From Brachybacterium muris (lineage in GTDB: Bacteria > Actinomycetota > Actinomycetes > Actinomycetales > Dermabacteraceae): DNA of 64,000 nt. Positions 1-64,000 of this stretch are shown here, in pieces (position 1 is the stretch's first letter; each line of letters begins with the position of its first letter). The stretch covers positions 558,001 through 622,000 of the forward strand of contig NZ_JAFBCB010000001.1 in NCBI RefSeq assembly GCF_016907455.1, written 5' to 3'. The position numbers and the translations under genes are program-made. Below the pieces are notes generated by a model, which saw only the letters and a list, made by a program, of their open reading frames with translations, was not told the DNA's origin and made no database searches.

Positions 1-66
1 GATGCCGGCGGAGCGCCCTGCGCGGATGCAGCGGCTGTAGGCACGGTGCTGGTGCTGCCCCTCTGA
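1..66 (+). CDS. C-terminal end of an unidentified gene (partial)
   Basis: An open frame enters from the left edge and stops at TGA 64-66, giving 21 residues that end in VLVLPL. It would converge on the lipoprotein gene that ends at 69. It is too short to assign to a family, and it may be a chance open frame. Confidence 0.35.
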   Translation, partial: DAGGAPCADAAAVGTVLVLPL

Positions 67-68
67 AC

Positions 69-1754
69 TCAGTCGCGCAGGCCCACTGCGGTCCAGTCCA
101 CCCGCTCCACACTGGAGGGACCCAGGTTCAGCACCCCGTCACGCACGGCCCACACCTCCGGCACCACGTGCAAGGGGATCACGGTGAAGGTCTGCGCGAT
201 GAGGGTGGAGATCTCATTGGCCAGCCTGGTGCGCTCGTCCTCCTCGGTCGCGGCGTCCAGCTGCTCCACCACCGGCCCGATCCGATCCTCGGCCATGCCG
301 GTGAAGTTCTGGCCCGATTCCAAGGGATAGGCCATCGCCACTGCGGAGGTCCCGGGGAAGCGTGTCACCCGCCACGCGAAAGTGGTCAGGTCGAAGTCTC
401 CGCCGGCGAGATGCGGGGCGAAGAACTCCGCCGCCGGGACAGTGCGCACCTCGACCTCGATGCCCAGGGCGGTGAGGTCCTCCTGCACCAGTGCCGCCCG
501 CTGGGCGAGGGACGGCGAATCGGAGGGCACCACCATCACGATCGACAGGGGCCGGCCGTCCTTGGAGCGCCGTTCGCCCTCCAGCACCCAGCCGGCCTCG
601 TCCAGCAGCGCTGCGGCGGCCTCCGGATCATGCGCGAGCCCGCCGAAGGAGTCCCGGTAGCCGGGCTGGCCTGGGAGGAACACCAGGTTGTCCATCAGAG
701 TCACCGGCGCGCCAAGGGGGTCCAGGGCGGCATGGGCGAGGGCCTGCCGGTTGATGCCGCGGGCGATGGCCTCCCGCACCGCGGCATCGTCCAGGTGGGC
801 CTCGGGCCCTGCCACGTTGAGGGTCAGGTGCGTGAAGGAGGAGCCCGCCGCCTTCTGGATCTGGGCATCGCTGCGCGTTGCCACCTGCTCGAGTTCCTCG
901 GGGGTGCTCACCTCGAGCACGTCGAGCTCACCGGCCACGAAGGCACCAGGGGTCTGGGCCGAGTCCATCGCGGTGACCACGATGCGCTCCAGCCGCGGGG
1001 CGCGGCCCCACCAGTTCTCGTTGCGCACCATCGTCACCACGCCGCCTGCGGCATCGATCGACTCCACCCGGAAGGGGCCGCGGGAGGGAGTGGGCGTGGA
1101 GACGAACTCCTGGTTGAAGGCCTGGGGCGTGGCGGTGACCGTGGCGGGCACATCCGGATGCAGCACGGTGGGCCAGTCGGCGTAGGGAGAGGCGAACACG
1201 ATCCTGCCGGTGAACTCGTCGCCGGTCTGTTCGATGGAGTGGATGCGGTCCCAGCCGGCAGTGGTGGCCACCTGGTACGCAGGGTCGCTGCCGTTGTTCG
1301 CCTGCCAGCGGGAGATCAGATCCGCCACGGTGATGGGGCTGCCGTCCTCCCAGGTGGCGGCGGGGTTATACCGGAAGCTCACCGTCTGCGGTTGGGTGGC
1401 GGTGACCTGGGAGCTCTCGATGTACGTGGGATCGGGGTCGATGCCCTGGGCCGTGAACTCCGCCCCCAGTCCCATCGGCCCACGCAGCAGGTCCAGCTCG
1501 GCCACGGCCCCGGCCACGTGATGGGAGTTCCAGTTCTCCGGCAGGCGAGGCACCACCAGGCGCAGCGTTCCACCCTCCGGCACCACGGTGTGGTCGGCGC
1601 GCTCCCAGCCCACATCCGGCAGGGTCGGCGCGCTGGTGGTGGCCGACGGGGTGCCCGGGGCAGGGGAGCCCCCGTCGCAGGCTGTCAGCACGATGCCGGT
1701 GCCCAGCAGCCCCGCGCCGCTGAGCAGCGCTCGCCGCGTGGGCGGGATGCTCAC
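69..1754 (-). CDS. ABC transporter solute-binding lipoprotein (family 5, peptide/nickel type)
   Basis: Extracytoplasmic solute receptor of the SBP_bac_5 (DppA/OppA) type, about 561 residues. The N-terminus has a twin-arginine-like TRRALLSG stretch, a hydrophobic core and the lipobox LTAC, so it should be exported and lipid-anchored. The family pattern is visible: a GPFRVES-type block, an NENWWG block around the middle, and the C-terminal IPLHVVPEVWAV region. The GTG start at 1754 overlaps the stop of the preceding small gene in a GTGA motif, which decides the start and suggests translational coupling. It lies near, but on the opposite strand from, a complete peptide ABC operon, and may be an alternative receptor for that permease. 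The substrate cannot be read from sequence. Confidence 0.85.
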   Translation of the reverse strand: MSIPPTRRALLSGAGLLGTGIVLTACDGGSPAPGTPSATTSAPTLPDVGWERADHTVVPEGGTLRLVVPRLPENWNSHHVAGAVAELDLLRGPMGLGAEFTAQGIDPDPTYIESSQVTATQPQTVSFRYNPAATWEDGSPITVADLISRWQANNGSDPAYQVATTAGWDRIHSIEQTGDEFTGRIVFASPYADWPTVLHPDVPATVTATPQAFNQEFVSTPTPSRGPFRVESIDAAGGVVTMVRNENWWGRAPRLERIVVTAMDSAQTPGAFVAGELDVLEVSTPEELEQVATRSDAQIQKAAGSSFTHLTLNVAGPEAHLDDAAVREAIARGINRQALAHAALDPLGAPVTLMDNLVFLPGQPGYRDSFGGLAHDPEAAAALLDEAGWVLEGERRSKDGRPLSIVMVVPSDSPSLAQRAALVQEDLTALGIEVEVRTVPAAEFFAPHLAGGDFDLTTFAWRVTRFPGTSAVAMAYPLESGQNFTGMAEDRIGPVVEQLDAATEEDERTRLANEISTLIAQTFTVIPLHVVPEVWAVRDGVLNLGPSSVERVDWTAVGLRD

Positions 1755-2101
1755 AGGACCGTCCGGTGGGGGTCGGCTTCCGGTTCCTCCATCTGCCGGG
1801 CGCGTTCCTGCTCCCTTCGCTGCTTGGAGTCCCGGCGTTCGCGGCGTCCTCGCATCACCGAGCGCACCAGGTCCAGCCCCGCGATCGCCCCGTATCCCAG
1901 GGCGAGGCCCAGGGTGAGGGAGGCCAGCCAGGGGCTGTAGGTCCAGCCGGTCAGCGGGATCAGCACGAGCACGAGCACCCCGATCGGCCAGGTGCCGCGG
2001 TCCCGGTGGCGCAGCAGATCGGCCGCCACCACGCACAGGACGACGCCGAGGGCGAGCACGATCAGATGCAGGAAGGTCACGATTCGAGCATAACTTCGCA
2101 C
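1751..2101 (-). CDS. small two- or three-span membrane protein with charged C-terminal tail
   Basis: About 116 residues. Hydrophobic segments lie near residues 8-27, 37-55 and 60-78, followed by a highly charged tail rich in Arg, Glu and Lys from about residue 84. No family is recognised. A GTG start at 2101 gives the full frame; a second GTG at 2080 is possible and begins right at the first hydrophobic stretch. The stop overlaps the start of the downstream lipoprotein gene by four bases, so the two are probably one operon. Confidence 0.6.
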   Translation of the reverse strand: MRSYARIVTFLHLIVLALGVVLCVVAADLLRHRDRGTWPIGVLVLVLIPLTGWTYSPWLASLTLGLALGYGAIAGLDLVRSVMRGRRERRDSKQRREQERARQMEEPEADPHRTVL

Positions 2102-2426
2102 CCTGCAGGGGCGCCTCAGGCACGGGCGGGGGCGGGAGGGGAGTCCACAACCCGTTCCCGAGACAGGACCCCGGCTGTCAAGGCATTATCGTGTCAGGCG
2201 CTATCGTGGCCGGATGCGTGAATCCGGTACACCCGGAGCGCACCGTGAGTAAGCAGTCGGCGGAATCAGCCGTGGAGCTGGGGAACCCGTCCGCAAGGAT
2301 GTGGTGGGCGTCCGTCGAGGGGTCCAGCATGTCGTGCCCTGGTGCACGACGGCCGGGCCCGGTCAGACGCGTCGACAGTACGGAGAGGAACGGAACGGAT
2401 GGTGGACCGCATGCCGAGGAGACGAC
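2102..2426. promoter_or_regulatory. intergenic region upstream of the peptide ABC operon
   Basis: 325 bases between the divergent small membrane gene and the permease gene. TATCGTG occurs twice (2187-2193 and 2202-2208) with a 15-base period, which may be a promoter or operator feature. Short open frames run through the region but have no recognisable product. No RNA gene or terminator was seen. Confidence 0.3.
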
Positions 2427-3419
2427 GTGGCTAGATTCGTCGCAATCCGAGCGCTCACGTACGTGATCCTGGCGTTCCTGGCGACGAGCTTCGCCTACCT
2501 GCTGGCCGCCGCACTCATGAACCCGCAAGAAGTGCTGTACCCGCCGATCGCCACCGAGCCGGTGCCGTACCAGACGGCGCAGATGTACCTCGACGTGCGA
2601 AACGTCAACCCCGACACCCCGCTGATGGAGCGCTACGCGAACTGGCTGGGAGGCCTGGTGCGGGGTGACCTGGGCGTCACCACCGGCACCAACAAGTCGA
2701 TGGTCCCGGTGACCACGGAGCTGGCCAACCGGATCCCCATCAGCCTGCGCCTGGTGGTGCTGGGCACCATCATCGGCACCGTGGCCGGTGTGCTGCTGGG
2801 CATGATCGCGGCCGTGGCCCGCGACTCCATCGGTGACCGCCTCACCACCCTGCTGGCCTTCTTCATCCTGTCCCTGCCCACCCCCGTGATCATCCTGATC
2901 GTGCAGCAGACCAACCAGGGGATCATGGACGTGACCGGCTGGGGCCTGCCCGCGATCAACCCCATCAACCCGCTGCTGACACCCGGGTCATGGGCCTCGA
3001 TCGAGTACCAGATCAAGGCACTGGTGATGCCCACCATCGTGCTGTCCCTCAGTGCCGCGGCCTCCTACTCGCGGTACATGAAGGTCACCACCCTGGACGT
3101 GCTGGGCAGCGACTACCTGCGCACCGCCCGCGCCAAGGGCCTCACCCGCGGGCAGGCGATGAACCGCCACGGCCTGCGCATGGCGCTGATCCCCATGGGC
3201 CAGTACTTCGCCTTCGCCGTGGGCGCGGCCTTCACCGGCTCGCTGTTCGTGGAGCTCATGTTCAACTGGCAGGGCGTGGGTCGCTTCGCGGTCTCCGCGA
3301 TCGGCATGGCCGATGTGAACGGGACCGCCGGCGTGGTCCTCTACACCGCCGTCCTGACCCTGCTCTCCGCCACCTTCGCAGACATCCTGCAGGGCGCGCT
3401 CGACCCGAGGATCCGGTGA
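2427..3419 (+). CDS. dppB: peptide/nickel ABC transporter permease, DppB type
   Basis: Inner-membrane permease of the BPD_transp_1 family, about 330 residues. The GTG start at 2427 follows a GAGGAG ribosome site at 2415-2420 and gives MARFVAIRALTYVILAFLAT, the usual N-terminal first span of DppB proteins; a longer upstream frame lacks this support. The EAA-type loop DYLRTARAKGLTRGQAMNRH (near residues 230-249) is where the ATPase docks. It forms an operon with the next two genes at 4- and 11-base gaps. The whole set is a complete importer. Substrate assignment as dipeptide or oligopeptide is by family only. Confidence 0.88.
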   Translation: MARFVAIRALTYVILAFLATSFAYLLAAALMNPQEVLYPPIATEPVPYQTAQMYLDVRNVNPDTPLMERYANWLGGLVRGDLGVTTGTNKSMVPVTTELANRIPISLRLVVLGTIIGTVAGVLLGMIAAVARDSIGDRLTTLLAFFILSLPTPVIILIVQQTNQGIMDVTGWGLPAINPINPLLTPGSWASIEYQIKALVMPTIVLSLSAAASYSRYMKVTTLDVLGSDYLRTARAKGLTRGQAMNRHGLRMALIPMGQYFAFAVGAAFTGSLFVELMFNWQGVGRFAVSAIGMADVNGTAGVVLYTAVLTLLSATFADILQGALDPRIR

Positions 3420-3423
3420 GACG

Positions 3424-4437
3424 ATGACGAATCCTGGCGGCATCCGTTCCACCGACGACGCCTCCGAACTGCGTCGTCAGACCGAGCCCGATGCGAATCC
3501 CGTCATGGGCTCCGCCCTGGACGACCCGACCTTCAGGGAGGACGAGCCCGCCGGCGACGGCCCGGGCATCGAGTCGCTCAGCCGCGGCGAGCTGCTGCGC
3601 AGGCGCTTCCTGCGCAACCGCGGCGCCTGGGTGGGGATGATCATCTTCACCGTGCTGGTGCTGATGGCGATCTTCGCGCCGATGTTCTACCAGTACGGTC
3701 CCTTCGAGCGGGACCTGCGCAACTCGCTGACCGGCCCCTCCCAGTTCCACTGGTTCGGGGTCAACGAGAACGGCCTGGACATCTTCGCCCGCACCATGGC
3801 GGGCCTGCGGATCTCCCTGGTGATCGGCCTGGGCACCGCGGTTCTCACCACGTTCCTGGCGCTGGTGGTGGGCATCACCGCCGGTTACATCGGCGGCAAG
3901 GGCAAGTGGGGCGCGATCGGCGACGGCGCGCTGGTGAACCTGATCAACCTGTTCCTGGTGATCCCCTCGCTGCTGCTGCTGATGCTGTTCAGCCCGGTCT
4001 TGCAGTCGGCCTCCTGGCTGTGGATGATCCCGCTGCTGGCCCTGTTCGCCTGGATGCTCACCGCCCGTGTGCTGCGAGCCATGACCCAGCAGCTGGTGCG
4101 CACCGAGTACGTCGAGGCCGCCAAGTTCATGGGCGTGAACCCCATCATCACGATGGTGCGGCACATCATCCCCAACATCGCCAGCTGGATCATCATCGAC
4201 ACCACCCTCGGGGTGAGCGCCGCGATCCTGGGCGAGACGGGCCTGTCCTTCATCGGCTTCGGCATCCAGTATCCGCAGGTTTCGCTGGGCACGGTGCTGC
4301 AGGACTACAACATCTCGGCCCCGTACACCTGGATCCCGCCGGCGGCCGTGCTCGCCGCCCTGGTGATCTCCATCAACCTCATGGGTGAAGCACTGCGCGA
4401 CGCCCTCGACCCGACCAGCGGCTCCAGCCGACTCTGA
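3424..4437 (+). CDS. dppC: peptide/nickel ABC transporter permease, DppC type
   Basis: Second permease subunit, 337 residues. A long acidic cytoplasmic N-terminus (about 55 residues) precedes the first span (GAWVGMIIFTVLVLMAIFAP), which is typical of DppC/OppC. The EAA loop EYVEAAKFMGVNPIITMVRH and the C-terminal span are visible. The start lies four bases after the stop of the DppB-type gene, and the ATPase gene begins 11 bases after its stop, so the three should be co-transcribed. Confidence 0.88.
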   Translation: MTNPGGIRSTDDASELRRQTEPDANPVMGSALDDPTFREDEPAGDGPGIESLSRGELLRRRFLRNRGAWVGMIIFTVLVLMAIFAPMFYQYGPFERDLRNSLTGPSQFHWFGVNENGLDIFARTMAGLRISLVIGLGTAVLTTFLALVVGITAGYIGGKGKWGAIGDGALVNLINLFLVIPSLLLLMLFSPVLQSASWLWMIPLLALFAWMLTARVLRAMTQQLVRTEYVEAAKFMGVNPIITMVRHIIPNIASWIIIDTTLGVSAAILGETGLSFIGFGIQYPQVSLGTVLQDYNISAPYTWIPPAAVLAALVISINLMGEALRDALDPTSGSSRL

Positions 4438-4448
4438 GGGGGAGCCGA

Positions 4449-6266
4449 ATGTCTGATCCGATCCTTTCCGTGCGTGACCTGAGCGTCACGTTCCCCTCCG
4501 AGTACGGCACCGTGCAGGCCGTCCAGAACCTCGACTACGAGGTGCGTCAGGGCGAGGCCCTGGCGATCGTGGGCGAGTCCGGCTCCGGCAAGTCCGTGAG
4601 CTCCCTGGCCGTGATGGGCCTGCTTCCCAAGAGCGCCACCATCAGCGGCGAGATCGAACTGATGGGCAAGAAGCTGTTCACGATGGACGACAAGCAGCTG
4701 TCCACCCTGCGCGGCAACACCATCTCGATGATCTTCCAGGACCCGCTGTCGGCCCTGACCCCGGTGTACCAGATCGGCCGCCAGATCGCGGAGGTGGTGC
4801 GCATCCACCACCCGAACGTGAGCGCCGACAAGGCCCACCGCCGGGCCGTGGAGCTGCTGGAGGCCGTGGGCATCCCGGAGCCGCAGCGGCGTGCCAAGCA
4901 GTACCCCCACGAGTTCTCCGGCGGCATGCGCCAGCGCGCCATGATCGCGATGGCGATCGCCAACGAGCCCGAGCTGATCATCGCCGATGAGCCCACCACC
5001 GCCCTGGACGTCACCATCCAGGCGCAGGTGATGGAGCTGCTCAAGAGCGCCCAGGAGATGCTGGGCGCGGCCACCGTGCTGATCACCCACGACATGGGCG
5101 TGGTCGCCGGCTTCGCCGACCGCGTGCTGGTGATGAAGGAAGCGCAGCTGGTGGAGACCGGCGGGGTGGACGAGATCTTCTACCGCCCCCGCGAGGAGTA
5201 CACCCGGGCCCTGCTCTCGGCGGTGCCCCGCGTGGACCTGGCCGGCACCGACCACACCGACAGCGTGGCGGGCTCGGCGATGCTGGACCTCGCCAAGATC
5301 GCCGACAGCGCCGGCCCCAAGGCCCCCCGCGAGCAACGGCCCAAGGTCCTCGAGGTCACCGACCTGCACCGCGTGTACCCGATCACCAAGGGCGCCCTGG
5401 TGCGTCGCAAGGTGGGGGAGCAGCGTGCGGTGGACGGCATCTCCTTCGACATCCGTGAGGGCGAGTGCCTGGCCCTGGTGGGCGAGTCCGGCTGCGGCAA
5501 GACGACCACCCTGATGGAGATCATGCAGCTGCGCGCCCCGCAGCAGGGATCCATCAAGATCGCCGACACGGAGACCGAGAACCTCTCCCGCAAGGAGCGC
5601 GCCGCCATGCGGGCGGACGTCTCGATCGTGTTCCAGGACCCGATGGCGTCCCTGGACCCCCGCATGCCCATCGCCGACATCATCAAGGAGCCCATGCGCG
5701 TGCAGGGCTACAGCGACAAGCGGATGAACGAGCGTGTGGACTGGCTGCTGGGCATGGTGGGCCTGCTCCCCCAGCACGCCGCTCGTTTCCCCACGGAGTT
5801 CTCCGGCGGTCAGCGTCAGCGCGTGGGCGTGGCCCGCGCACTGGCCTGCGACCCCAAGCTGATCGTGCTGGACGAGCCCACCTCCGCCCTGGACGTGACC
5901 GTGCAGGCCGGCGTGCTGGCCATGCTGGCCGATCTCAAGGCCCGCCTGGGCGTGAGCTTCCTGTTCGTCTCCCACGACCTGTCCGTGGTGCGCCACATCT
6001 CCGACCGCATCGCCGTGATGAAGGCGGGCAAGATCGTGGAGCTCGGCCCCACCGACGAAGTGTTCGCGAACCCGCAGCACCCCTACAGCAAGGAGCTGCT
6101 GGCCGCGGTGCCGATCCCGGATCCGGAGATCGCCCGGCAGCGCCGCCGCCAGGTGATCGACCGCGAGGCCTTCGCGGGCTCGGAGAACCTGGACGAGGAC
6201 GACGCCGCAGCAGGGATCGTGGATCCGCTGAACAGGAACGCGGGCGGTTCCCACGCCGCAGGCTGA
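4449..6266 (+). CDS. fused peptide ABC transporter ATPase (DppD-DppF)
   Basis: Single 605-residue polypeptide carrying two complete nucleotide-binding domains, so one protein replaces the usual DppD plus DppF pair. Domain 1 has Walker A GESGSGKS (residues 42-49), signature FSGGMRQR and Walker B LIIADEPTTALD. Domain 2 has Walker A GESGCGKT, signature FSGGQRQR and Walker B LIVLDEPTSALD. Each domain keeps its Q-loop and the oligopeptide-type C-terminal extension (YTRALLSAVP, YSKELLAAVP). No catalytic residue is missing. It powers the two permeases encoded just upstream. Confidence 0.92.
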   Translation: MSDPILSVRDLSVTFPSEYGTVQAVQNLDYEVRQGEALAIVGESGSGKSVSSLAVMGLLPKSATISGEIELMGKKLFTMDDKQLSTLRGNTISMIFQDPLSALTPVYQIGRQIAEVVRIHHPNVSADKAHRRAVELLEAVGIPEPQRRAKQYPHEFSGGMRQRAMIAMAIANEPELIIADEPTTALDVTIQAQVMELLKSAQEMLGAATVLITHDMGVVAGFADRVLVMKEAQLVETGGVDEIFYRPREEYTRALLSAVPRVDLAGTDHTDSVAGSAMLDLAKIADSAGPKAPREQRPKVLEVTDLHRVYPITKGALVRRKVGEQRAVDGISFDIREGECLALVGESGCGKTTTLMEIMQLRAPQQGSIKIADTETENLSRKERAAMRADVSIVFQDPMASLDPRMPIADIIKEPMRVQGYSDKRMNERVDWLLGMVGLLPQHAARFPTEFSGGQRQRVGVARALACDPKLIVLDEPTSALDVTVQAGVLAMLADLKARLGVSFLFVSHDLSVVRHISDRIAVMKAGKIVELGPTDEVFANPQHPYSKELLAAVPIPDPEIARQRRRQVIDREAFAGSENLDEDDAAAGIVDPLNRNAGGSHAAG

Positions 6267-6289
6267 GGCCGGACCGACCGGATCCGACG

Positions 6290-6320
6290 AAGGGGGCCAC
6301 GCGAGCAGCGTGGCCCCCTT
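6290..6320 (+). terminator. intrinsic terminator of the ABC operon
   Basis: A perfect 13-bp stem (6290-6302 pairing with 6308-6320) closes a 5-base loop GAGCA, 24 bases after the ATPase stop. There is no strong T-run, as is usual in high-GC actinobacteria. It would separate the permease/ATPase operon from the lipoprotein gene. Confidence 0.75.
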
Positions 6321-6424
6321 CGCCATGCCTGCGGGCATCACCACGCGTGATTGCGCGCGGACCTGCAGTGTTGCGAACAGGTAACAGGGTGGGCCCCAAG
6401 GCGTGTCGCGGGTCACGAGGTCCA

Positions 6425-6430
6425 TAGACT
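6425..6430 (+). promoter_or_regulatory. candidate -10 box for the binding-protein gene
   Basis: TAGACT, the -10 variant seen repeatedly in this window, lies about 115 bases before the ATG, after the operon terminator. No good -35 is visible. It implies a long 5' leader (about 105 bases) of unknown role. Confidence 0.4.
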
Positions 6431-6545
6431 GATTTCACCGCGCGCGAGGACCGTGGCCATGGAGGCCACTTCCAGGCCCCGCAGCACGGCTCGATACATC
6501 GAGCGGGCCCGAAGATCTCGGAGCCCGTGAGCGAAGGAGATCCAC

Positions 6546-8300
6546 ATGCGATTCACGCGACGTTCCATGCTGGGGGCGACTGCCCTGTCGGCAGTGACCG
6601 TGACGGCGCTGGCGGCCTGCAGCCAGGACACCGGCCAGGGTGGCGGCTCCGGCGGCACCGGTGGCTCCGGCGGCTCGGACGGCGGCGGTGGCGGCGGCGA
6701 CCAGATCGCGGCGGATCAGAACGACATCAATGCCAAGGAGCGCGACGAGCTCGGCGAGGGTGGCGTGCTGCGCCTGGCCAACAACGCCTTCCCGGCCAAC
6801 TGGAATCCCGCCCATACGGACGGCAACGAGGCCAACACCAGCGAGATGCTGCGAGCGATCTTCCCGCTCGAGCTCTGGTGGTCGAACGCCACTGGCGAAG
6901 TCACCGCGAATGAGCTCTACCTGAAGCGGCTCGAACTCACCTCCGAGGACCCCCAGGTCATGGAGATCGAGCTGAACGAGGGCATGCAGTGGTCTGACGG
7001 CACCCCGATCAACTTCAAGTCCATCGAGAACGCTTTCACCTACCTGGACGGTTCCAAGCCGGACTACGGCATCGCCTCTTCCGAGGGCTACGACAAGGTC
7101 GAGAAGATCGAGCAGGGTGAGAACGACCTCACCGCTGTGGTCACCTTCAAGGAGAAGTACGCCGATTGGATGGGTCTGGCCGCAGTTCTGCCGGACTCGC
7201 TGGTCGAGTCGGCTGAGGCCTTCAACACTGGCTGGATTGCGGAGCCTCTGGTCACCGCCGGCCCCTACAAGGTGGGCAAGATCGACGCCGCCAACAAGAC
7301 CGTGCTGCTCGAGCCGGACGAGAACTGGTGGGGCGACAAGGCCCTGCTGTCCCAGGTGCTGTTCACCACCATCGAGGATCCCTCGGCGATGGCCACCAGC
7401 TTCCAGAACGGTCAGCTGGACGTCATCAAGACCACCGTCCCCGCCACCTACTCCGTGGTGGAGCCGCTGATCGACAACGGTGCCGTGCTGCGCAAGGCCG
7501 CGGGCCCGAACTGGACCCACATCACCCTGAACGGTGCCGAGGGTCGCCCGCTGGCGGACCAGGCCGTGCGTCAGGCCATCTTCCGGGCCATCGATCGCCA
7601 TGAGGTGTTCCTCTCGGTCAACTCCACCATGCCGTACCCGGAGAACACCGAGCCGCTGAACAACCGCCTGCTGATGACCAACCAGGAGGGCTACCAGGAC
7701 AACGCCGGTGATATGGGCAAGCCCGATCCCGACGCCGCCAAGAAGCTCCTGGAGGATGCCGGGTACACGATGGAGGGCGACGTCTACACCAAGGACGGCA
7801 AGGCCATCGAGATCACCTACGTGTACAACGACGGCTCCAAGACCAACGAGGCCGTGGTGCCCGTGGTCCAGGAGGCCCTCAAGGCTGTGGGCATCACCAT
7901 GAACGTGCAGAAGGTGCCGCCGACGGATCTGTTCTCCAAGTACGTGATCCCCGGCGAGTTCGACCTGACCCTGTTCGGCTGGGTCGGCAACCCGTTCCTG
8001 TCCTCCGGTGACGCGATCTGGAAGACCGACGGAGAGCAGAACTTCGGCAAGGTCTCCTCTCCCGAGGTCGATCTGCTGCTCGACCAGGCCGCGGTGGAGA
8101 CCGATCCCGCCAAGCGCCTGGAGATCATGAACGAGGCCGATGCCCACCTGTGGGAGGCCGCCGGTGTGCTCCCGCTGTGGCAGTCCTACGACTTCTTCGT
8201 CCAGCACCCGGATCTCGCCAACTACGGGGCCTGGGGCTTCGAGCGCCCGAATTGGACCAAGATCGGCTACGTCGCCGGTTCGGACAAGCTCAACGGCTGA
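6546..8300 (+). CDS. ABC transporter solute-binding lipoprotein (family 5, peptide type)
   Basis: 584 residues, SBP_bac_5 family. The N-terminus MRFTRRSMLGATALS has a twin-arginine-like motif and is followed by the lipobox LAAC, so it is probably exported and lipid-anchored. A Gly/Ser-rich linker of about 35 residues then tethers the binding domain. Family blocks include PFPANWNP near the N-terminus, NENWWGDKALL-like text and DLTLFGWVGNPF. A GAAGGAG ribosome site lies 7 bases before the ATG. It sits downstream of the permease/ATPase operon behind a terminator, so it is probably the cognate receptor made in excess from its own promoter. Confidence 0.9.
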   Translation: MRFTRRSMLGATALSAVTVTALAACSQDTGQGGGSGGTGGSGGSDGGGGGGDQIAADQNDINAKERDELGEGGVLRLANNAFPANWNPAHTDGNEANTSEMLRAIFPLELWWSNATGEVTANELYLKRLELTSEDPQVMEIELNEGMQWSDGTPINFKSIENAFTYLDGSKPDYGIASSEGYDKVEKIEQGENDLTAVVTFKEKYADWMGLAAVLPDSLVESAEAFNTGWIAEPLVTAGPYKVGKIDAANKTVLLEPDENWWGDKALLSQVLFTTIEDPSAMATSFQNGQLDVIKTTVPATYSVVEPLIDNGAVLRKAAGPNWTHITLNGAEGRPLADQAVRQAIFRAIDRHEVFLSVNSTMPYPENTEPLNNRLLMTNQEGYQDNAGDMGKPDPDAAKKLLEDAGYTMEGDVYTKDGKAIEITYVYNDGSKTNEAVVPVVQEALKAVGITMNVQKVPPTDLFSKYVIPGEFDLTLFGWVGNPFLSSGDAIWKTDGEQNFGKVSSPEVDLLLDQAAVETDPAKRLEIMNEADAHLWEAAGVLPLWQSYDFFVQHPDLANYGAWGFERPNWTKIGYVAGSDKLNG

Positions 8301-8314
8301 TCCGACCCGCATCT

Positions 8315-8348
8315 GAGGAGCCCCGAGCGTTCACGCTCGGGGCTCCTC
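8315..8348 (+). terminator. intrinsic terminator after the binding-protein gene
   Basis: A perfect 15-bp stem (8315-8329 with 8334-8348) and TTCA loop, beginning 15 bases after the stop codon. Confidence 0.8.
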
Positions 8349-8379
8349 CCCGTTGTCCGGCAGTGGGAGACTTGGTGCC

Positions 8380-9507
8380 ATGACTGCTGATCCCCGATAC
8401 CTCCGTCAGATGCGCCTGCCCCAGGTGGGGATCACGGGGCAGGAGAAGCTCGGTGACGCGCGCGTGGCCGTGATCGGAGCGGGCGGACTCGGTGCCCCGG
8501 TGCTGTCCTACCTCGCGGCCGCCGGGATCGGCTCGATCACGGTGATCGACGCGGACACGGTGGACCTCAGCAACCTGCACCGCCAGGTCATCCACCGCAC
8601 CGACGCGGTGGGCAGGCCCAAGGCCGTGAGCGCGGCCGAGCATCTGGCGGCGCTGAACCCCGAGGTCCACGTGCGGGCCGTGGTGGACAACTTCACCCCC
8701 ACCAACGCCCTGGAGGTACTGGCGGGGCACGATCTGGTGCTGGACGGCACCGACAACTTCCCCACCCGGTACCTGGCCTCCGATGCCTGCGAGATCCTGG
8801 ACCTGCCGCTGGTGTGGGGCTCGATCCTGGGCTTCACCGGTCAGGTGAGCCTGTTCCACGGCGCCGGGGGAACGGGCGTCACCTACCGCGATGTGCATCC
8901 CGTGCCGCCGCGCCCGGGAGAGGTGCCCAGCTGTTCCGAGGCCGGGGTACTGGGAATGCTGTGCGGGGTGATCGGCTCCACCATGGCGATGGAGGCCGTC
9001 AAGCACATCCTCGGTGTGGGGGAGACCCTCCACGGCCGCATCGCCCTGTACGACGCGCTCACCGCGCGCTGGATGGAGGTGCCGGTGGCCCGTCACCCTG
9101 CACGTGAGGCGGTCACCGAGCTGGAGGACCTCACGCTCACCTGTGGCCTGCCCGGGCCCACGGGACCTGCCACCGACGAGGTCACGGCCGAACAGCTGCC
9201 CGGTCTGCTGGCTGCGGGGGTGCGGGTGATCGACATCCGCGAGGACCACGAAGTAGCCCGCGGCATGGTCGCCGGGGCGGAGCATCTGCCGATGGGCACC
9301 CTGCTGGCGGCCGATGGGAAGGATGCCGCAGATGCGCACAGGGACTCAGCGCTCGAGGGTGCTGTGCTCTACTGCGCTGCGGGCACCCGTTCCTCCAGCA
9401 CCCAGCGCACCCTGGCCGGCCGAGGCATCGCGGTGCGCTCCCTGGCCGGCGGCTTCGAGGGGCTGCGCGACCGCGCCGACCAGCTCGGCATCGAACTCAC
9501 CAGGTGA
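8380..9507 (+). CDS. moeB: MoeB/ThiF-type adenylyltransferase with C-terminal rhodanese domain
   Basis: About 375 residues. The N-terminal E1-like domain has GAGGLGAPVLSYLAAAGIG (nucleotide loop) and DADTVDLSNLHRQ. It adenylates the C-terminal glycine of a MoaD- or ThiS-type sulfur carrier. The C-terminal third is a rhodanese domain with VIDIREDHE and the active-site loop YCAAGTRS, whose Cys would donate sulfur. Such fusions are called MoeBR or MoeZ in actinobacteria. The zinc-binding CxxC of E. coli MoeB is replaced by TYRDVHP. The ATG at 8380 was chosen over an upstream TTG because the E1 domain starts immediately (RYLRQMRLPQVG). It serves the moa genes that lie beyond the insertion element. 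Confidence 0.88.
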   Translation: MTADPRYLRQMRLPQVGITGQEKLGDARVAVIGAGGLGAPVLSYLAAAGIGSITVIDADTVDLSNLHRQVIHRTDAVGRPKAVSAAEHLAALNPEVHVRAVVDNFTPTNALEVLAGHDLVLDGTDNFPTRYLASDACEILDLPLVWGSILGFTGQVSLFHGAGGTGVTYRDVHPVPPRPGEVPSCSEAGVLGMLCGVIGSTMAMEAVKHILGVGETLHGRIALYDALTARWMEVPVARHPAREAVTELEDLTLTCGLPGPTGPATDEVTAEQLPGLLAAGVRVIDIREDHEVARGMVAGAEHLPMGTLLAADGKDAADAHRDSALEGAVLYCAAGTRSSSTQRTLAGRGIAVRSLAGGFEGLRDRADQLGIELTR

Positions 9508-9627
9508 TCACTGGCGATAGACCTCGCGTCGATGACCGATGCGGAGTACCAGGATGAGCACTTCTTCGTGCTCGATGCTCTTGAGTGCTTTCGCTGCTGA
9601 GCGACTGTAGGAGATCGAGTACGGCAC
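9508..9627 (-). pseudogene. RelE/ParE-type toxin remnant with internal deletion
   Basis: The frame encodes only 39 residues: an N-terminal piece PYSISYSRSAAKALKSI joined directly to EEVLILVLRIGHRREVYRQ. The first piece matches the start of RelE toxins (beta-1, helix with Arg/Lys) and the second matches their conserved C-terminus, whose RxGHRREVYR block carries the mRNA-cleaving basic residues. About 40-45 central residues of the usual ~85 are missing, in frame, so the toxin should not fold. The GTG start is at 9627; an IS21 copy begins eight bases further upstream and separates it from its antitoxin gene at 12227-12469. Confidence 0.75.
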
Positions 9628-9630
9628 GTG

Positions 9631-9635
9631 CGGTG
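9631..9635. repeat. target duplication, left side of IS21 copy A
   Basis: CGGTG at 9631-9635 is repeated at 12217-12221 immediately after the element. Confidence 0.85.
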
Positions 9636-9748
9636 TGAGTATTCGTAGTCGTGGGAGCCACCGAATCTTGCTCTTGGGGACCGCCGATCGTGCCGACGGG
9701 GGCCAGTAGCCGCCGCGGTGGGGACCACTGGCTCCCGCCGGCATCGGG

Positions 9749-10495
9749 TCACTGGGGCAGTGCGGTGTGTTCTCGCATGTTCCTGTCGCCGGTGTCGATC
9801 CAGATTGTGTTGTGCACGATGCGGTCCATGATCGCATCGGCGTGGACTGCTCCACCGAGCCGGGCGTGCCAGTCCTTCTTCGGGTACTGGGTGCAGAACA
9901 CGGTCGAGCCGGTGTCATAGCGGCGCTCGAGCAGTTCCAGCAGCATCGAACGCATTCCCTCGTCAGGATGGTCCAGCAGCCACTCGTCGATCACCAGCAG
10001 CGAGAACGTGGAGTACTTCCGCAGGAACTTCGTCTGGCCCTGCGGCTTGTCCTTTGCCAGGGCCCAGGCCTCTTCGAGGTCGGGCATTCGGATGTAGTGG
10101 GCTCGGAGCCGGTGCTGGCAGGCCTGCTTCGCCAGCGCGCAGCCGAGGTAGGACTTCCCTGAGCCGGTGAAGCCCTGGAAGACCACGTTCTGTTGCCGCT
10201 GGATGAAGGAGCAGGTTGCCAGTTGCGCGATCACGTTCCGGTTCAGTCCCCGTTCCTCGACCAGATCCAGCCGCCGCAGGTCCGCTCCGGGATAACGCAG
10301 CCCCGCCCGGCGGATCAGACCCTCGACCTTTCCATGATTGAAGATGGAATGCGCCTCGTCCACGATCAGCTGGAGCCGTTCCTGGAACGACATCCCCAGC
10401 ACGTGAGCCTCATCCTGGGCATCGATCGCGTCCAGCAGCGCGGTCGCGCCCATCTCGCGCAGCTTCCGCTTCGTGTCGTTATCGATCACGCTCAC
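9749..10495 (-). CDS. istB: IS21 transposition helper ATPase IstB (copy A)
   Basis: 248 residues, AAA+ ATPase of the IstB/DnaC family that assembles on target DNA and activates the IstA transposase. Walker A GFTGSGKS is at residues 108-115 and Walker B LLVIDEW near 167-173. The GTG start at 10495 overlaps the istA stop in a GTGA motif, so translation is coupled to istA. The protein is identical to the other two copies in the window, so it is recent and intact. Confidence 0.93.
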   Translation of the reverse strand: MSVIDNDTKRKLREMGATALLDAIDAQDEAHVLGMSFQERLQLIVDEAHSIFNHGKVEGLIRRAGLRYPGADLRRLDLVEERGLNRNVIAQLATCSFIQRQQNVVFQGFTGSGKSYLGCALAKQACQHRLRAHYIRMPDLEEAWALAKDKPQGQTKFLRKYSTFSLLVIDEWLLDHPDEGMRSMLLELLERRYDTGSTVFCTQYPKKDWHARLGGAVHADAIMDRIVHNTIWIDTGDRNMREHTALPQ

Positions 10496-12054
10496 CGGAC
10501 ACCTCCGGCGTAGTAGTCGGCGCCACGGACGTATCCGCCGTCTTCCGCGGGTTCCTCGCGGGGTGGACGCAGGGCGGCGACCTTGTCCTGCCCGGTGGCC
10601 AAGATCGGGTGCAGATGCGCATAGCGCGGTGAACGGACCCGTCCCGTCAGCGCGAGTGCGCAGGCCGCCTCGACCCGATCTACGGAGAAGCGGCGAGAGA
10701 GCCGTAGCACCGCCAACGCGGGATCCAGGCCCTGTTCCACGATCGGCACGGACTCGAAGATCCGCTGGATCACGATCACCGTGGCCGGCCCGACCCGATC
10801 TGCCCACGCCCGCACCCTCTGCGCGTCCCAGGCCTGGAAACGCTCGCCCGCAGGTAGGTCCGCGTCGTTGGTGCGGTACTCATTGCTCGCGGTCTCCGGG
10901 AGCAGCAGGTGACTGGTCAGTCGCTGGCTGCCCTGATAGATCTCCAGCGTCCGGGCCGTGATGCGCAGATCGACCTTCGCGCCGATGTGCGCGAACGGCG
11001 CGGAGTAGAAGTTCCGCGCGAACGTGACGTGCCCGTTCCTGCCCACTCGTCGTCCGTAGTGCCATGTCGAGATCTCGTAGGGCACCGCCGGCAGCGGCGT
11101 CAGCAGCGGCCGCTCCTCCGCGTCGAACACGCTGGCGCGGGATCCGGGCCGCTTCTGGAACGGCTCCGCGTTATAGGCCTCCATCCGCTGCCCGATGGCG
11201 GCTGCAAGTTCGGGCAGGGACGTGAATCGCTGATCCCGCAGCCCGGCGATGACCCAGGTCGCGACGTGCGCGACGGTGTTCTCCACGCTCGCCTTGTCTT
11301 TCGGTTTCCGCACCCTCCCCGGGAGCACCGCCGCCGAGTAATGCGCTGCCATCTCGCGATACGCATCGTTCAGGACGATCTCGCCCTCGCGGGGGTGCTT
11401 CACCACACCGGTCTTGAGGTTGTCCGGAACGATCCTCGGGACCGTCCCGCCCAGCGCCTCGAACATCGCTACGTGCGCTCGCAGCCAGGACTCCTGGCGC
11501 ATATCCAGCGCCGGGAAGCAGAACGCGTAACGAGAAAAAGGCAGGCAGGCAACGAACAAGAACACCTTCGAGACCTCGCCGGTGACCGGATCGGCCAGCT
11601 CCATCGTGGGGCCGGACCAGTCGACCTCCACGCTCTGGCCGGCCTTGTGACCGACTCTCGAAGCGGCACCGGTGACCATGACGTGGTGCTGGTAGGTGCG
11701 GCAAAACCGGTCATACCCCATCGCCGGATCCCCAGCCGCCGTGGTCGCGTCGAAGTACTCGCCGTGCAACAGCTTCAGCGTCACGCCGACCCTGGCCATC
11801 TCTCGATGGACCTGTTCCCAGTCCGGCTGTGCGAACACGCTCTCGTGCTCGCCCCGGCCCGGGAACAACCGGGCATACACCTGCTCATCGGCGACGTCCG
11901 CGATATCGCCCCACCCGATCCCTGCAGCGTCAGCGGCCTCGAACACCGCCCTCACGGACTTGCGGGACATGCCCTGCGAGGACGAAATCGCTCGCCCCGA
12001 CAGACCTTCTGCGCGCAGCTGGAGCACCAGCTTCGCCCTGATCTTCCGTACCAT
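10492..12054 (-). CDS. istA: IS21 transposase IstA (copy A)
   Basis: 520 residues. An N-terminal helix-turn-helix (LRAEGLSGRAISSSQGMSRK, near residues 14-33) precedes an rve/RNase H-like catalytic core. The DDE triad is visible as D145 (VEVDWSG), D211 (VPDNLK) and E258 (KASVENT). A Mu-type C-terminal domain follows. The full length and identity to copies B and C indicate an active or recently active element. The ATG at 12054 lies 9 bases after a GGAAGGAG ribosome site that is buried in a hairpin. Confidence 0.93.
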   Translation of the reverse strand: MVRKIRAKLVLQLRAEGLSGRAISSSQGMSRKSVRAVFEAADAAGIGWGDIADVADEQVYARLFPGRGEHESVFAQPDWEQVHREMARVGVTLKLLHGEYFDATTAAGDPAMGYDRFCRTYQHHVMVTGAASRVGHKAGQSVEVDWSGPTMELADPVTGEVSKVFLFVACLPFSRYAFCFPALDMRQESWLRAHVAMFEALGGTVPRIVPDNLKTGVVKHPREGEIVLNDAYREMAAHYSAAVLPGRVRKPKDKASVENTVAHVATWVIAGLRDQRFTSLPELAAAIGQRMEAYNAEPFQKRPGSRASVFDAEERPLLTPLPAVPYEISTWHYGRRVGRNGHVTFARNFYSAPFAHIGAKVDLRITARTLEIYQGSQRLTSHLLLPETASNEYRTNDADLPAGERFQAWDAQRVRAWADRVGPATVIVIQRIFESVPIVEQGLDPALAVLRLSRRFSVDRVEAACALALTGRVRSPRYAHLHPILATGQDKVAALRPPREEPAEDGGYVRGADYYAGGVR

Positions 12055-12062
12055 TCCAGATT

Positions 12063-12103
12063 GCTCCTTCCGCCGCGTGCCCTATACACACGGCGGAAGG
12101 AGC
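12063..12103 (-). promoter_or_regulatory. hairpin enclosing the istA ribosome-binding site (copy A)
   Basis: Same structure as at 26472-26512: 13 perfect base pairs extended to 17 with one G-U pair and a 7-base loop. The 3' arm contains GGAAGGAG, the istA Shine-Dalgarno sequence. Confidence 0.7.
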
Positions 12104-12216
12104 GTAGACAGAGCGGCCCCAACGACACCACTGGTGGTCCCGAACGACGCCACCGCTACGGCAGCGACGTGGCACCCGAACCCTCGATCAGCGGACCCCA
12201 GCGAGGCGAATATTCA

Positions 12217-12221
12217 CGGTG
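12217..12221. repeat. target duplication, right side of IS21 copy A
   Basis: CGGTG, matching 9631-9635. Confidence 0.85.
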
Positions 12222-12226
12222 TGGGG

Positions 12227-12469
12227 TCAGCGGTCGAGCTCTGCCATCAGGTCCTCGTGCGAGATGCGTTCCTCGCGGCGAGCCTGGGCAGCGGCGAGGA
12301 CGTCTGCACGATCTTCCAGTGCTTCGACGGCGGCGTCGTAGAACTCGGGAGAGACCACGACGGCACGACGGCGTGCGCCGCGAGAGGTGAGTTCGACGGG
12401 CTCGCGCTGTGCGGCGGCGATGAAGTCACTCTGCTGGCTGCGGAACTGAGAAAGCGTCGCGGAAACCAT
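12227..12469 (-). CDS. Phd/YefM-type antitoxin
   Basis: 80 residues. MVSATLSQFRSQQSDFIAAAQ is the typical N-terminal DNA-binding fold of Phd/YefM (RelB-like) antitoxins, followed by RRAVVVSPEFYDAAVEALED and an acidic C-terminal toxin-binding tail. The ATG at 12469 was preferred to an upstream in-frame ATG (12493) because TACTCT lies exactly 6 bases before it, suggesting a leaderless start. It appears intact. Its toxin gene once began 13 bases after its stop but is now 2.6 kb away behind an IS21 copy and internally deleted. In intact systems it would neutralise a RelE-type mRNA interferase and repress the operon. Confidence 0.82.
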   Translation of the reverse strand: MVSATLSQFRSQQSDFIAAAQREPVELTSRGARRRAVVVSPEFYDAAVEALEDRADVLAAAQARREERISHEDLMAELDR

Positions 12470-12475
12470 GCCGCA

Positions 12476-12495
12476 AGAGTACAACTTGTACAACT
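12476..12495 (-). promoter_or_regulatory. antitoxin promoter and likely autoregulatory operator
   Basis: The -10 hexamer TACTCT (complement of 12476-12481) overlaps two direct repeats GTACAACT on the plus strand at 12479-12486 and 12488-12495, 9 bases apart, with the palindrome TTGTACAA at their junction. This fits binding of a Phd/YefM antitoxin over its own promoter. It is an inference from position and symmetry. Confidence 0.5.
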
Positions 12496-12517
12496 CGGAG
12501 GCAATGGTCGGCGCTGG

Positions 12518-12835
12518 TCAGCCGCCGGCGAACGGCGGCAGCACGTCGATGCGGTCCCCGTCGGCGAGCACGCGAGAGTGATCCGTGCAGGCCACCGCGT
12601 TCACCAGCAGGCTGGAGCGCTCGATCGCGGTCGTCGCATCTGCCGGCGCGCCGGCGGTGAGGTCGCGGATCGCTTCGGCCACGGTCGCTCCACGCACGGT
12701 GGCGGTGTCGCTGCCGTAGGCGGCCGCGGCCCCGGCGAACAGGCGCACCGTGATGGTGGCAGCCTCGGTCGCGCCGGTCGCGCCAGTCGCGGTGGTGCGG
12801 GTCTCGGATGGGGCGGGGGTGGTGGGAGTGGTCAT
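12518..12835 (-). CDS. moaD: MoaD/ThiS-type sulfur carrier
   Basis: 105 residues with a beta-grasp ubiquitin-like core (ITVRLFAGAAAAYGSDTATV to DRIDVLPPFAGG) ending in the Gly-Gly that is adenylated by MoeB and thiocarboxylated. It is the small subunit of molybdopterin synthase, whose large subunit MoaE is encoded at 16621-17139. The first 27 residues are Thr/Ala-rich and look like an unstructured extension. It is followed on the same strand, upstream, by moaA with a 46-base gap. Confidence 0.85.
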   Translation of the reverse strand: MTTPTTPAPSETRTTATGATGATEAATITVRLFAGAAAAYGSDTATVRGATVAEAIRDLTAGAPADATTAIERSSLLVNAVACTDHSRVLADGDRIDVLPPFAGG

Positions 12836-12881
12836 CGTTCCTCCTGACGATGGGGGAGTGGTGCGGTCGGAAGGGGCGGGT

Positions 12882-13982
12882 TCATCCCCCGATGGCGCTC
12901 ATCGGGCGGTCGGGCTGGACGAAGTCCTTCGAGTTCATACCGTGGCCTGCCTTCTTGCCCCACTGGGCGGCCCGCCAAATCCGGGCGATGTCCTCATCGG
13001 AGCCGCCACCGCGCAGGGCCCCGCGCAGATCGGTCTCCTCACGGGAGAACAGGCAGGTGCGCACCCTGCCCTCCGCGGTCAGGCGGGTGCGGCGGCAGTC
13101 CGCACAGAAGGGCCTGGTCACCGAGGCGATGATGCCCACCTGCCCGCGCGGGGTGCCGCTGGCGCGGTCGACCACGTCGTACAGCTCGGCGGGAGCGCCG
13201 TTGCGGGGCTCCTCGGCAGGGGTGAGCACGAAGCGGTCCGCGAGGATGCCGTGCACGTCCGCGGCGGTGATCATGGAGGTGCGCTCCCAGATGTGGTCCG
13301 CGTCCAGCGGCATCTGCTCGATCACCCGCAGCTGCAGGTTGCGATCCAGGCACCAGTCCAGCAGGTCCGGCAGTTCGTGGTCGTTGACCCCGGGCAGCAG
13401 CACGGCGTTGACCTTGATCGGGTCCAGGCCCGCCGCGCGGGCCCCGTCGATGCCCTCCAGCACCCGGTGCAGCAGGGGCCGTCGGCTCATCCGCTCGAAG
13501 GTCTCGGAGACCACCGTGTCCAGGGAGACGTTGATCCGGTCCAGCCCCGCCTCCTTCAACCCGGCCGCCTTGACGTCCAGGCCGATCGCGTTGGTGGTCA
13601 GGGAGATGTTGGGGCGCGGCCGCAGCGCCGCTACCCCGGCGATGATCTCGGTGAGGTCCGGACGGGTCAGCGGCTCCCCACCGGTGAAGCGCACCTGGTC
13701 GATGCCCAGGTGCTCCACGCCGATGCGCACCAGGCGCACCACCTCGTCCACCGAGAGCATCTGGTCCTTGGCCAGGAAGGTGAGCCCGGATGCGGGCATG
13801 CAGTAGGTGCAGCGCAGGTTGCAGAAATCCGTCAGCGAGAGCCGCAGGTCCGTGGCCTCACGGCCGAAGCGGTCCAGCAGAGCATCGCTGGCCGGGCGGT
13901 CGGCGGTGTCCGGCAGGGAGGTGGCCGTGGCATCGGTGGTGCGCGGCTTGGGCATCCCCAGACCCACTCGGCGAGGGCTCAC
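12882..13982 (-). CDS. moaA: GTP 3',8-cyclase MoaA
   Basis: Radical-SAM enzyme for the first step of molybdenum cofactor synthesis, converting GTP to the cyclic pterin precursor with MoaC. 366 residues. The N-terminal cluster motif is FCNLRCTYC (C54, C58, C61); the C-terminal second-cluster motif is CADCRRTRLTAEGRVRTC; and the chain ends in the conserved Gly-Gly. The GTG start at 13982 is taken for length; an ATG nine codons later (13955) is possible. It is divergent from moeA with a 154-base gap, so the two moa/moe units probably share a control region. Confidence 0.92.
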   Translation of the reverse strand: MSPRRVGLGMPKPRTTDATATSLPDTADRPASDALLDRFGREATDLRLSLTDFCNLRCTYCMPASGLTFLAKDQMLSVDEVVRLVRIGVEHLGIDQVRFTGGEPLTRPDLTEIIAGVAALRPRPNISLTTNAIGLDVKAAGLKEAGLDRINVSLDTVVSETFERMSRRPLLHRVLEGIDGARAAGLDPIKVNAVLLPGVNDHELPDLLDWCLDRNLQLRVIEQMPLDADHIWERTSMITAADVHGILADRFVLTPAEEPRNGAPAELYDVVDRASGTPRGQVGIIASVTRPFCADCRRTRLTAEGRVRTCLFSREETDLRGALRGGGSDEDIARIWRAAQWGKKAGHGMNSKDFVQPDRPMSAIGG

Positions 13983-14136
13983 GTGACATCACTCCCATCG
14001 GTCCCGACGAAGGCGGCCGGGCATCCATCCAGCATAGGAGGTCGAAGCGGCATGCACACGGATCGGTGCGCAGTGCCATATCCGAGGGTGTCCGCGCCAT
14101 ACTGGAACCAGCCCGAATCACTCCGGAGAGGCACTC

Positions 14137-15564
14137 ATGTCAGCAGGCGCACCAGGCACGGATCGTCCCTCAGGCACGTCGGCCCCGGAACGCACCCCGC
14201 TGTCCGAGCACGTGGCCGACGCCGTGGCGCTGCTGGCCGCGGTGCGCCGTACCGAGCGGATCCGGGTGGGTCACGAGGCGGTGGGCAGGGTCAGTGCGGC
14301 CGACCGTCGGGCCGCGGTGGACGTGCCCGGTCACGACAACTCCCAGATGGACGGCTACGCCGTGGCCACCGCAGACCTGGGCGAGCGGGCGGGCACCGCG
14401 GGTGCGCCCGCTGCCGGCCTCACCATGCCGCTGGGCCCGACGATCGCCGCCGGGGACCCGCCTGCCGATCACCGGCCCGGCACCGCGGCCCCGATCATGA
14501 CCGGCGCGCCGATCCCGCGCGGTGCCGATGCGGTGATCCCGGTGGAGGAGAGCGAGGCTGGTCGCTTCGCCGGCGAGCAGCACGGCGCGCCCGCACACAC
14601 CGTGACCCTCCGCCCTGCTACCACCGAACCCGGCCGCTACGTGCGCCGTCGCGGCTCAGACACCCACCACGGCGACGTGATCCTCCGCGAGGGCCAGGTG
14701 CTCACCCCGGCACGGATCGCCCACCTCGCTGCCTGCGGGGTGACCGATGTCGAGGTGATCGCCCCGGTGCGCACCATCGTGCTGTCCACCGGCAGTGAGG
14801 TCACCGCCGCGCCCGCAGACCCCGCCGCCCCGACGGCCCCCGACGCGGCCGGCTCAGCCGCCACCCACCTGCCCGACGGCGCCACCTTCGACGCCAACGG
14901 GCCGGGCCTGGCCGCGGCCCTCACCGCCGCCGGAGCCCAGGTGGTCCACGTCGGCTCCGTGCCCGACGACGCCGAACAGCTCCTGGCCACCCTCCGCCAC
15001 CTCGTCACCACCCACGATGCCGAGCTCATCGTCACCAGCGGCGGCGTGAGCATGGGCGCCTTCGAGGTGGTGCGCCACGCAGCCTCCCGCAGCGGCGTCA
15101 CACTCACCTTCACCTCCGTGGCCATGCAGCCGGGCGGCCCCCAGGGCATCGGCACCCTGGACCTCCCCGCCGAGGAGCACGGCGCGCCCGGCCAGCACGT
15201 CACGCCCGGTCAGCACGATGCGGCAGATCACCGGGTGGCCTGGCTGGCCTTCCCCGGGAACCCCGTCTCGGCCCTGCTCAGCTGCGAACTGATCGCGCGC
15301 CCCGCCCTCGGCGCCCCCGATCGCCTGCGCCTGCGCCTGCCCGTCCAGCTCGATGCCGACGAACCCTCACCACCCGCGCTCGCCCAGTACCGCCGCGCCC
15401 GAGTGCTGCCCTCCGGCCAGGTGCGCCTGGCAGGCGGCCCGTCCTCCCACCTGATCGGCGGCCTGGCCCAGGCCGACGCGCTGGTGCTGGTGCCCGTCGG
15501 CACCGATACCCTGCGTGACGGCGACCTGGTGGAGACCATCCTGCTTCCCGGAGGAGAACGATGA
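14137..15564 (+). CDS. moeA: molybdopterin molybdenumtransferase MoeA
   Basis: 475 residues. It inserts molybdate into adenylated molybdopterin. Family blocks: PGHDNSQMDGYAV near residue 65, IMTGAPIPRGADAVIPVEE near 120, and the MogA-like domain with VTSGGVSMGAFEVVR and AFPGNPVSALLSCE. Two Ala/Pro-rich inserts (around residues 230-245 and 345-365) are longer than in E. coli MoeA. It overlaps moaC by four bases (ATGA), starting an operon moeA-moaC-mog-moaE with four-base overlaps throughout. Confidence 0.92.
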   Translation: MSAGAPGTDRPSGTSAPERTPLSEHVADAVALLAAVRRTERIRVGHEAVGRVSAADRRAAVDVPGHDNSQMDGYAVATADLGERAGTAGAPAAGLTMPLGPTIAAGDPPADHRPGTAAPIMTGAPIPRGADAVIPVEESEAGRFAGEQHGAPAHTVTLRPATTEPGRYVRRRGSDTHHGDVILREGQVLTPARIAHLAACGVTDVEVIAPVRTIVLSTGSEVTAAPADPAAPTAPDAAGSAATHLPDGATFDANGPGLAAALTAAGAQVVHVGSVPDDAEQLLATLRHLVTTHDAELIVTSGGVSMGAFEVVRHAASRSGVTLTFTSVAMQPGGPQGIGTLDLPAEEHGAPGQHVTPGQHDAADHRVAWLAFPGNPVSALLSCELIARPALGAPDRLRLRLPVQLDADEPSPPALAQYRRARVLPSGQVRLAGGPSSHLIGGLAQADALVLVPVGTDTLRDGDLVETILLPGGER

Positions 15565-16079
15565 ACACCCAGCCCGACGACCTCTCGCACGTGCGCGCCG
15601 ACGGCTCGGCCCACATGGTCGACGTGACCGACAAGGCCACCACCTCACGCCGCGCCAGCGCCCGCGCGGTCCTGCGCACCAGGGCCGACGTCGTGGCCCG
15701 CATCGCCGACGGCGACCTGCCCAAGGGCGAGGCCCTGCCGGTGGCCCGCATCGCCGGGATCATGGGCGCCAAGCGCACCAGCGACCTGATCCCCCTGTGC
15801 CACCCGCTGCCGCTGTCGGGCATCGAGATCGACCTGGAGGCGCGGGAGGATCGCGTGGAGATCACCGCCACCGTGCGCACCAAGGGCGTCACCGGGGTGG
15901 AGATGGAGGCGCTCACCGCCGCCTCAGTGGCAGCGCTGACCGTGTACGACATGATCAAGGCCGTGGACCACCTCGCCGTGATCGAGGAGATCAAGGTGCT
16001 GGCCAAGTCCGGCGGCAAGAGCGGGGACTGGCGGCGCGACGAGCCGTCGGCCCCGATGCGCGAGGAGGAGACCCGATGA
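15561..16079 (+). CDS. moaC: cyclic pyranopterin monophosphate synthase MoaC
   Basis: 172 residues. It completes cyclic pyranopterin monophosphate synthesis after MoaA. Visible motifs are MVDVTDKATTSRRASA, the KRTSDLIPLCHPLPL block with the catalytic His, and YDMIKAVD. Translation is coupled at both ends: its ATG overlaps the moeA stop and its stop overlaps the next ATG. A GGAGGAG ribosome site precedes the start. Confidence 0.93.
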   Translation: MNTQPDDLSHVRADGSAHMVDVTDKATTSRRASARAVLRTRADVVARIADGDLPKGEALPVARIAGIMGAKRTSDLIPLCHPLPLSGIEIDLEAREDRVEITATVRTKGVTGVEMEALTAASVAALTVYDMIKAVDHLAVIEEIKVLAKSGGKSGDWRRDEPSAPMREEETR

Positions 16080-16624
16080 AGCAGATGCCCGCCCGGCGCA
16101 GCGACGCCGACTGCACCGCCCGCACCGAGGACGCCCCCGCGCCCGCGCTCGCCGGCACCGCCCGGGTGATCATCGCCTCCACCCGCGCCTCCGACGGCAC
16201 GTACGAGGACCGCACCGGGCCGCTGCTGGTGCAGTGGCTGCAAGGCCGCGGCCTGGACCAGGTCAGCAAGGTGCTGGTGCCGGACGGCCCCCAGGTGGGC
16301 GAGGCCCTCGCCGCCGCGATCGCCGATGGCGTGGATGTGATCATCACCTCCGGCGGCACCGGCATCAGCCCCACCGACGTCACTCCCGAGCAGACTGCCC
16401 CCCTGATCGAGCGGGAGATGCCCGGGGTGCTGGAGGCGGTGCGCCGCATCGGCGCCCAGAAGTCCCCCGTCGCGGTGCTGAGCCGGGGCCTGGCAGGCAT
16501 GGCCGGGCGCAGCTTCGTGGTGAACCTGCCCGGCTCCCGCGGCGGGGTGAAGGACGGAATCGCCGTGCTGGACCCCATCCTGGACCACCTGCTGGAGCAG
16601 CGCGACGGCGGAGGGCACGAATGA
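16076..16624 (+). CDS. molybdopterin adenylyltransferase (MogA/MoaB family)
   Basis: 182 residues. It activates molybdopterin by adenylation before MoeA. The MoCF motif VIITSGGTGISPTDVTPE and the C-terminal NLPGSRGGVKDGIAVL are clear. The ATG at 16076 overlaps the moaC stop and follows GAGGAGGAG. The first 25 or so residues are charged and probably disordered. The name mogA or moaB cannot be decided from sequence alone. Confidence 0.9.
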   Translation: MKQMPARRSDADCTARTEDAPAPALAGTARVIIASTRASDGTYEDRTGPLLVQWLQGRGLDQVSKVLVPDGPQVGEALAAAIADGVDVIITSGGTGISPTDVTPEQTAPLIEREMPGVLEAVRRIGAQKSPVAVLSRGLAGMAGRSFVVNLPGSRGGVKDGIAVLDPILDHLLEQRDGGGHE

Positions 16625-17139
16625 GCCCCGCAGACCCCGGCCCCGGCCCCACCCCGTTCGGCGGCGGTCCCGACCAGCTGCGCGTGCCCGAGGACCCCCC
16701 GATGGGGCCCGCCCCGCAGCGGGTGCGGCACGCCGAGGTCACCGAGCAGCCCGTCTCCGTCGCCGCCCTCGCCCAGGCCGTGGCCGACCCGCGCTGCGGC
16801 GCCATGGTCACCTTCGACGGTGTGGTGCGCGACCACGACGGCGGCAAGGGGGTCTCGCGCCTGGAGTACTCCGGCCACCCCGGTGCCGGCGAGGTGATCA
16901 TCGAGGTGGCCCGCGAGATCACCGAGCGCTACCCGGACACCGTGATCGCGCTCGCCCACCGAGTGGGGCCACTCGCGATCGGCGAGACGGCGCTCGGCTG
17001 CGCGGTGGCCGCACCGCACCGCAAGCAGGCCTTCGCCGCCTGCGACGACCTGGTGGACACCGTGAAGCAGCGCCTGCCCATCTGGAAGCACCAGCACTTC
17101 GCCGATGGCACCGACGAATGGGTGGGAGCACTGGGATGA
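16621..17139 (+). CDS. moaE: molybdopterin synthase catalytic subunit MoaE
   Basis: 172 residues. Large subunit of molybdopterin synthase, paired with the MoaD-type carrier. Family blocks are GAMVTFDGVVRDHDGGKGV, LEYSGHPGAGE and RVGPLAIGE. The catalytic Lys lies in the PHRKQAF and IWKHQHFADG region. A Pro/Gly-rich N-terminal extension of about 35 residues precedes the domain. Its ATG overlaps the preceding stop, and it closes the operon. Confidence 0.92.
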   Translation: MSPADPGPGPTPFGGGPDQLRVPEDPPMGPAPQRVRHAEVTEQPVSVAALAQAVADPRCGAMVTFDGVVRDHDGGKGVSRLEYSGHPGAGEVIIEVAREITERYPDTVIALAHRVGPLAIGETALGCAVAAPHRKQAFAACDDLVDTVKQRLPIWKHQHFADGTDEWVGALG

Positions 17140-17175
17140 CGCCGGGGGCACGCCGATGACCACGGGGGGAACGCG

Positions 17176-18315
17176 ATGACGTACGTACCGCCAGGGTTCG
17201 CCTGGGGCCAGGACCAGGATTTCCTGTGGGTCGCTGCCGGGGAGTTCCTGCTTGCCCTCGGCGTGCGGGAGGAGACGGTGCGGCCCCTGGGGCAGCTGCG
17301 GCCGCTCTACGAGAAGTGGGAGCAGGTGGAGTAGAAGCTGCTGGGCCCGGCGGCCGGCGCCTCCATGGGCGTCTCCCTGCACCTGCTGGATGACCGGCAG
17401 CGGGCCGAACTGGACGACGACATCGCCCGGGCCCTGGCCGTACTGGTGCCGATCGCCGAGGAAGTGCTCCAGCAGCTGGACAAGCAGAGGATCTGCCCCG
17501 AGATCCTGGGATACCGGCGGGAATCGCTCGACGGAGCCCTCGCCGATCTGCGCGCCTACGCGGCCGACGAGGGGTGGCGCGGCAAGGACGAGGCCGCCAT
17601 CGAGGAGCACCTGCGGTGGATCGAGTCCCGGCATCGCATGGAGACCCCGCCCGCCAAGGCGAGCGCGGGAGAGGTGCGGCGCATCGTCGCGATCCTGCGG
17701 CGGATGCCGCGGCGCACCCTGCGGCGCATCACCAAGGTCACCAGCACGCCGGCGCTGATGGCGCTGGTGGGCAGCGGCCTGGCCGCGGTGCGCCGCTCCG
17801 ACATCGGCAGCTCCCCACCACCTGCACCCAGTGCGGTCAGCATGCACACCAGCAGCCGCGAGACGACGTACGACCACCGCTGGTCACTGATCGCGAAGAT
17901 GAGCCTGGTGGGCATCGCTCCCACCGTCGTCGTGGCGGGGTTGCTGGTGCTGGGGGTCGGGATGCTGATGACCGGAGCCGTCACCGCTGTGGTCGACATC
18001 GTGGCCCTGGTGATGCTCACGGTGATGGCCTTCGGAGGCGACAGCTCGGCCTCGGCACGCCAGCAGGCGCTGCGCTCCACCACGGCCGGGGGCATGCTGG
18101 CCGCCTGGGGCACCTGGAACTTCGGGGTGGGCCTGTTCCCGCTGATCTACGCCCTGGTCGAGGAAGGATCTGTCATCACCGCGGTGCTCGGTGGGATCCT
18201 CACCGTCGTCGGAGCCGTGCTCGGCATCGTCGGTTCGGTGCAGCGGGTGAGCGCGAGGCGCCGGGCCGGTCTTGCCGAGGAGGACTACGACATCCCGGTG
18301 GGTATGGTGCCCTGA
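17176..18315 (+). pseudogene. membrane protein gene with in-frame stop (paralog 1)
   Basis: From ATG 17176 the frame reads 52 codons (MTYVPPGFAWGQDQDFLWVA...) and hits TAG at 17332-17334, then continues open in the same frame to 18315. The part after the stop aligns without a gap to the neighbouring paralog, so the stop is a nonsense change in a gene of about 379 codons. The N-terminal half is soluble and helical (RAELDDDIARALAVL, RRESLDGALADLRAYAADEGWRGKDEAAI). The C-terminal half has about four membrane spans. The product family is not recognised. A shorter protein from ATG 17365 (316 residues) could still be made. Confidence 0.7.
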
Positions 18316-18380
18316 CCAGCACACGCTGGTAGGGGAACGACCTGGCTGACTGGGGGCATGATGACGACAGGGGCACGATC

Positions 18381-19326
18381 ATGAGCGCACCGTGGGAACT
18401 GGAATGGGCGGAGGACCCGGCCTTCGTGTGGGTCGCGGCAGGTCAGCTGTTGCTCGCTCTCGGGGTGCGGGAGGAGACGGTGCGGCCGCTGGGGGAGCTG
18501 CGGCCCCTGTACGAGAAGTGGGACAGCGCCCTGCACGGCGGACCGGGCGGCACCCTCGCCACCCCACCGCTGGACTCCCTGCCCCGCCGCCGGCGCGCCG
18601 AGCTGGACGACGACCTGGGGCGCGCCCTCGCGATCCTGCTCCCGGTGGCCGAGGAGGCCTTAGAACAGCTGGTCCGCCGGCAGATCCGGCCCGAGATCAT
18701 GGGGATCCGGCGCGATGCCCTGGACGGTGCCCTCACCGACCTGCGGCGCTACGCCGCCTCCGAGGGCTGGCGCGGCGAGGACGAGCAGGCCATCCAGGGC
18801 CACGTCCAGTGGATCACCGACGGTCACCGGTGGAAGACCCCCCTTCAGCCGCCCGGCCCGGGGGAGGTGGGCCGCATCGTGGATGTGCTCAGCGCGATGC
18901 CGCGCCCCACCCTGCGCCGCATCGCCGGGGTGTCCAACCGGCCCGCTCTGATGGCACTGGTGGGCGGCTGGTTCACCATGGTGCACAGCGGCCGCACAGA
19001 GGATGGCACGGCCGTGGCACCGGAGCTCACCTCCGAGCAGAGCGACCCCGTCGCGGAGCTGCAGCGGGAGATGGACCGCCGCGACGCGGAGCTCGAGGAG
19101 CAGCTGGCACGCAACTGCGCCGGTGGCGGGGCTGTGGAACATGGCAGTGGGACTGTTCCCGGCCGTCATGGCCCTTACCGAGCCGGAGTACGTCACCGCC
19201 GGGATCCTGGGCGGTGCGTTCGCGGTCCTCGCCCTGGCAGCGGCCCTGATCGGTGCCGTGCATCGTGAACGCGCCCGGAAGCAGGCCGGTCTGCCCAAGG
19301 ACGACATCCCCTTCTACGTCCCCTGA
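18381..19326 (+). pseudogene. membrane protein gene with deletion and frameshift (paralog 2)
   Basis: The 5' part from ATG 18381 is colinear with paralog 1 (LLALGVREETVRPLG, RAELDDDLGRALAIL, LDGALTDLRRYAASEGWRGEDE). Near 19115-19135 the homology jumps to another frame, where GLWNMAVGLFPAVMALTEPE matches the last two membrane spans of paralog 1 and runs to the stop at 19324-19326. The two first membrane spans are missing at the junction. The continuous frame instead runs into unrelated Arg/Gly-rich text. Both paralogs are therefore inactivated, by different lesions. Confidence 0.7.
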
Positions 19327-19343
19327 CCGGACAGGTCGGGCGA

Positions 19344-19376
19344 GGTCACCTCCTGGTCACCTGGGGCCGTTAGTCT
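19344..19376 (+). promoter_or_regulatory. phosphodiesterase promoter with PHO-box-like direct repeat
   Basis: GGTCACCT occurs at 19344-19351 and 19355-19362, an 11-base period. The second 11-mer, GGTCACCTGGG, fits the Streptomyces PHO-box unit G(G/T)TCAYYYR(G/C)G. A -10 hexamer TAGTCT (19371-19376) lies 7 bases before the ATG. PhoP control is an inference. Confidence 0.4.
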
Positions 19377-19383
19377 CACCGAC

Positions 19384-20259
19384 ATGCGCATCCTGCACCT
19401 GAGCGACACCCACCTGTACGGCGACCCTGCCGCCCGCCACTACGGACGCATCGACACCACCAGAGCCCTGCGCGGGGTGCTGGAGCACCTGGCTGGCCTT
19501 GAGCGCGTGGACCTGGTGGTGCACACCGGGGACGCCTCCGAGGACGGGACCGTGGAGAGCTACCGCCTGCTGCACGAGCTGCTGGATCCCTTCGCCGCCC
19601 GGCTCGGGGCGCCGCTCGCGGTGGCGATGGGCAACCACGACGTGCCCGCCGCATACGCGGAGCTGGCCGGGCCCGGTGATCACGACCCGCGCTACCAGGA
19701 CCGGGCGATCACCACGGCCGACGGGGTCCGCGTGGTGGTGCTGGACTCCAGCGTGCCCGGTGCCGGCTACGGCCACCTCGACCCTGCCCAGCTGGACTGG
19801 CTGCGTGAGGTGCTGGCCCGGCCCGCCGCTCGCGGCACAGTGCTGGCGGTGCACCACCCGCCGCTGGTGGCCGCCACCCGGATGCTGCGTGCCCTGGACC
19901 TCGACGGCCTCGATGAACTAGGTGAGGCGCTCACCGGCAGTGACGTGCGGGTGATCCTGTCCGGCCACTACCACCACGAGATGACCGGGGACCTGGCAGG
20001 GATCCCCGTGCACGTGGTCCCCGGCATCACCAACGTGGTGGACCCGGTGGCCGCCGGCGAGCACGAGAGGTCCCTCGCCCTGTCCGGGGCGAGCCTCCTG
20101 GAGATCGACGAGACCGGGGCGGCCAGACCCAGGATCATCACCTCCCTGTGGCCGAACGCGGGGGACACACCCGGGGGCGATGCCGGGGACGTCCAGATCC
20201 CTGTGTACGACTTCGGCCCGGGCGAGGTGCAGGCGATCATCGATGCCGCCGGACGCTGA
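19384..20259 (+). CDS. metallophosphoesterase, cyclic-nucleotide/phosphodiesterase type
   Basis: 291 residues, calcineurin-like phosphoesterase. Metal-binding motifs appear in order: HLSDTHLYGD (residues 5-14), HTGDASEDGT (near 48), MGNHD (near 84), AVHHPP (near 156) and SGHYHHE (near 194). This order fits the CpdA/GpdQ class acting on phosphodiesters such as cAMP or glycerophosphodiesters; the substrate is not determined. No ribosome site is present and TAGTCT ends 7 bases upstream, so the mRNA is probably leaderless. Confidence 0.85.
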   Translation: MRILHLSDTHLYGDPAARHYGRIDTTRALRGVLEHLAGLERVDLVVHTGDASEDGTVESYRLLHELLDPFAARLGAPLAVAMGNHDVPAAYAELAGPGDHDPRYQDRAITTADGVRVVVLDSSVPGAGYGHLDPAQLDWLREVLARPAARGTVLAVHHPPLVAATRMLRALDLDGLDELGEALTGSDVRVILSGHYHHEMTGDLAGIPVHVVPGITNVVDPVAAGEHERSLALSGASLLEIDETGAARPRIITSLWPNAGDTPGGDAGDVQIPVYDFGPGEVQAIIDAAGR

Positions 20260-20312
20260 CCCTTCACCACCTGGCCCCCAGCCCCTCACCCCGGCCGACC
20301 ACAGGAGGACCG

Positions 20313-20915
20313 ATGGCCGCACTCCGTGACCCCGTCCCGCCATGGGAGCGCCCGGGTTCGTCGGCCCCCGGTACGGCACCTGCGTCAGAGCGCGGCCTGT
20401 TCGGTCGCGCCCGCGGATCATCGGCGCCGGAGCGCCGCACCCCCGGGCATTCTCCCAGCAGCGCCGAACGCAGTGCGGTGCGCACCGTCCAGTGGATCGC
20501 CACGGTGGTGAGCGCCGCGGTGGCACTGCTGGCCGTGGTGCGCCTGGTGATCGCGATGATGCCGCTGCGCTACAGCGATCTGCTCTCATCCCTGCCGGCG
20601 CTGTGGCCGGTCCCGATGATCGCCATGGCCGTGACCGTGGTGGCGCTGGGCGTCGCCCACGGCGTGGCCGGTCGCTGGACCGACGGCACCTCCGCCAGGC
20701 TCACGTTCACCCTGGTGGGAACGGTCCTTGCGCCGATGACCCTGCTGGCGGCGATCGTCTTCTCCATCGACGATCTGAACTACCACCAGCTGATGGGGGC
20801 CGAGCTCGCCGAGTGGCTCGCGGTGGTGATCGCGGGCGCCGTCGCGGCGGGGCCGCTGCTGCTGGGAACCGCCCTGCTGGTGATCGGCTCTGCGCGAACA
20901 CCCCGACGCTGTTAG
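20313..20915 (+). CDS. four-span membrane protein, unknown function
   Basis: 200 residues. A Pro/Ser/Arg-rich N-terminal tail of about 50 residues is followed by four hydrophobic segments (WIATVVSAAVALLAVVRLVIAM; PVPMIAMAVTVVALGVAHGV; LTFTLVGTVLAPMTLLAAIVF; WLAVVIAGAVAAGPLLLGTALLV). No family is recognised. The ATG at 20313 follows AGGAGG. Its TAG stop lies inside the CIRCE operator of groES. Confidence 0.65.
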   Translation: MAALRDPVPPWERPGSSAPGTAPASERGLFGRARGSSAPERRTPGHSPSSAERSAVRTVQWIATVVSAAVALLAVVRLVIAMMPLRYSDLLSSLPALWPVPMIAMAVTVVALGVAHGVAGRWTDGTSARLTFTLVGTVLAPMTLLAAIVFSIDDLNYHQLMGAELAEWLAVVIAGAVAAGPLLLGTALLVIGSARTPRRC

Positions 20916-20952
20916 CACTCGCCTTGCATGAGTGCCAACAGGGTCCTAGAGT
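20912..20952 (+). promoter_or_regulatory. CIRCE operator and promoter of groES-groEL
   Basis: TTAGCACTC, 9 bases, GAGTGCCAA at 20912-20938 differs from the consensus CIRCE element at one base in the right arm. TTGCAT (20924-20929) and TAGAGT (20947-20952) with a 17-base spacer form a -35/-10 pair, so the HrcA repressor would sit on the -35 region. The TAG stop of the upstream gene (20913-20915) is part of the left arm. Confidence 0.88.
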
Positions 20953-21095
20953 TGGCGTCGTTGGCAGTCGACAGCCCAGAGTGCCAGAAGCTGCCAGGAG
21001 GGATCTTCCCCGGTCGGCACCGCGACGACGACCGGGACCGGGATCCCTGGCCCCCGAACTCACCAGAGTCATTACTTCATGAAGGAGTGAGCCGC

Positions 21096-21392
21096 ATGTC
21101 GGTCTCCATCAAGCCCCTCGAGGACCGTGTCGTCATCAAGCCGCTCGAGGCTGAACAGACCACCGCTTCCGGCCTGGTCATCCCGGACACCGCGAAGGAG
21201 AAGCCCCAGGAGGGCGAGGTCGTCGCCGTCGGCGCCGGCCGCTTCGACGAGAAGGGCGAGCGCATCCCGGTCGACGTCAAGGTCGGCGACAAGGTCGTCT
21301 TCTCCAAGTACGGCGGCACCGAGCTCAAGTACGGCGACCAGGAGTACCTGGTGCTGGGCTCGCGCGACATCCTCGCGATCATCGAGAACTGA
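21096..21392 (+). CDS. groES: co-chaperonin GroES
   Basis: 98 residues, the standard length. It caps Gro[33 protein letters not shown] contains the mobile loop, and [16 protein letters not shown] is the conserved end. GAAGGAG at 21081-21087 gives the ATG at 21096. The 140-base leader follows the CIRCE-controlled promoter, so it is expected to be heat-inducible through HrcA. groEL follows after 22 bases. Confidence 0.97.
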
Positions 21393-21408
21393 ACGGACTG
21401 AGGTCTAG

Positions 21409-23001
<1,593 letters not shown>

Positions 23002-23083
23002 TCGCGCGATCGCGTGATCGTCGTCAGGGCATCATCTGATCCCTGCGTCACAGCAGTGCCGTCGGTCTGACCGAACGGCAGGG

Positions 23084-23118
23084 AGCGGGCCGCACCGGAG
23101 ACCCCGGGGCGGCCCGCT
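23084..23118 (+). terminator. terminator downstream of groEL
   Basis: A 10-bp GC stem, AGCGGGCCGC (23084-23093) with its complement at 23109-23118, and a 15-base loop, followed by TCGTCGT. It lies about 85 bases after the groEL stop. The rest of the 23002-23296 gap shows no gene. Confidence 0.6.
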
Positions 23119-23296
23119 TCGTCGTGCCTGAACAGCTCGCAGGCGCGCGACACCCGGTGCCCAGTGCTGGTCATGGGGCCGACCAGGGGCCGTCACCGCC
23201 TAGACTCAGGAAGCATCGGGAACTCGCCGGCATCGGAGTGCAGGGAACGAACCGGTGCGGAGAACGCCGCGCCGCCGTGGATCGACAGGAGCGCCA

Positions 23297-23995
23297 GTGG
23301 ACAGTAAACGGGAGCATCAGCCATCGGCTGAGGCGAACGAGCCCACCCGCACCTTCAGCCCCCCGGGGCGCGTGGTGCTGGGGACACTGCTGATCGCGTT
23401 GGTGTTCGTGGTGGTCCTGGAGTTCCTGGTGATCATCAGTTTCGTGGGGCAGCGCCTGTGGCGCGACCCCGCCCTCACCAGCGACCTGGGCTTCACCCTG
23501 CCTCTGCTGCTGTGGGTGGCCGTCGCCGTGCTGGCGGTGATCGGAGTGCTGCGGGTGGTCACCGCCTGGCTGCACGTGGATGAGAAGGGCTTCCGCCTCC
23601 AGGGCCTGTGCCGCAGCACGCTGGAGGCGCCGTGGAAGGACGTCGCCCGCGTGATCGCGGTGCGGGACATCGATCGTGGCGCCAGCCCCGCTGAGGCGCT
23701 CGACTCCGGCGAGACCAGCTACGACGGCGTGTACCTGATGGATGCGCACGACCACCGGATGCTCGCGGTCTCCAGCCGCCTGTTCGGCGACCGTGCCCAG
23801 GAGACGGTGCTGCGGCACGCCGAGAACGCCGGTGTGCCCGTGGACCACTACGACGCGATCAGGCCACGCGAGCTGCGCAAGCAGGTGCCCCAGGCACTCA
23901 CCTTCATCGACCGCCACCCCAACCTGCTGCTGCTGGGCCTGGTGGTGTTCTACGTGTTCCACAACGTGTACACCTTCGTCGTGTGGGGGCTGTGA
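23297..23995 (+). CDS. PH-like domain membrane protein
   Basis: 232 residues. Two spans near the N-terminus (VVLGTLLIALVFVVVLEFLV; LLLWVAVAVLAVIGVL) are followed by a soluble beta-rich region resembling bacterial PH domains (HVDEKGFRLQGLCRSTLEAPWKDVARVIAV) and a last span at the C-terminus. The GTG at 23297 follows AGGAG; a longer frame upstream lacks support. Its stop overlaps the start of the pseudouridine synthase gene. Function unknown. Confidence 0.65.
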   Translation: MDSKREHQPSAEANEPTRTFSPPGRVVLGTLLIALVFVVVLEFLVIISFVGQRLWRDPALTSDLGFTLPLLLWVAVAVLAVIGVLRVVTAWLHVDEKGFRLQGLCRSTLEAPWKDVARVIAVRDIDRGASPAEALDSGETSYDGVYLMDAHDHRMLAVSSRLFGDRAQETVLRHAENAGVPVDHYDAIRPRELRKQVPQALTFIDRHPNLLLLGLVVFYVFHNVYTFVVWGL

Positions 23996-24972
23996 GCCAC
24001 TTCCGGCCAGGGCGAGCCGCCCGCAGCCGTGCCCGCCGGTCGGCACCCCCGCTGCCTCAGCGTGACGGCCTCGACCCCGTGCGCCACCGGGTCGCTCGTG
24101 ACGCTGCGCAGGGCATCGCCTTCGATAGCCTGCTGACCAGGTTCCCCGCCCTGGGTGACCCAGAGGCGACGCCGTTGCACGAGCGCTTCGTGCGCGGTGA
24201 GATCGTGCGGGCCGACGGGACCGCCTGGGCCGCCGACGCCCCGGTCGAGCCCGGCGACGAGCTGTGGTTCCATCGAGAGCTGCGCGAGGAAGCCGTGCCG
24301 GAGATGGACCTGCCGATCCTGCACCAGGACGACCATCTGCTGGTGGTGGACAAGCCCCACGACATGGCCACGATGCCACGTGGCACCCACGTGCTCTCCA
24401 GCGCCCTGGTGCGCCTGCGCCGCTCCACCGGCATCACCACGCTCAGTCCCCTGCATCGCCTGGACCGTCGTACCGCCGGCGTGCTGGCCTTCGGTGTGGA
24501 TCCTGCCGAACGCAGTGCCTACCAGGAGCTGTTCGCCCGCCGTGAGGTGCTCAAGGAGTACCTGGCCCGGGTAGGGCCGTACCGCGAAGGCGCCGCCGTG
24601 CCGGCTGATCTGCCCACGATGGTCGGCGCGCGCACGGTGCTGCGCGATCGCCTGGTCAAGGAGCGCGATGATCTGCTCACCCGCCTGGTGGCAGGGGAGC
24701 CCAACGCGATCACCGAGGTCGAGGTGGCCGCCGTCGAGCTGGACGGCACCCTCACCCTGCGGCTGCGACCGCTCACTGGCCGCACCCACCAGCTGCGCGC
24801 GCAGCTCGCCTCCCGAGGCATGCCCATCGTGGGGGAGGACCTCTACCCCACGCCTCGTGATCCGGTCGGGTCGCTGCAGCTGCTGGCCCGCTCCCTCGCC
24901 TTCACCGACCCCGTCACCGGGCAGGAGCGACGGTTCACCTCCGCGCTCGACCTGCCGGGACCCCCGTCATGA
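23992..24972 (+). CDS. RluA-family RNA pseudouridine synthase
   Basis: About 326 residues. It isomerises uridine in rRNA or tRNA. The catalytic motif HRLDRRTAGVLAFG carries the essential Asp, with VVDKPHDMATMPRGTHV before it and LTGRTHQLRAQLASRGMPIVGEDLYP after it. The GTG at 23992 overlaps the preceding stop (GTGA). The first 25 residues are Arg-rich. The target position cannot be assigned. Confidence 0.88.
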   Translation: MSHFRPGRAARSRARRSAPPLPQRDGLDPVRHRVARDAAQGIAFDSLLTRFPALGDPEATPLHERFVRGEIVRADGTAWAADAPVEPGDELWFHRELREEAVPEMDLPILHQDDHLLVVDKPHDMATMPRGTHVLSSALVRLRRSTGITTLSPLHRLDRRTAGVLAFGVDPAERSAYQELFARREVLKEYLARVGPYREGAAVPADLPTMVGARTVLRDRLVKERDDLLTRLVAGEPNAITEVEVAAVELDGTLTLRLRPLTGRTHQLRAQLASRGMPIVGEDLYPTPRDPVGSLQLLARSLAFTDPVTGQERRFTSALDLPGPPS

Positions 24973-25022
24973 ATGGCGACATCGACGGTGAGAGCCCGCG
25001 GCCGGCCCCGTACCCTGGGAGG

Positions 25023-25796
25023 GTGACGACCGGTGAGACGCTCAGCGACGCCGCGACCGCGCCGGCCCCCCGCCGCACCCGGTCCGGCGCGGTGCTCGTC
25101 GGCCCCAGCATCAGGGCCCGCTACCTGCCCGGGGTGTTGATCGGGCTGCCCCTGATCTCCTTGCTGCTGTCTCCCTTCGCGGGGGCGGGCCTGCAGCAGT
25201 GGCGGCGAACCCGCATCCTGGACGGGCACCGCGGACCGCTCGAGCAGATGCTCGAACCGGCGTGGACGCAGCTGCTTGTCGGTGCGCTGTTGCTGTGGGG
25301 CCTGTTCGCACTGTGGGCGTTCGTGCCGTTGGTGTTCACCCGCCGGGTCGCCCTGCTCGATGAGCAGCACGGTGCCCTGGCCCTGCGCAAGGGGATGCGC
25401 ACCACGGACCGAGCCCGCATGGACCAGGTGGTCTACGCCGTGGGGGAGGCCGAGCGCGGGTCCCTGGCGCTGATCGGGATCCGCGACGATGCGGCGCAGG
25501 AGCGCCAGTGGCTGATCCCGGAGATCGGCTGGGACCAGGCCTCCTTCGACGGTCTGCGCATGCTGCAGACTGCCGCCGGTCTGCGAGCGGCACCACCGCG
25601 CCGCGTCCTGGTGGACGAGGCGCGCCGGGCCCGACGCGAGCAGAACAACCGGGAGCTCGCCCAGCGGCTCGGCATGCCCTGGCAGCCCGACTACGGGCAC
25701 GACGAGGGAGCCTTCCAGGCCGAATTCGACCGCGTTCGACGGGTGGTGGGAGGCAAGGAGCCCCCGCGCGAGGGTGATCCGAGCGCGCAGCTGTGA
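25023..25796 (+). CDS. two-span membrane protein, unknown function
   Basis: About 257 residues from GTG 25023. This start was chosen because TACCCT ends 6 bases before it (leaderless pattern); an ATG at 24969 overlapping the preceding stop is an alternative and adds 18 residues. Two hydrophobic segments (YLPGVLIGLPLISLLLSPFAGAG; LLVGALLLWGLFALWAFVPLVF) precede a soluble C-terminal half with REQNNRELAQRLGMPWQPDYG. No family is recognised. It is the last gene before the accessory island. Confidence 0.6.
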   Translation: MTTGETLSDAATAPAPRRTRSGAVLVGPSIRARYLPGVLIGLPLISLLLSPFAGAGLQQWRRTRILDGHRGPLEQMLEPAWTQLLVGALLLWGLFALWAFVPLVFTRRVALLDEQHGALALRKGMRTTDRARMDQVVYAVGEAERGSLALIGIRDDAAQERQWLIPEIGWDQASFDGLRMLQTAAGLRAAPPRRVLVDEARRARREQNNRELAQRLGMPWQPDYGHDEGAFQAEFDRVRRVVGGKEPPREGDPSAQL

Positions 25797-25803
25797 GCGT
25801 CGC

Positions 25804-26010
25804 TCAAAGGGGCATCTGACGGATCCGTTCGAGGGCGCGCTGCAGACTCGGTGACCTGGATGCAGCTCGCATCGCGTCCCAGCGTGACTCAGCGAACTGC
25901 TGGAGCGTAGTGACATACCCGGTTCCGATTCGTCCGTTGCTGCGCACCATTGCCGCACGGATCGTTCGTGATCGTGACCGAGCGCATATCTGTAGCAGAC
26001 GCTGTTTGGG
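25804..26010 (-). pseudogene. 3' end of TOPRIM/DUF4276-like gene, cut off by ISL3 insertion
   Basis: When the sequence 26003-32627 is removed, the minus-strand frame of the gene starting at 33016 continues here without a break: DPKQ joins RLLQICARSRSRTIRAAM and runs to ALERIRQMPL and the TGA at 25804. The restored protein is 195 residues. The tail is basic and helical. In the present chromosome this piece has no start and is not translated as part of the protein. Confidence 0.8.
26003..26010. repeat. target duplication, left side of ISL3 element
   Basis: TGTTTGGG, identical to 32628-32635. Confidence 0.92.
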
Positions 26011-26054
26011 GGCTCTTCGTGGTTCGTGGTGAATGGGTCTGCTGTGGCGGGTAT

Positions 26055-26358
26055 TCACGCTGCGGTTCTCGCGGCGCTGGCCAGCAGGATACGGGTCCGG
26101 TAGTTCTCGGCGTTGCGGAAGCCGCGGCCGGTGCGTTTGATGTTCTTGATGCCCGTGTTCGCTGCCTCGACTCGGGCGGTGGTCGCGCCGGTGAGGATGA
26201 GGACCTCGATCGCGTCCCACCAGGTCACGATGGTGTCGTAGAGCTTGGTCGCCTCGGGAATGTTCGCGATCTGGACGAAGTAACCCATCCGCATCCGTTC
26301 GTCCCAGGCCTGGGCCAGGGTGTCGGTGGCCAGCAGGCGGCGGAGCTGCTCCTTGATG
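26055..26358 (-). pseudogene. ISL3 transposase, C-terminal fragment
   Basis: Encodes KEQLRRLLATDTLAQAWDER through GATTARVEAANTGIKNIKRT and ends ASAARTAA, TGA at 26055. The VEAANTGIKNIKRTGRGFRN block is the conserved C-terminal DDE-domain end of ISL3 transposases, containing the catalytic Glu. It joins in frame to the fragment at 28940-29231 once IS21 copy B and one TTGATG are removed. Confidence 0.9.
26353..26358. repeat. target duplication, left side of IS21 copy B
   Basis: TTGATG, identical to 28940-28945. Confidence 0.88.
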
Positions 26359-26471
26359 TGAATATTCGCCTCGCTGGGGTCCGCTGATCGAGGGTTCGGG
26401 TGCCACGTCGCTGCCGTAGCGGTGGCGTCGTTCGGGACCACCAGTGGTGTCGTTGGGGCCGCTCTGTCTAC

Positions 26472-26512
26472 GCTCCTTCCGCCGTGTGTATAGGGCACGC
26501 GGCGGAAGGAGC
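26472..26512 (+). promoter_or_regulatory. hairpin enclosing the istA ribosome-binding site (copy B)
   Basis: 26472-26484 pairs perfectly with 26500-26512 (13 bp). Four more pairs, including one G-U, bring the stem to 17 bp around a 7-base loop. GGAAGGAG (26504-26511), the only Shine-Dalgarno sequence before the ATG at 26521, is inside the 3' arm. Transcripts that start upstream of the element would fold it; a transcript starting inside the stem would not. Confidence 0.7.
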
Positions 26513-26520
26513 AATCTGGA

Positions 26521-28083
26521 ATGGTACGGAAGATCAGGGCGAAGCTGGTGCTCCAGCTGCGCGCAGAAGGTCTGTCGGGGCGAGCGATTTCGTCCTCGCA
26601 GGGCATGTCCCGCAAGTCCGTGAGGGCGGTGTTCGAGGCCGCTGACGCTGCAGGGATCGGGTGGGGCGATATCGCGGACGTCGCCGATGAGCAGGTGTAT
26701 GCCCGGTTGTTCCCGGGCCGGGGCGAGCACGAGAGCGTGTTCGCACAGCCGGACTGGGAACAGGTCCATCGAGAGATGGCCAGGGTCGGCGTGACGCTGA
26801 AGCTGTTGCACGGCGAGTACTTCGACGCGACCACGGCGGCTGGGGATCCGGCGATGGGGTATGACCGGTTTTGCCGCACCTACCAGCACCACGTCATGGT
26901 CACCGGTGCCGCTTCGAGAGTCGGTCACAAGGCCGGCCAGAGCGTGGAGGTCGACTGGTCCGGCCCCACGATGGAGCTGGCCGATCCGGTCACCGGCGAG
27001 GTCTCGAAGGTGTTCTTGTTCGTTGCCTGCCTGCCTTTTTCTCGTTACGCGTTCTGCTTCCCGGCGCTGGATATGCGCCAGGAGTCCTGGCTGCGAGCGC
27101 ACGTAGCGATGTTCGAGGCGCTGGGCGGGACGGTCCCGAGGATCGTTCCGGACAACCTCAAGACCGGTGTGGTGAAGCACCCCCGCGAGGGCGAGATCGT
27201 CCTGAACGATGCGTATCGCGAGATGGCAGCGCATTACTCGGCGGCGGTGCTCCCGGGGAGGGTGCGGAAACCGAAAGACAAGGCGAGCGTGGAGAACACC
27301 GTCGCGCACGTCGCGACCTGGGTCATCGCCGGGCTGCGGGATCAGCGATTCACGTCCCTGCCCGAACTTGCAGCCGCCATCGGGCAGCGGATGGAGGCCT
27401 ATAACGCGGAGCCGTTCCAGAAGCGGCCCGGATCCCGCGCCAGCGTGTTCGACGCGGAGGAGCGGCCGCTGCTGACGCCGCTGCCGGCGGTGCCCTACGA
27501 GATCTCGACATGGCACTACGGACGACGAGTGGGCAGGAACGGGCACGTCACGTTCGCGCGGAACTTCTACTCCGCGCCGTTCGCGCACATCGGCGCGAAG
27601 GTCGATCTGCGCATCACGGCCCGGACGCTGGAGATCTATCAGGGCAGCCAGCGACTGACCAGTCACCTGCTGCTCCCGGAGACCGCGAGCAATGAGTACC
27701 GCACCAACGACGCGGACCTACCTGCGGGCGAGCGTTTCCAGGCCTGGGACGCGCAGAGGGTGCGGGCGTGGGCAGATCGGGTCGGGCCGGCCACGGTGAT
27801 CGTGATCCAGCGGATCTTCGAGTCCGTGCCGATCGTGGAACAGGGCCTGGATCCCGCGTTGGCGGTGCTACGGCTCTCTCGCCGCTTCTCCGTAGATCGG
27901 GTCGAGGCGGCCTGCGCACTCGCGCTGACGGGACGGGTCCGTTCACCGCGCTATGCGCATCTGCACCCGATCTTGGCCACCGGGCAGGACAAGGTCGCCG
28001 CCCTGCGTCCACCCCGCGAGGAACCCGCGGAAGACGGCGGATACGTCCGTGGCGCCGACTACTACGCCGGAGGTGTCCGGTGA
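26521..28083 (+). CDS. istA: IS21 transposase IstA (copy B)
   Basis: Residue-for-residue identical to copy A: 520 residues, helix-turn-helix, DDE residues D145, D211 and E258. The reading frame is intact. Its translation start is under the hairpin at 26472-26512. Transcription runs toward copy C. Confidence 0.94.
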   Translation: MVRKIRAKLVLQLRAEGLSGRAISSSQGMSRKSVRAVFEAADAAGIGWGDIADVADEQVYARLFPGRGEHESVFAQPDWEQVHREMARVGVTLKLLHGEYFDATTAAGDPAMGYDRFCRTYQHHVMVTGAASRVGHKAGQSVEVDWSGPTMELADPVTGEVSKVFLFVACLPFSRYAFCFPALDMRQESWLRAHVAMFEALGGTVPRIVPDNLKTGVVKHPREGEIVLNDAYREMAAHYSAAVLPGRVRKPKDKASVENTVAHVATWVIAGLRDQRFTSLPELAAAIGQRMEAYNAEPFQKRPGSRASVFDAEERPLLTPLPAVPYEISTWHYGRRVGRNGHVTFARNFYSAPFAHIGAKVDLRITARTLEIYQGSQRLTSHLLLPETASNEYRTNDADLPAGERFQAWDAQRVRAWADRVGPATVIVIQRIFESVPIVEQGLDPALAVLRLSRRFSVDRVEAACALALTGRVRSPRYAHLHPILATGQDKVAALRPPREEPAEDGGYVRGADYYAGGVR

Positions 28084-28826
28084 GCGTGATCGATAACGAC
28101 ACGAAGCGGAAGCTGCGCGAGATGGGCGCGACCGCGCTGCTGGACGCGATCGATGCCCAGGATGAGGCTCACGTGCTGGGGATGTCGTTCCAGGAACGGC
28201 TCCAGCTGATCGTGGACGAGGCGCATTCCATCTTCAATCATGGAAAGGTCGAGGGTCTGATCCGCCGGGCGGGGCTGCGTTATCCCGGAGCGGACCTGCG
28301 GCGGCTGGATCTGGTCGAGGAACGGGGACTGAACCGGAACGTGATCGCGCAACTGGCAACCTGCTCCTTCATCCAGCGGCAACAGAACGTGGTCTTCCAG
28401 GGCTTCACCGGCTCAGGGAAGTCCTACCTCGGCTGCGCGCTGGCGAAGCAGGCCTGCCAGCACCGGCTCCGAGCCCACTACATCCGAATGCCCGACCTCG
28501 AAGAGGCCTGGGCCCTGGCAAAGGACAAGCCGCAGGGCCAGACGAAGTTCCTGCGGAAGTACTCCACGTTCTCGCTGCTGGTGATCGACGAGTGGCTGCT
28601 GGACCATCCTGACGAGGGAATGCGTTCGATGCTGCTGGAACTGCTCGAGCGCCGCTATGACACCGGCTCGACCGTGTTCTGCACCCAGTACCCGAAGAAG
28701 GACTGGCACGCCCGGCTCGGTGGAGCAGTCCACGCCGATGCGATCATGGACCGCATCGTGCACAACACAATCTGGATCGACACCGGCGACAGGAACATGC
28801 GAGAACACACCGCACTGCCCCAGTGA
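28080..28826 (+). CDS. istB: IS21 helper ATPase IstB (copy B)
   Basis: 248 residues, identical to copies A and C. Walker A GFTGSGKS and Walker B LLVIDEW are intact. The GTG at 28080 overlaps the istA stop (GTGA). Confidence 0.94.
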   Translation: MSVIDNDTKRKLREMGATALLDAIDAQDEAHVLGMSFQERLQLIVDEAHSIFNHGKVEGLIRRAGLRYPGADLRRLDLVEERGLNRNVIAQLATCSFIQRQQNVVFQGFTGSGKSYLGCALAKQACQHRLRAHYIRMPDLEEAWALAKDKPQGQTKFLRKYSTFSLLVIDEWLLDHPDEGMRSMLLELLERRYDTGSTVFCTQYPKKDWHARLGGAVHADAIMDRIVHNTIWIDTGDRNMREHTALPQ

Positions 28827-28939
28827 CCCGATGCCGGCGGGAGCCAGTGGTCCCCACCGCGGCGGCTACTGGCCCCCGTCGGCACGATCGGCGGTCCCCA
28901 AGAGCAAGATTCGGTGGCTCCCACGACTACGAATACTCA

Positions 28940-29231
28940 TTGATGCCCCAGGCGGCGGAGAGCTCGTCGGTGGGGTCATCGGTGCCAAACACGTCCTCGA
29001 GCCGCTCCCAGGCGCGCGGGGTGAGGGTGTCAGCGCCTCGCAGCAGCAGCATCCGGTGCGCCCAGGCCGGATCGTCCTTGCGACCCCGACGACCGTGGTG
29101 GGTGCGGGCGAGGCGCTGCCTGACAGTGGTGACCATGTCGTTTCCCAGCTTGACGAGGTGGAACTTGTCGACCGATACCGCGGCGCGGGGCAGGTAGGTC
29201 CGCAGTGCTTTGCGGAACGCCGCTGAGGGAT
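28940..29231 (-). pseudogene. ISL3 transposase, central fragment
   Basis: Encodes PSAAFRKALRTYLPRAAVSV, DKFHLVKLGNDM and on to ELSAAWGI. The VDKFHLVKLGN block is the conserved second catalytic Asp region of ISL3 transposases. Left of it, one TTGATG belongs to the copy B duplication; right of it, GGAT (29228-29231) belongs to copy C. With both IS21 copies removed the junctions read AIDP-SAAF and AAWGI-KEQL in frame. Confidence 0.9.
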
Positions 29232-29344
29232 TGAGTATTCGTAGTCGTGGGAGCCACCGAATCTTGCTCTTGGGGACCGCCGATCGTGCCGACGGGGGCC
29301 AGTAGCCGCCGCGGTGGGGACCACTGGCTCCCGCCGGCATCGGG

Positions 29345-30091
29345 TCACTGGGGCAGTGCGGTGTGTTCTCGCATGTTCCTGTCGCCGGTGTCGATCCAGA
29401 TTGTGTTGTGCACGATGCGGTCCATGATCGCATCGGCGTGGACTGCTCCACCGAGCCGGGCGTGCCAGTCCTTCTTCGGGTACTGGGTGCAGAACACGGT
29501 CGAGCCGGTGTCATAGCGGCGCTCGAGCAGTTCCAGCAGCATCGAACGCATTCCCTCGTCAGGATGGTCCAGCAGCCACTCGTCGATCACCAGCAGCGAG
29601 AACGTGGAGTACTTCCGCAGGAACTTCGTCTGGCCCTGCGGCTTGTCCTTTGCCAGGGCCCAGGCCTCTTCGAGGTCGGGCATTCGGATGTAGTGGGCTC
29701 GGAGCCGGTGCTGGCAGGCCTGCTTCGCCAGCGCGCAGCCGAGGTAGGACTTCCCTGAGCCGGTGAAGCCCTGGAAGACCACGTTCTGTTGCCGCTGGAT
29801 GAAGGAGCAGGTTGCCAGTTGCGCGATCACGTTCCGGTTCAGTCCCCGTTCCTCGACCAGATCCAGCCGCCGCAGGTCCGCTCCGGGATAACGCAGCCCC
29901 GCCCGGCGGATCAGACCCTCGACCTTTCCATGATTGAAGATGGAATGCGCCTCGTCCACGATCAGCTGGAGCCGTTCCTGGAACGACATCCCCAGCACGT
30001 GAGCCTCATCCTGGGCATCGATCGCGTCCAGCAGCGCGGTCGCGCCCATCTCGCGCAGCTTCCGCTTCGTGTCGTTATCGATCACGCTCAC
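29345..30091 (-). CDS. istB: IS21 helper ATPase IstB (copy C)
   Basis: 248 residues, identical to the other copies, with GTG at 30091 overlapping the istA stop. It converges on istB of copy B across the 292-base ISL3 fragment. Confidence 0.94.
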   Translation of the reverse strand: MSVIDNDTKRKLREMGATALLDAIDAQDEAHVLGMSFQERLQLIVDEAHSIFNHGKVEGLIRRAGLRYPGADLRRLDLVEERGLNRNVIAQLATCSFIQRQQNVVFQGFTGSGKSYLGCALAKQACQHRLRAHYIRMPDLEEAWALAKDKPQGQTKFLRKYSTFSLLVIDEWLLDHPDEGMRSMLLELLERRYDTGSTVFCTQYPKKDWHARLGGAVHADAIMDRIVHNTIWIDTGDRNMREHTALPQ

Positions 30092-31650
30092 CGGACACCT
30101 CCGGCGTAGTAGTCGGCGCCACGGACGTATCCGCCGTCTTCCGCGGGTTCCTCGCGGGGTGGACGCAGGGCGGCGACCTTGTCCTGCCCGGTGGCCAAGA
30201 TCGGGTGCAGATGCGCATAGCGCGGTGAACGGACCCGTCCCGTCAGCGCGAGTGCGCAGGCCGCCTCGACCCGATCTACGGAGAAGCGGCGAGAGAGCCG
30301 TAGCACCGCCAACGCGGGATCCAGGCCCTGTTCCACGATCGGCACGGACTCGAAGATCCGCTGGATCACGATCACCGTGGCCGGCCCGACCCGATCTGCC
30401 CACGCCCGCACCCTCTGCGCGTCCCAGGCCTGGAAACGCTCGCCCGCAGGTAGGTCCGCGTCGTTGGTGCGGTACTCATTGCTCGCGGTCTCCGGGAGCA
30501 GCAGGTGACTGGTCAGTCGCTGGCTGCCCTGATAGATCTCCAGCGTCCGGGCCGTGATGCGCAGATCGACCTTCGCGCCGATGTGCGCGAACGGCGCGGA
30601 GTAGAAGTTCCGCGCGAACGTGACGTGCCCGTTCCTGCCCACTCGTCGTCCGTAGTGCCATGTCGAGATCTCGTAGGGCACCGCCGGCAGCGGCGTCAGC
30701 AGCGGCCGCTCCTCCGCGTCGAACACGCTGGCGCGGGATCCGGGCCGCTTCTGGAACGGCTCCGCGTTATAGGCCTCCATCCGCTGCCCGATGGCGGCTG
30801 CAAGTTCGGGCAGGGACGTGAATCGCTGATCCCGCAGCCCGGCGATGACCCAGGTCGCGACGTGCGCGACGGTGTTCTCCACGCTCGCCTTGTCTTTCGG
30901 TTTCCGCACCCTCCCCGGGAGCACCGCCGCCGAGTAATGCGCTGCCATCTCGCGATACGCATCGTTCAGGACGATCTCGCCCTCGCGGGGGTGCTTCACC
31001 ACACCGGTCTTGAGGTTGTCCGGAACGATCCTCGGGACCGTCCCGCCCAGCGCCTCGAACATCGCTACGTGCGCTCGCAGCCAGGACTCCTGGCGCATAT
31101 CCAGCGCCGGGAAGCAGAACGCGTAACGAGAAAAAGGCAGGCAGGCAACGAACAAGAACACCTTCGAGACCTCGCCGGTGACCGGATCGGCCAGCTCCAT
31201 CGTGGGGCCGGACCAGTCGACCTCCACGCTCTGGCCGGCCTTGTGACCGACTCTCGAAGCGGCACCGGTGACCATGACGTGGTGCTGGTAGGTGCGGCAA
31301 AACCGGTCATACCCCATCGCCGGATCCCCAGCCGCCGTGGTCGCGTCGAAGTACTCGCCGTGCAACAGCTTCAGCGTCACGCCGACCCTGGCCATCTCTC
31401 GATGGACCTGTTCCCAGTCCGGCTGTGCGAACACGCTCTCGTGCTCGCCCCGGCCCGGGAACAACCGGGCATACACCTGCTCATCGGCGACGTCCGCGAT
31501 ATCGCCCCACCCGATCCCTGCAGCGTCAGCGGCCTCGAACACCGCCCTCACGGACTTGCGGGACATGCCCTGCGAGGACGAAATCGCTCGCCCCGACAGA
31601 CCTTCTGCGCGCAGCTGGAGCACCAGCTTCGCCCTGATCTTCCGTACCAT
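30088..31650 (-). CDS. istA: IS21 transposase IstA (copy C)
   Basis: 520 residues, identical to copies A and B, all DDE residues present. The ATG at 31650 lies 9 bases after the hairpin-buried ribosome site. Confidence 0.94.
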   Translation of the reverse strand: MVRKIRAKLVLQLRAEGLSGRAISSSQGMSRKSVRAVFEAADAAGIGWGDIADVADEQVYARLFPGRGEHESVFAQPDWEQVHREMARVGVTLKLLHGEYFDATTAAGDPAMGYDRFCRTYQHHVMVTGAASRVGHKAGQSVEVDWSGPTMELADPVTGEVSKVFLFVACLPFSRYAFCFPALDMRQESWLRAHVAMFEALGGTVPRIVPDNLKTGVVKHPREGEIVLNDAYREMAAHYSAAVLPGRVRKPKDKASVENTVAHVATWVIAGLRDQRFTSLPELAAAIGQRMEAYNAEPFQKRPGSRASVFDAEERPLLTPLPAVPYEISTWHYGRRVGRNGHVTFARNFYSAPFAHIGAKVDLRITARTLEIYQGSQRLTSHLLLPETASNEYRTNDADLPAGERFQAWDAQRVRAWADRVGPATVIVIQRIFESVPIVEQGLDPALAVLRLSRRFSVDRVEAACALALTGRVRSPRYAHLHPILATGQDKVAALRPPREEPAEDGGYVRGADYYAGGVR

Positions 31651-31658
31651 TCCAGATT

Positions 31659-31699
31659 GCTCCTTCCGCCGCGTGCCCTATACACACGGCGGAAGGAGC
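31659..31699 (-). promoter_or_regulatory. hairpin enclosing the istA ribosome-binding site (copy C)
   Basis: Identical structure to the one at 26472-26512, on the minus strand. Confidence 0.7.
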
Positions 31700-31812
31700 G
31701 TAGACAGAGCGGCCCCAACGACACCACTGGTGGTCCCGAACGACGCCACCGCTACGGCAGCGACGTGGCACCCGAACCCTCGATCAGCGGACCCCAGCGA
31801 GGCGAATATTCA

Positions 31813-32513
31813 GGATCGATGGCGACGACCTCGATCCGCTCCCGCCAGCACTCGGAGCGTTGGGCGAGCCAGGTACCGACGGCGGTGGAGTCCCGGCCGT
31901 CGACGATACCGAGGACCTGCCCAGTGGTCAGGTCGACCAGGGTCGTCATCCAGGGCTCGAACCGTCTCCAGGCACCGTCGTCGGTGCGGAACCAGCGCAC
32001 CGACCGGTAGCGGTGCTCATCGATGCCCAGGCGCGTCACCGGCACCTCGTCAACGGCAGGCAGGGCCACGGCGGCAGCCGCCAGCGCGGCCTGGACCAGC
32101 CACCACGAGACGCCATGGGCCTGAGCGACTTCCGAGGCCGCCCGGCCCGAGGTGATCACCGCAGAGACGACCTGATCGCGCGGCCGGGTGGTCGAGCGTG
32201 CGTATCGGGGGACCTGGTCGGTGGCTTCCCAGAACGTGCGCCGGGCGCAGGCCGGCTCGAGGCAGAACCAGCGCCGCTTGGCCCACACCACCTGAACCGT
32301 CCCGGCCACGGGGACGTCTCGCACCTGCTGAGAGCGGCGGGAGTGGACCTTCGTCGCGATCACCCCGCACGACGGGCACCCGGGTGGGACGCTCGAGGCG
32401 ATCACCACTTGACGCCCTCCGTCGGACAGGTCGATCGCGTCAACGACGCGGTAGTTGGGCAGGTTGAAGATCGTGCTCGCAGCATCACGCTGCGGACCAG
32501 TACTCTCATACAC
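31813..32513 (-). pseudogene. ISL3 transposase, N-terminal fragment
   Basis: From GTG 32513: NYRVVDAIDLSDGGRQVVIA, then the zinc-finger-like N-terminus CPSCGV...RRSQQVRDVPVAG...RRWFCLEPACARRTF, a helix-turn-helix region, and the catalytic start LGIDEHRYRSVRWF. The text ends at VVAIDP, where IS21 copy C begins. Together with the two other fragments it makes a 428-residue ISL3 transposase, so the split is the only visible lesion. Confidence 0.9.
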
Positions 32514-32515
32514 AG

Positions 32516-32575
32516 GCTCGTGGTCCTCTGAGATATGGATGTCTTGACAACACCCATCACAGCAGGACCACGAGC
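32516..32575 (-). promoter_or_regulatory. inverted repeat over the ISL3 transposase leader
   Basis: GCTCGTGGTCCT (32516-32527) and its exact complement (32564-32575) are 12-base arms with a 36-base loop, just before the GTG at 32513. The GAGGA ribosome site overlaps the arm nearest the gene. A role in blocking translation of read-through mRNA is inferred. Confidence 0.5.
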
Positions 32576-32627
32576 CGCTCTACGCCAGCGACGCGACGCT
32601 CTCCATCACCACGAACCGTGAAGAGCC

Positions 32628-32635
32628 TGTTTGGG
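32628..32635. repeat. target duplication, right side of ISL3 element
   Basis: TGTTTGGG, identical to 26003-26010. Confidence 0.92.
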
Positions 32636-33016
32636 GTCTCTGATCATCTCCGGGGCAGCAGGCAGATCATCGGTGCGTACGGAGAAGTACTGCGCGAAGC
32701 CCTCGTGGTCGGCCATGAGCCAGGCCTCCGTCATCGCATGCGCGATACGGAGTTGGAAGCTCGGGGGCAGGGGCGAGACTGTTCCGACAAGTTCCTCGCG
32801 GAGCTCGACGGGGCAGACGCCGTCTGAATCGCGAATGATGACGTAGGAACCGTGGGCACTCGCCGAGATGTATTTGTGCAGATCTCTATCCAGCGCCCCC
32901 GTGCCGCGCTTGACGAAGACGCGACCAGGGGACCTGCCCGCAGCCTCGATGACAGCCCGAGCGGCCGCGACGTCGGAATCTCCCTCCACAACGACGGTGA
33001 TGCCCGCAGTCATCAT
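32628..33016 (-). pseudogene. TOPRIM/DUF4276-like nuclease gene, 5' part, interrupted by ISL3
   Basis: The ATG at 33016 overlaps the ATPase stop (ATGA). Visible are ITVVVEGDSDVAAARAVIEA with the TOPRIM-like Glu, a Lys-Arg-Gly-Thr-Gly segment (VKRGTGALDRDL), and VIIRDSDGVCPVELREEL with the Asp-x-Asp. HAMTEAWLMADHEGFAQYF is a conserved segment of DUF4276-type proteins. After EMIRDPK the frame enters the ISL3 end and stops at 32606, giving 136 residues instead of 195. The catalytic part is largely kept; the basic C-terminal third (25804-26002) is lost. It probably acts with the ATPase encoded just upstream. Family assignment is by motif only. Confidence 0.7.
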
Positions 33017-34164
33017 AGCCGCAAAGCCAATTGACGCGCCGCGACGGGTTCGATCAGAGATTGGACGATCTCCGACAAGGGGAGACCTGAGTCCACCTCG
33101 GCCCGGACCTCTGCAATGTCGGAGAGCAACGAGGCGGTGCTGCCGTCTTCTGTGACCCGCATGACCAGCACTTCCTCCGGTAGAACTGTCTCCTCGTCCA
33201 AGAGCTCTGGCGCGTGCGTGGACAGCAGCACTTGCAGATCGCGATCGCGCTGCACACGGGCAAGAAGAGCGGGCACGGTGCGAACGATTCCCGCGTTCAA
33301 AGACAGCTCTGGTTCCTCGAACAGGAGCACTCCACCGGAGGAGGGGGCGCTGACGAGCGTCCACAGCAGGCCGATCAAGCGCAGCGTCCCATCGGACAGC
33401 TCCGACTCGGTCTGCCGGGTGGGGGCGGGGCGCCAATTGCGGTAGGTGGCGTGCAGGTGGGGGACCCCGGACGCATCGGGCTCAACGCTCAGGGACTCGA
33501 ACTGGGGTACAGCAGCCTGCAGCGCGTTCTCTATCTTCTGCAGCCACGCCGATCGGGTCCGCGACGCCGTTTCGTTCATCTGCTTAATGACGTCGCTGCC
33601 GAAAGGGTCGCGCGGCCCGGATGCGTGGAAGAAACCGGGGTTGCGGATGATCTGTGGAACCGGATGGAAGTACCGCGTCTTCTGGAGGTGCTCGGCAAGT
33701 TCGCGGAACGATTTGTTGGCCGTGATCTGTTCCAGGTGGGTCTGGGTCAGCAGTTCCGGATCGGCTTCGTCGGAGGCATCGGGGCGTCGCAACAACTCTT
33801 CGCCGTTGCGCGTGACCACTTCTTCTGCGACGAGAGCGCGATGGTGGCCGCGCTGCTCGCCCTTGACGGCGAGGTGGTACGTCCACTCATCTGCATCGTC
33901 GCTGAAATGTGCGGTCACCGATACCTGTCCGTAACGGTGGTTGCGTGCGAAGAGGGACCGCACCGCACTGAAGCCGCCCCGATCAGCGAAGGCGGCCGCG
34001 AGACCTCCGCCGGGCCGGGCTATGTCCGTAAGGAACCGGAACACATCTAGCAGATTTGATTTCCCCGCGGCGTTGGGTCCCACGATGAACAGTCTGTCCT
34101 CGATTGGGAACTGGACGTCCTTGAAGTTCCGCCAGTTTTGGACGTTCATGTGTGTGAATCGCAT
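33013..34164 (-). CDS. OLD/PARIS-like AAA ATPase of a putative defence module
   Basis: 383 residues, ABC/SMC-like AAA ATPase (AAA_15/AAA_21). Walker A GPNAAGKS is at residues 29-36, Walker B LLFEEPELSLN near 285, and the D/H-loop LLSTHAPELLD near 320. A central insertion of mostly helical text lies between. Unlike OLD nucleases it has no fused TOPRIM domain; the next gene, overlapping by four bases, supplies one. The ATG at 34164 is used because GAAGGAGG lies 6 bases before it; an ATG six codons upstream is less likely. ATPase plus TOPRIM pairs such as PARIS and AbiL-type modules defend against phage. Here the partner is disrupted, so the module is probably inactive. Confidence 0.78.
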   Translation of the reverse strand: MRFTHMNVQNWRNFKDVQFPIEDRLFIVGPNAAGKSNLLDVFRFLTDIARPGGGLAAAFADRGGFSAVRSLFARNHRYGQVSVTAHFSDDADEWTYHLAVKGEQRGHHRALVAEEVVTRNGEELLRRPDASDEADPELLTQTHLEQITANKSFRELAEHLQKTRYFHPVPQIIRNPGFFHASGPRDPFGSDVIKQMNETASRTRSAWLQKIENALQAAVPQFESLSVEPDASGVPHLHATYRNWRPAPTRQTESELSDGTLRLIGLLWTLVSAPSSGGVLLFEEPELSLNAGIVRTVPALLARVQRDRDLQVLLSTHAPELLDEETVLPEEVLVMRVTEDGSTASLLSDIAEVRAEVDSGLPLSEIVQSLIEPVAARQLALRL

Positions 34165-34238
34165 GGGCCCTCCTTCCGTCATGATGGCGGGAGTCTACCG
34201 GTGAGTTGTGGCGTGGGAACCGCCGGTAGGCTCGCTGT

Positions 34239-35585
34239 ATGACCAGCAACGCCGCGTCACCGGCACCGGAGCGGGAACCGGGGGACCATCGGCCTGGGTC
34301 CCGGCCGGTGCCCACCTCGACCAGCCCCATCGGGGTGGCCGACTCCCTCACCATCCGCTCCGAGGCGGCGGCCGCGGTGGGCAGCGAGCTGCTGGCCGGT
34401 GGCATGGCGTCCTACCGGGTGAAGGTGGCGATGAGCCGCACCGCCCGTGCCCTCGGCCTGGACTCCTTCACCTCGATCGTCACCTACACCGACATCACCG
34501 CCACGGCCACCCTGAACGGCCGCTACCGCACTCGCATCACCCAGCCGAAGCACGTGGGTGTGGACGTGGACCGCCTGTACCGCACCCAACGCTACGTGGA
34601 GTCCCTGCCCCCGCGCGGTGCCACCGCGGCCGACGTGTTCGAGGCCCTGGCCCGGATCAACGCTCGTGGCTCGCTGTACTCCCGCCCGGTGAACGCTCTT
34701 GCCGCCGGCATCGCCTGCGCGGCCTTCGCCTTCCTTAACCAGGCCGGCCTCATCGAGATCCTGGCGGTGCTGCTGGCCGCCACCGTGGGGCAGGCCGTAC
34801 GGCGGGTGTTCCAGCTGCGCCAGTGGAACCATCTGCTGGTCACCGTGATCGCCGCGGTGGTGACGGCGAGCCTGTACCTCACCGTGGTGGGTATCCCTGC
34901 GCAGCTGGGCTGGATCGGGCCGGGGAACCTCGGCGGGTTCATGGCCTCGGTGCTGTTCCTGGTGCCGGGCTTCCCGATGATCACCGGGATCCTGGACCTG
35001 GTGCGATCGGACTTCTCCGCGGGGATGGCCAGGCTCACCTACGCGGCGATGATCATCCTGGGCGCTGCGGCGTCCATCTGGACGGTGAGCGTGGCCGCCG
35101 GGGTGGAGACGCACCCCGCCACCCCGCTGGGACTGCCGTTCGAGCTGGAGCTGCCGTTGAGGGCCCTGGCCACGTTCATCGGTGTGCTGGGCTTCGCGAT
35201 CATCTTCAACTCCCCGTGGAAGATCGCGGTGGCCGCTGCGACGGTGTCCACGGTGGCCAACTCCCTGCGCTTCCTGATGACCGAAGGCGGGATCCCCGTG
35301 CAGCTGGCCACCCTCGCGGCCACGGTGCTGGTGGGGGTGGCCGCGTACGTGATCGCCCGGATCAGGCACGTGCCACGCATCTCGATCTCCGTGCCGGCGG
35401 TGGTGATCATGATCCCCGGCTACGCGATGTACAGCGGGTTCGCGACGCTCAATGCGGGGGAGCTGGCCGGCAGCGTGCTGCTGCTGCAGGAGGCGGTGCA
35501 GACGGTGCTGGCCGCTGCGTTCGGTCTGGCCCTGGCACACCTGGCCACCTCACCAGCATGGCGACGGGTGCACCAGCCCACGTGA
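34239..35585 (+). CDS. ThrE-type threonine/serine exporter
   Basis: 448 residues. An N-terminal soluble DUF1212/ThrE domain (ELLAGGMASYRVKVAMSRTA, RVFEALARINARG-like text) is followed by about ten hydrophobic segments in two blocks, ending with the ThrE_2-like C-terminal membrane part (SISVPAVVIMIPGYAMYSGF). Members export threonine and serine in Corynebacterium. TAGGCT lies 6 bases before the ATG and no ribosome site is visible, so it is probably leaderless. It is divergent from the defence operon with only 74 bases between. Confidence 0.82.
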   Translation: MTSNAASPAPEREPGDHRPGSRPVPTSTSPIGVADSLTIRSEAAAAVGSELLAGGMASYRVKVAMSRTARALGLDSFTSIVTYTDITATATLNGRYRTRITQPKHVGVDVDRLYRTQRYVESLPPRGATAADVFEALARINARGSLYSRPVNALAAGIACAAFAFLNQAGLIEILAVLLAATVGQAVRRVFQLRQWNHLLVTVIAAVVTASLYLTVVGIPAQLGWIGPGNLGGFMASVLFLVPGFPMITGILDLVRSDFSAGMARLTYAAMIILGAAASIWTVSVAAGVETHPATPLGLPFELELPLRALATFIGVLGFAIIFNSPWKIAVAAATVSTVANSLRFLMTEGGIPVQLATLAATVLVGVAAYVIARIRHVPRISISVPAVVIMIPGYAMYSGFATLNAGELAGSVLLLQEAVQTVLAAAFGLALAHLATSPAWRRVHQPT

Positions 35586-35610
35586 GTCCACAGCCGCACG
35601 GCTGATGGAT

Positions 35611-35647
35611 GTCCTGCTCGCCGTCCGTTCCGGCGCTGAGCAGGGAC
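35611..35647. terminator. possible bidirectional terminator between thrE-like and pit
   Basis: GTCCTGCTC (35611-35619) pairs with GAGCAGGGAC (35638-35647) apart from one bulged base. It lies between two convergent genes. Confidence 0.35.
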
Positions 35648-35656
35648 GCCAGATGA

Positions 35657-37324
35657 TCAGGCCAGGAACAGCGCGCGCAGCAGCAGCACGGTCACGGCGC
35701 CGATACCCGCCGCGGCAGGCAGGGTGATGATCCAGGCCAGGAAGATGGGCCGCATCAGCTTCCAGTTCGCTGCCCGGTTCACGATGCCCACACCGAGCAC
35801 TGCACCGATCAGGATGTGCGTGGAGGAGACCGGGAGGCCCAGCACGGAGGCCAGCAGCACCGTGGCCGCTGCGGCCAGTTCGGCAGCGAACCCGGAGGAG
35901 GGGTGCATCGAGGTCAGCCCCGTCCCGACGGTGTGGATCACCTTGCGTCCCACGAACCACAGACCGGCGATGAGAGCCACCCCAAACGCGATCAGCACAG
36001 CCATGGGCACCGCGGCCTCCTGACTGACGGTCCCGGTGCGCAGCACATCGAGTACCGCAGCGAACGGGCCCACCGCGTTGGCGATGTCGTTCGCACCGTG
36101 GCTGAACGCGAAGGCGCAGGCGGTGAACACCTGCAGCCAGCTGAACATGATGAAGGTGGCGCGGGAGATGGTCTGCTTGCGCAGGGCGCGGGCGAAAACC
36201 GTGGTGGCCATCCACACGCCGACCGCCAGCATGATCAGCATGACCCCGGCGCGCCAGAGAGTGAACTCCAGGCCCACGTTGCCCAGACCCTTGAACATCA
36301 GCATGGCGGCGATCACCACCGCGGCGCCCGCCGCGAGCGGGGGGACCCGCTTCTCCAGGGCGTGGTAGGCGGCCTTGCGCTCCACGTTGCGGGCGGCCTT
36401 GCGCTCCTTCTTGCTCAGCTGGCCGGCCTGCTCCACCAGTTCCGCGCCGGGGCTGCCCGGGCGGCGGTCCAGCTCGGCGGACTCGGCGAATGCGGACTGC
36501 TGCAGTTCGGTGACGCGCTCGTAGCCGGGGACGTGGCGGGACTCGTCCTCGGACGCGTCGTTGTCGTCGTCCTCGTCGTCGTCCTCATCGAATCCGCGTG
36601 AGCCCAGGGCGATCGCCCTGGCCGCCGGGGCCAGGATGCGGCGCTTGATCGCACCGAACAGCAGGTACGCCGCGATCCCGCCGAGCAGCGGGGAGAGCAC
36701 CCAGGAGACCGCGATCTGCCCGATCTCGCCCCACTGCACCATCGCCAGACCGCCGGTCCCGGTGACCAGGCCGGTGGTCACAGCTGCGCCCACGATGCCG
36801 CCGATGATCGCGTGGGTGGTCGAGACCGGCCAGCCCATCCGGGTGGCCAGTAGTAGCCACACCGCAGCTCCCAGTAGGGCCGACATCATGATGTAGGCGA
36901 AGGCTGGTGCATCGGACTGCAGGCCACCGAGGTCCACGATGCCGCTGCGCACCGTCTCGGTGACCGAGCCGCCGGCGAGCACTGCACCGGAGACCTCGAA
37001 CACGGCCGCCACCACGAGGGCCTGCTTCATGGTGAGGGTGCCGGCGCCCACGCTCGTGCCGAAGGAGTTGGCGACGTCGTTGCCGCCGATGTTGAACGCC
37101 ATGAACAGGCCGAAGGCGATCGCGAGGATCAGGATGAAGCTGTTCACCCCGGTGCCGGTGTGGGTGAACGCCCAGATGGTGAAGGCAACAGCCGTGGCGA
37201 CCAGAATCAGCCCGGCACCGAGGTGCCAGTTCCGGTCGGGGCCGAGTGCGCCGTACTGAGCCGGCGCGGCCCTGCCCGAAACAGCCGGGCGATCGCTGGA
37301 GCCCGGCTCGTGGGTGCGTGGCAT
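35657..37324 (-). CDS. pit: low-affinity inorganic phosphate transporter (PiT/PHO4 family)
   Basis: 555 residues. Two PHO4 repeats carry the family signature GGNDVANSFGTSVGAGTLT (N-terminal) and SHGANDIANAVGPFA (C-terminal). They are joined by a long cytoplasmic loop containing an almost uninterrupted acidic run of Asp and Glu (residues about 242-258) and a charged KKERKAARNVERKAA segment. It imports phosphate, usually as a metal-phosphate complex with a cation gradient. A PHO-box-like repeat and -10 box lie upstream at 37403-37446. The ATG at 37324 follows GGAGAGGGGAGG-like text. Confidence 0.9.
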   Translation of the reverse strand: MPRTHEPGSSDRPAVSGRAAPAQYGALGPDRNWHLGAGLILVATAVAFTIWAFTHTGTGVNSFILILAIAFGLFMAFNIGGNDVANSFGTSVGAGTLTMKQALVVAAVFEVSGAVLAGGSVTETVRSGIVDLGGLQSDAPAFAYIMMSALLGAAVWLLLATRMGWPVSTTHAIIGGIVGAAVTTGLVTGTGGLAMVQWGEIGQIAVSWVLSPLLGGIAAYLLFGAIKRRILAPAARAIALGSRGFDEDDDEDDDNDASEDESRHVPGYERVTELQQSAFAESAELDRRPGSPGAELVEQAGQLSKKERKAARNVERKAAYHALEKRVPPLAAGAAVVIAAMLMFKGLGNVGLEFTLWRAGVMLIMLAVGVWMATTVFARALRKQTISRATFIMFSWLQVFTACAFAFSHGANDIANAVGPFAAVLDVLRTGTVSQEAAVPMAVLIAFGVALIAGLWFVGRKVIHTVGTGLTSMHPSSGFAAELAAAATVLLASVLGLPVSSTHILIGAVLGVGIVNRAANWKLMRPIFLAWIITLPAAAGIGAVTVLLLRALFLA

Positions 37325-37402
37325 CGTCGTGGTTCCCGAGGGTGGAGAGGGGAGGATCCGCGGGTCACGTGCACACCCATGATTCCTGGCGAGGACGTGC
37401 TC

Positions 37403-37446
37403 ACTCTAGGACGTCAACAACGCCGGGGTGAACCTTGCGTGAATAC
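37403..37446 (-). promoter_or_regulatory. pit promoter with PHO-box-like direct repeats
   Basis: On the minus strand TTCAC occurs twice at an 11-base period (complement of 37439-37443 and 37428-37432), as ATTCACGCAAG and GTTCACCCCGG. The second unit overlaps the expected -35 position, 17 bases before the -10 TAGAGT (complement of 37403-37408). This is how PhoP boxes are placed in actinobacteria. Regulation by phosphate is inferred. Confidence 0.5.
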
Positions 37447-37458
37447 AGAGAACGACAT

Positions 37459-37491
37459 CACGTGCACGCGCTCGGAGCACACGTGCACGCG
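37459..37491. repeat. 12-base direct repeat, 21-base spacing, upstream of pit
   Basis: CACGTGCACGCG occurs at 37459-37470 and 37480-37491, exactly two helical turns apart. A third, shorter CACGTGCAC lies at 37366-37374 in the pit leader. It could be a regulator-binding site. Confidence 0.45.
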
Positions 37492-37508
37492 CACAGCCTC
37501 AGGGGCAC

Positions 37509-37532
37509 AACGCGGGACAGGAGTCCCGCGTT
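37509..37532 (-). terminator. terminator of the VOC-family gene
   Basis: A perfect 10-bp stem AACGCGGGAC (37509-37518) and its complement (37523-37532) with loop AGGA, 17 bases after the stop at 37549. Confidence 0.7.
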
Positions 37533-37548
37533 CCGTGGTCGAGCGTGG

Positions 37549-38007
37549 TCAGCGGTCGGTCGAGGACGAGTCGTCCGCCGAGGTCGTGGCCGGTGCGAGA
37601 TCGCCCGACTGCTGGTGCTCGAAGCCGATCAGCCACAGCAGGCCGTAGCGGTCCCGCACCTGCCCGTCCGAGGCGCCCCAGGGCCTGCGCTGCAGCTCGT
37701 CGACGACGGTGCCCTCGGAAGCCAGCCGCGCGTACCAGCGGCGCAGCACGGCAGGCTCAGCGGCGCCCAGCAGTGCGAACATCAGACCGTCGGTGCGCAG
37801 CTGCGGGTCTCCTTCGACGGCGTCGGCCGCGTAGAGGGAGACGGGGCCGGTCAGCACACCGTGCGCGATCGCGGCACCGGGGCCGTCGTCCCGGCCGAAG
37901 TCGGCGAAGGTGTGCAGGGTGAGCTCACCGCCGAACACCTCCGCGTAGAAACCCAGGGCTTCGCGCGCGGTGCCGGGGAAATGGAGGTACGGGGTGGGTG
38001 AGGTCAT
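37549..38007 (-). CDS. VOC-family (glyoxalase/PhnB-like) protein
   Basis: 152 residues. TPYLHFPGTAREALGFYAEVFGG and PVSLYAADAVEGDPQLRTDG fit the PhnB/YjdN-like subfamily of vicinal oxygen chelate proteins, usually annotated as glyoxalase or 3-demethylubiquinone-like; the true substrate is unknown. WGASDGQVRDRYGLLWLIGF is the family's end. TACAGT lies 6 bases before the ATG at 38007, so it is probably leaderless. It is divergent from guaB. Confidence 0.82.
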   Translation of the reverse strand: MTSPTPYLHFPGTAREALGFYAEVFGGELTLHTFADFGRDDGPGAAIAHGVLTGPVSLYAADAVEGDPQLRTDGLMFALLGAAEPAVLRRWYARLASEGTVVDELQRRPWGASDGQVRDRYGLLWLIGFEHQQSGDLAPATTSADDSSSTDR

Positions 38008-38094
38008 GGATCGACTGTAGGCCCTGCACAGGAACAGGGCACGTGTCAGGGACCACGGTCCCGCGGGGTGATACCTCCGCGACGGCATGGGTAG

Positions 38095-39603
<1,509 letters not shown>

Positions 39604-39703
39604 TCAGGACGGTGCGGGGGCCTGGCACCGTTGCGCCCGGCACTGCCACATCCGCAACCGGTCCCGCCGCGAACGCTGCCACGACCGCCAGGACCGGGAA
39701 CCG

Positions 39704-40045
39704 ATGGGACGCATCTCGCTGATCCTGGGCCTGGTGTCCCTGCTCGGCGGCGGGATCGTCGCCGGGCTGATCGGATCCACCATCGCCCAGCAGCAGGCCG
39801 AGGCCGGCCGCTTCCTGAGCGACACCCCCGAGGGCTATCAGACCCTGGTGACCCTGGGAATGGGGTCCTTCCTGCTGTGGTCGCTGATCGCGCTCGTGGC
39901 ACTGGTCACCGGCATCGTCGCGCTGGTGCGCAAGGAGCGACTGGGCGGTGCATTGACCGGCATCCTGACCGGGCTGTTCGCCCCCGCCGTGTGGTTCGCG
40001 GCGTTCGCGATCCCGGCAGTGCTGATCGCCTCCTCGCTCAGCTGA
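39704..40045 (+). CDS. small three-span membrane protein
   Basis: About 113 residues from ATG 39704. Hydrophobic segments: ISLILGLVSLLGGGIVAGLI, LGMGSFLLWSLIALVALVTG, and TGLFAPAVWFAAFAIPAVLI. It resembles the general class of DUF4190-like small membrane proteins but is not assigned. The frame extends upstream to overlap guaB, but that part is Arg-rich and unlikely to be coding. Confidence 0.55.
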   Translation: MGRISLILGLVSLLGGGIVAGLIGSTIAQQQAEAGRFLSDTPEGYQTLVTLGMGSFLLWSLIALVALVTGIVALVRKERLGGALTGILTGLFAPAVWFAAFAIPAVLIASSLS

Positions 40046-40060
40046 CCCCTCGACCGTATG

Positions 40061-40089
40061 AGGCCGGCCGGCCCGAGATGGGCCGGCCT
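40061..40089 (+). terminator. intrinsic terminator
   Basis: AGGCCGGCC (40061-40069) pairs perfectly with 40081-40089, 11-base loop, 16 bases after the preceding stop. Confidence 0.65.
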
Positions 40090-40166
40090 CCCTCCCCAGC
40101 GCGGCTTCGTCCACAGCGGCCGGCACCGCGGCCCGGGATGTCAGCCCCGGCCCCTACCCTGGGACC

Positions 40167-40889
40167 ATGACCGCCACGGAGACCACCACCGCCTGGACCC
40201 AGCGCCCCCTGCTCGGCTTCGATACCGAGACCACCGGCACGGATGTGGCCCGGGATCGCATCGTCACTGTGGCCCTGGTGCACTCCGTGGCCCCGGGCCG
40301 CTTGGGGGAGACGGTCGCCACCTGGCTGATCGACCCGGAGATGGAGATTCCCGAGGGTGCGCAGCGGGTGCACGGCATCTCCACCGAGCACGCCCGCGCC
40401 CACGGAATGAAGGCCGCGGAGGCATTGGAGGAGGTCGCCTCGATGCTGGCCGAGGCGCTGGCGAAGGATGTGCCCATCGTCGCCTTCAACGGCAGCTTTG
40501 ACCTGGCGATCCTGGAGAACGAACTGCGGCGCCTGGGCCTGCCCACCCTCACCGACCGGGTGGGCCACGTGATCGCCCCGGTGATCGACCCGCTGGTGGT
40601 GGACCGCGGGGTGGACCGGTTCCGCAAGGGCAAGCGCACCCTCACCGACCTGCTCGCCCATTACGGCATCCAGCAGGATGGCCGCCTGCACACCGCCGAC
40701 GTGGACGTCTCTGCCACCCTGGACGTCCTGCGGGCGATCGTCACGGCTCACCCACAGGTGGGTGCCTCCAGCCTGGAGGACCTGCACCAGCAGCAGATCA
40801 CCTGGCACCGCTCCTGGGCCGAGAACTTCAACGAGTTCCTCAAGAAGAAGGGCCGGAATCCTGACGTGAGTCTCGACTGGCCTCTCTGA
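40167..40889 (+). CDS. DEDDh 3'-5' exonuclease (DnaQ/PolIII epsilon-like)
   Basis: 240 residues. The exonuclease motifs are LLGFDTETTGTD (Exo I, Asp and Glu), VAFNGSFDLAILENEL (Exo II) and HTADVDVSATLDVL (Exo III, His and Asp), so it is a complete DEDDh enzyme. It could be a proofreading-like subunit or an independent repair/RNA nuclease. TACCCT lies 6 bases before the ATG. Its last 50 bases overlap the end of the convergent gene on the other strand. Confidence 0.87.
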   Translation: MTATETTTAWTQRPLLGFDTETTGTDVARDRIVTVALVHSVAPGRLGETVATWLIDPEMEIPEGAQRVHGISTEHARAHGMKAAEALEEVASMLAEALAKDVPIVAFNGSFDLAILENELRRLGLPTLTDRVGHVIAPVIDPLVVDRGVDRFRKGKRTLTDLLAHYGIQQDGRLHTADVDVSATLDVLRAIVTAHPQVGASSLEDLHQQQITWHRSWAENFNEFLKKKGRNPDVSLDWPL

Positions 40890-41502
40890 TCCGGCCCAGC
40901 GGGTCGCTCAAGCGGCGCTCACGCGCCTGCTTCTGCAGTCTCTCGTCGTGCTCGACGTGCTGCTGCCACCGATCAGTGGTCCACCGGCCCAGCGCCATCC
41001 CGAGCAATCCGGTCACAGCACCCGCCACGATCATCGAGAAGCCCGGTTCCAGACCCGAGATGCCACCGTCGAGCGCGGACCACATGCCCAGCGCTCCCAT
41101 CAGCAGCAGCGAGCCGCCCACGCCGGCCACCCAGGTCGCGTGCATCGAATGGGCGCCCATCACCCGCCGGGACGGCACCCCGTCCTGCGCCTCGACATCC
41201 CAGCGGGCGGCCGCGAGACTCATCTGCGCCAGCCGACCCAGCGAGTAGCCGCCGGCCAGCAGGGCCAGGTAGAACAGCAGCGGCACCAGGTATCCGGGCC
41301 CGCGCGCATCGGCCGCGGTGCCGAAGGCCTCGACCGCCGCCGGGATCGCCAGCACCAGCCCCACCACCGAGGGCACCGCCGCCCACACCGGGGAGAGCGG
41401 GCCCACCCGGGCCCCCGTCCCCGCTCCCTTGGCCCGACCACGAGCCCGTGCCGGGCGGACGCCGTCGGCGGAGTCCCCGGGGATGCGGTCGCTGTCGTCC
41501 AT
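40840..41502 (-). CDS. four-span membrane protein, unknown function
   Basis: 220 residues. An Arg-rich N-terminus of about 35 residues, four hydrophobic segments (VWAAVPSVVGLVLAIPAAV; YLVPLLFYLALLAGGYSL; WVAGVGGSLLLMGALGMW; FSMIVAGAVTGLLGMALG), and a basic C-terminal tail (WQQHVEHDERLQKQARERRL). No family recognised. TACCGT lies 6 bases before the ATG. Confidence 0.62.
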   Translation of the reverse strand: MDDSDRIPGDSADGVRPARARGRAKGAGTGARVGPLSPVWAAVPSVVGLVLAIPAAVEAFGTAADARGPGYLVPLLFYLALLAGGYSLGRLAQMSLAAARWDVEAQDGVPSRRVMGAHSMHATWVAGVGGSLLLMGALGMWSALDGGISGLEPGFSMIVAGAVTGLLGMALGRWTTDRWQQHVEHDERLQKQARERRLSDPLGRIREASRDSRQDSGPSS

Positions 41503-41557
41503 GCCTCAACGGTAGTCGCCCAGGCCGCGGGGACGGCGCGAGGATAGACTCGCCCGT

Positions 41558-42670
41558 GTGATGAACGAGATCGAGATCGGCCGCAACAAGCGGGGACGAC
41601 GCAGCTACAGCCTCGACGACGTGGCGGTGGTGCCATCCCGCCGCACCAGGGACCCCGAGGACGTCTCCACCGCCTGGCAGATGGACGCCTACCACTTCGA
41701 CATCCCGATCTTCGGTGCCCCCATGGACTCCTCCATGTCCCCGGCCACCGCGATCGCCCTGGGCAAGCTCGGGGGCCTGGGCGTGCTGGACCTCGAGGGC
41801 CTGTGGACCCGCTACGAGGACCCCACCCGCTACTACGACCGCATCGCCGCCGCCGCGGACGACGACGTGGTCGAGCTGATGCGCGAGGTGTACTCCGAGC
41901 CGATCAAGCCCGAGCTGATCCGTGACCGGATCCGCGAACTGCGCGACGCCGGTGTCACCGCCGCCGGCTCCCTGTCGCCACAGCGCACCCAGGAGCACTG
42001 GAAGACGGTCGTGGATGCCGGGGTGGACCTGTTCTTCATCCGCGGCACCACCGTCTCGGCCGAGCACGTCTCCTCCGGTCGCGAGCCGCTGAACCTCAAG
42101 AGGTTCATCTACGAGCTGGACGTCCCGGTGATCGTGGGCGGCTGCGCCACGTACACCGCGGCCCTGCACCTGATGCGCACCGGTGCCGCCGGTGTGCTGG
42201 TGGGCTTCGGCGGCGGCGCCTCCCACACCACGCGCGAGACGCTGGGCATCTCGGTGCCGCTGGCCAGCGCCGTCGCTGATGTGGCAGGCGCCCGCCGCGA
42301 CTACATGGACGAGTCCGGTGGCCGCTACGTACACGTCATTGCCGATGGCGGCCTGGGTCACTCCGGTGACATGGTCAAGGCCATCGCCTGTGGCGCCGAC
42401 GGTCTGATGGTGGGTGCCGCCCTGGCCCGCGCCGAGGAGGCCCCCGGTCGCGGCTACCACTGGGGCAGCGAGGCCCACCACCCCACCCTCACCCGCGGGC
42501 ACCGGGTCGCGGTCGGCACCGCCGGCCCGCTCGAGCAGATCCTGTTCGGCCCGTCGGTCACGGCCGACGGCACCACCAACATGGTGGGCGCGCTGCGCCA
42601 CGCCATGGCGACCACCGGTTACCTGGACCTCAAGGAGTTCCAGCGCGTCGAGGTCGTCACCACCTTCTGA
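41558..42670 (+). CDS. guaB3: GuaB3 family IMP dehydrogenase-related protein
   Basis: 370 residues. EIEIGRNKRGRRSYSLDDVAVVPSRRTRDPE is the hallmark N-terminus of the actinobacterial/cyanobacterial GuaB3 family. No CBS domains. At the position of the IMPDH cysteine loop the text is VGFGGGASHTTRE, so the catalytic Cys is absent, which is normal for actinobacterial GuaB3. Its reaction is not settled from sequence. The GTG at 41558 is taken as start because TAGACT ends 7 bases before it; the adjacent ATG is an alternative. Confidence 0.9.
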   Translation: MMNEIEIGRNKRGRRSYSLDDVAVVPSRRTRDPEDVSTAWQMDAYHFDIPIFGAPMDSSMSPATAIALGKLGGLGVLDLEGLWTRYEDPTRYYDRIAAAADDDVVELMREVYSEPIKPELIRDRIRELRDAGVTAAGSLSPQRTQEHWKTVVDAGVDLFFIRGTTVSAEHVSSGREPLNLKRFIYELDVPVIVGGCATYTAALHLMRTGAAGVLVGFGGGASHTTRETLGISVPLASAVADVAGARRDYMDESGGRYVHVIADGGLGHSGDMVKAIACGADGLMVGAALARAEEAPGRGYHWGSEAHHPTLTRGHRVAVGTAGPLEQILFGPSVTADGTTNMVGALRHAMATTGYLDLKEFQRVEVVTTF

Positions 42671-42696
42671 GCCGGGATCGAGGACGGGGGACGGGG

Positions 42697-43671
42697 ATGG
42701 ACGGGTTCGGGTTCCTGCCGATCGTCGCGGCGATCTGGATCATCATCGTCGTGGCGAAGAAGCTGTCCGAGACGAGGGACGAGAAGAGCCGTCAGCAGGC
42801 CCTCGAACAGGCGAGGATCCGACGCCAGCAACGGCATCATGCACGTCGCCGCCGCGAGGCCGACGCCCGGAAGTTCGAGGCGAGACAGAACCGGCCCGCT
42901 CGTGAGCGCTCTGCGCGGGAGGACGACGAGTACTCGGCGCTGAGAGTGGCGATCGGGCGCAGCGAGAACCGCCGGGACGAGCGCGAGATCCTTCCCGGGG
43001 ACCCGGAGATGTGGGAGGACGACACGGTGTCCAACCTCTTCGACCGTCTCGCCGAGGCCGGCGCGGCCGGCGCGGCCGGGGTGGCCGGGGCGGCCGCCGC
43101 ATCGGCTGCGCTCCGCGACCAGGAACGAGACGACCTGGGGGAGCCCCACCACGGCGCCGGTGGCCAGGAGCAGCCCACACCCCGGCCGGAGCCTGAGCTG
43201 GCGCTGCCGCGGGAGCACGGCCGGCGACCGGGCCACCAGCCGGATCAGGACCTCGACAGGGGCCTGGACGCCACCGACGGCGCCGACGAGCCGGCGGCGC
43301 CGTACGAGTACAGGTCCTCGCTCACTGCGCCCTCCTCGTCGTCACCGTCGACCTCGTTCGAGTACACGACGACCTTCACCACCACGACGGCCTCCACACC
43401 GGGGGAGTCCTCTGTGACTCCGTCGGCTCCCGCCCATGCAGCGTCTCCGGCCACACCTGCCGAGGGGGCGTCCAGTTCGTCCTCGCTGTACTCCGTGGGT
43501 GACGTGTACACCCCCTCCGCCGTGTACCCTGGCTCGTACTCGGTGTACTCGGGCAGCGGGTCCGGTTCCTCATCCGCGGCCGGGACATCGGCGGAGGGCA
43601 CCACCGAGGACAGCGACGGGCCCGACGATGACAGCCCGGCCAAGGATGCGGACGCACCGTCCCAGCACTGA
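42697..43671 (+). CDS. membrane-anchored low-complexity protein
   Basis: 324 residues, no known family. An N-terminal span GFLPIVAAIWIIIVVAKKL is followed by a strongly charged coiled-coil-like stretch (residues 22-95, Arg/Glu/Gln-rich), an Ala/Gly repeat (EAGAAGAAGVAGAAAASAA, near 125-145), a Pro/Glu region, and a C-terminal 120 residues rich in Ser, Thr and Tyr with repeated Tyr-Ser-Val text. Possibly a coiled-coil anchor with a phosphorylatable tail, but no function is claimed. It starts 26 bases after guaB3. Confidence 0.55.
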   Translation: MDGFGFLPIVAAIWIIIVVAKKLSETRDEKSRQQALEQARIRRQQRHHARRRREADARKFEARQNRPARERSAREDDEYSALRVAIGRSENRRDEREILPGDPEMWEDDTVSNLFDRLAEAGAAGAAGVAGAAAASAALRDQERDDLGEPHHGAGGQEQPTPRPEPELALPREHGRRPGHQPDQDLDRGLDATDGADEPAAPYEYRSSLTAPSSSSPSTSFEYTTTFTTTTASTPGESSVTPSAPAHAASPATPAEGASSSSSLYSVGDVYTPSAVYPGSYSVYSGSGSGSSSAAGTSAEGTTEDSDGPDDDSPAKDADAPSQH

Positions 43672-43708
43672 CCCGCCAGACCCCTCGGCACCAGCGGCAG
43701 GAGTCCCT

Positions 43709-44272
43709 GTGCAGCACGACATCACTCTCACGCGCGGCCCTGTTCGCCTGCGCCCGCTCGTCCTCGGGGACGCTGCCGCTCTCCGCGCCCTGGTGGATGA
43801 GGGGATCTGGGCGGGAATGAGTTGCCCCCTGCCGCGCACCGACGCGGAGATGACCGCGCATCTGGCCGAGCTCACCGGGAGCCCGGCCCTGTACGGCTTC
43901 ACCGTGGAGCGCGACGGCACAGTGGTCGGTCGCACCGCCTTCTACGACCTGGTGCCAGGATTGCGCGTCGAGATCGGCCACACCTTCTACGCCCGTGATC
44001 AGTGGGGCAGCACCCTGAACCCCACGGTGAAGCTGCTGCTTCTGGACCATGCCTTCGCCGCCTTCTCCGTGGCACGGGTGGCACTTCGCTGCGACAGCCG
44101 CAACACCCGCTCACGCGGGGCGATCCAGCGGCTGGGGGCCACCTACGAGGGCACGCTGCGCCGGTTCCGTCGAGCGGCCGACGGCACCATCGCCGACGCC
44201 GCCTACTTCAGCATCATCGCTGAGGAGTACCCGGCGGTGCGGGAGGGCCTGCTCGGGCGTATCGACCAGTGA
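43709..44272 (+). CDS. GNAT-family N-acetyltransferase (RimJ/RimL-like)
   Basis: 187 residues. RPLVLGDAAALRALVDEGIW, the acetyl-CoA loop region VEIGHTFYARDQWGSTLNP, and RVALRCDSRNTRSRGAIQRLGATYEGTLRRF match the RimJ/RimL subfamily, which acetylates N-terminal or amino groups. GGCAGGAG precedes the GTG at 43709. Substrate unknown. Confidence 0.8.
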   Translation: MQHDITLTRGPVRLRPLVLGDAAALRALVDEGIWAGMSCPLPRTDAEMTAHLAELTGSPALYGFTVERDGTVVGRTAFYDLVPGLRVEIGHTFYARDQWGSTLNPTVKLLLLDHAFAAFSVARVALRCDSRNTRSRGAIQRLGATYEGTLRRFRRAADGTIADAAYFSIIAEEYPAVREGLLGRIDQ

Positions 44273-44337
44273 CGCTGGAGCGACGGATGACGTGACAGCG
44301 GCAGGTGATGAGTCACCCACGTGCCCGCTGCCCGGCG

Positions 44338-44925
44338 TCAGCTGCGGGAGCGCACCAGCGCGAGGATCCCCCAGATCAGGAGCACCAGCGAGGCCAGGCC
44401 AAGGACCACCGGGATGATGAAGCTGACCACCGTGCTCACGAAGAACCCGGTCATCCCCATCTCCGACAGTGCCAGGGAGTCGGTGCCCTGGCAGCTCACG
44501 GTCACCTGCTGGTCTCCGACGGCATTGATGGTGTACACGGTCACGTGCTCGACCCCGTTGATCACTCCTACCGGGGTGTTGGCGGTGTCCGGTTCGATGG
44601 TCACGTCCTGGCCCTCCACCTCGCAGGTGACGGTCTCGACGGCATCGGCCGGGACGGCGAGGTAGTGGATGCTCATGGTGCTGGCCTCGAAGGTGCCGCC
44701 GCTGGGGTCGATCGCCTCCGCATCCAGCATTCCCATCGCCCCGATCACACCACCCAGCAGGACACCGAGGATTGGCATCACGATCAGGCCGAAGGCGTTC
44801 AGGACCAGCCCGATCGCACCGAAGACGGTGCGCTTGACGCCGCGCCGCTTGGGCGGCGGCTGCTGCGGGTAGGCGGAACCGGACTGCGGCCCGTAGGAGG
44901 GTCCGAAGGAGGGCTGGTAGGTCAT
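44338..44925 (-). CDS. membrane protein with extracytoplasmic beta-rich domain, unknown
   Basis: 195 residues. A Pro/Gln/Tyr-rich N-terminus (YQPSFGPSYGPQSGSAYPQQ), a first span (TVFGAIGLVLNAFGLIVMPILG), an exposed acidic domain with two Cys (TVTCEVEGQD and VTVSCQGTD, possibly a disulfide), and a last span (FIIPVVLGLASLVLLIWGILAL). It resembles many actinobacterial proteins of unknown role. AGGAG precedes the ATG at 44925. It converges on the acetyltransferase gene. Confidence 0.6.
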   Translation of the reverse strand: MTYQPSFGPSYGPQSGSAYPQQPPPKRRGVKRTVFGAIGLVLNAFGLIVMPILGVLLGGVIGAMGMLDAEAIDPSGGTFEASTMSIHYLAVPADAVETVTCEVEGQDVTIEPDTANTPVGVINGVEHVTVYTINAVGDQQVTVSCQGTDSLALSEMGMTGFFVSTVVSFIIPVVLGLASLVLLIWGILALVRSRS

Positions 44926-44990
44926 GGTCACTCCTGGTGCGAAGGCGGCAGGTGGGGCCAGCCTAACGACCGATCCGCGACTGGAGGACG

Positions 44991-45026
44991 ATCGGGCCCG
45001 GCACGCTGGTGCATGCCGGGCCCGAT
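44991..45026 (-). terminator. intrinsic terminator of pta-ackA
   Basis: A perfect 13-bp stem (44991-45003 with 45014-45026) and 10-base loop, 20 bases after the ackA stop. Confidence 0.75.
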
Positions 45027-45045
45027 GTCGTCGTGGGTGCGCCGC

Positions 45046-46266
45046 TCAGAGCGAGGCGGCGACCTCTGCGGCCTGCTGAGCGATCGCGAACTCCTCGTCG
45101 GTGGGGACCACCAGCACGGTCACCGCGCTCTCGGGGGTGGAGATCACGCGCAGCTCCTTGGAGCGCTCGCGGTTCTTCTCCAGGTCCAGCTCGATGCCGA
45201 AGCCCTCCAGGCCCGCCAGCGCCTGCTCGCGCACCTGCCATACGTTCTCGCCGATGCCGGCGGTGAAGGTGATGGTGTCCACGCCGCCCAGCACGAAGGA
45301 GTAGGAGCCGATGTACTTGCGCAGCCGGTGCACGTACACCTCCAGTGCCAGCTCGGCGGTCTTGTCGCCGGCGTCCACCGCCGCGGTGATGTCGCGGAAG
45401 TCGCTCATCCCGCACAGGCCCTGCATGCCGGAGCGCTTGTTGAGGATGGTGTCGATCTCGTCTGCGCTGAGGCCGGCCTGACGGTGCAGGTGGACGTACA
45501 CCGAGGGATCGATGTCACCGGTGCGGGTGCCCATCACCAGGCCCTCCAGCGGGGTCAGGCCCATCGAGGTGTCGAGCGGGCGGCCACCACGGATCGCGGA
45601 GGCAGAAGCACCGTTGCCCAGGTGCAGCACGATCTGGCGCAGGTCCGAGACATCCTTGCCCTGCGCGGCCAGGTGCTCGGCCACGGTCTCGGAGACATAG
45701 CGGTGGCTGGTGCCGTGCGCGCCGTAGCGGCGCACCTCGTACTGCTGAGCGAAGTCCTTGGCCAGCGCGTAGGTGGCCGCGGAGTCCGGCAGCGCGGTGA
45801 AGAAGGCGGTGTCGAAGACCACCACGTGCGGGACGTCCGGCAGCAGCTTGCGGGCACCGTCGATGCCCTCCACCGCCGCGTAGTTGTGCAGCGGGGCCAG
45901 GCGGCCCAGGTCGTACACGTCCTGACGCACGTCATCGGTGACCAGGGTGGGGCCGCCGAAGCGGGCACCGCCCTGGACGACGCGGTGCCCCACCGCGGTG
46001 ATGCGGTCGTCGGTCAGCGACAGGCCCACCTCGCCGAAGAGCTGCTCCACGATCCGCATCGCCTCGACGTGGTCCGGCACCGGGCCGGCGAACGTCGACT
46101 CCTGCTCCCCGGCGCTGATGCGTGCAGCTCCCATGTCCAGGCCGATGCGCTCCACGATGCCGGTGGCGTCGACGGTGCCGTCGGTGGGGGAGAGCAGCTG
46201 GAACTTCAGGGAGGACGAGCCGGAGTTGATGACGAGGACGCGGGATTCGGCGGTGGTTGCTGTCAT
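45046..46266 (-). CDS. ackA: acetate kinase
   Basis: 406 residues. It interconverts acetyl phosphate and acetate, making ATP. Motifs: VLVINSGSSSLKFQL (phosphate-binding start), GHRVVQGG, DTAFF, RRYGAHGTSHRYVS, HLGNGASASAIRGG, and TAGIGEN near the C-terminus. The ATG at 46266 matches the family start. It follows pta in the same direction with a 112-base gap that shows no gene. Confidence 0.96.
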   Translation of the reverse strand: MTATTAESRVLVINSGSSSLKFQLLSPTDGTVDATGIVERIGLDMGAARISAGEQESTFAGPVPDHVEAMRIVEQLFGEVGLSLTDDRITAVGHRVVQGGARFGGPTLVTDDVRQDVYDLGRLAPLHNYAAVEGIDGARKLLPDVPHVVVFDTAFFTALPDSAATYALAKDFAQQYEVRRYGAHGTSHRYVSETVAEHLAAQGKDVSDLRQIVLHLGNGASASAIRGGRPLDTSMGLTPLEGLVMGTRTGDIDPSVYVHLHRQAGLSADEIDTILNKRSGMQGLCGMSDFRDITAAVDAGDKTAELALEVYVHRLRKYIGSYSFVLGGVDTITFTAGIGENVWQVREQALAGLEGFGIELDLEKNRERSKELRVISTPESAVTVLVVPTDEEFAIAQQAAEVAASL

Positions 46267-46378
46267 GGGGTGATGTCTCCTGGTCGGTGCGGAAGGCACG
46301 GGTGGCGGTGATGGCGGGCGGCGGTGACGCCCGTGGTCAGCAGTGTGATCTCGGTGCGCGGCGAGCGGCGCCCGGGGA

Positions 46379-48514
46379 TCAGCTCTGGATGGAAGCGGAC
46401 TCGGCCTGCGCCTGGATGGCAGTGATCACCACGGTGTTGATGATGTCGTCCACCAGCGCGCCGCGAGAGAGGTCGTTGACCGGCTTGTTCAGGCCCTGCA
46501 GCACCGGGCCGATGGCGATCGCCCCGGCGGAGCGCTGCACGGCCTTGTAGGTGTTGTTGCCGGTGTTGAGGTCCGGGAACACGAACACGGTGGCGCGACC
46601 GGCCACGGAGGAGTCCGGCAGCTTGGTCTTGGCCACCGACACGTCCACCGCGGCGTCGTACTGGATGGGGCCCTCGACGTCGAGGTCGGGGTTCTCCCCG
46701 CGCACGATGGCGGTGGCCTCACGCACCTTGTCCACGTCCGCCCCGGTGCCCGAGGTGCCGGTGGAGTAGGACAGCATCGCCACCCGCGGGTCGATGCCGA
46801 ACTGCTTGGCGGTTGCGGCGGACTGCACGGCGATGTCGGCCAGCTGCTCGGCGGTGGGGTCGGGATTCACGGCGCAGTCGCCGTACACCAGCACCCGGTC
46901 CTCCAGCGCCATCAGGAACACGGAGGAGACGATCTTCGCCCCCGGCTTGGTCTTGATGATCTCGAAGGACGGCCGAATGGTGTGGGCGGTGGAGTGCACC
47001 GCGCCGGAGACCATGCCGTCGGCCTCGCCCATCTGCACCATCATGGTGCCGAAGTACGAGACGTCCTGCACCTTCTCACGGGCCTGCTCCAGGGTCACGC
47101 CCTTTTTGGCGCGCAGGCGCGCGTACTCCGCGGAGTACTTCTCCAGCAGCTCAGGGTCCTGCGGGGAGACCACGCGCGCGTCGGAGATGTCGTGCCCCAG
47201 CTGTGCGGCCTTGGCGCGGATCGCGTTCTCGTCGCCCAGCAGGATCAGATCGGCCACACCGCGGGCCAGGATCGTCTCCGCGGCAGCGATGATCCGCGGC
47301 TCGTCGCCCTCGGGCAGCACGATGCGCTTCTTCTCGCCGCGGGCACGCGCCAACAGCTCGAACTCGAACATCATCGGGGTGACCACCTCGGAGCGGTTCA
47401 GCTCCAGGGCCTTCAGCAGCGTCGGGGTGGGCAGGTGCTCCGCAACCGCACGACGGGCCGCGTCCAGCTTCTGCGGACTGGAAGCGTGGAGGCGACCGCG
47501 GGTCCTCGAGACCCGGACCGCGGTCTCGAAGGTGGACAGCTCGGTGGCGATCACCGGCAGGTCCTGCTGGATGCCGGAGACCAGGCGGGTCACCTCGTCG
47601 GGGATCTCGTAGCCGCCGGTCAGCACGATCGAGGACAGGGCGGGGAAGGTGCCGGACTGCTGGGCCATCAGCAGACCCGGGAGCAGGTCGAAGCGGTCAC
47701 CGGGAGTGACCACGGTGCAGTTCTCGGTGAGGTGGCTGAGCACGTTGGGCAGGCTCATCGCGGCCACCACGGTGCCGATGGCCACGCGGCCCATCCACTC
47801 GGGATTGCCCTGCAGCAGGGTGCCCTCGACGGCGTCCTTCACCTCCTGCACGGTGGGGGCCATGATCACCGGGTTCTCCGGGATCACCGCGACGATGCCG
47901 TCGGCGAACCGACCCTGCACGGCCTCGCGGATCGCATCGATGGAGGTCTCGGCGGCACGATTGACCACCACGGCGATCGGCGGGGCATGGTGCCCGGCGA
48001 ACTCGCTGAGGGACACGGAGGCCAGGGCCCCGATCTGATCGGGGCTGCGGTCCAGGCCCGACAGCACCAGAACCACGGAGGCGCCCAGGTTCGCGGCCAC
48101 CTCGGCGTTGAAGGCGAGCTCGGCGGGGTTGGCGAGGTCGTCGTAGTCCGAGCCCAGCACCACCAGCACCGAGTAGCGCTCGGCCAGTTCACGGTGGCGG
48201 CGCAGGATCTGCTCGTGCGCCTTGTCCGGGTCGGACAGCATCAGCTGGTAGTCCACCCCGATGGCGTCCTCATAGGACTGATCCACGGCGGGATGCCTGG
48301 TGAGCAGGTCGACCGCGTAGTCACGCGCGCGATCGGCCTTGACGACCGGGCGGAACACTCCGACCCGATCAGACTGGGATGCGAGGGCTTCGAGCAGGCC
48401 GAAAGCCACCATCGACTTCCCGGTCATCCCCTCCGGACTGGCGACATAGACACTCTGGGACACGGTCCCCACCATACGGTCATCGGCCTGGGAACGGGAG
48501 GCCATGAGTCCCAT
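46379..48514 (-). CDS. pta: phosphate acetyltransferase (long form)
   Basis: 711 residues. It converts acetyl-CoA and phosphate to acetyl phosphate, supplying AckA. N-terminal AAA-like/DRTGG regulatory part (ASPEGMTGKSMVAFGLLEAL, then VLTGGYEIPDEVTRL) and C-terminal PTA_PTB catalytic domain (IVLPEGDEPRIIAAAE, DGMVSGAVHSTAHTIRP, SYSTGTSGTGADVDKV, FPDLNTGNNTYKAVQRSAG). The ATG at 48514 follows GGAGG at a 4-base spacing; ATG 48505 and 48475 are alternatives. Confidence 0.95.
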   Translation of the reverse strand: MGLMASRSQADDRMVGTVSQSVYVASPEGMTGKSMVAFGLLEALASQSDRVGVFRPVVKADRARDYAVDLLTRHPAVDQSYEDAIGVDYQLMLSDPDKAHEQILRRHRELAERYSVLVVLGSDYDDLANPAELAFNAEVAANLGASVVLVLSGLDRSPDQIGALASVSLSEFAGHHAPPIAVVVNRAAETSIDAIREAVQGRFADGIVAVIPENPVIMAPTVQEVKDAVEGTLLQGNPEWMGRVAIGTVVAAMSLPNVLSHLTENCTVVTPGDRFDLLPGLLMAQQSGTFPALSSIVLTGGYEIPDEVTRLVSGIQQDLPVIATELSTFETAVRVSRTRGRLHASSPQKLDAARRAVAEHLPTPTLLKALELNRSEVVTPMMFEFELLARARGEKKRIVLPEGDEPRIIAAAETILARGVADLILLGDENAIRAKAAQLGHDISDARVVSPQDPELLEKYSAEYARLRAKKGVTLEQAREKVQDVSYFGTMMVQMGEADGMVSGAVHSTAHTIRPSFEIIKTKPGAKIVSSVFLMALEDRVLVYGDCAVNPDPTAEQLADIAVQSAATAKQFGIDPRVAMLSYSTGTSGTGADVDKVREATAIVRGENPDLDVEGPIQYDAAVDVSVAKTKLPDSSVAGRATVFVFPDLNTGNNTYKAVQRSAGAIAIGPVLQGLNKPVNDLSRGALVDDIINTVVITAIQAQAESASIQS

Positions 48515-48583
48515 CGGTCCTCCGCTGCCTCGCCGTGGCCGGATACCGACGAGCGTCCCAGGCGACGCTCCTACCATGGGGCC

Positions 48584-49468
48584 ATGCTGCGCACCGCTCT
48601 CCGTCCCCGCATGCTGGGGCTGCTCGCCCTGATGGTGGCCGCGACGCTGGTGTGCGGACTGCTGGCCTCCTGGCAGTGGGACCGCGCACACCGCGCGCTC
48701 ACCTCCCGTGATGACGGACCGACGTCCCTCGGCGAGGTGCAGGACGTGCTCGAGGTGGGCGGTGCTGTGACCAATGACATGGTGGGCAATCTGGTCGATG
48801 CGACCGGCGCCTTCGACCCCGCCGAGCAGCTGCTGGTGCCCGGCCGCCGGATCGACGGCGCCGACGCCGCCATCGTGATCTCCGCCCTCCACCTCGACCT
48901 TCCCGACGGCAGCACCGCCCGTCTGCCTGTCGCGCGGGGCTGGCTCCCCACCGCGGACGTCACCGGTGCCGACGGCGAGCTCGACCCGGCCCTCGTCCCG
49001 CCGCCCCCGACCGGACAGGTGCAGATCACCGGCCGCATCGAGGCCAGCGAGGCCGCCTCCGACGGCATCCGGGACGGAGTGGCCTCCGAGATCGCCACCC
49101 CACTGCTGGTCAACGAATGGGGTGGACCGATGTACGCCGGATACGTCGCCCAGACCTCTCAGGCGGAGGGTCTGGCCCCCATGCCCACGGCGCAATCCGC
49201 GTTCACCCGGGGCCTTGACTGGCAGAACATCGGGTATGCGGCGCAGTGGATACTGTTCGGGGCGTTCTTCCTGTACCTGTGGTGGCGCTCCGTGCGCACC
49301 GCCTACCTGGATGAACTGGCCGACCGGCGCGAGGCCCTGCAGCGCGAGATCGACGGGCGCACCGACGCCGGGGGTGACCCTGATGCCGGGGGTGACCCCG
49401 TCACGGCCGCATCGGCATCGCAGATGCCTCTTACCTCCCACACATCGACAGCACCTAAGGACGTATGA
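48584..49468 (+). CDS. SURF1-family cytochrome oxidase assembly protein
   Basis: 294 residues. Two terminal spans (MLGLLALMVAATLVCGLLASW; IGYAAQWILFGAFFLYLWW) enclose an extracytoplasmic domain with LLVPGRR, LPVARGWLP and VNEWGGPMYAGYV, as in SURF1/Shy1 proteins that assist haem a insertion into cytochrome c oxidase. The RALDWQNIGYA-like text before the last span is characteristic. A repeated DAGGDP motif lies in the C-terminal tail. TACCAT lies 6 bases before the ATG. Confidence 0.85.
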   Translation: MLRTALRPRMLGLLALMVAATLVCGLLASWQWDRAHRALTSRDDGPTSLGEVQDVLEVGGAVTNDMVGNLVDATGAFDPAEQLLVPGRRIDGADAAIVISALHLDLPDGSTARLPVARGWLPTADVTGADGELDPALVPPPPTGQVQITGRIEASEAASDGIRDGVASEIATPLLVNEWGGPMYAGYVAQTSQAEGLAPMPTAQSAFTRGLDWQNIGYAAQWILFGAFFLYLWWRSVRTAYLDELADRREALQREIDGRTDAGGDPDAGGDPVTAASASQMPLTSHTSTAPKDV

Positions 49469-49878
49469 CCGTGGCCTCCACCACCCGCCCCCTCGACGAA
49501 GTGGCCGTGCGCACCTCCTTCGCCCGCTTCCGCATCGCCTCCATCGTGGAGGGCATCGCACTGCTGGTGCTGGTGGCGATCATGGTGATGCGCTACGGCG
49601 TCTACGGCGGCGAGGGACTGTTCACCTCCACCTCCCACACCTGGGACCAGGTCTCCGAGATCTGGTCCCCGATCCACGGACTGATCTACATGATCTACGT
49701 GGTGCTCGCCTTCTACCTGTGGCTGCGGATGCGTTGGGGGATCGGCCAGATGCTGCTGCTGATGTTCTTCGGTGTGGTGCCGGTGCTGTCCTTCTTCGGG
49801 GAGCGCTGGACCCACCAGAAGGTGGAGGCCGACCTCAAGCGCCGCCCCACCCTCCAGGACGAAGCACGCCTCGCCTGA
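49465..49878 (+). CDS. DUF3817 integral membrane protein
   Basis: 137 residues. FARFRIASIVEGIALLVLVAIMV, PIHGLIYMIYVVLAFYLW, MLLLMFFGVVPVLSFFGERW and the charged C-terminus match DUF3817, found beside respiratory or SURF1 genes in actinobacteria. Function unknown. Its ATG overlaps the SURF1 stop, so the two are coupled. Confidence 0.85.
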   Translation: MTVASTTRPLDEVAVRTSFARFRIASIVEGIALLVLVAIMVMRYGVYGGEGLFTSTSHTWDQVSEIWSPIHGLIYMIYVVLAFYLWLRMRWGIGQMLLLMFFGVVPVLSFFGERWTHQKVEADLKRRPTLQDEARLA

Positions 49879-49896
49879 CGCCGTAGACTCGGGGCC

Positions 49897-51519
49897 GTGA
49901 GCACAGCTGAGAACACCGATGCAGATCCGGTCCTCGTCGTCGACTTCGGGGCCCAGTACGCGCAGCTGATCGCGCGCCGGGTCCGCGAGGCAGACGTCTA
50001 CTCCGAGGTCGTCCCGCACACCATGCCCGTCCAGGAGATCCTGGCCCGGAAGCCGCTGGCGATCATCCTGTCCGGAGGTCCCAGCTCGGTGTACGAGCCG
50101 GGCGCACCGCGCCTGGACCCGGCACTGCTGGAGGCCGGGGTGCCGGTGCTGGGCCTGTGCTACGGCTTCCAGTCCATGGCCGCGGCGCTGGACGGCACCG
50201 TGGCACCCACCGGCGTGCGCGAGTACGGCGCCACCCGCCTGGAGGCCGTCGACGGCGCCTCCCAGCTGCTCGCCCAGCAGGACCTGGACCAGAACGTGTG
50301 GATGAGCCACGGCGACTCCGTCACCGCCGCCCCTGAGGGCTTCCAGGTGGTCGCCACCTCCGCCGGTAGCCCTGTCGCCGCTTTCGAGCATCCCGGCAAG
50401 CGCCTGTACGGGGTGCAGTGGCACCCCGAGGTGGGGCACTCCGACCGTGGCCAGGAGGTGCTGGAGAACTTCCTGTACCGCGGCGCGGGCATCGAACCCA
50501 CCTGGACCACCGGCAATGTGATCGAGGAGCAGGTGGAGCGGATCCGCGAACAGGTCGCAGAGGGCACCGCCATCTGCGCCCTCTCCGGTGGGGTGGACTC
50601 CGCCGTCGCCGCGGCCCTGGTGCAGCGTGCCATCGGTGAGCGCCTCACCTGCGTCTACGTCAACCACGGCCTCATGCGGCAGGACGAGTCCGCGCAGATC
50701 GAGAAGGCCTTCGGCGAATCCACCGGCGGCGCGAAGCTCGTGGTGGTCGATGCCGAGGCCCAGTTCCTCGAGGCGCTCGCCGGGGTGACCGACCCCGAGC
50801 AGAAGCGCAAGATCATCGGCCGCGAGTTCATCCGTACCTTCGAGCGCGCCCAGGCCGACATCCTGCGCGAGCAGGGCGTGGTGGAGGCAGAGGCCGACGG
50901 CGGCACCCACACCACCAGCGCTGATGCCACCGCCTTCCTGGTGCAGGGCACCCTGTACCCGGACGTTGTGGAGTCCGGCGGCGGCGAGGGCGCCGCGAAC
51001 ATCAAGAGCCACCACAACGTGGGCGGCCTGCCGGAGGACCTCTCCTTCGAGCTGGTCGAGCCGCTGCGCACCCTGTTCAAGGACGAGGTGCGGGCCGTGG
51101 GCTCCGAGCTGGACCTGCCCGACGAGATCGTGTGGCGCCAGCCGTTCCCCGGGCCCGGCCTGGGCATCCGCATCATCGGCGAGGTCACCCGGGAGCGGCT
51201 GGACATCCTGCGCCGCGCGGACGCGATCGCCCGTGCCGAGCTCACCGCCGCGGGGCTGGACCGCGACATCTGGCAGTGCCCCGTGGTGCTGCTGGCCGAT
51301 GTGCGCTCCGTGGGCGTGCAGGGCGATGGCCGCACCTACGGCCACCCGATCGTGCTGCGCCCCGTCACCAGCGACGACGCCATGACCGCGGACTGGGCCA
51401 AGGTGCCCTACGACGTGCTGGGCCGCATCTCCACCCGCATCACCAACGAGGTGCCGGAGATCAACCGGGTGGTGCTGGACGTGACCAGCAAGCCCCCGGG
51501 CACCATCGAGTGGGAGTGA
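49897..51519 (+). CDS. guaA: GMP synthase (glutamine-hydrolysing)
   Basis: 540 residues. XMP to GMP. N-terminal class I glutamine amidotransferase: [12 protein letters not shown] with the nucleophilic Cys, and GVQWHPEV with the His. ATP pyrophosphatase domain: [15 protein letters not shown]-terminal dimerisation domain: [17 protein letters not shown] to KPPGTIEWE. The GTG at 49897 is 7 bases after TAGACT; no ribosome site is visible, so probably leaderless. Confidence 0.97.
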
Positions 51520-51529
51520 TCCCGCGCCT

Positions 51530-51568
51530 GCCGCAGGAGTGAGGCCGGGACGTGTCTCGTCCTGCGGC
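51530..51568. terminator. possible terminator between guaA and the convergent GNAT gene
   Basis: GCCGCAGGA (51530-51538) pairs with 51560-51568 across a 21-base loop. Confidence 0.35.
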
Positions 51569-51579
51569 TGGCAGGGCCT

Positions 51580-52671
51580 CTACTGCCCGTCGCGCAGCAG
51601 GTTCGAGGGCAGCGCCGGCACGGCGCGGTGCCAGGTCTCCGACACCTCTGTGGTGACCCACCCCATCGATCGGTACAGGCCGTCCGCGCCGGTGGGGGAG
51701 TCAGCATCGACCTCGAGGCCCACCCGGGTGAGGCCGCGCTCGGCAGCGTCGCGGATCGCGGCGTTCAGCAGAGCCTTGGCCACCCCGCGGCCGCGGGCGC
51801 TGCGGTGCACCCCCAGGTACTCCAGGTAGGTGCCCTCGCCGGCGGTCGCTGTGGCGGGCATGACGTCGGCCACCAGGCCGCCGCCCGGCCACCAGGAGCC
51901 GTCGTCCTTCTGCACCTCCGCGATCCACCAGTGGTCCCAGCGGGCGCTGTCACCGGAGGTGAGCCGGCCCACGAACTCGGGGAAGGACTCCCGGTAGGAG
52001 TTGAAGTGGTCCGCGAAGGACTCCTCGAGGGTGCGATGCACCCAGCGCACGTCCTGGGCGTAGGGGAGGCCGGACGTATGCAGGTGGACGCGGCGGGCGC
52101 GCACCCCGGCGCGGGGCTCGGGAGTGGTGGTGGCCTCCTCGGCGGTGACCGGGCGTTCCATGTGCTCCCAGGTGCGGGCACGGGTGAAGCCGGCAGCGGT
52201 CATCAGTCGCTTGCGGTCCGCATCGCGCTCGTCCGCTCCGTCGTTCAGCACGGTCTCCTCCACCCCGCGGTGCCGGGCGAAGGCCCCGCCCACATCCGCC
52301 GCCCAGTGCAGCAGCGATCCCACCAGCTCGTCGCGGTGCGGAGCGTCGGCGGCGGCGAACCACTGCACGTTGGTGCGGCCGGCGGCGCGGTCCTCCGCGC
52401 TCACCCAGGCCAGGGGTGGCTGGTCGATGCTGGGGGAGCCGTCCTCGGCGCGGGGCACCACCAGCACCTGCCGGCGGGACCAGGACTGCGGGCCCACCAG
52501 GCGGGTCCGGGCACCCTCGGTGCCCACCTGCGCATCCGGCACGACGCGTCGGCGGTCCGCCGTCATCAGCGCGACCACGTTGTCCACGTCCTCGTCACGG
52601 ATCAGGCGGGTGGTGAAGGAGTCACGCAGCGCGGCGGGCAAGGACGGCGGGAACGGGTCAGCGCGGATCAC
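51580..52671 (-). CDS. two-domain GNAT-family acetyltransferase
   Basis: About 363 residues. The C-terminal half is a clear GNAT fold: YLEYLGVHRSARGRGVAKALLNAAIRDAAERG (CoA-binding Arg/Gly loop) and GLEVDADSPTGADGLYRSMGW. The N-terminal half resembles a degenerate second GNAT domain (RLIRDEDVDNVVALM), as in mycothiol synthase-like proteins. The GTG at 52671 is a choice among several possible starts. Substrate unknown. Confidence 0.78.
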   Translation of the reverse strand: MIRADPFPPSLPAALRDSFTTRLIRDEDVDNVVALMTADRRRVVPDAQVGTEGARTRLVGPQSWSRRQVLVVPRAEDGSPSIDQPPLAWVSAEDRAAGRTNVQWFAAADAPHRDELVGSLLHWAADVGGAFARHRGVEETVLNDGADERDADRKRLMTAAGFTRARTWEHMERPVTAEEATTTPEPRAGVRARRVHLHTSGLPYAQDVRWVHRTLEESFADHFNSYRESFPEFVGRLTSGDSARWDHWWIAEVQKDDGSWWPGGGLVADVMPATATAGEGTYLEYLGVHRSARGRGVAKALLNAAIRDAAERGLTRVGLEVDADSPTGADGLYRSMGWVTTEVSETWHRAVPALPSNLLRDGQ

Positions 52672-52762
52672 CCGTAGATTTTTGCACAGCCGCTCATGTC
52701 GGCCCCGGCATCCTCCCGCAGTACCGGGATGGGGTACCGGGATGAAGGTCTGCGCGTGGCCG

Positions 52763-54565
52763 TCAGGCCTGCCGGGACCCTGCCGTCTCGGTGTCACGCG
52801 TGGGTTCTGATGCGTTCGTGCCGGTGGGCGCCGAGCTGCGCACCGCGTCGAGCTCCTGGCGCTCGTTCTCGTCCCAGCCGTCCTCGGCGCCGATCGCCGG
52901 CACCGATCCGGTCGTGGTGCGGGGCTCTCGCTTCTGCAGGGTGGTGCGCAGTGGACGCTCGGCGATGAAGATGGTCAGCAGCAGGGCCAGGGCCGCTACC
53001 GGCACGATCGCGATGAACACGGTGCTGATGGCCTCCGCCAGGCCCTCGCGGATCGCGTCGGCCACGGCCGGGGGCAGGTCCGCCAGGGCCGAGGGGTCCA
53101 GCACGGAGGAGGCGTCGAGGTCGGCCGCGGCAGCATCGGCCCCGTCGGGCAGGTGGGACGCGATCGAACCGGCCATCGAGGCCGACATCAGCGCGCCCAG
53201 CACCGCCGTGCCCACGGTCGAGCCGAGGTTCCGGGCGAACTGCAGGGAGGCGGTGGCGATGCCCAGCTCGGACTGCGGCACCGCGTTCTGGACCGCCAGG
53301 GTGTAGAGCTGCACGGTCATGCCCAGGCCGATGCCGGTGACCAGCATCGGGATCACCAGATGCCAGGGGGTGTCGTCGAAGCGCACCATGGCCAGCGCCC
53401 CGTAGCCCACCACCAGCAGCAGCCCACCGGTGAGCATGAACGCCTTGTAGCGGCCGAAACGGCTCACCAGCAGACCGATCACGATGCCCACCAGCATCAT
53501 CGAGAGCGTGTGGGGGATCAGGATCGCGCCGGAGTCGGTGGCGCTGACCCCCATCGCCCCCTGGGCGTACACGGGGATGTACACGATCGCCCCGAACATC
53601 GCCACCGAGATCAGGAACGAGGCGGCGATGGACAGGGCCACCACCGGGTCGCGCAGCATCGACAGCGGCACCAGGGGGGACTCGACCTTCAGCTCGATCA
53701 GTACGAACGCCACCAGCAGCACGATCGAGGCGGCGAACATGCCCAGGATCACCGGGGAGGTCCAGGCGTAGGTGGAGCCCGCCCAGGTGGTGGCCAGCAG
53801 GCCCAGCACCAGGGCAGGGGTGAGGGTCGCCATGCCCCACACGTCGATGCGGGCGGGCTGCGCGGTGAAGTCCAGGCGCATGAACCGCACGATGAACGCG
53901 AAGGCCAGGATGCCCAGCGGCAGGGTGAGGAAGAACAGGGAGCGCCAACCGAAGTTGTCGGTGACGGTGCCGCCCACCAGAGGGCCCGCCACAGAGCTCA
54001 CCGCGAACACGGTGCCCATCAGGCCCTGGTACTTGCCGCGCTGCCGCGGCGGGATGATGTCGCCGATGATGGTCTGGGACAGCGGCATCAGGATGCCCAT
54101 GCCCAGGCCCTGCACGGCGCGGGCGAACACCAGGAACCAGAAGCCCCCCGAGAGACCGGCCAGGATCGTACCGGTCATGAAGATGCCCAGGCCCGCCAGG
54201 TACAGGCCCTTGCGGCCGTACATGTCCGAGAGCTTGCCGGCGATCGGCACCACCACGGCGGATACCAGCATCGCCGCGGTGATCACCCAGTTGTAGTAGT
54301 CCAGGCCGCCCAGGTCGGCGACGATGCGGGGCATGGCCGGGCCCACGATGGTCTGCGACACGGAGGCCACGAACATGCCCAGCATGAGGCCGGCGAACAC
54401 CAGCTTGCCGTCGCGGTCCAGGCCCGTGAACTCCACGTCGTAGGACCCGGTGCGGTCCGGTCCGCTGCTGCGGCGGCCACGGCTCGCGGCCGCATCGGAC
54501 TTGCCGGTGGGTGCGGTGCTGGCGGTGGCCGGGTCGGTGGGCGGGGTCGACGGCGTCGAGGGCAA
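52763..54565 (-). CDS. 14-span MFS drug exporter (DHA2/EmrB-QacA family)
   Basis: About 600 residues. Proton-driven multidrug efflux. After a Thr/Ser/Pro-rich cytoplasmic N-terminus the spans begin at LVFAGLMLGMFVASVSQTIVGPAMPRIV. Motif A GKLSDMYGRKGLYL and motif C GPLVGGTVTDNFGWRSLFF are present, as in antiporters. The start is uncertain: TTG 54565 has GCAGGAG in front and is used here; ATG 54628 lacks a ribosome site. A TetR-type regulator is divergent and the operator lies between, so the pump is probably de-repressed by its ligand. Confidence 0.88.
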   Translation of the reverse strand: MPSTPSTPPTDPATASTAPTGKSDAAASRGRRSSGPDRTGSYDVEFTGLDRDGKLVFAGLMLGMFVASVSQTIVGPAMPRIVADLGGLDYYNWVITAAMLVSAVVVPIAGKLSDMYGRKGLYLAGLGIFMTGTILAGLSGGFWFLVFARAVQGLGMGILMPLSQTIIGDIIPPRQRGKYQGLMGTVFAVSSVAGPLVGGTVTDNFGWRSLFFLTLPLGILAFAFIVRFMRLDFTAQPARIDVWGMATLTPALVLGLLATTWAGSTYAWTSPVILGMFAASIVLLVAFVLIELKVESPLVPLSMLRDPVVALSIAASFLISVAMFGAIVYIPVYAQGAMGVSATDSGAILIPHTLSMMLVGIVIGLLVSRFGRYKAFMLTGGLLLVVGYGALAMVRFDDTPWHLVIPMLVTGIGLGMTVQLYTLAVQNAVPQSELGIATASLQFARNLGSTVGTAVLGALMSASMAGSIASHLPDGADAAAADLDASSVLDPSALADLPPAVADAIREGLAEAISTVFIAIVPVAALALLLTIFIAERPLRTTLQKREPRTTTGSVPAIGAEDGWDENERQELDAVRSSAPTGTNASEPTRDTETAGSRQA

Positions 54566-54641
54566 GGGTGCTCCTGCACGAGAGGGGGATGGGTGGATGG
54601 CCGGGCTCCTTCGGACGGCTCCCGTCATGCTAACCAACGCT

Positions 54642-54671
54642 TGCACTCACTGCACTATTTCAGTGAGTGCA
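54642..54671. promoter_or_regulatory. TetR-type operator between efflux pump and regulator
   Basis: TGCACTCACTG (54642-54652) and its exact complement (54661-54671) with an 8-base spacer form an 11+11 perfect palindrome. TACGAT (54691-54696) lies 7 bases before the regulator's GTG, so the operator overlaps the expected -35 of that gene and lies upstream of the pump. Confidence 0.78.
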
Positions 54672-54703
54672 GTTGTTGTGATGTGCCGCGTACGATATGC
54701 GCC

Positions 54704-55375
54704 GTGAGCATCGATCCACAGCACGAGCCGCCGCCGCAGGACGTCGAGGAGCACGCACCCGGAGAGCACGCCCCGGAGCAGGAGCGTGCCCCGGAGCAGG
54801 GACTGCGTGCACGCAAGAAGCGCGCCTCCCGATTGCAGACCCACCGCGCGGCCCTGCAGCTGGTTGCAGAGCACGGCATCGGCGGCGTGACGGTCGAGAT
54901 GATCGCCGAGCGTGCAGGTATCAGCCCCCGCACCTTCTTCAACCACTGGGCCACCAAGGAGGCTGCGCTGCTGGGCGTGGTCTTCACCGACCCCGACGAG
55001 ATCGGGGACGCGCTGCGCGCGAGGCCCCTCGACGAACCGGCCCCGGTCGCTCTTCGAGCCGTGCTTCGTGACTGGATGGCAGCGATGCCCCACGACCAGG
55101 ACCTGCGCGACCTGCGCAAGCGCGTGATGGCCAAGGAGCCGTCCCTGCACGCCATGAACGCCGGCCGCACCGTGCAGCTGCAGGGCGGACTGGTGGCGGC
55201 GCTCGAGGAGCGGCTCTCGGGGGAGGACGTCCACGCTCGCGCGGTGATCGACGTGCAGATCGCCTTCGCTCTGACCCGCAGTGCGTTCATCCTGTCGATG
55301 GCCAGCGGCACCCCCCTGGACCAGGAGTTCGAGCGGGTGCTCGAGCTGTTCGACACCGGCGCGGCCCTCGTCTGA
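54704..55375 (+). CDS. TetR-family transcriptional regulator
   Basis: 223 residues. After a Pro/Glu-rich tail of 40 residues the DNA-binding domain reads RLQTHRAALQLVAEHGIGGV TVEMIAERAGISPRTFFNHW, with the typical helix-turn-helix. The remaining 120 residues form the ligand domain and are variable. The GTG at 54704 is preceded by TACGAT at 7 bases. It should repress the divergent MFS pump and itself through the palindrome at 54642-54671. Confidence 0.9.
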   Translation: MSIDPQHEPPPQDVEEHAPGEHAPEQERAPEQGLRARKKRASRLQTHRAALQLVAEHGIGGVTVEMIAERAGISPRTFFNHWATKEAALLGVVFTDPDEIGDALRARPLDEPAPVALRAVLRDWMAAMPHDQDLRDLRKRVMAKEPSLHAMNAGRTVQLQGGLVAALEERLSGEDVHARAVIDVQIAFALTRSAFILSMASGTPLDQEFERVLELFDTGAALV

Positions 55376-55391
55376 CCGGCTCGCCGGTCGA

Positions 55392-55442
55392 GTGCGACGT
55401 TATGAACAGTTGAGCTGCCTCCAACTGTTCACAACGTCGCAC
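55392..55442. repeat. long palindrome between convergent genes (terminator or dispersed repeat)
   Basis: Two 21-base arms (55392-55412 and 55422-55442) are complementary except at one position (A at 55402), around a 9-base loop. It lies between the regulator and the convergent gene ending at 55534. No T-run follows on either strand. It may be a bidirectional terminator or a palindromic repeat family member. Confidence 0.6.
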
Positions 55443-55533
55443 CCGAAGCGCCGCGGCTGGTCTCCCGGGGTCGCGTGTCGGCTTGCGGCGTCCGGCTCCC
55501 CCTCGGCGGCTCATTCGCTGGGTCAGTGGCGGG

Positions 55534-56538
55534 TCAGCTCCGGGTCAGTCGGCCCGTGCCACCCGTCCAGCCGCGTCCGTCGAGCAGGCGCTCCACGATC
55601 GCCGTGCGTAGGCGCGTGTCCGTGGGCAGCTCGGTTGGTTCGTAGGGCGGGCGACGGTTGAACACGAAGAATACGGCGTCGTCATCGGCCCGGAAGGTCT
55701 TCTCGATCTCCCAGCGGGCCGCGAAGGCACCGAGATTCGACTCCGGGCCGACGATCTCCGGGAGCTCTGCGTTGACCAGCCAGGAATGGCACACGAAAGT
55801 GTGGCCGAAGGAGGTGCGGCTCCCGTCAGCTCCGTTCTCATCCTCGGCCAGGTCACCGAAGTGCGAGGTGAAGAACGTGGTGGCGCGGTCGAAGGAGGCA
55901 TCCACCTCCGCCGACAGCAGGCGCCCGGTGGCCGGGATGTGCGTACCGATCTGCCAGCGCCCTTCACCGGCGCGGTGCAGGTCGAACTGCAGGCGCCCCA
56001 GCCAGAACAGGCGCCCGGTCCAGTTCAGCGCCGTCCACCCCACCGTGTGATGACCGAGCTCCCCGAACGTCGCCCGGTGCACCCGCATCTGCTGGCCCAG
56101 GTCCGACAGTGCCCGCCAGGACTCCTCCTCGCCGAGTCCACGCGCCGCGTGCCAGGCGCGCACCACGTCGGCCGCCACCATGTGCGCGAGGATCACCAGC
56201 AGTCCCTGGCCCGGCAGGATCCGCTCCTGCAGGGCGTTCAGACGCTCGGTGTGCTCCTCCAGCGGCGCTGTCGTGGCGTCGAGCCCGGCCTCCCGTCGCA
56301 GCAGGTTCGCCATCTCGGCGACCGCGCCCAGCAGCTCCTCGTCCGCCGCAACGCGGGGAAGCAGGGGAGCGAGCTCGGTCCGGTCCTGCTCGTCCATGCC
56401 CAGCAGCTCCATCAGGCGCGGGGTACTGCGTGAGGTGAGCATGAGCCGCACGGCGTCGGCCTCCAGCTCGAAGGCGGGCCGCACCGCAGTGGGCGGGTCC
56501 CCGAGGATCCGGGGGCGGTCGTCAGCACGGTTGCTCAT
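55534..56538 (-). CDS. GNAT-like acyltransferase domain protein (DUF5596 type)
   Basis: 334 residues. The C-terminal half, LQFDLHRAGEGRWQIGTHIP, SFDRATTFFTSHFGD, FVCHSWLVNAELPEIVGPES and NLGAFAARWEI, fits the GNAT-like C-terminal domain found with DUF5596 in actinobacterial acyltransferase-like proteins. The N-terminal half is helical. No catalytic residue can be assigned. TACCGT lies 7 bases before the ATG at 56538. Confidence 0.7.
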   Translation of the reverse strand: MSNRADDRPRILGDPPTAVRPAFELEADAVRLMLTSRSTPRLMELLGMDEQDRTELAPLLPRVAADEELLGAVAEMANLLRREAGLDATTAPLEEHTERLNALQERILPGQGLLVILAHMVAADVVRAWHAARGLGEEESWRALSDLGQQMRVHRATFGELGHHTVGWTALNWTGRLFWLGRLQFDLHRAGEGRWQIGTHIPATGRLLSAEVDASFDRATTFFTSHFGDLAEDENGADGSRTSFGHTFVCHSWLVNAELPEIVGPESNLGAFAARWEIEKTFRADDDAVFFVFNRRPPYEPTELPTDTRLRTAIVERLLDGRGWTGGTGRLTRS

Positions 56539-56682
56539 GGGCCACACGGTAGTGGGTGGGGTGGCACGGGCGACGGTCGTGGGCTCGGCGGCGCGGGCGA
56601 ATCAGGAGCGATGCGCCTGGTCCGGCGATACGATCGGGCGTCGACCCCGTACCCGCCGGACGCCGGCGCACAAGGAGCAGCC

Positions 56683-58296
56683 ATGACCACCCCGCAGCCC
56701 AAGGACCCCGCCTCCTCCTCGCCCGACGCCCCCTCGCTCAGCGAGACCGCGACACGGGTGCGCGACGCCTACGCCTTCGAGGGTGGCCGGATCCACATCG
56801 GCGCCATGATCGAGGACGGCGAGCCCAACGCCGCAGTGGCCGTCAACCTGCCGGTCGCGATGCTGAACCGCCACGGCCTGATCGCCGGCGCCACCGGCAC
56901 CGGCAAGACTCGCACCCTGCAGGTGATCGCCGAGCAGGCCGCCCACGCGGGCGCCGCCGTGTTCGTCGCCGACATGAAGGGCGACCTCTCCGGTATCGCC
57001 GTGCCCGGGCCCGCCTCAGAGAAGCTGACGGCGCGCGCCGCCGCCCGCGGCCAGGAGTGGGTATCCCGTGCGGCACCGGTGGAGTTCTACAGCCTGGGCG
57101 GCCAGGGCGAGGGCGTGCCGATCCGCACCACCGTGAGCGACTTCGGGCCGGTGCTGTTGAGCAAGGTGCTGGATCTCAACGAGACCCAGGAGAGCTCGCT
57201 GGGCCTGATCTTCCACTACGCGGACCAGGGCGGTCTGACTCTGCTGGACCTCAAGGACCTGCGTGCCCTGATCCAGTTCCTCACCTCCGACGAGGGCAAG
57301 CCGGAGCTCAAGGGCATCGGTGGCATCTCCACCGCCACCGCCGGGGTGATCCTGCGCAAGCTCACCGCCTTCGAGGCATCCGGGGCCGACGTGTTCTTCG
57401 GCGAACCCGCCTTCGACACCGCCCAGCTGCTGCGCACCAGCGCCGACGGCACAGGGATCATCTCCTGCCTGGAGCTGCCCGGGGTGGCCTCCCGGCCCGA
57501 GCTGTTCAGCACCTTCATGATGTGGATGCTGGCGGAGCTGTACCAGGACCTGCCCGAGGTGGGTGACGCCGAGGTGCCGAAGCTCGTGTTCTTCTTCGAC
57601 GAGGCGCACCTGCTGTTCAAGGACGCCTCCAAGGCGTTCCTGGACCAGGTGGTGCAGACGGTGCGGCTGATCCGCTCCAAGGGCGTGGGCATCTTCTTCA
57701 TCACCCAGACCCCGAAGGACGTGCCCGGGGACGTGCTCGCCCAGCTCGGCAACCGCGTCCAGCACGCCCTTCGCGCCTTCACCCCTGCCGACGCCAAGGC
57801 GCTCAAGGCAACCGCCTCCACCTTCCCCACCAGCGACCATGACCTCGTGGAGGTGATCCCCGCGCTGGGCACCGGTGAGGCGATCGTGACGGTGATGAGC
57901 GAGGACGGCGCCCCCACGCCCGTGGCCATCACCGCAGTCCGCGCCCCGGAATCCTCCATGGAACCGGCACCCGAGGGCGTGATCGCCCAGGCCGTGGCGG
58001 CCTCCCCGCTGAGCGCACAGTACGGCACGGTGGTGGACCGGGAGTCGGCCTACGAGATCCTCGCCGCCCGCGCCGAGGCGGAGGCCGAGGCCGCCGCAGA
58101 GGAGGGCGCAGAGCCGGCGCCGACGTCGACGCGGACAAAGGGCGCCGCGGCCCCTGCCCGGAAGCGCTCCTCCGGTGCGAAGGACGAGGGTGTGCTCGCC
58201 AACCCGGCGGTGAAGTCGTTCCTGCGCTCGGCCGGGACGGTGCTGGGCCGGGAGATCACGCGCAGCCTCTTCGGGACCCGGCGCCGACGGCGCTGA
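56683..58296 (+). CDS. HerA/DUF853-family ATPase
   Basis: 537 residues. FtsK/HerA-type P-loop ATPase: Walker A GATGTGKTRT near residue 70, VFVADMKGDLSG, Walker B KLVFFFDEAHLLF near 305, and FFITQTPKDVPGDVLAQLGNRVQHALRAF. These are the signatures of the DUF853/HerA-like helicase family, often annotated as YjgR. The C-terminus is Ala/Glu-rich then Arg-rich. AAGGAG precedes the ATG at 56683. Role in DNA processing is inferred from family. Confidence 0.88.
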   Translation: MTTPQPKDPASSSPDAPSLSETATRVRDAYAFEGGRIHIGAMIEDGEPNAAVAVNLPVAMLNRHGLIAGATGTGKTRTLQVIAEQAAHAGAAVFVADMKGDLSGIAVPGPASEKLTARAAARGQEWVSRAAPVEFYSLGGQGEGVPIRTTVSDFGPVLLSKVLDLNETQESSLGLIFHYADQGGLTLLDLKDLRALIQFLTSDEGKPELKGIGGISTATAGVILRKLTAFEASGADVFFGEPAFDTAQLLRTSADGTGIISCLELPGVASRPELFSTFMMWMLAELYQDLPEVGDAEVPKLVFFFDEAHLLFKDASKAFLDQVVQTVRLIRSKGVGIFFITQTPKDVPGDVLAQLGNRVQHALRAFTPADAKALKATASTFPTSDHDLVEVIPALGTGEAIVTVMSEDGAPTPVAITAVRAPESSMEPAPEGVIAQAVAASPLSAQYGTVVDRESAYEILAARAEAEAEAAAEEGAEPAPTSTRTKGAAAPARKRSSGAKDEGVLANPAVKSFLRSAGTVLGREITRSLFGTRRRRR

Positions 58297-58312
58297 GCGT
58301 GGGGAGGGGAAG

Positions 58313-58347
58313 CATCTGAGGTCAGATGTCAAGGGGTAGAGCTACCC
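58313..58347. promoter_or_regulatory. cluster of palindromes upstream of the C39-type gene
   Basis: CATCTGA-GG-TCAGATG (58313-58328) and GGGTAG-AG-CTACCC (58334-58347) are perfect palindromes 5 bases apart. GATGTC (58325-58330) and GACATC (58351-58356) also flank the second one. A -10-like TAGCCT lies at 58371-58376. Possibly an operator region; no regulator is encoded nearby. Confidence 0.45.
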
Positions 58348-58489
58348 ATCGACATCCGGCGGCGTGGACCCTAGCCTGATCGGGCCCGGGGCGTTCGGCC
58401 CGCTGGGACGGCCCCGAGCTCGTCGAGGCGGTCAGCGGCGCGCCTGCGGCCCCGGGTGGCCTCCATCCCCCCGCATCGAAGGGACCGAC

Positions 58490-59167
58490 ATGCCCGATCT
58501 CACGACGACCGCTCCCCGGCTGACCCGCCGCGGAGCCCTGCGCACGCTCGGCACCGCCGCGCTCCTCGGGACCGGCCTGGCGGCCGGCAGCGCCGCGCTG
58601 TCGGCGCCGGCCTCCGCCTCCGGCCGCGTCGAGACCGCCTCGAAGCACCTCTACCAGCCGAACTCTTACTACTGCGGCCCGACGTCGGTGTGGATGGTAC
58701 TGAGCGCGAAGATGGCGACGCCGCCGTCGCTCGCGACGATCGCCGCGCACCTGGAGACGGAGGAGTACGGCGCCACCCCGTTCTGGACCATCGACGACTA
58801 CCTCAGCGCGACGATGCCCGGAGCCACCTACAGCTTCCAGAAGGTCCCCACCAAGCCGGCGACCTCCTACTCCGCGAACCTGCTGTGGGAGCGCGTCACT
58901 GAGAACGTCCGCAACGGGTACCCCTCGATCGCGTACTGGCAGGCCTCGGCGGGCTCCTACCCGCTGTGGCACGGGAACACCAGCCGCATCGGGCACTACG
59001 TGGTGATCGACGGCTACGACCCGGACACCCGCGAGCTGCTCATCGCGGACCCCGCGGGCAGCGCCCTGGGCGGGTTCACCGCCCCGGCCTACTACTGGCT
59101 GCCCCTGTGGCAGGTCGCGAACCTGTGCGGCGTTTACGACGGCTGGGACGCGGGCTATTTCTGGTGA
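58490..59167 (+). CDS. Tat-exported C39-type papain-like peptidase
   Basis: 225 residues. The N-terminus TRRGALRTLGTAALLGTGLA is a twin-arginine signal, with a cleavage site likely after SAPASA. The catalytic Cys is in NSYYCGPTSVWMVL (near residue 64), the His in GHYVVIDGYDP, and the Asp in LLIADPAGS, the order of C39-like peptidases. It is secreted folded. It may act on small exported peptides or the cell wall; no partner is visible. ATG at 58490. Confidence 0.82.
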   Translation: MPDLTTTAPRLTRRGALRTLGTAALLGTGLAAGSAALSAPASASGRVETASKHLYQPNSYYCGPTSVWMVLSAKMATPPSLATIAAHLETEEYGATPFWTIDDYLSATMPGATYSFQKVPTKPATSYSANLLWERVTENVRNGYPSIAYWQASAGSYPLWHGNTSRIGHYVVIDGYDPDTRELLIADPAGSALGGFTAPAYYWLPLWQVANLCGVYDGWDAGYFW

Positions 59168-59193
59168 CAGCTGGCTGATCCCGTCGTGAGACG

Positions 59194-59227
59194 AGGGCGC
59201 CCCCGGACGATGGTCCGGGGGCGCCCT
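59194..59227. terminator. intrinsic terminator between C39-type gene and gpmA
   Basis: A perfect 15-bp stem (59194-59208 with 59213-59227) and GATG loop between two convergent genes, so it may serve both. Confidence 0.82.
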
Positions 59228-59265
59228 GCGTTCGGAGCCGATGCGGCATCAGGCACGCACGGCGG

Positions 59266-60012
59266 TCACTTCTTGCCCTGGTTGGCCACGGCCTCGGCTG
59301 CGGCCTTGGCGGCCACGGGGTCGAGGTAGCGGCCGCCCTTCTCCACCACGTCGAAGTTCTCGTCGAGCTCGTACACCAGCGGCTGGCCGGTGGGGATGTT
59401 CAACCCGGAGATCTCCTCGTCGGAGATGCCGTCGAGGTACTTCACCAGTGCTCGCAGCGAGTTGCCGTGGGCGGCGATCAGGACCGTCTTGCCGGCCTTC
59501 AGATCCGGCTTGATGCCCTCCTCCCAGTAGGGGAGGAAGCGGGCCACGACGTCCTTGAGGCACTCGGACTTCGGCATTTGGTCGCCGAGATCAGCGTATC
59601 GGGGGTCCTGGTCCTGGCTGAACTCGGAGCCGAACTCGATGGGCGGCGGCGGTGTGTCGTAGGAGCGGCGCCAGGCCATGAACTGCTCCTCGCCGTACTT
59701 CTCGCGGATCTCGGACTTGTTCATGCCCTGCAGGGCGCCGTAGTGGCGCTCGTTCAGGCGCCAGTCGCGCTTGACGGGGATCCAGTGACGGTCCGCGGCG
59801 TCCAGGGCGAGGTTCGCGGTCATGATCGCGCGGCGCAGCAGGGAGGTATGCACGACATCGGGGTGGATGCCGGCCTCCTTCATCAGCACACCGCCGGCAA
59901 CGGCCTCCTCGCGGCCCTTCTCGGTCAGCGGCACGTCCACCCAACCGGTGAACAGGTTCTTGGCGTTCCAGTCGCTCTCGCCGTGGCGGAGCAGTACGAG
60001 TGTGTAGGTCAT
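59266..60012 (-). CDS. gpmA: 2,3-bisphosphoglycerate-dependent phosphoglycerate mutase
   Basis: 248 residues. It interconverts 3- and 2-phosphoglycerate in glycolysis. [20 protein letters not shown] carries the phospho-His; [13 protein letters not shown] and [14 protein letters not shown] the other His and substrate residues. Length is standard. TACCCT lies 6 bases before the ATG. Confidence 0.97.
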
Positions 60013-60111
60013 GCCCCCAGGGTACGTCCGGCCGCCTGCGTGTGCGAAGGGAACCGGTCCCCCCGGGTCCGCGCACGGGGCGAGGGCCGGGCGCCACAGG
60101 TGGGCGCGGGC

Positions 60112-60537
60112 TCACGCCTCCAGCAGGATCGTCACCGGCCCGTCGTTGACCAGACCCACCCGCATGTGGGCGCCGAAGCGGCCCTCCTGCGCATTGACCC
60201 CGCGCTCCCGGATCGCCTCGATGACCTGCTGGACCAGCGGTTCCGCCACCGGGGCGGGCGCGGCCCCGTTCCACGAGGGGCGCCGCCCCTTGCGCACGTC
60301 GGCATACAGCGTGAACTGGGAGACCACCAGCACGGAGGCTCCCGCATCCAGCACCGAGCGCTCACCGTCCAGGATCCGCAGCTCGCAGATCTTGCGGGCG
60401 ATGGTGGCCACCTGCTCGGGGCCGTCGTCATGGGTGACGCCCACCAGTGCCAGCAGTCCCTCGCCCTCGATCGCGCCGACGACCTCCCCGTCCACCTCGA
60501 CCCGGGCGCCGTCCACTCTCTGCAGCACAGCTCGCAT
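60112..60537 (-). CDS. dtd: D-aminoacyl-tRNA deacylase
   Basis: 141 residues. It removes D-amino acids or glycine mischarged on t[20 protein letters not shown] and [10 protein letters not shown] (the Gly-cisPro-containing end) are conserved. The ATG at 60537 lies 10 bases after the stop of the preceding kinase-like gene, so they are probably one transcript. Confidence 0.95.
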
Positions 60538-60547
60538 GGGGCGGTCC

Positions 60548-62101
60548 TCAGTTCGGGACGATCGAGCTGATCGACCGTTCCTGGGTGGGGGAGTCGTCCC
60601 CCGGGGTGTCGGCGCGGACGTCCCCGTCACCGGGGCGGCTCGAGTCGTTCGAGGTCATAGCGCCCGGCCCCTGTCGATCCACGGGGGAGAGCGGCGGCCG
60701 GGAGGCGAGCGGCTGCTGGCCCGCGGTGAGCGGCTGTTGGCCGGTGGGGACGGGATGGTGCCCGGCCGGGCCCACCCAGCGTGCCGCGGTGGATCCCGGG
60801 AGGCCAGGCTGCTCGGGGCGGGAGCGTTCAGCGGCACGGGCGATGTCCACCCATTGCTCGGCCACCCGCACGATCGCCTCGGTGGCGGCCTCCCAGGCGG
60901 TCTCCTGCTGCCGGTGCGGGCCCGTGGCGAGCGAGAGCACCACCCCGGCCGATCGCAGCGCCAGCTCGGTGGGGTCCACCCGCTGGTCGAACACCGCCTG
61001 CCAGGTGGAGATCGCACGCTCCACCCGGGACTGCATGGCCTTGTCGATGCGGCCTGCGTTGCCGTAGTCAGCCAGCACGCTCAAGTGGGCCAGCAGGCAG
61101 GCCAGGTCGTCCGCGCGACGCCCCGGGCCCACCGTGTCAATGTCCAGCAGGCCCACCACGCGGCCCTCCTGGACGAACACCTGGGCCTCGTAGAAGTCTC
61201 CGTGGACCACGTCATGGGGGCGCATGTCCATCCGCTGCTCGAGCGCCGTCAGACCCTCACGGATGGATCGGACCAGGGCATCCAACCGTGGCCCCAGGGA
61301 CGGCATGGAGGACGCCACGATGCCGGCGTAGAAGTCCACCGAATCCGTCCACGGCGGCCGCAGCGGCAAGGGGTACAAGGACGCAGGCAGGCGGTCCAGC
61401 AGTGCCACGAGGTCCTCCCCGCGGCAGGCATCCACACCCTCGTCCACCACGGCGCGGGCCAGGGGGCGGCCCGGCAGCTCCTGCAGCACCACCAGGCCGT
61501 TGTGGTGCGCGATCACCTCCGGAACCGGCACGCCTGCGGCGAGCAGCCGCTGGTGGCGGTCCACGATCTCGCCACTGCGATGGGGCTGCATCACCTTCAG
61601 GTACACCGCGCCGGACCCCTGCGCCACACGCAGCACGGCGCGCCTGCCGGGCCGGTAGGACACCACGTCGATCGCGATCTGCATGGTGGGGTCGCCGATC
61701 GACACCCCCAGCTCGTGCAGGGTGCGGCCCACCACATCGGGGTAGCACACCAGCGGAAGCATCGGCAGCCAGGGATCGTGGGGGTAGCGCCACACGCGCA
61801 CGTTGATGTCGCCGTCGGTCATCACGAGCGTCTGCTCCGCCACATAGAGGTTCTTCTCACGTTCCCCGATGTGGGCGCTGGCCCCGAACAGCTCCTCGCG
61901 GGCAGGAGCACCGGCACCGTCCAGCTCCGGCCAGGACACCATGGTGCGGAACAGTGCCTTGGTGCTGCGGCCTGGGCGATGGTCCACGTGGTCGAGCTGC
62001 CAGCTGTGCAGCACGCCACCGGAGTTGCCGACGGCCGAGCGGAGCAGGCCTCCCGCTCCAGGGCCGGTCAGCAGCTCCGAGCCGTCCTGCGTTCGTGTCA
62101 T
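60548..62101 (-). CDS. aminoglycoside phosphotransferase-like kinase domain protein
   Basis: 517 residues. APH/choline kinase fold: ATP lobe with [10 protein letters not shown] (Lys), Brenner motif [13 protein letters not shown] and [10 protein letters not shown]. The N-terminal 110 residues form an added domain. The C-terminal 90 residues are Pro/Gln-rich with the repeat [16 protein letters not shown]. The substrate is unknown; antibiotic resistance should not be assumed. TAGAAA lies 6 bases before the ATG at 62101. Confidence 0.8.
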
Positions 62102-62156
62102 GGGTCGTTTCTACCAGGTGCGGACCGTCCAGGTACCAGCGCCTATCATGTTGAGC

Positions 62157-62587
62157 ATGTCCGAAGCTGCCGATGCGTACCGTTCCCGGAACCTGCTGGG
62201 GATCCCCGAGACCCGTCTCCCGGAGGACTTCGTCGACGTGGAGGTCGCCGCAGCGCTCGCCGAGCACCGGCCGCCGCGGGAGACCTCGCCCGTGAACACC
62301 CCGAATCACCCCTGGTGTGGGCCGAGCTCGCCCAGGACGCCCTGTGCGACGGTGACGAGATCGCGGCCTACGCCTATGCACGCACCGGCTACCACCGTGG
62401 CCTGGACGCGCTGCGTCGTGCCGGTTGGCGCGGGCAGGGCCCGATCCCGGCATCGCACGCCCCCAACCTCGGGTTCCTCAAGGCCCTGGCGCTGCTGGGT
62501 GAGGCCTCCCGTCGGATCGGGGACGTCACCGAGGCGGACCGCGTGCAGGAGTTCCTGCAGGAAGCAGATCCGTCCCTCCTGGCCTGA
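62157..62587 (+). pseudogene. DUF3151 family gene with a one-base frameshift
   Basis: From ATG 62157 the frame gives SEAADAYRSRNLLGIPETRL and continues to ALAEHRPP, then becomes unlike the family. From about 62270 another frame reads AAGDLAREHPESPLVWAELA and on to AYAYARTGYHRGLDALRRAG, the DUF3151 core, ending at 62587. Adding one base near 62270-62280, in a run of C and G, restores 143 codons, the normal length. Either a recent mutation or a sequencing error. TATCAT lies 7 bases before the ATG. Confidence 0.75.
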
Positions 62588-62646
62588 CCCAGATCGGCCC
62601 GGTTGGTACGATCCTCGCGTCCCCCTCGACCATCTCAGGAGTCGCC

Positions 62647-63963
62647 ATGCCCGCCGTCATGATCGTCGGAGCCCAGTGGGGCGATGAGGGCAAGGGGAAG
62701 GCCACGGACCTGCTCGGTGAGAGCGTCGACTACGTGGTCAAGCCCAATGGCGGCAACAACGCCGGCCACACCGTCGTCATCCACGGCGAGAAGTTCGAGC
62801 TGAAGCTCCTTCCTGCCGGGATCCTCAGCCCCGGCGTGACCCCCGTGATCGGTAACGGCGTGGTGGTGGACCTCGAGGCCCTCAGCGAGGAGATCGAGGT
62901 GCTGAAGGCGCGCGGTGTGGACACCGCCCGCCTGCGCATCAGCGCCAACGCCCACGTGGTGGCCCCCTACCACCGCACCCTCGACAAGGTCACCGAGCGC
63001 TTCCTGGGCAAGCGCGCCATCGGCACCACCGGCCGTGGCATCGGCCCTGCCTACATGGACAAGGTGGGCCGGCTCGGCATCCGCATCCAGGACCTCTTCG
63101 ACGAGTCGATCCTGCGGCAGAAGGTCGAGGGCGCGCTCCGTCAGAAGAACGCGCTGCTGGTCAAGCTGTACAACCGGCGCGAGGTGGAGATCGACGAGAT
63201 CACCGAGCAGCTGCTGGGCTATGCCGAGATGCTGCGCCCGATGGTGGTGGACACCACCACGCTGCTGAACGACGCGTTGGACCGCGGCGAGGTGGTGCTG
63301 ATGGAGGGCGGCCAGGCCACGTTCCTGGACGTGGACCACGGCACCTACCCCTTCGTGACGTCCTCGAACCCCACCGCGGGTGGCTCATGCACCGGCTCGG
63401 GCATCGGCCCCACCCGGGTGGATCGGGTGATCGGCATCGTCAAGGCGTACACCACCCGCGTGGGTGCGGGCCCCTTCCCCACCGAGCTGGAGGACGAATG
63501 GGGCGAGTTCCTGCAGCGCGTGGGCGGTGAGGTGGGTGTGAACACCGGGCGCCCCCGGCGCTGCGGCTGGTACGACGCCCTGATGATCCGCTACGCGGCC
63601 CGCGTCAACGGCTTCACCGATCTGGTCCTCACCAAGCTCGACGTGCTCACGGGCATCGAGGAGGTGCCGATCTGCGTGGCCTACGACGTGGACGGCACCG
63701 TCCACCACGAGATGCCGATGACCCAGACCGAGTTCCATCACGCCAAGCCGGTGTACGAGATGATGCCCGGCTGGAGCGAGGACATCTCCACCTGCCGCAC
63801 CGTCGAGGAGCTGCCGGCCGCGGCCCGCGCCTACGTGGAGCGCCTTGAGGAGCTGGCCGGCTGCCGGATCAGCGCGATCGGCGTGGGCCCGGACCGCGCT
63901 GACACCATCGCCGTGCACGACTTGCTGCCCGATCCGGCCCAGCAGCGGCCTGCGGGCGCCTGA
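62647..63963 (+). CDS. purA: adenylosuccinate synthetase
   Basis: 438 residues. IMP and Asp to adenylosuccinate with [22 protein letters not shown] (P-loop), [34 protein letters not shown] and TKLDVLTG are diagnostic. AGGAG precedes the ATG. TACGAT at about 62608 is a likely -10. It balances the guaB/guaA branch encoded earlier in the window. Confidence 0.97.
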
Positions 63964-63964
63964 G

Positions 63965-64000
63965 GTGGCCACCCGCCGCACCGATCCCGAGGCCGGCCGC
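63965..64000 (+). CDS. possible start of the next gene (partial)
   Basis: A GTG two bases after the purA stop opens a frame VATRRTDPEAGR to the window edge. Too short to identify. Confidence 0.25.
   Translation, partial: MATRRTDPEAGR

Follow-up and report, generated by a model that had tools for sequence, protein, structure and literature searches.

How did a putative defence operon of Brachybacterium muris come to be interrupted by an ISL3-family element that is itself interrupted twice by IS21, and how much of this history can be recovered? The locus lies in a stretch of 64,000 nucleotides (positions 558,001 to 622,000 of contig NZ_JAFBCB010000001.1), hereafter called the window, whose coordinates are used below unless a genome position is given. 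An earlier note, made from the sequence of the window, had described the nest and considered that the order of events (operon, then ISL3, then IS21) was readable from the target duplications.

A nest of insertion sequences

The following features compose the locus, together with a third IS21 copy located elsewhere in the window:

9636-12216, minus strand: third IS21 copy, duplication CACCG (genome positions 567636-570216)
25804-26002, minus strand: HEC-01B, C-terminal piece, 65 codons and a stop after the split codon
26003-26010: ISL3 8-bp duplication TGTTTGGG, left copy
26011-32627, minus strand: ISL3-family element, transposase on the minus strand in three pieces
26353-26358 and 28940-28945: 6-bp duplication TTGATG of IS21 copy 1
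26359-28939, plus strand: IS21 copy 1, 2,581 bp, among the genome's 121 uninterrupted copies
26521-28083, plus strand: istA transposase of IS21 copy 1, 520 aa
28080-28826, plus strand: istB ATPase of IS21 copy 1, 248 aa, overlapping istA by 4 bp
29228-29231 and 31813-31816: 4-bp duplication GGAT of IS21 copy 2
29232-31812, minus strand: IS21 copy 2, identical to copy 1 and inverted
32628-32635: right copy of the ISL3 8-bp duplication TGTTTGGG, which also ends the HEC-01B N-terminal piece
32628-33016, minus strand: HEC-01B TOPRIM-like protein, N-terminal piece, 129 codons and 2 bases, overlapping the ATPase stop
33013-34182, minus strand: HEC-01A, AAA_21 (OLD/AbiEii-type) ATPase, 389 aa, intact

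The coordinates of the IS21 and ISL3 elements and their exact target duplications, as given in the earlier note, were reproduced base for base. Both IS21 copies measure 2,581 bp with 0 differences between them; they lie in opposite orientation, their right ends facing one another across 292 bp of ISL3. Since each keeps its own duplication (TTGATG and GGAT, respectively), no net inversion has occurred between these two copies. Without its IS21 inserts, the ISL3 element measures 1,455 bp and is bounded by GGCTCTTCGTGGTTCGTGGTGA and GGCTCTTCACGGTTCGTGGTGA, which form an imperfect inverted repeat with 20 of 22 bases matching.

The proposed family assignments are supported by Pfam matches for both elements. 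The istB product matches IstB_IS21 (E 7.4e-41) and the istA product matches Mu-transpos_C_2 (E 3.6e-15) as well as rve (E 1.6e-6, under its cut-off), while Zn_ribbon_ISL3, HTH_Tnp_ISL3 and DDE_Tnp_ISL3 are found over the three ISL3 transposase pieces searched separately. The latter profile is matched by the successive pieces at 4-61, 63-149 and 153-240 of its 240 positions, and this co-linearity indicates one gene in three pieces. Their lengths (701, 288 and 298 nt) add up to the 428 codons and stop of the restored transposase that the earlier note had deduced; similarly, the 389 and 199 nt of HEC-01B yield the 195 codons and stop expected for the restored TOPRIM-like protein. Both frames were computed from coordinates alone, the sequences themselves being left unjoined.

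In the IS21 family, target duplications measure 4-8 bp. The element described here resembles other members by its overlapping istA and istB genes, its TG...CA termini and its short duplications, and departs from them by its ~130 copies, identical where read, by duplications varying from 4 to 7 bp in length and by nested copies that seem to have moved as units. The ISL3 element, with its zinc ribbon, HTH and DDE domains, inverted ends and 8-bp duplication, differs from its family only in being interrupted.

The interrupted operon and its intact relative

The ATPase matches PADLOC model HEC-01A PDLC04180 over residues 7-387 (E 4.6e-160) and Pfam AAA_21 (E 4.6e-34). The HEC-01B piece 32636-33016 matches PADLOC PDLC04197 at 3-122 of 192 positions, and the piece 25804-26004 continues the same profile co-linearly at 126-189. 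The putative defence operon of the earlier note can thus be assigned, from profile matches, to the PADLOC candidate defence system HEC-01, composed of an AAA_21 ATPase and an OLD/GajA/AriB-like TOPRIM protein. It shares with this system both gene profiles and the arrangement in two adjacent, overlapping genes, except that gene B is split in the window and intact in Brachybacterium epidermidis, where the protein matches PADLOC HEC-01B with E 4.7e-70. No activity assay of HEC-01 was found in the literature searched, where, in the accessible text of one phage-defence paper, the system is merely listed.

Residues E11 and D63 of HEC-01B are invariant in seven homologues. A DSD motif occupies positions 63-65 of the B. 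epidermidis protein and is retained, as is Glu11, in the N-terminal piece of the window; we take these acidic residues to be the catalytic residues of TOPRIM. In a structure comparison based on a model of moderate confidence, chains of OLD, GajA and AriA-AriB rank at the head of the list, all below threshold. Together, the conserved acidic residues and these sub-threshold fold matches argue for the TOPRIM-like designation proposed previously. Compared with OLD, Gabija GajA and PARIS AriA-AriB, HEC-01 encodes its ATPase and TOPRIM as separate genes, an organization also found in PARIS. It is unlike all three in that, at E 0.001, HEC-01B had no PADLOC match other than HEC-01B models. Judging from family and fold, the intact operon would most likely work like OLD, Gabija and PARIS, with an ATPase sensing infection and activating or releasing a TOPRIM nuclease. 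Here, the TOPRIM protein is deprived of its last third and the operon is therefore most likely dead; the ISL3 transposase is broken as well.

When named genomes were scanned with the ATPase, 18 loci were returned, the best of which belongs to B. epidermidis Marseille-Q2903 with 99% identity. At this locus, the sequence corresponding to window positions 24144-26016 directly adjoins that of 32627-37998, TGTTTGGG is present in a single copy and ISL3 is absent. HEC-01B is open for 195 codons, and both window pieces are 98% identical to this intact protein. The empty site, which the earlier note had suggested looking for in related strains, is thus found in a related species, whose TOPRIM homologue runs through the junction instead of ending before it.

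The operon is 96-100% identical between B. epidermidis and the window species. With ISL3 left out, a stretch of ~24.4-34.3 kb of the window, which comprises the operon and its neighbour and whose limits were chosen after viewing the bins, was compared with the B. epidermidis locus: of its 18 bins (200 bp each), 15 are 95-100% identical and three 91-94%. The bins just outside mostly show 75-90% identity, whereas conserved stretches farther out, the groEL region among them, return to 90-100%. The OrthoANI value between both species is given as 86.95% in PMC8983266. At E 1e-20, HEC-01A was detected in two of the 58 genomes searched and in two of 36 in the genus, namely the present genome (G000) and G041. 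The contrast between the operon and its surroundings, along with its rarity in the genus as sampled, suggests that the HEC-01 operon was probably shared recently by transfer or recombination.

A genome-wide burst of one IS21 element

The genome consists of one contig of 3,647,194 bp in which exact end patterns, listed with their 20-base flanks, identified 130 left and 133 right IS21 ends, mutated ends escaping such a census. These ends pair into 121 uninterrupted copies, the residual 9 left and 12 right ends corresponding to interrupted or partial copies. Uninterrupted copies occupy 8.6% of the chromosome, and the addition by hand of interrupted and partial ones brings this figure to ~339 kb or 9.3%. 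All 111 copies that were read among the 121 are identical over 2,581 bp, which places divergence below ~1e-5 per site.

Exact duplications flank 104 of the 121 copies and measure 4 bp (n=15), 5 bp (n=49), 6 bp (n=30) or 7 bp (n=10); by comparison, duplications of at least 4 bp arose in 1.2% of 14,520 random pairings of left and right flanks. Among the 17 copies devoid of exact duplication, five carry a duplication with one mismatch (those at 1854924 and 2294359 are only 4 bp long and could be due to chance), three are inner parts of larger units with matching outer ends, two form a swapped pair described below, two are nested without duplication (47818 and 480171) and one has a 23-bp end fragment behind it. 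The last four, at 2087410, 2436961, 3110452 and 3421342, display neither duplication nor reciprocal partner.

A search of 38 genomes of the genus including the present one (E 1e-30, seven candidates scored per genome) revealed IS21 matches in four of the 37 others: one copy at 83% in G003, at least five at 79% in G016, one partial copy at 73% in G038 and a 398-bp fragment at 87% in G023; none was found in G041 at this threshold. The expansion was not seen in these 37 genomes, although draft assemblies collapse repeats. Table 2 of PMC10581053 attributes to B. muris IS21 (135), IS3 (18) and IS1380 (14) and lists IS21 for this species alone among seven genomes. It probably refers to the same expansion, which is therefore already in print as a count; section 7 of that article gives only the count and does not mention copy identity, duplications, nesting or targets. 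The nest of the window, whose IS21 is one of ~130 copies, is consequently an ordinary by-product of an extreme and very recent burst, of a known kind and on an unusual scale. It constitutes a clear textbook case with an uninterrupted gene in a sister species, and the HEC-01 operon of B. epidermidis is intact and was probably shared recently. The burst, unusual in its scale and freshness, deserves attention more than the nest. The 121 uninterrupted insertions of the same element, identical where read and mostly labelled by duplications, allow measurements of target choice, self-insertion, repeat-driven inversion and early purging of harmful insertions without confounding age.

The coding context could be examined for 103 copies, each flank being taken alone. 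An exact duplication flanks 87 of these: 51 lie within a coding frame that is open on both sides (nested copies included), 24 have coding sequence on one side, four have it on both sides but out of frame and eight on neither. Random points in the window interrupt a coding frame on both sides in 1,395 of 2,000 cases (P 0.03 against 51 of 87). This is weak evidence for a depletion of insertions in coding frames, since the codon model, trained on seven genes of the window, favours the random control. Flanking pieces match the phosphofructokinase, formate-tetrahydrofolate ligase, methyladenine glycosylase and cytochrome oxidase families. Other mobile elements were hit as well: four DDE_Tnp_1_4 transposase pieces were found among 78 scanned, three places hit by IS21 lie in one repeated element with HTH_Tnp_1 and rve domains, and IS21 is also inserted twice in ISL3 and several times in IS21 itself. 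The same 78 pieces matched 40 PADLOC families at E 1e-10; the 25 listed include PD-T4-6, mad6, MkoA, PDC-S07 and a kinase model in addition to the first two of the following targets:

2971802-2974382: IS21 in a gene matching Wadjet JetA (DUF3375)
1231752-1234332: IS21 in a gene matching a type ISP/IIG restriction enzyme
1228107-1230687: IS21 in a gene with a GmrSD_N match under cut-off

No claim of defence-gene enrichment among IS21 targets is made.

Self-insertion generated a recurrent unit composed of IS21 positions 1-2294, a full copy and then positions 2290-2581. The unit and its shorter forms are found at four genome positions:

3130806-3135972: full unit, duplication GACGC
2884387-2889553: full unit, duplication ACTGGT, inside a further IS21 copy (2882401-2890154) whose ends lack a duplication
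1400334-1405208: shorter form, duplication GGCTC
2600564-2603436: shorter form, duplication CCGAGTC

All four share one inner junction while each bears a distinct outer duplication, which suggests that these nests moved as units. Alternatively, they could result from repeated insertion at one favoured site, followed by deletion for the shorter forms.

The swapped pair consists of the IS21 copies at 2753035 (plus strand) and 2772692 (minus strand), which have exchanged their duplications CCGGG and GTGCT (region 2753035-2775272). In G041, the left flanks of both copies are contiguous in the pre-inversion order with a 5-bp overlap. The exchanged duplications and this uninverted order show that ~17 kb were inverted by recombination between both copies. 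Widespread scrambling of the genome by such events is unsupported, as this reciprocal swap was the only one among the 17 copies and the unpaired ends; several one-way pairings of 4-5 bp in this set were taken as chance or as nest parts.

Order of events and competing histories

The nesting itself is corroborated by the ISL3-free site of B. epidermidis and by another ISL3 copy in which one IS21 site is empty. This second copy (genome positions 2533000-2539300) is partial: the middle piece is represented by 125 bp with 92% identity, followed by the right piece with identities of 95% and 100%. There, GGAT is present once and nothing interrupts the site of IS21 copy 2; an empty site for IS21 copy 1 was not encountered. 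This ISL3 is split by a ~1.3-kb element, itself split by IS21, and IS21 was rejected as a direct visitor of ISL3 at this place since it sits in the other element. A search with the right 815 bp of ISL3, in which 40 of 134 candidates were scored, found no intact ISL3 of this kind.

The whole history can very probably be reconstructed as a shared operon, an ISL3 insertion and a later IS21 burst, leaving an operon that is most likely dead. As its identity suggests, the HEC-01 operon would have passed recently between this species and B. epidermidis, by transfer or recombination. ISL3 entered the TOPRIM gene and produced the 8-bp duplication, a step documented by the ISL3-free site. A very recent burst of one IS21 across the genome placed two copies into ISL3, as shown by the identical copies, the 6- and 4-bp duplications and the site empty in another ISL3, although their position last in the order is deduced. 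Movement of this element is most likely ordinary IstA/IstB transposition that tolerates a target spacing of 4-7 bp and also inserts it into itself.

The succession operon, ISL3, IS21 advanced in the earlier note is therefore likely, but duplications do not prove it and the word readable was too strong: the 8-bp duplication fits equally well an ISL3 that acquired one or both IS21 elsewhere and moved loaded into the operon, its transposase being provided in trans. ISL3 precedes IS21 if it entered the operon as a working element. We consider a loaded arrival unlikely: no intact ISL3 of this kind turned up in the search with its right 815 bp, and the one other copy is partial, has an empty copy 2 site and carries its IS21 inside another element. 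The state of that copy, partial and split, makes a helper unlikely for the present genome, though not for the past. An assembly in which repeat copies were misplaced or homogenised is a far more remote prospect. Polishing artefacts would also be expected to yield 111 identical copies, but 104 of 121 copies are flanked by an exact duplication of their own, where chance gives 1.2%, the ISL3-free site and the undisturbed order of the inversion pair come from an independent assembly of another species, and the count for B. muris in Table 2 of PMC10581053 is 135 IS21. As for the fate of the operon, the ATPase and the truncated TOPRIM piece (~130 of 195 residues) might keep a residual or altered role, given that the ATPase is intact and that Glu11 and the DSD motif persist. 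This is quite improbable, as the HEC-01B profile extends over the 65 missing residues, which belong to the better-modelled part of the protein. The reading of an ISL3 interrupting a recently shared operon before the IS21 burst is thus preferred.

A broader interpretation, which we regard as possible but doubtful, holds that the strain is undergoing, or has just passed through, an uncontrolled outbreak of IS21, with IS21-in-IS21 nests that would move as larger units and several defence systems that would be dismantled at once (HEC-01 through ISL3, the Wadjet JetA gene and the type ISP/IIG restriction gene). Were it true, the genome would represent a natural saturation experiment on IS21 targeting.

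Several apparent regularities of the insertions were set aside. Orientation clustering was dropped because the complete census comprises 65 plus and 56 minus copies, and no bias is claimed. Close pairs are not a significant sign of hot spots (three gaps between neighbours fall under 300 bp where 1.3 are expected, P 0.15). The presence of two IS21 in one ISL3 of 1,455 bp, against 0.06 expected, is a post-hoc figure for a locus chosen on that account and does not count as evidence.

A minor observation concerns the left flank of the IS21 copy at 2753035, which is 100% identical over 450 bp to G041:C10:33407-33856. The segment belongs to a sodium/bile-acid-symporter-family (SBF) gene, despite a genome identity of ~87% if the two genomes are those of B. 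epidermidis and B. muris, and on these figures it qualifies as another recently shared stretch.
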